Below, in pieces: positions 1 to 18,416 of a DNA stretch of 18,416 nt. Origin of the DNA: Deltaproteobacteria bacterium RIFOXYA12_FULL_61_11 (GTDB lineage Bacteria; Bdellovibrionota_F; JAHFAK01; YA12-FULL-61-11); the NCBI GenBank assembly GCA_001799195.1, contig MGSU01000033.1:1-18416 (forward strand). The letters are read 5' to 3'. The position numbers and the translations under genes are program-made. The number at the start of each line of letters is the position of its first letter. The stretch's first letter is position 1. Under the pieces are notes generated by a model. That model was given only the letters and a program-made list of their open reading frames with translations, made no database searches and was not told the DNA's origin.

Positions 1-1
1 T

Positions 2-2557
2 GCCTCGGCCACTCTGCTGCTCGCCTTTCTCGGGGGACCCGACCTGCGGTCCGGTTATGACACCCGACTCCTCGCCATTGCTCTCGGCGGCGCCTTCATG
101 CTCTTGGTCGGCCTGCTCGACGACGTTCGGGGACTCAATGCCTACAAGAAATTCTTGCTCCAATGGTCCATCGGGTTATTCGTCTCCTTCCTCGGCCTCA
201 GGATCGAGCACCTCGTCCTTCCCCTCGGCATAGAACTCGACCTCGGGATCTGGGCTATTCCCTTCACCTGCATCTGGATCGTCGGAGTCTGCAACGCCGT
301 CAACCTCATCGACGGTATGGACGGTCTTGCCTCGGGCATCTCGGCACTGGCCTTCGCTTTCCTCTTCCTGATCGGGCTCGAAGTCGGCAACACCGATGTT
401 GCCCTGCTCTGTCTGGCCCTCTCAGCAGCGTCCCTCGGCTTCCTGGTCTTCAACTTCAATCCCGCGACCATCTTCCTCGGGGACACCGGGAGCCTCTTCC
501 TCGGATACCTGCTCGCCACACTCTCCCTCGAGGTGTTTCTCGGTGCGGGGCAGGGAGTCCCCTTCCTCGTCCCAGTCCTCCTCTTGGCGCTGCCTATCGG
601 AGATACCGCTTGGGCCATGGGTCGTCGCTTCCTGCAAGGGCGACCGATCTTCTCCCCGGACCGAGGCCACATCCACCACCGCTTCATGGCCTTCGGCTAC
701 ACGCAGCGCGAAACTGTCCTCACCCTCTATCTCTTCACCGTGCTCCTCGGTCATCTTTCCCTGATCGCTCTGCAGGGGAACTCGCCGAGCGCGATCGAAC
801 CGTGCATCTTACTCGGCGTGGCCGCTTTCCTCGTCGCCTTGCTCGTCATCGAGAAATCCCGCCTCAGCGGTCTGGTCATGCGCGTGCGGGTCCTCGGCTC
901 TCCCCTCGCCGCTATCGACTTCACGGGTTCCCTCGCCGCGGTCTTCCTGGCCTTCCTGCTCTCCAACGGCACCGAACTCGAGCAATTGCCATCCTTCCTC
1001 GGTGACCTCGGGCTCTACCTCCTGGCCATGCTGCCGCTGCGCCTGGGGCTGCTCTGGTGGCGCGGTCATTACGCTCGGTCCCTCGAGCATCTCCGGCTCG
1101 ATGTTCTCGCGTTGACCTACGCCGCCATTGTCCTCGGAAGTTCCATGACAGGGGCGGTTCTTTTGACCTTCTTCGGCAAAGCCCTCCTCGGACCGGGCTT
1201 CGTCCTCCTCGAAGCTGCCGCTGCCTTCCTCCTGTTGGGGCTCGCACGAGTTCCCATGGCCTATACTCAAGCCAGACAGTTGGCAGAGCGGCAACGCCGC
1301 GGTAACCGACGTTCCCTGCTCGTGGTCGATGATGCGGCCAGCGGGCGTCTACTGGCAAAATACTTGATCCGCAGCGAAGCGGTCTTCAGACCCATCGGAT
1401 TGGTCCTCCCCGAGGATGGGAAGGTCTCCAGCCATGGCGGCAGTGCCATCCAAGTTCTCGGGTCACTCGAGGACCTGTCCCTCCTCATCGATCGCTACCG
1501 CATCAGCGACGTCCTGCTCGCCGTGGAACGCTCCACCCCGGGGTTGCGCAGCCGGGTCGGTCGGGTCAGCGGACGGCGCGTGCATTGTTGGGAATTACCG
1601 CCCAGCTCGGACCAGCGCTTGCTACCCGAGGCCAAACCCCTGTTCCCGCAACCTCCCGAACCTCGGCAGGAACGGTTGCCCTACCTGGAAGGCGCGCGGG
1701 TCCTGGTCATAGACACCGCTCGCGAGCTTACTCTGGCCCTGTGCCGCGAGCTGCTGCGCCACCAACCGCGAAGGATAGCGGTCCTAGCCAAGAGCGAGAG
1801 CAGTCTCAGCGAGCTGCGGGAAACCCTGGGTGAAGCCGATCGGGGAACCGAGCTTCACTGGGTGCTCGGGCACACGGGCGACCGCCGCGCCCTGGCCCGC
1901 CTGTTCGAACGTCACGCCCCCGAGGTGGTCTATCACCTGGCCCTGTACCAAGACCTGATGGCCGTCCAGGAACAGAACGTCTGCGAAGCCGTGTTGCAGG
2001 CGATCAAGGGAACCCAGAATTTGCTCGAGGTGGCGGGCCGGGCCGGAGTGCGAAAATTCTTCTTCATCGCCGATGAGCACGAGGAAGAACCCCGGGACAT
2101 CATCGAGGCGACCAAGCGAGTAGCATCTCTCCTGGTCCAGACCGTCGGCCGTGGGTACCCGAGCTCGGTGTTCTGTTGCCTCGACCTGGGTGAAGCCTTG
2201 AGTTCGGCCCAACGCGCCGCAACCACTCCGGCCTTGCTGAGCACGGGCCTGGCGAGGCTCATGGAAACCATCCTCGAGGCCGGTGCCAGGGCACGCGGCG
2301 GCGAACGCTACCTCCTGGTGCGTCAGGAGCGGTGGTGGGAAGAGGTCTCGCAGAACTCTCTCCCGCAGGTCAACCCGCCGGACGATCTGGCCGTCGCTCC
2401 TTTCAGAGAGGTCAATGAAAGCGTGCTCCGGCAGGGGGTCGAAGACCTCTTCTCCCTGGCGAGCAGGTTCAAACGCGAGGAACTGACCTCCCGCCTGTTC
2501 GGCTTTGTCCGACACCTCCAGACCGAGCAGATCATCCTCGAGAAGCAGCGACCCTGA
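2..2557 (+). CDS. WecA/MraY-type undecaprenyl-phosphate sugar-1-phosphate transferase fused to a degenerate CapD/FlaA1-like region (5' partial)
   Basis: This probably starts lipid-linked glycan synthesis by moving a sugar-1-phosphate from a UDP-sugar to undecaprenyl phosphate at the inner membrane. The frame stays open to the left edge, so the true start is missing. Numbering from the ATG at 98, family signatures are the Asp pair D8-D9 (GLLDDVRGL), NAVNLIDGMDGL at 66-77, FLGDTGS at 126-132 and HIHH at 191-194, among many hydrophobic segments. A second membrane block (about 270-385) and a CoA_binding_3-like domain (about 404-480) follow, as in the N-terminal half of FlaA1/WbpM proteins. Residues 530-690 align by eye with the CapD SDR domain, including YHLALYQ and EATKRVAS, but the glycine-rich NAD loop is gone (VIDTARELTLALCREL). 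The fused half is therefore probably not a working dehydratase. The transferase call is firm; the sugar is unknown. Confidence 0.9.
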   Translation, partial: ASATLLLAFLGGPDLRSGYDTRLLAIALGGAFMLLVGLLDDVRGLNAYKKFLLQWSIGLFVSFLGLRIEHLVLPLGIELDLGIWAIPFTCIWIVGVCNAVNLIDGMDGLASGISALAFAFLFLIGLEVGNTDVALLCLALSAASLGFLVFNFNPATIFLGDTGSLFLGYLLATLSLEVFLGAGQGVPFLVPVLLLALPIGDTAWAMGRRFLQGRPIFSPDRGHIHHRFMAFGYTQRETVLTLYLFTVLLGHLSLIALQGNSPSAIEPCILLGVAAFLVALLVIEKSRLSGLVMRVRVLGSPLAAIDFTGSLAAVFLAFLLSNGTELEQLPSFLGDLGLYLLAMLPLRLGLLWWRGHYARSLEHLRLDVLALTYAAIVLGSSMTGAVLLTFFGKALLGPGFVLLEAAAAFLLLGLARVPMAYTQARQLAERQRRGNRRSLLVVDDAASGRLLAKYLIRSEAVFRPIGLVLPEDGKVSSHGGSAIQVLGSLEDLSLLIDRYRISDVLLAVERSTPGLRSRVGRVSGRRVHCWELPPSSDQRLLPEAKPLFPQPPEPRQERLPYLEGARVLVIDTARELTLALCRELLRHQPRRIAVLAKSESSLSELRETLGEADRGTELHWVLGHTGDRRALARLFERHAPEVVYHLALYQDLMAVQEQNVCEAVLQAIKGTQNLLEVAGRAGVRKFFFIADEHEEEPRDIIEATKRVASLLVQTVGRGYPSSVFCCLDLGEALSSAQRAATTPALLSTGLARLMETILEAGARARGGERYLLVRQERWWEEVSQNSLPQVNPPDDLAVAPFREVNESVLRQGVEDLFSLASRFKREELTSRLFGFVRHLQTEQIILEKQRP

Positions 2558-2602
2558 CCGACGACGTTGCTGGTCCAGCTCCACCCCCCCTACAAAAACC
2601 TA

Positions 2603-2635
2603 TCGAAAAACTGAGTCTCTCGTCGAAAAATTGAG
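2603..2635. repeat. 13-bp direct repeat pair upstream of the wzz-like gene
   Basis: TCGAAAAACTGAG (2603-2615) and TCGAAAAATTGAG (2623-2635) differ at one base and are offset by exactly 20 bp, about two helical turns. They sit in an AT-rich patch in the 200-bp gap between the transferase gene and the likely start of the chain-length gene. This is the usual geometry of a tandem regulator site. No convincing -35/-10 pair was found beside it, so a regulatory role is inference. Confidence 0.4.
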
Positions 2636-2757
2636 GTTCCTGCTCCGAGCCTGCAGCCCCACGGCCTTCGAGGAATCTCTTGGTCGTCATTTCGAGTGAC
2701 AACGCGAGCGAACTAGGCTACGGTGCTGGCTTCAATGGAAGGAGCCTCCGGCACCTC

Positions 2758-4047
2758 ATGAGCCTGGGCGCGACGAACATGCAACCCGCGGCACGACCGA
2801 GCAAAACCGAGGACACCGAGTTCGACCTCTTCGATGCCCTGCGCTTCCTCGTGGCCTGGCGCCACCTGATTGCTCTGGGCGCCTTGCTCGGCCTGCTCGG
2901 GGCCTGCGGCTACCTCCTCCTCGCCGACCGGCTCTATTCCTCGCAGCTCAGCTTCTTCCCGATCAGCCCGGAGGACAAGTCCTCCATGGGCAGGGCCATG
3001 CTCGACATGCTGCCTCTTGCCCAGACCACCCAGACCCAACGAACGAGCACCTTCATTCTCACCATCCTCGAGAGCCGCCAACTCTCCGAGCGGGTCATCG
3101 AGAAGCTCGGCCTCTTGCCAGAACTGTTTCCCGAGCGCTGGGACGGTAAACGCCAGAGTTGGAAGGAGAGGACCTGGTATGGAGCAACGTTGAAGCCCCC
3201 AACTCCGACCGCCGGGGCGAGCAGACTCCTGCGGGATGCGTTGAAGATCGAGGACAAAGAAGGTCTGATGTCGGTCGAAATCCTCTGGCCCCGGCCAGAG
3301 CGCTGCCCCGAGCTCGCCGAGGAGTACCTGCGCCAACTCCAGGCCTTCCTGCTGCAGGGCGAACTGACAACGATCAAACGCCAACGCCGCTTTATCGAGC
3401 GCCGGCTGGAGAGTCTCAGCAGAGAAATCAAAGAGATAGAAGAAACCCTCATCATTTTTTCCGAGGGATCCACCTCCATCGAGATCAGCGAAGCTTCCTT
3501 GGACCTGATCTCTCGTTCCTCCCAGCTCCTGGCAGACCTCTCCGGGATCGCCATTGAGTTGAAGGTTCTGCAAGGGCTCTATGGGGCCAAGCAGGACCAC
3601 GCCGGCCTCGCCGCCTACGAACAGCGGATCGAAGCCCTTCGGGCCGAATTGGCCGAACAGGGAGGCAAACTCGACGATGTGACCGGGACCGAGCGGAAGA
3701 TCATCGTCCCGCTCACCAAGGTGCCGCTCTTGTCCCTGGAATACCAACGCCAGAAACAGGACCTCCAGCTCCTGCGCAACCTCTTCATTTCCCTAAGGAA
3801 CGAGTTGGCCTTGGCCCAGATCAACGAGGCCAAGGAAGAGGTCACCTTCCAGGTCCTCGACCCGCCCCTGCCCGGCGCCCAGGTCACCCCGGTGCCCTTG
3901 CGCGATCTGGTGCTCGGCCTGCTCTTCGGCCTGGTGTTCGGCCTAGCCACGACCCTGACCCTGCGCTTCCTGGCCGAGTTCCTCGACCGCCCCTGGTGCC
4001 GGGCCGAGTTCTGGCAGAGCACCCTGACCCTGCGTCGCCGGAACTGA
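2758..4047 (+). CDS. Wzz-like polysaccharide co-polymerase (chain-length determinant)
   Basis: This inner-membrane protein probably sets the polymer chain length made by a Wzy-type polymerase. It has the family layout: a short cytoplasmic N-terminus, TM1 (IALGALLGLLGACGYLLLA), a large periplasmic region with charged helices likely to form coiled coils (around KRQRRFIERRLESLSREIKEIEE), a proline-rich segment (DPPLPGAQVTPVP) just before TM2 (LVLGLLFGLVFGLATTLTL), and a short basic tail. There is no C-terminal tyrosine-kinase domain, so it resembles Wzz rather than the fused Wzc type. The start is uncertain. The frame is open back to a TTG at 2680 with GAGGAA upstream. The ATG at 2758 (AAGGAG at 2739-2744) and the ATG at 2779 both give an N-terminus of more usual length. 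The stop lies six bases before the next gene, so the two are probably co-translated. Confidence 0.85.
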   Translation: MSLGATNMQPAARPSKTEDTEFDLFDALRFLVAWRHLIALGALLGLLGACGYLLLADRLYSSQLSFFPISPEDKSSMGRAMLDMLPLAQTTQTQRTSTFILTILESRQLSERVIEKLGLLPELFPERWDGKRQSWKERTWYGATLKPPTPTAGASRLLRDALKIEDKEGLMSVEILWPRPERCPELAEEYLRQLQAFLLQGELTTIKRQRRFIERRLESLSREIKEIEETLIIFSEGSTSIEISEASLDLISRSSQLLADLSGIAIELKVLQGLYGAKQDHAGLAAYEQRIEALRAELAEQGGKLDDVTGTERKIIVPLTKVPLLSLEYQRQKQDLQLLRNLFISLRNELALAQINEAKEEVTFQVLDPPLPGAQVTPVPLRDLVLGLLFGLVFGLATTLTLRFLAEFLDRPWCRAEFWQSTLTLRRRN

Positions 4048-4053
4048 ACCGCC

Positions 4054-5448
4054 GTGGGCTGGTGGTGGCTACTCCTCCTGTTCCTCCCGGCCTCCCTGTT
4101 CCTGGCGAACCGCCTCTCCAAGCATCTCGGGCTACTCTTGGCCCTGTTCCTGACCAGCTACTTCCTTGAGGGCGGAGGCGCCCTGCCCATCAACCTCACC
4201 TTGCTCTTCCTCCTGCTCGCGGTCTTCGCCTTCCACCGCCGGCAGTATCGCAAAGGGCGCTACCCCCTACAACGACCGGGTTGGGGGGAGGCAGCCCTGC
4301 TGCTCTTCACCGCCTTCTACCTATGCACGAGCTTATGGGCCGACAGCACCGGCTCGGCCTTGTTCAAAGCCGGCCGCATGGCCGTCACCGTGATCCTCCC
4401 CTATTGTCTGATCCGCTTCGGGCGTCTCGAACAGCAAGAGGTATCCTCGTTCCTGCAAGCCACCCTTCTGATCCTCTGGCTCAACGCCATGATCACGGTC
4501 GGGGGCTTTCTGCTCCAGACGAGCCTGCCAGGCACTCGTTTCACCTTGTTCTCCATCAATCCGATCGGTCAATCCATGGTCATGATCGTCGGAGCCGGGC
4601 TCTTTGCCACAGCCCTGCGTTATGGGAAAACCCTCGAGCAGAGTCCATGGCTGCATTCCCGACCAGTCCTCCTCACCGGGCTCCTCGGTTGTCTCCTGGC
4701 ACTCTTGTCCTCCGGCTCCCGTGGTCCCTTGGCCGCCCTCTTCGCCGTGGTGGCCCTGCGCTTCCTGTTGAATCTGCGCCGATCCCCCCTCCGCGTGCTC
4801 GGCACCACGGTCCTGGTCGGCCTGATCCTCGGGTTAGTCTGGGGGTTGTGGCAGGATGCTCTGATGGAGCGTTTCTTCGTGTTCGAACGCTTCAAGGATT
4901 TCGACCCCAAAACTCTCCTCGAGTTGCAGAAGACCGTCGATACCAATGTTCTGATGGCCAATTCGACGGCTGTGCGGTTCTATATTTATGCCGCTAATTT
5001 CAACCTCTTCCTCGAATATCCCCTGTTCGGTGCCGGAGCGGCGGCGAGTTTGGCAGCGACCTTCTACAAGACCTATCCCCACAATATGATCCTCGAGCTC
5101 CTGGCCGAGAGCGGCGTGGTCGGCCTCGGCCTCTTCCTGATCTTCTGGTGGTGGTGGAGACAGGAGCTCGGTCGCCGGTTGCGCGAGGAGCCAGACGAAG
5201 ACCTTGCCGGCCTGCGCCGGGGTCTGGCCTTCACCGTGCTGGCCCTGCTCCTGGCCAAGCAGTTCAGCTACGATATGACCATGCACAAAGACATTTTCAT
5301 CCTTGCCGCCTTGGCAGTGGCCAAGTGGCGGTCCGAGGAAACCGTAGGTCATCAGAGAAGAGATACCACCTCAATGCTTCGTGATGCCGACGCGGGGCCC
5401 CAACCTGAAAACGCGATATCGAAACGAGATACCACGATTCTCGGGTAG
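4054..5448 (+). CDS. O-antigen ligase/polymerase family protein (Wzy_C domain)
   Basis: This polytopic inner-membrane protein either polymerises repeat units (Wzy) or ligates the glycan to its acceptor (WaaL); sequence alone does not decide between them. It has about ten or more hydrophobic helices. Family features are SSGSRGP near 219-225, an Arg in the large periplasmic loop (STAVRFY, R308), YPLFGAGAA near 322-330, and YPHNMILELLAESGVVGLG near 341-359, which matches the HNxxLExxxExG signature. It starts with GTG, six bases after the upstream stop, which suggests coupling to the wzz-like gene; the pairing with a chain-length regulator slightly favours polymerase. The last 35 or so residues, after KWRSEE, are hydrophilic and look unlike the rest. 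Confidence 0.88.
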   Translation: MGWWWLLLLFLPASLFLANRLSKHLGLLLALFLTSYFLEGGGALPINLTLLFLLLAVFAFHRRQYRKGRYPLQRPGWGEAALLLFTAFYLCTSLWADSTGSALFKAGRMAVTVILPYCLIRFGRLEQQEVSSFLQATLLILWLNAMITVGGFLLQTSLPGTRFTLFSINPIGQSMVMIVGAGLFATALRYGKTLEQSPWLHSRPVLLTGLLGCLLALLSSGSRGPLAALFAVVALRFLLNLRRSPLRVLGTTVLVGLILGLVWGLWQDALMERFFVFERFKDFDPKTLLELQKTVDTNVLMANSTAVRFYIYAANFNLFLEYPLFGAGAAASLAATFYKTYPHNMILELLAESGVVGLGLFLIFWWWWRQELGRRLREEPDEDLAGLRRGLAFTVLALLLAKQFSYDMTMHKDIFILAALAVAKWRSEETVGHQRRDTTSMLRDADAGPQPENAISKRDTTILG

Positions 5449-5474
5449 CGTGCTCCGTAGATTTGGGTGGTCCG

Positions 5475-6692
5475 CTAGCGCGCTGGCTCTTTCCTCCACC
5501 GAGCCACCACTTCTTGGTAAGCGTTGATCGCCAGTTCGGCGGAGGTATCCCAGTTGAAACTCGTCAGGACCTTTTGAAGTCCTTTTGCTCCCATAGACTT
5601 GCGTCGAGGTTCGCTCTCGAGCATGCGGTCTATCGCCAGGGCCAATTGGTCAGGCGCATCCGGTTCAATGAGAATCCCACAGGTCTCATCAATCTGATGG
5701 GGAATCCCCCCTACACGTGTCGAGATGACCGGTAGACCGGAGATCATGGCCTCGAGAATGACCAGGGGAAACGTATCGGCCCGGGACGGGAAGAGAAAAC
5801 AATCTGCGAGTTGATAGAGCGCTCGAGCATGGTCCTTGTCGAGGAAGTCGGTGAAAACGTACCGATGTTCGGTGGGGTCCAAGGCACATTGTCGTAAGAG
5901 TGCCTGGTGTTCTTCAGGAGACCGTATCCTCCCCCCGATGACCACGGTGAAGTGGGATCTCGTGTATTTCAAAGAGGATAGAAGGGTATCGATCCCTTTG
6001 TTATAGGTGTGGTTCCCCATGAACAGCAGTATTGGTGCGGTCCTGTCGAGGCCAAAACGAAGAGCCACTTCCTCCAGGACCCGCGGTGGAGTCCTATCTT
6101 GGTAGAAAGGGTCAAAACCATTAGGAATACAATACGATCTCGGCTTCTTCCCCAGGTATTCTTCCAGCATCGGTTGTTCAGGCGGTGACAAGAGAAAGAA
6201 CGCGGCAGCGTTCCGGAGCGTGGCAGAAAAGGGAGCGTTAACGAAATAGTCCAGCGCAAGTGACTTTAACTTGCCGATATTGAAGGATTTTTTATAGTCA
6301 AAGAGTTCGACGAAGCCATGGGAGGTGATGACATAGGGTATTCCCAAGCGCACACACGTCTTCGCAATGTTCCACAGCTCCAGTGGAGGTACTGGGTTGT
6401 GGAGATGCACGAGGTCAGGTCGAGCGGCGTGGAGATACTCGGCAAGATCGGTGGTCCAAAGCGAGGTGCGAAGTTGTTTGGGTGCGAATTGTTTGAAGAC
6501 ACCGAGAGTATTCCGGCATTTGAACCGTCGAATGGTGAGATCCCCAACCGTTTCCGTGGTGTCCTCTTCGGCCATGATCGCTAGGTCGAGGGGTATGCGC
6601 CTCGCGATCGCATGGGAGAGCATGGTCGCTGCGCTCACCGCTCCGCTCGCGCTATAGACCGGTGGTGTGATGATCACCGCAAGGACGTTCAT
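5475..6692 (-). CDS. Glycosyltransferase family 4 (GT-B)
   Basis: This probable cytoplasmic retaining glycosyltransferase adds a sugar to the growing lipid-linked repeat unit; donor and acceptor are unknown. The 405-residue length is typical. GT4 features are the N-terminal MNVLAVIITPPVYSASGAVS strand-loop, DLVHLHNP (93-100), TSHGFVEL, the linker IPNGFDP (189-195), the donor-domain start ILLFMGNHTYNKG, and the donor motif SRADTFPLVILEAMISGLPV. In the last, the usual EX7E pair appears as D306 and E314. It is the last gene of the - strand operon. Its ATG overlaps the stop of the upstream SDR gene as ATGA (6689-6692), so the pair is translationally coupled. It converges on the ligase gene with only 26 bp between them and no clear terminator. 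Confidence 0.92.
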   Translation of the reverse strand: MNVLAVIITPPVYSASGAVSAATMLSHAIARRIPLDLAIMAEEDTTETVGDLTIRRFKCRNTLGVFKQFAPKQLRTSLWTTDLAEYLHAARPDLVHLHNPVPPLELWNIAKTCVRLGIPYVITSHGFVELFDYKKSFNIGKLKSLALDYFVNAPFSATLRNAAAFFLLSPPEQPMLEEYLGKKPRSYCIPNGFDPFYQDRTPPRVLEEVALRFGLDRTAPILLFMGNHTYNKGIDTLLSSLKYTRSHFTVVIGGRIRSPEEHQALLRQCALDPTEHRYVFTDFLDKDHARALYQLADCFLFPSRADTFPLVILEAMISGLPVISTRVGGIPHQIDETCGILIEPDAPDQLALAIDRMLESEPRRKSMGAKGLQKVLTSFNWDTSAELAINAYQEVVARWRKEPAR

Positions 6693-7639
6693 GCGGATTC
6701 CAAAGACGGAGGCAACTCATCGTCCTGCCAGGTATCGAGCAGTGTTCGGTGAATAGGGTATTGAGGGGTCCACCCGGTTTCGGCACGAAACCTCTCCATT
6801 GACGCCAAGAGAATCGGGTTATCTACAGGGCGGAGTTTCGAGGGATCTTGCGTGATGGAGAAATCGATCGCCGTGACCTGCCGCACGAATTGGAGGATCT
6901 CGCTGATACTATGGGTTTGACCTGAACCAAGATTGACGACGGGACCATCCGGATAATCCTTGAAGGAATGCTCCCCCACGTGCAGGAGTCCGGCTGCCGC
7001 ATCCCGGACATCGATGAAATCCCTCTTTGACTCGAGGTTTCCTAGCTGCAAGTTGGTACGGCCCTTCTTCAATTGGGCAATGATCTCTGGCAAGATGTGA
7101 GGATTGGTCTCGCCGGGACCAATGACGTTAAAAAGCCTAACGATCGTGGTCTCAAGCCCCCTGCGTTGTTGGAAGAGACGAGTGTAGTTTTCTCCATGCA
7201 ATTTCGTCCAACCGTACACGTCCACTGGACCTGTGGCACTGATCCCCTCACACAGAGCTTGCGTCGATGGTGCATAGACGGCCGCTGAAGATACAAAGAT
7301 GAACTTCGTCTTCAGAGGCAGTGCATCCAACAGGTTGACCGTCGACAGGAGGTTGGTACTCAGGGCGAGTTCGGGCTTCTGCTCGCACAAGGGGATGAAG
7401 TGAATTGCTGAAAGATGGAAGATGATATCCGGAAGAACCTCTGCGAGTAGCGATCGCACTGCTGCTGCGTTCCGTAGATCGACGAGATGGAAGTGGATCT
7501 TGTGGAGATCCATCTTCTTCAAGCGATATTCTCCGCAATGGAGATTGTCGGCAACGTGGACGTCATACTTCTCCTGTGCGAGGTGAACTAATTCACGTCC
7601 AACAAAGCCGCAACCACCGGTGATCAACACTCTTGTCAT
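6689..7639 (-). CDS. NAD-dependent epimerase/dehydratase (GalE-like extended SDR)
   Basis: This is probably a sugar-nucleotide epimerase or dehydratase supplying an activated sugar to the neighbouring glycosyltransferases. It has 316 residues, the Rossmann loop GGCGFVG (8-14), VSSAAVY with the catalytic Ser region at 117-118, and the YxxxK pair Y142/K146 (VYGWTK). All key residues are present. RLFNVIGPGE and the later DFIDVRDAA and VVNLGSG segments are typical of extended SDRs. I chose the ATG at 7639 because the protein then begins MTRVLITGG, the normal SDR start. The frame is open further upstream, but that 86-residue extension is not SDR-like. A 122-bp leader with a perfect hairpin separates it from the preceding gene. 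The exact substrate cannot be read from the sequence. Confidence 0.9.
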   Translation of the reverse strand: MTRVLITGGCGFVGRELVHLAQEKYDVHVADNLHCGEYRLKKMDLHKIHFHLVDLRNAAAVRSLLAEVLPDIIFHLSAIHFIPLCEQKPELALSTNLLSTVNLLDALPLKTKFIFVSSAAVYAPSTQALCEGISATGPVDVYGWTKLHGENYTRLFQQRRGLETTIVRLFNVIGPGETNPHILPEIIAQLKKGRTNLQLGNLESKRDFIDVRDAAAGLLHVGEHSFKDYPDGPVVNLGSGQTHSISEILQFVRQVTAIDFSITQDPSKLRPVDNPILLASMERFRAETGWTPQYPIHRTLLDTWQDDELPPSLESA

Positions 7640-7652
7640 TGTATTATCCCGA

Positions 7653-7675
7653 GTGACCTTGTTCGGGAAGGTCAC
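7653..7675 (-). promoter_or_regulatory. Perfect 8-bp inverted repeat just upstream of the GalE-like gene
   Basis: GTGACCTT (7653-7660), a 7-base loop, and AAGGTCAC (7668-7675) form a perfect hairpin or operator 14 bp upstream of the ATG at 7639. The half-site recurs as CGAGTGACC at 7650-7658 and 7693-7701, and as GGTCACC at 7760-7766. It could be an RNA hairpin tuning translation or a protein-binding palindrome. It has no T-run on either side, so it is not a standard terminator. Confidence 0.45.
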
Positions 7676-7761
7676 ACCTTGCCGTATCCGAGCGAGTGAC
7701 CCTCCATTCCTCCGAGGACTTTGACATCCCTCGCGGGAGAGGTCAAGGAGACTGCGTAGGG

Positions 7762-8928
7762 TCACCTGACGTTGGTATCTTCCTTGGCAATGAAAGCTGC
7801 TGTAGCTCGCGCTCCCTGTCGATGTTCGGGGGGGGTCTGTCGAAGTCTGCTGAGCGATAGCGTCTCGAGAGCATCGATCACCTTGTTTCCTCCACAACCA
7901 TTCGGCAACACTACTCCTAAGCCGAGTTCTTTGATCTCCCGCGCGGTATCGGAATCGTCAGGCCCGATGAACAACACCGGTGCCCTTGTGTAGAGGATGC
8001 CATAGAGCTTACTGGGCACCACGACACCCTCCCAACCATCTTGCATAGTAATGACATGGATCGTCGCTGCGTAGAGGAGCGCAGAGGTCAACTCCGGTGC
8101 GACGTAGTCATGCACCAGAACATTGGGCAAGGACTTCCCTTCCTTTTCGAGGTTCGTTCGTCCCTCCCCTTGGCAAAAGAAGGCGAAAACCCAGTTCTGC
8201 TCTTGTTTCTCGAGTATCATAGCAGCTTCCAGCAGATCCTTGTACGTATGCCCATGACCAAGATTGCCCGCATAGAGCACGACGCGCCTTTTCTGCCAGC
8301 CGAAATGTTGTACGAGTTCGTTCTTCTTCTTGTCGCGCGGCGAAATATTCCTATTGTCCCAAGGTGGTATGACTGTGCAGAAACCTGGTTTCCTCGACCA
8401 TTGACGATAGAGTTCGAGACGTTCCTTCTGCCGTATCCCTAAGGTAATCACCCCGGTAAGCCCCCGAAGCCCGAATTCATTGAACTGACGAAGTACAGAG
8501 TTGCAAATCCCCCTAGGAGAGATCATCCGATCCGCGACTAGCGCTTCCGGATAAAGATCCATGGTCCACCAGAAGATCCGTCGTTCGCGCCCGAGGACTT
8601 TTGCAAGCCGAGACGCGAGGATCATGAAGGGGGGATCGGTTAAAATGACGCAACGTTCCCATCTCATCAGTGGGATCAATACCACGGCTTGGATACCGAA
8701 AACCGCCCAGTTCAGGAGGCGATTGCGCGATCTACCCGTACAAACTCTTCGCACCTGCACCCGGGAAGAAAGCTGCACCTCCGCAGGATGCCGGGTGTAC
8801 TCATGATCTCCGGTCAACACCACAACTTCACAACCGAGATCGCCTAGTTCTCCAGCGACATCGGCCAACATACGTCCCGTCGGGACCTGATTGCCGCCAA
8901 AAAAACGATTGACCAGCAGCACACGCAT
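7762..8928 (-). CDS. WbuB/WcaI-like glycosyltransferase family 4
   Basis: This probable sugar transferase for the repeat unit has 388 residues. It has the WbuB-type N-terminus (MRVLLVNRFFGGNQVPTGRM), the VILTDPPF and WWTMDLYPEALV segments (124-128 DLYPE), VIPPWDN, the donor-domain entry VVLYAGNLGHGH, and WEGVVVPSKLYGIL (PSKLYG at 305-310) before PVLFIGP. In many GT4 enzymes a Glu follows the PSKLY segment; here it is Gly, which I believe also occurs in this subgroup. The start lies 13 bp downstream of the preceding SDR stop and has no clear Shine-Dalgarno, so translation probably depends on coupling. The donor sugar cannot be inferred; WbuB-like enzymes often transfer amino or deoxy sugars. 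Confidence 0.87.
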   Translation of the reverse strand: MRVLLVNRFFGGNQVPTGRMLADVAGELGDLGCEVVVLTGDHEYTRHPAEVQLSSRVQVRRVCTGRSRNRLLNWAVFGIQAVVLIPLMRWERCVILTDPPFMILASRLAKVLGRERRIFWWTMDLYPEALVADRMISPRGICNSVLRQFNEFGLRGLTGVITLGIRQKERLELYRQWSRKPGFCTVIPPWDNRNISPRDKKKNELVQHFGWQKRRVVLYAGNLGHGHTYKDLLEAAMILEKQEQNWVFAFFCQGEGRTNLEKEGKSLPNVLVHDYVAPELTSALLYAATIHVITMQDGWEGVVVPSKLYGILYTRAPVLFIGPDDSDTAREIKELGLGVVLPNGCGGNKVIDALETLSLSRLRQTPPEHRQGARATAAFIAKEDTNVR

Positions 8929-8941
8929 GGATGGTTGCTAC

Positions 8942-9988
8942 TCAGATGCGTTTCTTCCAAGCATCCACTATCTGTTGGAATATCTCATCCAGGTTCACGC
9001 TGATATCCCAACTCGGATAATGTTGTCGCATCTTGGAGAGATCACTGTAATAACAGATGTGATCCCCAATGCGATTCTGCTCGACATACTGCCATTGCAT
9101 CTTTTTCTCGACCAAGCGCTCCGACCTTTCGAATGCTTCCAGAATCGAGCAGGTGTTCTCCTTTCCACCGCCGATGTTGTAGACCTCTCCGGACCTCGGC
9201 GCCTCGAGGAACGCATGAATGAACCTCGCCACGTCCAGGCTGTGGATATTGTCCCGAACCTGTTTGGCTTTGTACCCGAACACCTTGTAGGTACGCCCCT
9301 CAAAATTACAGCGCACCAGGTAACTCAAGAAGCCATGGAGTTCGACCCCCGAATGTGCTGGCCCCGTCAGGCATCCACCCCGCAAGCAGCAGGTTTTCAT
9401 CCCGAAATACCTACCGTACTCCTGGACCATCACATCTGCGGCAACCTTACTGGCTCCAAAGAGCGAATGCTTGGATTGGTCAATACTGAAATCCTCGGCA
9501 ATACCGTTACAATACTTGGGATCGCAGTAATCCCAACGTGTTTCCAGCTCTCTGAGGGCGATGTCGTTTGGTGCATCGCCATAGACTTTGTTCGTGGACA
9601 TGAAAACGAACGGAGCTTCGAGGACATGACGACGGGTAGCTTCGAGGAGATTGAGTGTGCCCACGGCATTGGTGTCGAAATCGTCGAAGGGTATACTGGC
9701 TGCTCGGTCATGACTGGGTTGGGCAGCGGTATGAACAATTGCGTCTGGGTGGAGTTTACGCAGAAGTTGGTCGATACCCTCTCGATCGCGGATATCCAAC
9801 TCATGATGGGTAAAATTCTTGAGAATTCCCTCGAGCCGCTGTTGGTTCCAACGGGTATCCCCTTGAGGGCCGAAGAATATCGCTCGTTGATTGTTGTCAA
9901 TACCGTGTATTTCCCATCCTAACGTGTCGAAGTAAGCACACACTTCCGAGCCGATCAGGCCACTTGATCCGGTAACGAGAAGCTTCAT
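8942..9988 (-). CDS. CDP-paratose 2-epimerase-like SDR with Phe in the YxxxK position
   Basis: This is the first gene of the - strand operon, a 348-residue extended SDR that acts on a nucleotide sugar. The Rossmann loop is GSSGLIG (7-13). STNKVYGD (131-138), [56 protein letters not shown] and RIGDH are the segments I associate with CDP-paratose/tyvelose epimerases and close relatives. The catalytic Tyr is replaced: the segment reads SLFGASK, giving F177 and K181, and the codon is TTT. This may define a subfamily with a different reaction. The ATG at 9988 is chosen because AGGAGAG lies five to six bases upstream; an in-frame ATG at 10003 lies before that site. I do not claim the CDP-paratose substrate. 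Confidence 0.85.
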
Positions 9989-10017
9989 TCCCTCTCTCCT
10001 CATTTTTGCTCCAAAAG

Positions 10018-10040
10018 GGGATCCTATCGCGATCGATCCC
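10018..10040. promoter_or_regulatory. Imperfect palindrome in the leader of the - strand operon
   Basis: GGGATC (10018-10023) and GATCCC (10035-10040) flank an 11-bp centre containing TCGCGA. The element lies between the -10 candidate and the start codon of the paratose-epimerase-like gene, where a repressor could act. GATC-rich palindromes can arise by chance in such sequence, so confidence is low. Confidence 0.22.
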
Positions 10041-10070
10041 TCGCAGGCGTCTTCTATGCAAGGGGCGAAA

Positions 10071-10099
10071 AGAATAGCACCGCCCCCCCGTGGACGCAA
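10071..10099 (-). promoter_or_regulatory. Candidate sigma70-type promoter for the - strand glycan operon
   Basis: Read on the - strand, TTGCGT (10099-10094), a 17-bp spacer and TATTCT (10076-10071) match the -35/-10 pattern and sit about 80 bp upstream of the ATG at 9988. The region is the 270-bp gap between divergent genes. No equally good promoter was found for the + strand gene at 10259. Confidence 0.45.
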
Positions 10100-10258
10100 G
10101 AATTTATCTGGGGCGCGGATCTATTCCGTATTCTAGAGCAGGATGTCCGGAAAAACTGGGAGGTCCCTTTCCGAGGTTCGATACTTCTCGTTACCCGGTA
10201 GTGCGCACCCAGGAAAAGTGGTACATCTTGGTTCAGTCTCCGTAGGAACCCTTCGACC

Positions 10259-11707
10259 ATGACCAACCTCTTGCTTACCTTGTGTCCGCCCCTCCCAGTA
10301 GTGTGCCCTCCGCTAGCCATGGCGTCCTTGGCAACCTATGTCCGAACCCGAGGTTATTCGGTCTCCCTCTATGATTTGAACACCCGTATGGCGGCGAGCG
10401 CCTCGAGAGTTGGGTTGCCTGGTAGCTTCGAACTGGGCTTCTTACCGCGCGGGGTTGCGCTCCGAGAGGCCTGGGACGACCCCTATCTCGACGTCTGGTT
10501 ACCTCCCCGACTCCACCGCCTATTGCAACATTTCGAAGCCGAGATAGTCTCCCTCATCCAAGAACTACACCGGGTCCAGCCGGCAGTCGTTGGTTTCTCG
10601 ATCTATAGACACAACCTTGTCTGCACCCTCGAGATAGCCCGGCGTATCCGGGCTGTCTCAGACCGCATCACACTCATCCTCGGAGGCCCCTTCCTGCCCG
10701 GTGAGTTCCCGATCGAGATGCTCGATAGGGAGGTGGTCGACGCCTTCGTGGCCTGTGAAGGTGAACAACGTCTGGAACACATACTGGCCAGAGCGAGCAC
10801 GGGGGGGCGAGAGGCAGTACGTGAACTGACCGCGACCAACCTGATCCTAGAACAAGCTCCATTCCAAGACCTCGACAAGATCCCACCGCTCCGGTACGAC
10901 GGATTAGACCTTTCGTTCTACGAACCGGGCAAGGCCCATCTGATCACCTCACGCGGTTGTCCTCATCGGTGTAGCTTCTGTACTGATCGCCACTATCATG
11001 GACCATTTCGTTCCCATAGTATAAACAACGTCCTGGCCCAGATACAATACCTGACCGAAGAACTCGGCCGTACCAACCTGGTGATCTATGATTTGACCTT
11101 CAACGCAAACCCCAAGCGCCTCGCAGCTTTGTGCCAAGGCATCCTGGACCGGGGGTTCCAGGTCTCCTGGGATGCTCTGGTACGCGTCAATACCGCGACC
11201 ACCGCCGAACTGCTCACCCTGATGAAAAAAGCCGGCTGTCACGCTCTCATGATAGGGCTCGAGAGCGGATCTGATACGGTGTTGCGAAGAATGAACAAGG
11301 GCTTCACCGTCGCCGAGGCTCGCCACATGCTCCGGGATGCCAAACGGGCGAGAATAGAGACCAGGATCAACCTGATCGTGGGGTTTCCCGGTGAAGAAGA
11401 GTCTCATCATCTCGAGACTATTCACTTCCTCGAGACCGAACGATCCTCCCTCGATGCCATCTGCGTCCTCAGTACTTACCACCTCATGCCCAATTCCGAG
11501 GTCTGGCACTCACGGGAAACCTTGGGTTTACTCCCCGCAAAGACTCATACGTTCGCTTGGGAAGGGAAGGACGGTAACACTCTCGCAGTACGTCTCGATC
11601 GTTGCGAACACATCGTCGGTGCCTGCATGAAACTCGGCATCAGAATCGACAACTCATCATTAGGATTGATCCGGAATGCCCTTGAGAAGGAACCTTCGAC
11701 GTCCTGA
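10259..11707 (+). CDS. B12-binding-domain type radical SAM enzyme
   Basis: This 482-residue radical SAM protein has an N-terminal B12-binding-like domain (about 1-200) and a C-terminal Elp3/MiaB-like barrel. It binds a 4Fe-4S cluster and SAM through C234, C238 and C241 (SRGCPHRCSFC). LILGGPF (139-145) and the PPLAMASLATYVRTRGYSV segment are the usual Rossmann-like B12-domain landmarks; no DxHxxG cobalt-ligand motif is seen. IGLESGSDTVLRRMNKGFT and LIVGFPGEE are standard later motifs. Relatives include methyltransferases and ring- or lipid-modifying enzymes; the substrate here is unknown. The gene stands alone or leads the + strand acylation cassette, which follows after about 80 bp. TAGGAA upstream is only a weak ribosome site, with a long spacing to the ATG. 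Confidence 0.88.
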   Translation: MTNLLLTLCPPLPVVCPPLAMASLATYVRTRGYSVSLYDLNTRMAASASRVGLPGSFELGFLPRGVALREAWDDPYLDVWLPPRLHRLLQHFEAEIVSLIQELHRVQPAVVGFSIYRHNLVCTLEIARRIRAVSDRITLILGGPFLPGEFPIEMLDREVVDAFVACEGEQRLEHILARASTGGREAVRELTATNLILEQAPFQDLDKIPPLRYDGLDLSFYEPGKAHLITSRGCPHRCSFCTDRHYHGPFRSHSINNVLAQIQYLTEELGRTNLVIYDLTFNANPKRLAALCQGILDRGFQVSWDALVRVNTATTAELLTLMKKAGCHALMIGLESGSDTVLRRMNKGFTVAEARHMLRDAKRARIETRINLIVGFPGEEESHHLETIHFLETERSSLDAICVLSTYHLMPNSEVWHSRETLGLLPAKTHTFAWEGKDGNTLAVRLDRCEHIVGACMKLGIRIDNSSLGLIRNALEKEPSTS

Positions 11708-11720
11708 GAGAGACCTCCTG

Positions 11721-11792
11721 GTGAAGATGCATCTGAAACCGATCAACATCTTGCATGCAGATACCCCCGGTACCAAGGGAGGTCGGCGTTGA
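11721..11792 (+). CDS. Possible 23-codon leader ORF coupled to the SGNH gene
   Basis: A short frame runs from GTG (11721; ATG at 11727) to a TGA at 11790-11792. The TGA overlaps the TTG start of the next gene as TTGA. The peptide ends DTPGTKGGRR and resembles nothing I recognise. Its interest is the same TTGA stop-start overlap seen between the microprotein and MBOAT genes. It may be a coupling leader, or chance. Confidence 0.2.
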   Translation: MKMHLKPINILHADTPGTKGGRR

Positions 11793-12826
11793 GCCCGAGG
11801 CCCCTGCCCTGGTTCCTGGCGTCGTTGGTCCTGGGCTTCCTCGCGCTCCCCATCCTCTCGGGGGTAGCGGGTTTCCCCACGCGTGAGCAGGTCTATCGCG
11901 GTACCGACCGGCGCGAGAACCTCAGTTGGTTCGTCTATCACCACCTCTTCCGAGAGAAGTCCCCCCTCGATATCGCCATCCTCGGTTCGAGCCATCTAGC
12001 TGCCGGTCTCGATGCCCTGACCCTCGAACGTCTCTTGACCGAGCGTCTCGGACGACCGGCCACGGTGATCGTGTTGCCGGCGTTCTTCCGCGCTGTGGAC
12101 CTCCAATTCCTCCTGCTCGAGGACCTGCTCCGGCAGAGGCGGGTCCGCATGGTCGTGGTCGACCCGGGCACCGATACTCAGGTCAACCCCAACCCTCACC
12201 TCTACCGCATCCTGCAATGGGGACATCCCGCAGAGGTCTGGGGCAGCCTCCCCGCCGGCGAGTACTTGCGTTGGTATGCGCTGACCTGCTACAGCACGCC
12301 ACGCCAACTCCTGGCAGCCCTCTTTCCTCGACCGATTCTTCCCCCCGAAGCACGCTACACGGCGCGGAACGGCAGCACGTTCGATGCCCAGACCCCTCTC
12401 CCCGATTGGTTGCTGCGAAGAGCATCGGCCGGTCGAGCATCCCTCGAGGAGGTGAGCTATCCCCCCGAGCGCTATAACGAGTTGTACTTTGCGCCCATCC
12501 TCAGCTCCTATCAACACTTCTTCTTGCGCCACTTCATCGAACTGGCGGTTCGGAACGAAACTGTGCCCGTAGTAGTACGCTTTCCTTTCCTGGAGCGGGC
12601 CAGAGAACGCGAACTGACCCTCCCGGAGGGCTTGCGTTCGACGTTGAGCGAAGCCCGGGTCACCGTGCTCGGCATTACCCCGGCAGCTCTCTTCGAGGGT
12701 CTGGACGATCGCACCGTGGCGAGCTTATATGCAGACCCGGTCCACTTCAACGCGGCCGGGAGCCATCTCCATACCGCGATCATCGCTCCGGCACTGGTGG
12801 AGGAATATGCCCGACAGTACCGCTAA
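11789..12826 (+). CDS. DltD/AlgX-like SGNH-fold O-acyl transfer partner protein
   Basis: This membrane-anchored extracytoplasmic SGNH-like protein of 345 residues probably takes an acyl group and places it on the glycan. An N-terminal hydrophobic helix (about 7-28) anchors it. AILGSSHLAAGLD contains GSSH (66-69), with Ser68 as the likely nucleophile, as in the GSS motif of DltD. ADPVHFNAAG near the end supplies the Asp316-x-x-His319 pair. Overall identity to known DltD or AlgJ/AlgX is low by eye; the call rests on these motifs, the length and the context. The start is TTG at 11789, supported by AAGGGAGG at 11775-11782. Its 3' end overlaps the microprotein gene by 20 bases, followed by the MBOAT gene, the usual partner of such proteins. 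Confidence 0.8.
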   Translation: MSPRPLPWFLASLVLGFLALPILSGVAGFPTREQVYRGTDRRENLSWFVYHHLFREKSPLDIAILGSSHLAAGLDALTLERLLTERLGRPATVIVLPAFFRAVDLQFLLLEDLLRQRRVRMVVVDPGTDTQVNPNPHLYRILQWGHPAEVWGSLPAGEYLRWYALTCYSTPRQLLAALFPRPILPPEARYTARNGSTFDAQTPLPDWLLRRASAGRASLEEVSYPPERYNELYFAPILSSYQHFFLRHFIELAVRNETVPVVVRFPFLERARERELTLPEGLRSTLSEARVTVLGITPAALFEGLDDRTVASLYADPVHFNAAGSHLHTAIIAPALVEEYARQYR

Positions 12827-12935
12827 CTCTCTGCTCCGCTGGATACTCTTCTTGCTCTTCGCGGCAGCCGTGGGTCTGTTCTTTCTGATCCCGGGGCATT
12901 CCCTGGAGTTGCAACTCGTGTACAAGGCTTTTTGA
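12807..12935 (+). CDS. DltX-like single-pass microprotein with a C-terminal acyl-shuttle motif
   Basis: This 42-residue protein has a short N-terminus with Arg11, one hydrophobic helix (about 12-28) and a C-terminal tail. By the positive-inside rule the tail faces the periplasm. It ends exactly in LVYKAF (37-42), which fits the aromatic/hydrophobic-x-Tyr-x-x-Phe hexapeptide at the end of DltX (FIYNEF-like). In the Dlt pathway the MBOAT loads the acyl group on that Tyr and passes it to the Ser of DltD. Here the Tyr would be Tyr39. GGAGG lies four to five bases before the ATG, inside the SGNH gene. The stop overlaps the MBOAT TTG start as TTGA. The position between SGNH and MBOAT genes, the ribosome site, the topology and the terminal motif all support a real gene. 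Function is inferred. Confidence 0.8.
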   Translation: MPDSTANSLLRWILFLLFAAAVGLFFLIPGHSLELQLVYKAF

Positions 12936-14155
12936 ACGTGTTTGAACCCAGCGTCCTCCTGATCCTGATCCTGTATGTCGCGCTCGCCGCTCTCGCCGTA
13001 CGCGCCTTCCAAGGCTCCGTGCAGGATATCCTTCTAGCCGCGGTCAATGCTCTCGGGCTGGGCCTCTTGTTGCCCTGGGCAGAAGGATCTGTCTACCTGA
13101 TCGTCTACGGGCTCTTCCTCCTCGCCTTCTGGAGCACACTCTCCAAGGTGGGTCGATCCGACGCCGCGTATTTCCTCACGATCTCCCTCCCCTTGGCCAT
13201 GCTCTGCTGCGTGAAATATTTCGGAACAGAGCTGGTAGGGATCCTCGAGCATGGCTCGAGCGTCGAGCAACGAACTCCACCCTTCGCCGTGATGATCGGC
13301 CTCTCATTCATGGTCTTCCGGCTGATCAAGCTCGCCGTAGCTGTCAGGAACCACAGGATCGAGCCTCCGACTGCCGCGCACTTCTTCGCCTTCACCTGCT
13401 TCCTGCCGACCTTACCGGTTGGTCCGATCGGTGAGCTTGCGAGGTTCTCCCTCAGCAAGGCCGCGGCAAGCCATGCTGCGATCCCCTGGGGCCTCGCCGC
13501 AGAACGCATCCTCGTGGGCGCGGTGAAATACTTTTTCCTCGGCACCATCTTGCAACTCGTGACCTTCGAGGGGCTCCTCTTCGACGGCAACGGTCATGCC
13601 CCGGTCGAGATTTTCGTCGCCGGAGCCGGCTATTACCTCTATATCTATTGTAATTTCTCTGGTTTCTGCGACATGGCGATCGGCGTTAGCGCGCTCATCG
13701 GTATCGAGGTCGAGGAGAACTTCGACCGACCCTTCACCGCCCGTAACCTCAGCGAATTGTGGAGGCGTTGGCATATCACCCTGGGCACCTTCATGTCCGA
13801 AATGATCTTCATGCCCTTGGCGCATTGGTTAGGACCGAGAATAGGGCGTCGCCTCCTCCCCCTCACCGTGTCGGTGGCCGTAGTGGTGACCTTTCTCCTC
13901 TTGGGTCTCTGGCACGGCGCAACATGGAACTTTGTCGCCTTTGGGGTCCTGCAGAGCATCGGGGTGCTGGCCAGTTACCATTGGGGCAACCTTCTGCGCA
14001 GCACCTTGGGAGTACAGGGCTATGCGCGGTACCTGCGGCACCGAGGCGTCCTCTGGTCCGGCAGGGTCTTGACCTTCGCTTACATGGCCTGCAGTTGCAT
14101 CGTCTTCGCCAATGACCCCGCTCACCTCGCGAGACTGGGATCTATGTTTCCCTGA
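12932..14155 (+). CDS. MBOAT family membrane-bound O-acyltransferase (DltB/AlgI-like)
   Basis: This polytopic inner-membrane enzyme probably moves an acyl group from a cytoplasmic thioester carrier across the membrane to modify a surface glycan. Family motifs are YIYCNFSGFCDMAIG (237-251), ENFDRPFTARNLSELWRRWH with H281, and LGLWHGATWNF with the catalytic His328. At 407 residues it is DltB-sized, shorter than AlgI-type proteins, and ends LGSMFP with no shuttle motif. That fits the motif being on the separate microprotein upstream. The TTG at 12932 overlaps the microprotein stop; a GTG at 12938 is the alternative start. The last 34 bases overlap the convergent radical SAM gene. No adenylation (DltA-like) gene is visible in the window. 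Confidence 0.92.
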   Translation: MNVFEPSVLLILILYVALAALAVRAFQGSVQDILLAAVNALGLGLLLPWAEGSVYLIVYGLFLLAFWSTLSKVGRSDAAYFLTISLPLAMLCCVKYFGTELVGILEHGSSVEQRTPPFAVMIGLSFMVFRLIKLAVAVRNHRIEPPTAAHFFAFTCFLPTLPVGPIGELARFSLSKAAASHAAIPWGLAAERILVGAVKYFFLGTILQLVTFEGLLFDGNGHAPVEIFVAGAGYYLYIYCNFSGFCDMAIGVSALIGIEVEENFDRPFTARNLSELWRRWHITLGTFMSEMIFMPLAHWLGPRIGRRLLPLTVSVAVVVTFLLLGLWHGATWNFVAFGVLQSIGVLASYHWGNLLRSTLGVQGYARYLRHRGVLWSGRVLTFAYMACSCIVFANDPAHLARLGSMFP

Positions 14156-15675
14156 GCAGCGCCGACCTGCCCGGTTCGGCCGAGCCCGAAGGGCTTTAAG
14201 AAGAGGCGCGCGACGCGCGGAGTAGAGCCGAAGAAGGTAGCGTACTTCATGACCAGTTCTTCGTCTGTGAAGTACTTCCGCTGGACCGCGAGCATGGCCG
14301 AGGTCCTGGCGAAATCTTTGAAGGCGAGGGCCACACGGGTTCGGGCTTCCTGGAGCAGCGCGGTGGGCAAGAAGTTGCACTCCGCCCTGATGCACTCCTG
14401 GGTCCCCAGGGGTACCCTCACGTGTCTCCTGAGGAACTCCTCGCTGTAGCCCAGAGACCCTGCCAGACGATACATGGCACTGCCCGGGTAGGCGCGTACG
14501 ATGCCGATATAGGGGAAGTGGATGGAGTCGATCAGGCGGAGGATCATGGCCACCGTCGCGGACAGTTCCCCCGGGGTCTCGCTCGGGAACCCGATCATGA
14601 AAAAACCGTTCACGATGAGCCCTCGCTCCCGGGTCGCCTCGATGGCAGCCTCGACCTTCTCGAGGTCGAGCTTCTTCTTGATCATGCGCTGAATGCGGGG
14701 ACTGGCGGATTCGATGGCATAGACCACCTCTACGGTACCGGCCTCGACGAGCAGGTCCAGGAATTCCTCGTCCAGACGATCACCTCGCAACCCGTTGGGG
14801 AAGAATAATCTCACCTTGAAAGGGAGGGAGCAGATGCCGGCCAGGACCTCTTTGGCATGATCGAGCTGGAAGTTGAAGATATCATCGATGATGAGGAAGT
14901 CGCGAAGGCCGAAGCGGTCGTACAAGGACCTGATCTCGGCAAGGATGTTGCCGGGTGAACGGTGTCGGAAGTTCTTGCCGAACAGGGAATGGCAATAGAT
15001 GCAGCGGTACGGGCACCCGCGGGAGGTGAGCAAGAGGGCATAGCGACGCTGGATCGAGGTCAGGGCGTGGAAGGAGGCATAGCGATCGAGATCGATGTCG
15101 CCGTAATCGGGGAAGGGCATGGCATCGAGGTCGGCGATCTGGGGCCGCAGCGCGGTTTTGCGGCAAGGTGGGCAACCTGCTTCCTGCGAGCGATAGTACA
15201 GACCTGCGACGGCCCGGAAATCTCGCGACCCGGGCGAGTCCAACAACGCAGCGATAAGCTCGCGGAGGACGTATTCCCCTTCGGCGGGACAAACAAGGTC
15301 GACATTGAGATCTTCCAGGATCTGAGCGGGGGCATCCCCGGCATAGGGCCCTCCTGCCACGACCAGGATGGCTGGATTGTGGGCCTTGGCCAGGCGAGCG
15401 AGCTCGTGGAGTTGACGATACGTGCTGGAGAGCGAGCGCAGGCCGACGAGGTCGGGGTTGTGCTCGGCCAGGAGGTCGGCGACCGCGGCGAAGTTCCCGC
15501 ACTGGATCGCCGCATCACAGACCACGACCGAGAGGGTGTCGGCTGAGAAACACGAACGCACATAACTGGCCAGCAACATGAGACCCAGCGGGGGATGGAC
15601 CATGTTGTGAGCAACGCCGAGTCCAACCTCGCTGAAATCGGTAGCCGCATCAATGAGCAGGACCTTCAGCGGCAT
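14122..15675 (-). CDS. B12-binding-domain type radical SAM enzyme (second copy)
   Basis: This 517-residue protein has an N-terminal B12-binding-like domain (about 1-145; PPLGLMLLASYVRS, ILVVAGGPYAGDAP and CPAEGEYVL are landmarks). A radical SAM barrel follows, with C221, C225 and C228 (SRGCPYRCIYC) as cluster ligands, then IESASPRIQRMIKK and FFMIGFPSETPGE. The C-terminal extension of about 120 residues is unassigned. No DxHxxG cobalamin ligand motif is seen. Chemistry is unknown; relatives carry out methylations and unusual C-C or ring modifications. The ATG at 15675 is chosen because MPLKVLLIDAA is the normal B12-domain start; it lies five bases after the acyl carrier stop, so the two are very likely one operon. 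This suggests, without proof, action on a carrier-bound group or on its acceptor. Confidence 0.88.
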   Translation of the reverse strand: MPLKVLLIDAATDFSEVGLGVAHNMVHPPLGLMLLASYVRSCFSADTLSVVVCDAAIQCGNFAAVADLLAEHNPDLVGLRSLSSTYRQLHELARLAKAHNPAILVVAGGPYAGDAPAQILEDLNVDLVCPAEGEYVLRELIAALLDSPGSRDFRAVAGLYYRSQEAGCPPCRKTALRPQIADLDAMPFPDYGDIDLDRYASFHALTSIQRRYALLLTSRGCPYRCIYCHSLFGKNFRHRSPGNILAEIRSLYDRFGLRDFLIIDDIFNFQLDHAKEVLAGICSLPFKVRLFFPNGLRGDRLDEEFLDLLVEAGTVEVVYAIESASPRIQRMIKKKLDLEKVEAAIEATRERGLIVNGFFMIGFPSETPGELSATVAMILRLIDSIHFPYIGIVRAYPGSAMYRLAGSLGYSEEFLRRHVRVPLGTQECIRAECNFLPTALLQEARTRVALAFKDFARTSAMLAVQRKYFTDEELVMKYATFFGSTPRVARLFLKPFGLGRTGQVGAAQGNIDPSLAR

Positions 15676-15680
15676 GGAGT

Positions 15681-15929
15681 TCAGCGCTCGCTCGCCGTAT
15701 GGTGGGCGATGAGGTCCACGAGGTCGCCGACGTTCTTGGTCAGTTCGATCTCCCCCGTCGCGAAGCGAACACCGAAGGCCAACTCGACGTAGAGAATCAA
15801 GGTGACGTGGAGCAGGGAGTCCCATTCCTCGACTTCGTGGGCCGTCAGGTCGGGGCGCACGACGATCTTCTCCAGGAAGACCTGGTCGAAGACGTCTTGC
15901 AGTCGGCGGAGAATCTCGTCGTTTTGCAT
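15681..15929 (-). CDS. Acyl carrier protein (DltC-like role proposed)
   Basis: This small 82-residue acidic carrier has a phosphopantetheine site at Ser38 in EEWDSLLHVTLI. The helical pattern is normal for the fold: N-terminal helix DEILRRLQDVFDQVF, the DSL motif, then ELAFGVRF and KNVGDLVDLI. It presumably holds an acyl or aminoacyl group as a thioester. The ATG at 15929 has GAGGGGG about eight bases upstream, and a plausible promoter lies just before. It is followed directly by the second radical SAM gene. The MBOAT gene is about 1.5 kb away on the opposite strand, so a DltC-like role in that relay is an inference from proximity. It lacks the length and context of the fatty-acid-synthesis ACP. 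Confidence 0.88.
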   Translation of the reverse strand: MQNDEILRRLQDVFDQVFLEKIVVRPDLTAHEVEEWDSLLHVTLILYVELAFGVRFATGEIELTKNVGDLVDLIAHHTASER

Positions 15930-15966
15930 AGATAATCCCCCTCGAGCACCTGCAACTCGCCTCGTC

Positions 15967-15994
15967 AGTATAGCGGTCGCTCGTCCCGGCGCAA
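15967..15994 (-). promoter_or_regulatory. Candidate sigma70-type promoter for the acyl carrier gene
   Basis: On the - strand, TTGCGC (15994-15989), a 16-bp spacer and TATACT (15972-15967) lie about 38 bp upstream of the ATG at 15929, in the 119-bp gap before the gene. The -10 is good. The -35 resembles that of the other - strand promoter candidate (TTGCGT), which raises confidence a little. Confidence 0.5.
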
Positions 15995-16048
15995 GTCCGA
16001 TCCTCTTGGCCACGGACCTCGGGCTACTCCGCAGCAAGGAGCTACTCC

Positions 16049-17629
16049 TCAAGGTCTCCGTTCGCACCAGGGATCGAAGGTCCGGACCTCGCACCAGGCT
16101 TGACGCTCGAGGAGCGGGGTATCGCGACCCTCGGGGTGCCAGAGGACCCAGAGGAAATAATGGTTGTCGAAGACATAGGTGAGACGGTGCCGATACCCGC
16201 GAGCGTTCGCCGCGCGGAACAGGCGTTGCTCGTGCAGGAAGGGTCCCTCGTACTGATGCCGTTGGCAAGAAGCCAACACCAGGACTGTCGGCCCGGCGGC
16301 GAATATGTCCTCGGTGTGGTCCACCTGCGAGGCCAAGGCGATGGAGGGAGTATTCAACCCATAGATGTCCAAGGTCTTGAGCCGGGAATAATAGGGTACA
16401 GCCCCGGCATCCCCGATGGCGAGGAGGGGAGTCGTCGTCCACGGTACCGCGGCCAAGGAACGCCCCAACCGGGCATGCGCCCGCTCTCCCCCCACTGCAT
16501 CGGACAAGAAATCGCGCGCGGCCATGCGGTGCCGAACCTGCCCGAGGAAGTAACCGGCACCCAGACATGCCGAGAAACCCACGAGGAGCAAGAAGGCTCT
16601 CCTGGGTCTGAGCGAGACGGCCAGGGCAGAACCGGCGAGCAAAGCCAGGACCGGAACGAGAGGAAAGAGGAACCGGTAACCGAAGCCCATGATATGTTTG
16701 ACTGTCAGGAAATAGAGGCAGAGCAGGACGAGAGGCAGGAGAACGACGGCCCTGCCGCGTTGTTCCGAACGCAGGAGCACGATAAGCGGTAACGCGAAAC
16801 CGACGGACAGGTCCGCGAGGAAGCCCAGCGTTCTCTCAACACCTTGGAATTGAATGGTATTGGACTTGAGGTAGAAACCCAGCGGGAACCACTGGCCGTA
16901 GTACTGGATGCGCCAGAGGACATAGAGGACCCCGGGAAGTACATACAGGAGAAGAGCAGAGAGGGCGATACGCCGACGTTCGCCCCCGGCTGCCCCCCCC
17001 AGGGCAAGGAGCAACAGCCCCATCGAGAACAGGTTGGCCTCGGGTCTGGTCAGGCCGAGGAGCAGGCACGAGAACGGAAGCGGCAAGAAGCTCCACGCTC
17101 CGTCCCTCTGTTTCAGGAAGGCCGACGTGGCGAGAGCATAGAGGAAGGCGGCCAACGCGGTCTCCATGCCCGAAACTACGTGCATGGGACCGAAGGGGAA
17201 GGTCAGGAACAACCCCGCGGAGATCAGACCGGGATACCAACGTTCCCAGCAACTCCTTTGCGGTCTACCGGAACCACCAACCCAGAGGAGCAGGCCGAGG
17301 GTTCCGAGGGTGAAGGCTCCCCCGAAGATCTTGGAACACCCCACCGCCTCGAGACCGAAGAGATGGGGTAAGGCCATGAGCAGAGTCCACAGCAGCGAGG
17401 AATAGCCCTCGGCGGCCGGGGGGTCCTGATTGAAGGTCAGCCCCCAACCCCTGACCAGATTGTCTGCATAACGAAAGGTGATGAAGGCATCGTCCATGGT
17501 GTACGGCCACAGCGCACGCACGTTCTGGACGAAAGAGATCAGGACCAGGAGGGCAAAGCCCAGGCTCAGGAAGGCGACCATACGAGTGGCCCATGCCTGG
17601 CCTCGTGTCTCCCCGAGCTTCCAATCCAT
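16049..17629 (-). CDS. GT-C type integral membrane glycosyltransferase (AftB-like)
   Basis: This 526-residue polytopic protein probably transfers a sugar from a polyprenyl-phosphate donor on the periplasmic side, for example as a side branch or cap. After the first TM helix comes YTMDDAFITFRYADNLVRGW, with D46-D47 as the usual GT-C acidic pair, then AAEGYSSLLW. This matches a family of long membrane transferases that includes mycobacterial AftB-like proteins. About ten hydrophobic helices follow, then a soluble C-terminal domain (AIGDAGAVPYYSRLKTLDIYGL) typical of the same group. I prefer the ATG at 17629 because the helix then starts at a normal distance; a TTG at 17665 adds 12 residues. The substrate is unknown. 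It lies 53 bp after the reductase gene. Confidence 0.8.
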   Translation of the reverse strand: MDWKLGETRGQAWATRMVAFLSLGFALLVLISFVQNVRALWPYTMDDAFITFRYADNLVRGWGLTFNQDPPAAEGYSSLLWTLLMALPHLFGLEAVGCSKIFGGAFTLGTLGLLLWVGGSGRPQRSCWERWYPGLISAGLFLTFPFGPMHVVSGMETALAAFLYALATSAFLKQRDGAWSFLPLPFSCLLLGLTRPEANLFSMGLLLLALGGAAGGERRRIALSALLLYVLPGVLYVLWRIQYYGQWFPLGFYLKSNTIQFQGVERTLGFLADLSVGFALPLIVLLRSEQRGRAVVLLPLVLLCLYFLTVKHIMGFGYRFLFPLVPVLALLAGSALAVSLRPRRAFLLLVGFSACLGAGYFLGQVRHRMAARDFLSDAVGGERAHARLGRSLAAVPWTTTPLLAIGDAGAVPYYSRLKTLDIYGLNTPSIALASQVDHTEDIFAAGPTVLVLASCQRHQYEGPFLHEQRLFRAANARGYRHRLTYVFDNHYFLWVLWHPEGRDTPLLERQAWCEVRTFDPWCERRP

Positions 17630-17682
17630 AGGTCCCAGGCTACCACCTCGCCACCGAGGGGACAAGCACGCCGCCGGGGAGG

Positions 17683-18416
17683 TCAGTTAGCCAGGAGCGT
17701 GTTCGGATCCGCGCAGAGGCGACGGTCAGAACCAAGTGCGTCGAGGACCGCCATGGCAGCGGCGTCGAGGGAGAAGTCGAAGAGGGCCAGGTTCTCGGCA
17801 CTGCGGCCCGGGGCAACTGCTTTGGGAATGGGGACTACTCCGTGCTGGAGGGCCCAACGCAGGAATACCTGGGCCGGTGTCCGAGAGACCCGTCGGGCCA
17901 CTGCCTCCACCTCCGGGTGAGAAAAGGTCAGCCCGCGCATCAACGGGGAATAACCGACGATCGCGATAGCGCGCTCGGTGCAGTACTCCAACAGACCGGC
18001 CTGGTACAGGAAGGGGTGGAACTCGACCTGATTGACCACCGGCATGGCCCCACCCAAGCGCGCGAGCTGCTCGAGGTGGGGGGTCGTGAAGTTGCAGACT
18101 CCGATTGAAGCACAAAGTCCTTTCTCTTTCAATGTATTGAGCGCACGCCAGCTCTCTTTCCAACCGGGCTTCGGCCAGTGGAGCAGGTAGAGATCGAGGG
18201 TTTCGAGACCGAGCAGGCTAAGGGTGCGACGGCACGCTGCCAGGGTCTGCGCGTACCCATGGTCGTCCGGCCAGACCTTCCCGGCGATGAAAACCTCGGA
18301 CCGTTGCAAACCGGAAGCGGCAAGAGCCTCACCGACCGAGGCTTCATTCCGGTAGTAGGAGGCGGTATCGAGGTGTCGGTAGCCCAAGCGCAGCGCTGCG
18401 GCCACGGCTTTGCGGG
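17683..18416 (-). CDS. Aldo/keto reductase (5' partial)
   Basis: This is an NAD(P)H-dependent carbonyl reductase of the AKR family, close in pattern to 2,5-diketo-D-gluconate reductases. The frame runs off the right edge; roughly the first 25-35 residues are missing. The tetrad is present: Asp in GYRHLDTASYY, Tyr in YYRNEASVGEAL, Lys in VFIAGKVWPDD and His in LYLLHWPKPG. SIGVCNFTTPHLEQL, NQVEFHPFLYQ, YSPLMRG and PAQVFLRWALQHGVVPIPKA complete the barrel and cofactor region. It could reduce a sugar or metabolic aldehyde. Nothing links it firmly to the glycan locus except orientation and the 53-bp spacing to the GT-C gene. Confidence 0.93.
   Translation of the reverse strand, partial: RKAVAAALRLGYRHLDTASYYRNEASVGEALAASGLQRSEVFIAGKVWPDDHGYAQTLAACRRTLSLLGLETLDLYLLHWPKPGWKESWRALNTLKEKGLCASIGVCNFTTPHLEQLARLGGAMPVVNQVEFHPFLYQAGLLEYCTERAIAIVGYSPLMRGLTFSHPEVEAVARRVSRTPAQVFLRWALQHGVVPIPKAVAPGRSAENLALFDFSLDAAAMAVLDALGSDRRLCADPNTLLAN

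Follow-up and report, generated by a model that had tools for sequence, protein, structure and literature searches.

A putative stand-alone acyl shuttle, distinct from DltX, in an MBOAT–SGNH locus of a polysaccharide gene neighbourhood

The window, i.e. the whole 18,416-nucleotide stretch of DNA analyzed here, is contig C33 of an isolated genome (G000; 4.64 Mb, 87% complete). It contains a three-gene unit encoding an SGNH-type protein, a 42-residue microprotein and an MBOAT acyltransferase. Judging from sequence comparison and gene context, the microprotein is very probably the stand-alone acyl shuttle of an MBOAT–SGNH envelope-acylation system. The combination of a free-standing shuttle with an MBOAT that lacks the shuttle motif, in the absence of a Dlt ligase and carrier and recurring across lineages, appears to be new: no description of a stand-alone shuttle outside Dlt was found in the literature searched, most subscription papers lying outside that search.

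The microprotein gene, its partners and its surroundings

Table 1. Positions of the features discussed in the text, numbered from the first nucleotide of the window
Feature	Position	Strand	Remarks
Surface-polysaccharide neighbourhood	98–10099	.	Pfam: sugar-phosphate transferase/epimerase fusion, Wzz-like protein, glycosyltransferases, sugar epimerases
O-antigen ligase/polymerase (Wzy_C)	within 98–10099	.	Pfam
SGNH-type protein	11789–12826	+	345 aa, N-terminal membrane anchor; GSS and DxxH motifs
SGNH Ser68	codon 11990–11992	+	in GSS
SGNH His319	codon 12743–12745	+	in DxxH (DPVH)
GGAGG, possible ribosome binding site	12799–12803	+	3-nt spacer to the ATG; within the SGNH coding sequence
Microprotein ORF, proposed acyl shuttle	12807–12935	+	42 aa, single helix, MPDSTANSLLRWILFLLFAAAVGLFFLIPGHSLELQLVYKAF, Tyr39
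C-terminal hexapeptide LVYKAF, proposed acyl-carrying motif	12915–12932	+	Tyr39 codon 12921–12923
MBOAT acyltransferase	12932–14155	+	407 aa, DltB-sized, without C-terminal motif; Pfam MBOAT
MBOAT His328, predicted catalytic His	codon 13913–13915	+	in LWHGATW

The microprotein ORF spans the entire gap between the SGNH and MBOAT genes, and its coordinates, its translation, its single helix and its LVYKAF ending are as given in the first-pass annotation. That annotation had the ORF overlapping both neighbours: the overlap with the SGNH gene is real (20 nt), but the one with the MBOAT gene exists only if the MBOAT starts at the TTG at 12932, the in-frame GTG at 12938 leaving a 2-nt gap instead. 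Likewise, the GGAGG sequence taken as the gene's own ribosome binding site is present but is weak evidence, because its spacer is only 3 nt long and because the site also encodes SGNH residues. Outside the SGNH overlap, the GC content of the ORF at the three codon positions is 0.60/0.31/0.74, which is coding-like and resembles that of the flanking genes, and six random codons of the same composition would match the motif with a probability of about 1.3e-4. As in DltX, there is one hydrophobic stretch (residues 12–28, mean KD 2.79); the charge bias from which its orientation (N-terminus inside in DltX) would be read is weak. The hexapeptide keeps the Tyr and the final Phe of F-x-Y-x-x-F, the first Phe being replaced by Leu in both copies of the microprotein gene found in this genome.

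The MBOAT was correctly described as DltB-sized and devoid of the shuttle motif at its C-terminus, which reads LGSMFP; most fused relatives, in which the motif ends the MBOAT itself, are longer (about 450–530 aa). It scores 57.1 bits against PF03062, for a cut-off of 27. Its best PDB match is the solved DltB (6bug), with which its profile aligns with an E value of 5.6e-35, placing His328 in register with the His of the DltB WHG motif. An AlphaFold model built from two MBOAT sequences was unusable (pLDDT 38). The SGNH protein, which matches no Pfam family at E ≤ 0.01, displays the motifs of the SGNH superfamily, namely block I (G66-S67-S68) and block V (D316-x-x-H319), the block V His being invariant in nine aligned SGNH partners. 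Its AlphaFold model is weak (pLDDT 60); the fold matches of this model are PatB (7tlv) and a GDSL lipase (3p94), both with a probability of 0.99, and DltD (6pfx; 0.69), none reaching E ≤ 0.001. The positions initially assigned to the MBOAT His and the SGNH Ser were confirmed.

Inside the polysaccharide locus, the trio is flanked by genes for two B12-binding radical SAM proteins (10259–11707, + strand, and 14122–15825, − strand). The polysaccharide genes that surround it (Table 1) point to a surface polysaccharide as the probable acceptor of the acyl group. The locus had been assigned to a Gram-negative-type surface, a point on which the genome is divided: there are three matches to the Omp85 family, but neither LpxC nor LptD was found in this 87%-complete genome, which would fit an outer membrane that lacks classical LPS, or else an assembly gap.

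Split and fused systems in this genome and in others

Contig C75 of the same genome harbors a paralogous trio, whose MBOAT and SGNH proteins are 38–39% and 39% identical, respectively, to those of the window. Between the two genes lies again a 42-aa ORF (MKPGIIAWILGLCAMVLCLVSLYAFSTIPERSLDFGLVYRRF), ending in LVYRRF. BLASTP returned no match between the two microproteins, and a position-wise comparison was used in its place: 12 of the 42 residues are identical without gaps, with a clustering at the C-terminal end (IP..SL...LVY..F), and over the last 22 positions only one of 20,000 shuffles was as good. The other two MBOATs of the genome carry a fused motif (FIYFQF and FIYIQF), so that one genome contains both the split and the fused arrangements. 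Beyond this genome, relatives of the window trio were not encountered: the two window-type MBOATs, when used to scan 84,980 named genomes, retrieved none, an SGNH profile search of 386 genomes gave matches in this genome only, and one other genome of the same phylum had no match to the trio. No close relative of the window ORF was found outside its genome, and dS is saturated between the two copies; selection on it may nevertheless be argued from the residues that are conserved.

Two contigs of this genome associate MBOATs with acyl-carrier genes. The paralogous trio of C75 (L035) faces, tail to tail, two + strand genes, one for an FkbH-domain protein (54–1085; 267 bits against TIGR01686) and one for an acyl-carrier protein (about 1092–1336). 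Further along, the contig encodes a thiolase, an acyl-CoA dehydrogenase and a protein in which a B12-dependent mutase is fused to MeaB. The donor there could conceivably be a carrier-bound glyceryl or hydroxyacyl group. On the − strand of C30 (L036; 4664–4915 and 4925–6526), the fused MBOAT ending in FIYIQF is directly followed by an 83-aa acyl-carrier protein and is possibly a carrier-fed fused MBOAT, contrary to the view that Dlt alone uses a carrier.

In loci from diverse genomes, nearly all the MBOATs surveyed end exactly in the motif. In a first survey, none of the 269 small same-strand ORFs near 45 fused-motif MBOATs carried the motif, whereas all nine complete motif-less non-Dlt MBOATs had a motif microprotein beside or near them. 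Seven of these nine were found by an automatic rule and two by inspection, one microprotein (G181 C125, TIYATF) being hidden in a longer reading frame and the other (G140, FRYMHF) lying past the SGNH gene; compared with 0/45 for the fused loci, Fisher's test gives p = 2e-7 for 7/9 and p = 1.9e-10 for 9/9. Searches in two classes gave further examples, and a second scan of named genomes yielded, among the matches listed, mostly fused systems and two split ones. In Candidatus Chisholmbacteria (JACOWY010000003.1), the SGNH, MBOAT and microprotein (...FIYVDF) genes overlap head to tail, and the Actinomycetota contig PLTW01000158.1 also shows the split layout. Altogether, at least 23 split systems are present in at least 17 genomes. 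Thus, the free-standing shuttle put forward in the first-pass annotation gains support but is no one-off, split systems being spread over at least six class-level lineages. The microprotein gene may even lie on the opposite strand (G181 C71). For three motif-less MBOATs (G181 C28/L107, G386 C85/L109 and G387 C26/L110), no nearby microprotein was found; their shuttle is perhaps encoded elsewhere, or they use another tail. These exceptions weaken the rule that a microprotein adjoins every motif-less MBOAT.

All the microproteins examined have one hydrophobic stretch, which ends 8–18 residues ahead of the Tyr (12 in true DltX). When 11 of them, including true DltX, were aligned, no residue but the Tyr proved invariant, and the final Phe nearly so. 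In the G205 class, five genomes have the SGNH, microprotein and MBOAT genes in the window's order, with an unchanged tail (...LLFSGDLSASKFIYVDF), and pairwise dN values for the microprotein range from 0.08 to 0.18 for dS values of 0.75 to saturation, G393, one of these genomes, having an unclear start codon. The microprotein of this class is under strong purifying selection.

In most other split MBOATs, the WRRWH motif is followed by a GGNR-type loop that is missing from the window MBOAT and from DltB; this loop was rejected as a marker of split systems. A match of one microprotein to the Pfam domain Salyut (E 0.017), a plant-virus domain, was dismissed as chance. The idea that a split shuttle implies a carrier-protein donor was rejected as a rule, since the fused C30 MBOAT adjoins an acyl-carrier gene and since many split loci have no carrier in view. 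Carrier-bound donors are nonetheless possible in some split systems because of the FkbH and carrier genes of C75 and of the ligase-carrier of G119. In the latter genome (C171, L075; 874–4856), an AMP-ligase with a C-terminal carrier domain, an SGNH protein, a motif-less MBOAT and a 45-aa microprotein (FVYLNL) are encoded in a Dlt-like layout, in which ligase and carrier are fused and the trio comes after the ligase.

Proposed relay and alternative explanations

In all likelihood, the window trio works like DltB–DltX–DltD and like the fused PatA tail while being neither a Dlt system nor a fused MBOAT. The relay would involve (i) uptake on the cytoplasmic side, by the MBOAT through its His328, of the acyl group of an activated donor; (ii) its deposition by the MBOAT on Tyr39, in the extracytoplasmic tail of the microprotein; (iii) the swinging of the tail bearing acyl-Tyr39 over to the SGNH protein; (iv) acceptance of the acyl group by SGNH Ser68 and its transfer to a hydroxyl of the surface glycan that the neighbouring genes would produce. 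Here we infer expression, complex formation and acyl-Tyr chemistry, as well as the identity of the acyl group, its donor (CoA or a carrier protein) and its acceptor. The core of the relay initially suggested, Dlt-like with a separate shuttle, is well supported by the paralogous trio, by the split/fused pattern and by selection on homologous microproteins, but the system is not Dlt itself.

Indeed, the trio shares the three-part anatomy of Dlt, and one might suppose that it is a true D-alanylation system whose DltA and DltC are encoded elsewhere in the genome, an explanation that we regard as improbable. The only named family matched by the MBOAT is the NCBIfam DltB family (TIGR04091), and solved DltB is its closest structure in the PDB. 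However, the score of 152 bits is far below the cut-off of 375 and, as one of the genome's fused MBOATs reaches 149 bits too, reflects general kinship only. Neither the window microprotein nor its paralogue matches the Pfam DltX family (PF12459) at E ≤ 10, whereas Limosilactobacillus oris DltX scored 72.5 bits in the same run; none of the microproteins tested across split systems matches this family either. Pfam scans revealed no DltA or DltC in the window, and in the genome the best matches are 177.9 bits for DltA (cut-off 559.85) and 28 bits for DltC (cut-off 52.35), although their absence from an 87%-complete genome is no proof. Finally, the MBOAT tree, in which branches are long, groups neither the window MBOAT nor that of C75 with the two true DltBs. 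Judged by these sequence comparisons, the window trio is not the Dlt system itself.

It could also be argued that the microprotein is a structural membrane subunit needed for assembly or stability, the acyl group passing from the MBOAT to the SGNH protein directly or via another protein. An acyl-Tyr has been demonstrated in no split system outside Dlt, and the three motif-less MBOATs devoid of a neighboring microprotein would fit such a role. Yet a structural role accounts poorly for the Tyr being the sole invariant residue of very diverged microproteins, with the terminal Phe coming next, and for the motif residing on the microprotein just when the MBOAT lacks it; we give this possibility little credence. 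As for a chance ORF, or a frameshift artefact that cut the tail off a fused MBOAT, three things speak for it: the shortness of the ORF, the poor spacing of its ribosome site and its lack of a database family. But a frameshift cannot have produced an ORF that lies upstream of the MBOAT gene, and chance would hardly place an ORF of the same length at the same place in a trio only 38–39% identical, maintain the same order under purifying selection in five genomes of another class, or give a coding-like GC distribution over codon positions. Largely refuted by the second copy, this last explanation is very unlikely. A stand-alone acyl shuttle is the reading that we retain.

Significance and relation to known systems

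Experiments have established the acyl-Tyr mechanism in Dlt and in PatA/PatB (PMC12148441). According to the same 2025 paper, MBOAT/SGNH pathways outside Dlt have no DltX-like microprotein, the motif being carried by the MBOAT (PMC12148441), a statement that the split loci contradict. They define a third arrangement, with no adjoining Dlt ligase or carrier, a motif-less MBOAT and a separate shuttle. In practice, wherever a DltB-sized MBOAT ends without Y-x-x-F, a nearby microprotein gene is worth seeking, and reconstitution or deletion studies of split systems that leave out the microprotein would miss a required part. The variety of split and fused forms is also a natural experiment, from which one may learn what features are important in the tail and how the shuttle came to be joined to the enzyme or separated from it. 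In the MBOAT tree, 46 of 48 fused MBOATs form one group nested among split lineages; this tree, with its long branches and arbitrary root, suggests that the fused form may derive from the split one. A bolder and tentative proposal is that split microproteins are general and perhaps older, occurring in many phyla and mostly unannotated, that the fused tail came later, and that the donor of window-type systems, of which the C75 copy adjoins FkbH and acyl-carrier genes, may be a carrier-bound hydroxyacyl group (e.g. glyceryl) rather than acetyl-CoA.

A DltX-like protein in a Gram-negative is not new in itself, because Dlt operons are known in a few Gram-negatives (PMC5541007). The window microprotein resembles DltX (PF12459) in its size (about 40–50 aa for the family), in its one predicted helix, in its C-terminal hexapeptide with an invariant Tyr and in its partners, an MBOAT and an SGNH protein, whose Dlt counterparts are DltB and DltD; the DltX encoded by an L. 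oris plasmid has exactly the same length, 42 aa. Note that this true dltX (CP014788.1, L081; 1798–1926), which ends in FIYNEF and overlaps the annotated dltA start, is itself unannotated. Unlike DltX, the window microprotein has a motif that starts with Leu instead of Phe, does not match PF12459, and is encoded between the SGNH and MBOAT genes, whereas the DltX gene precedes dltA; moreover, the window locus lacks DltA and DltC and is a polysaccharide locus, in contrast to the teichoic acid context of Dlt. With PatA/PatB, AlgI and WssH, the window system shares the MBOAT catalytic His, an SGNH protein, a presumed action on an envelope polymer and a C-terminal motif akin to F-x-Y-x-x-F. In the PatA/AlgI type, however, the motif is borne by extra helices at the C-terminus of the MBOAT whereas it lies here on a separate protein, and identity with the fused type fails because the window MBOAT has no motif. 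The closest counterparts in layout are the other split systems (the G205 class; the class of G181, G036 and G315; G119; G140; Chisholmbacteria; Actinomycetota), in which genes for an SGNH protein, a motif-less MBOAT and a separate motif microprotein are clustered; their MBOATs are about 30% identical to that of the window where compared, and their gene order varies, that of the G205 class being the same as in the window.
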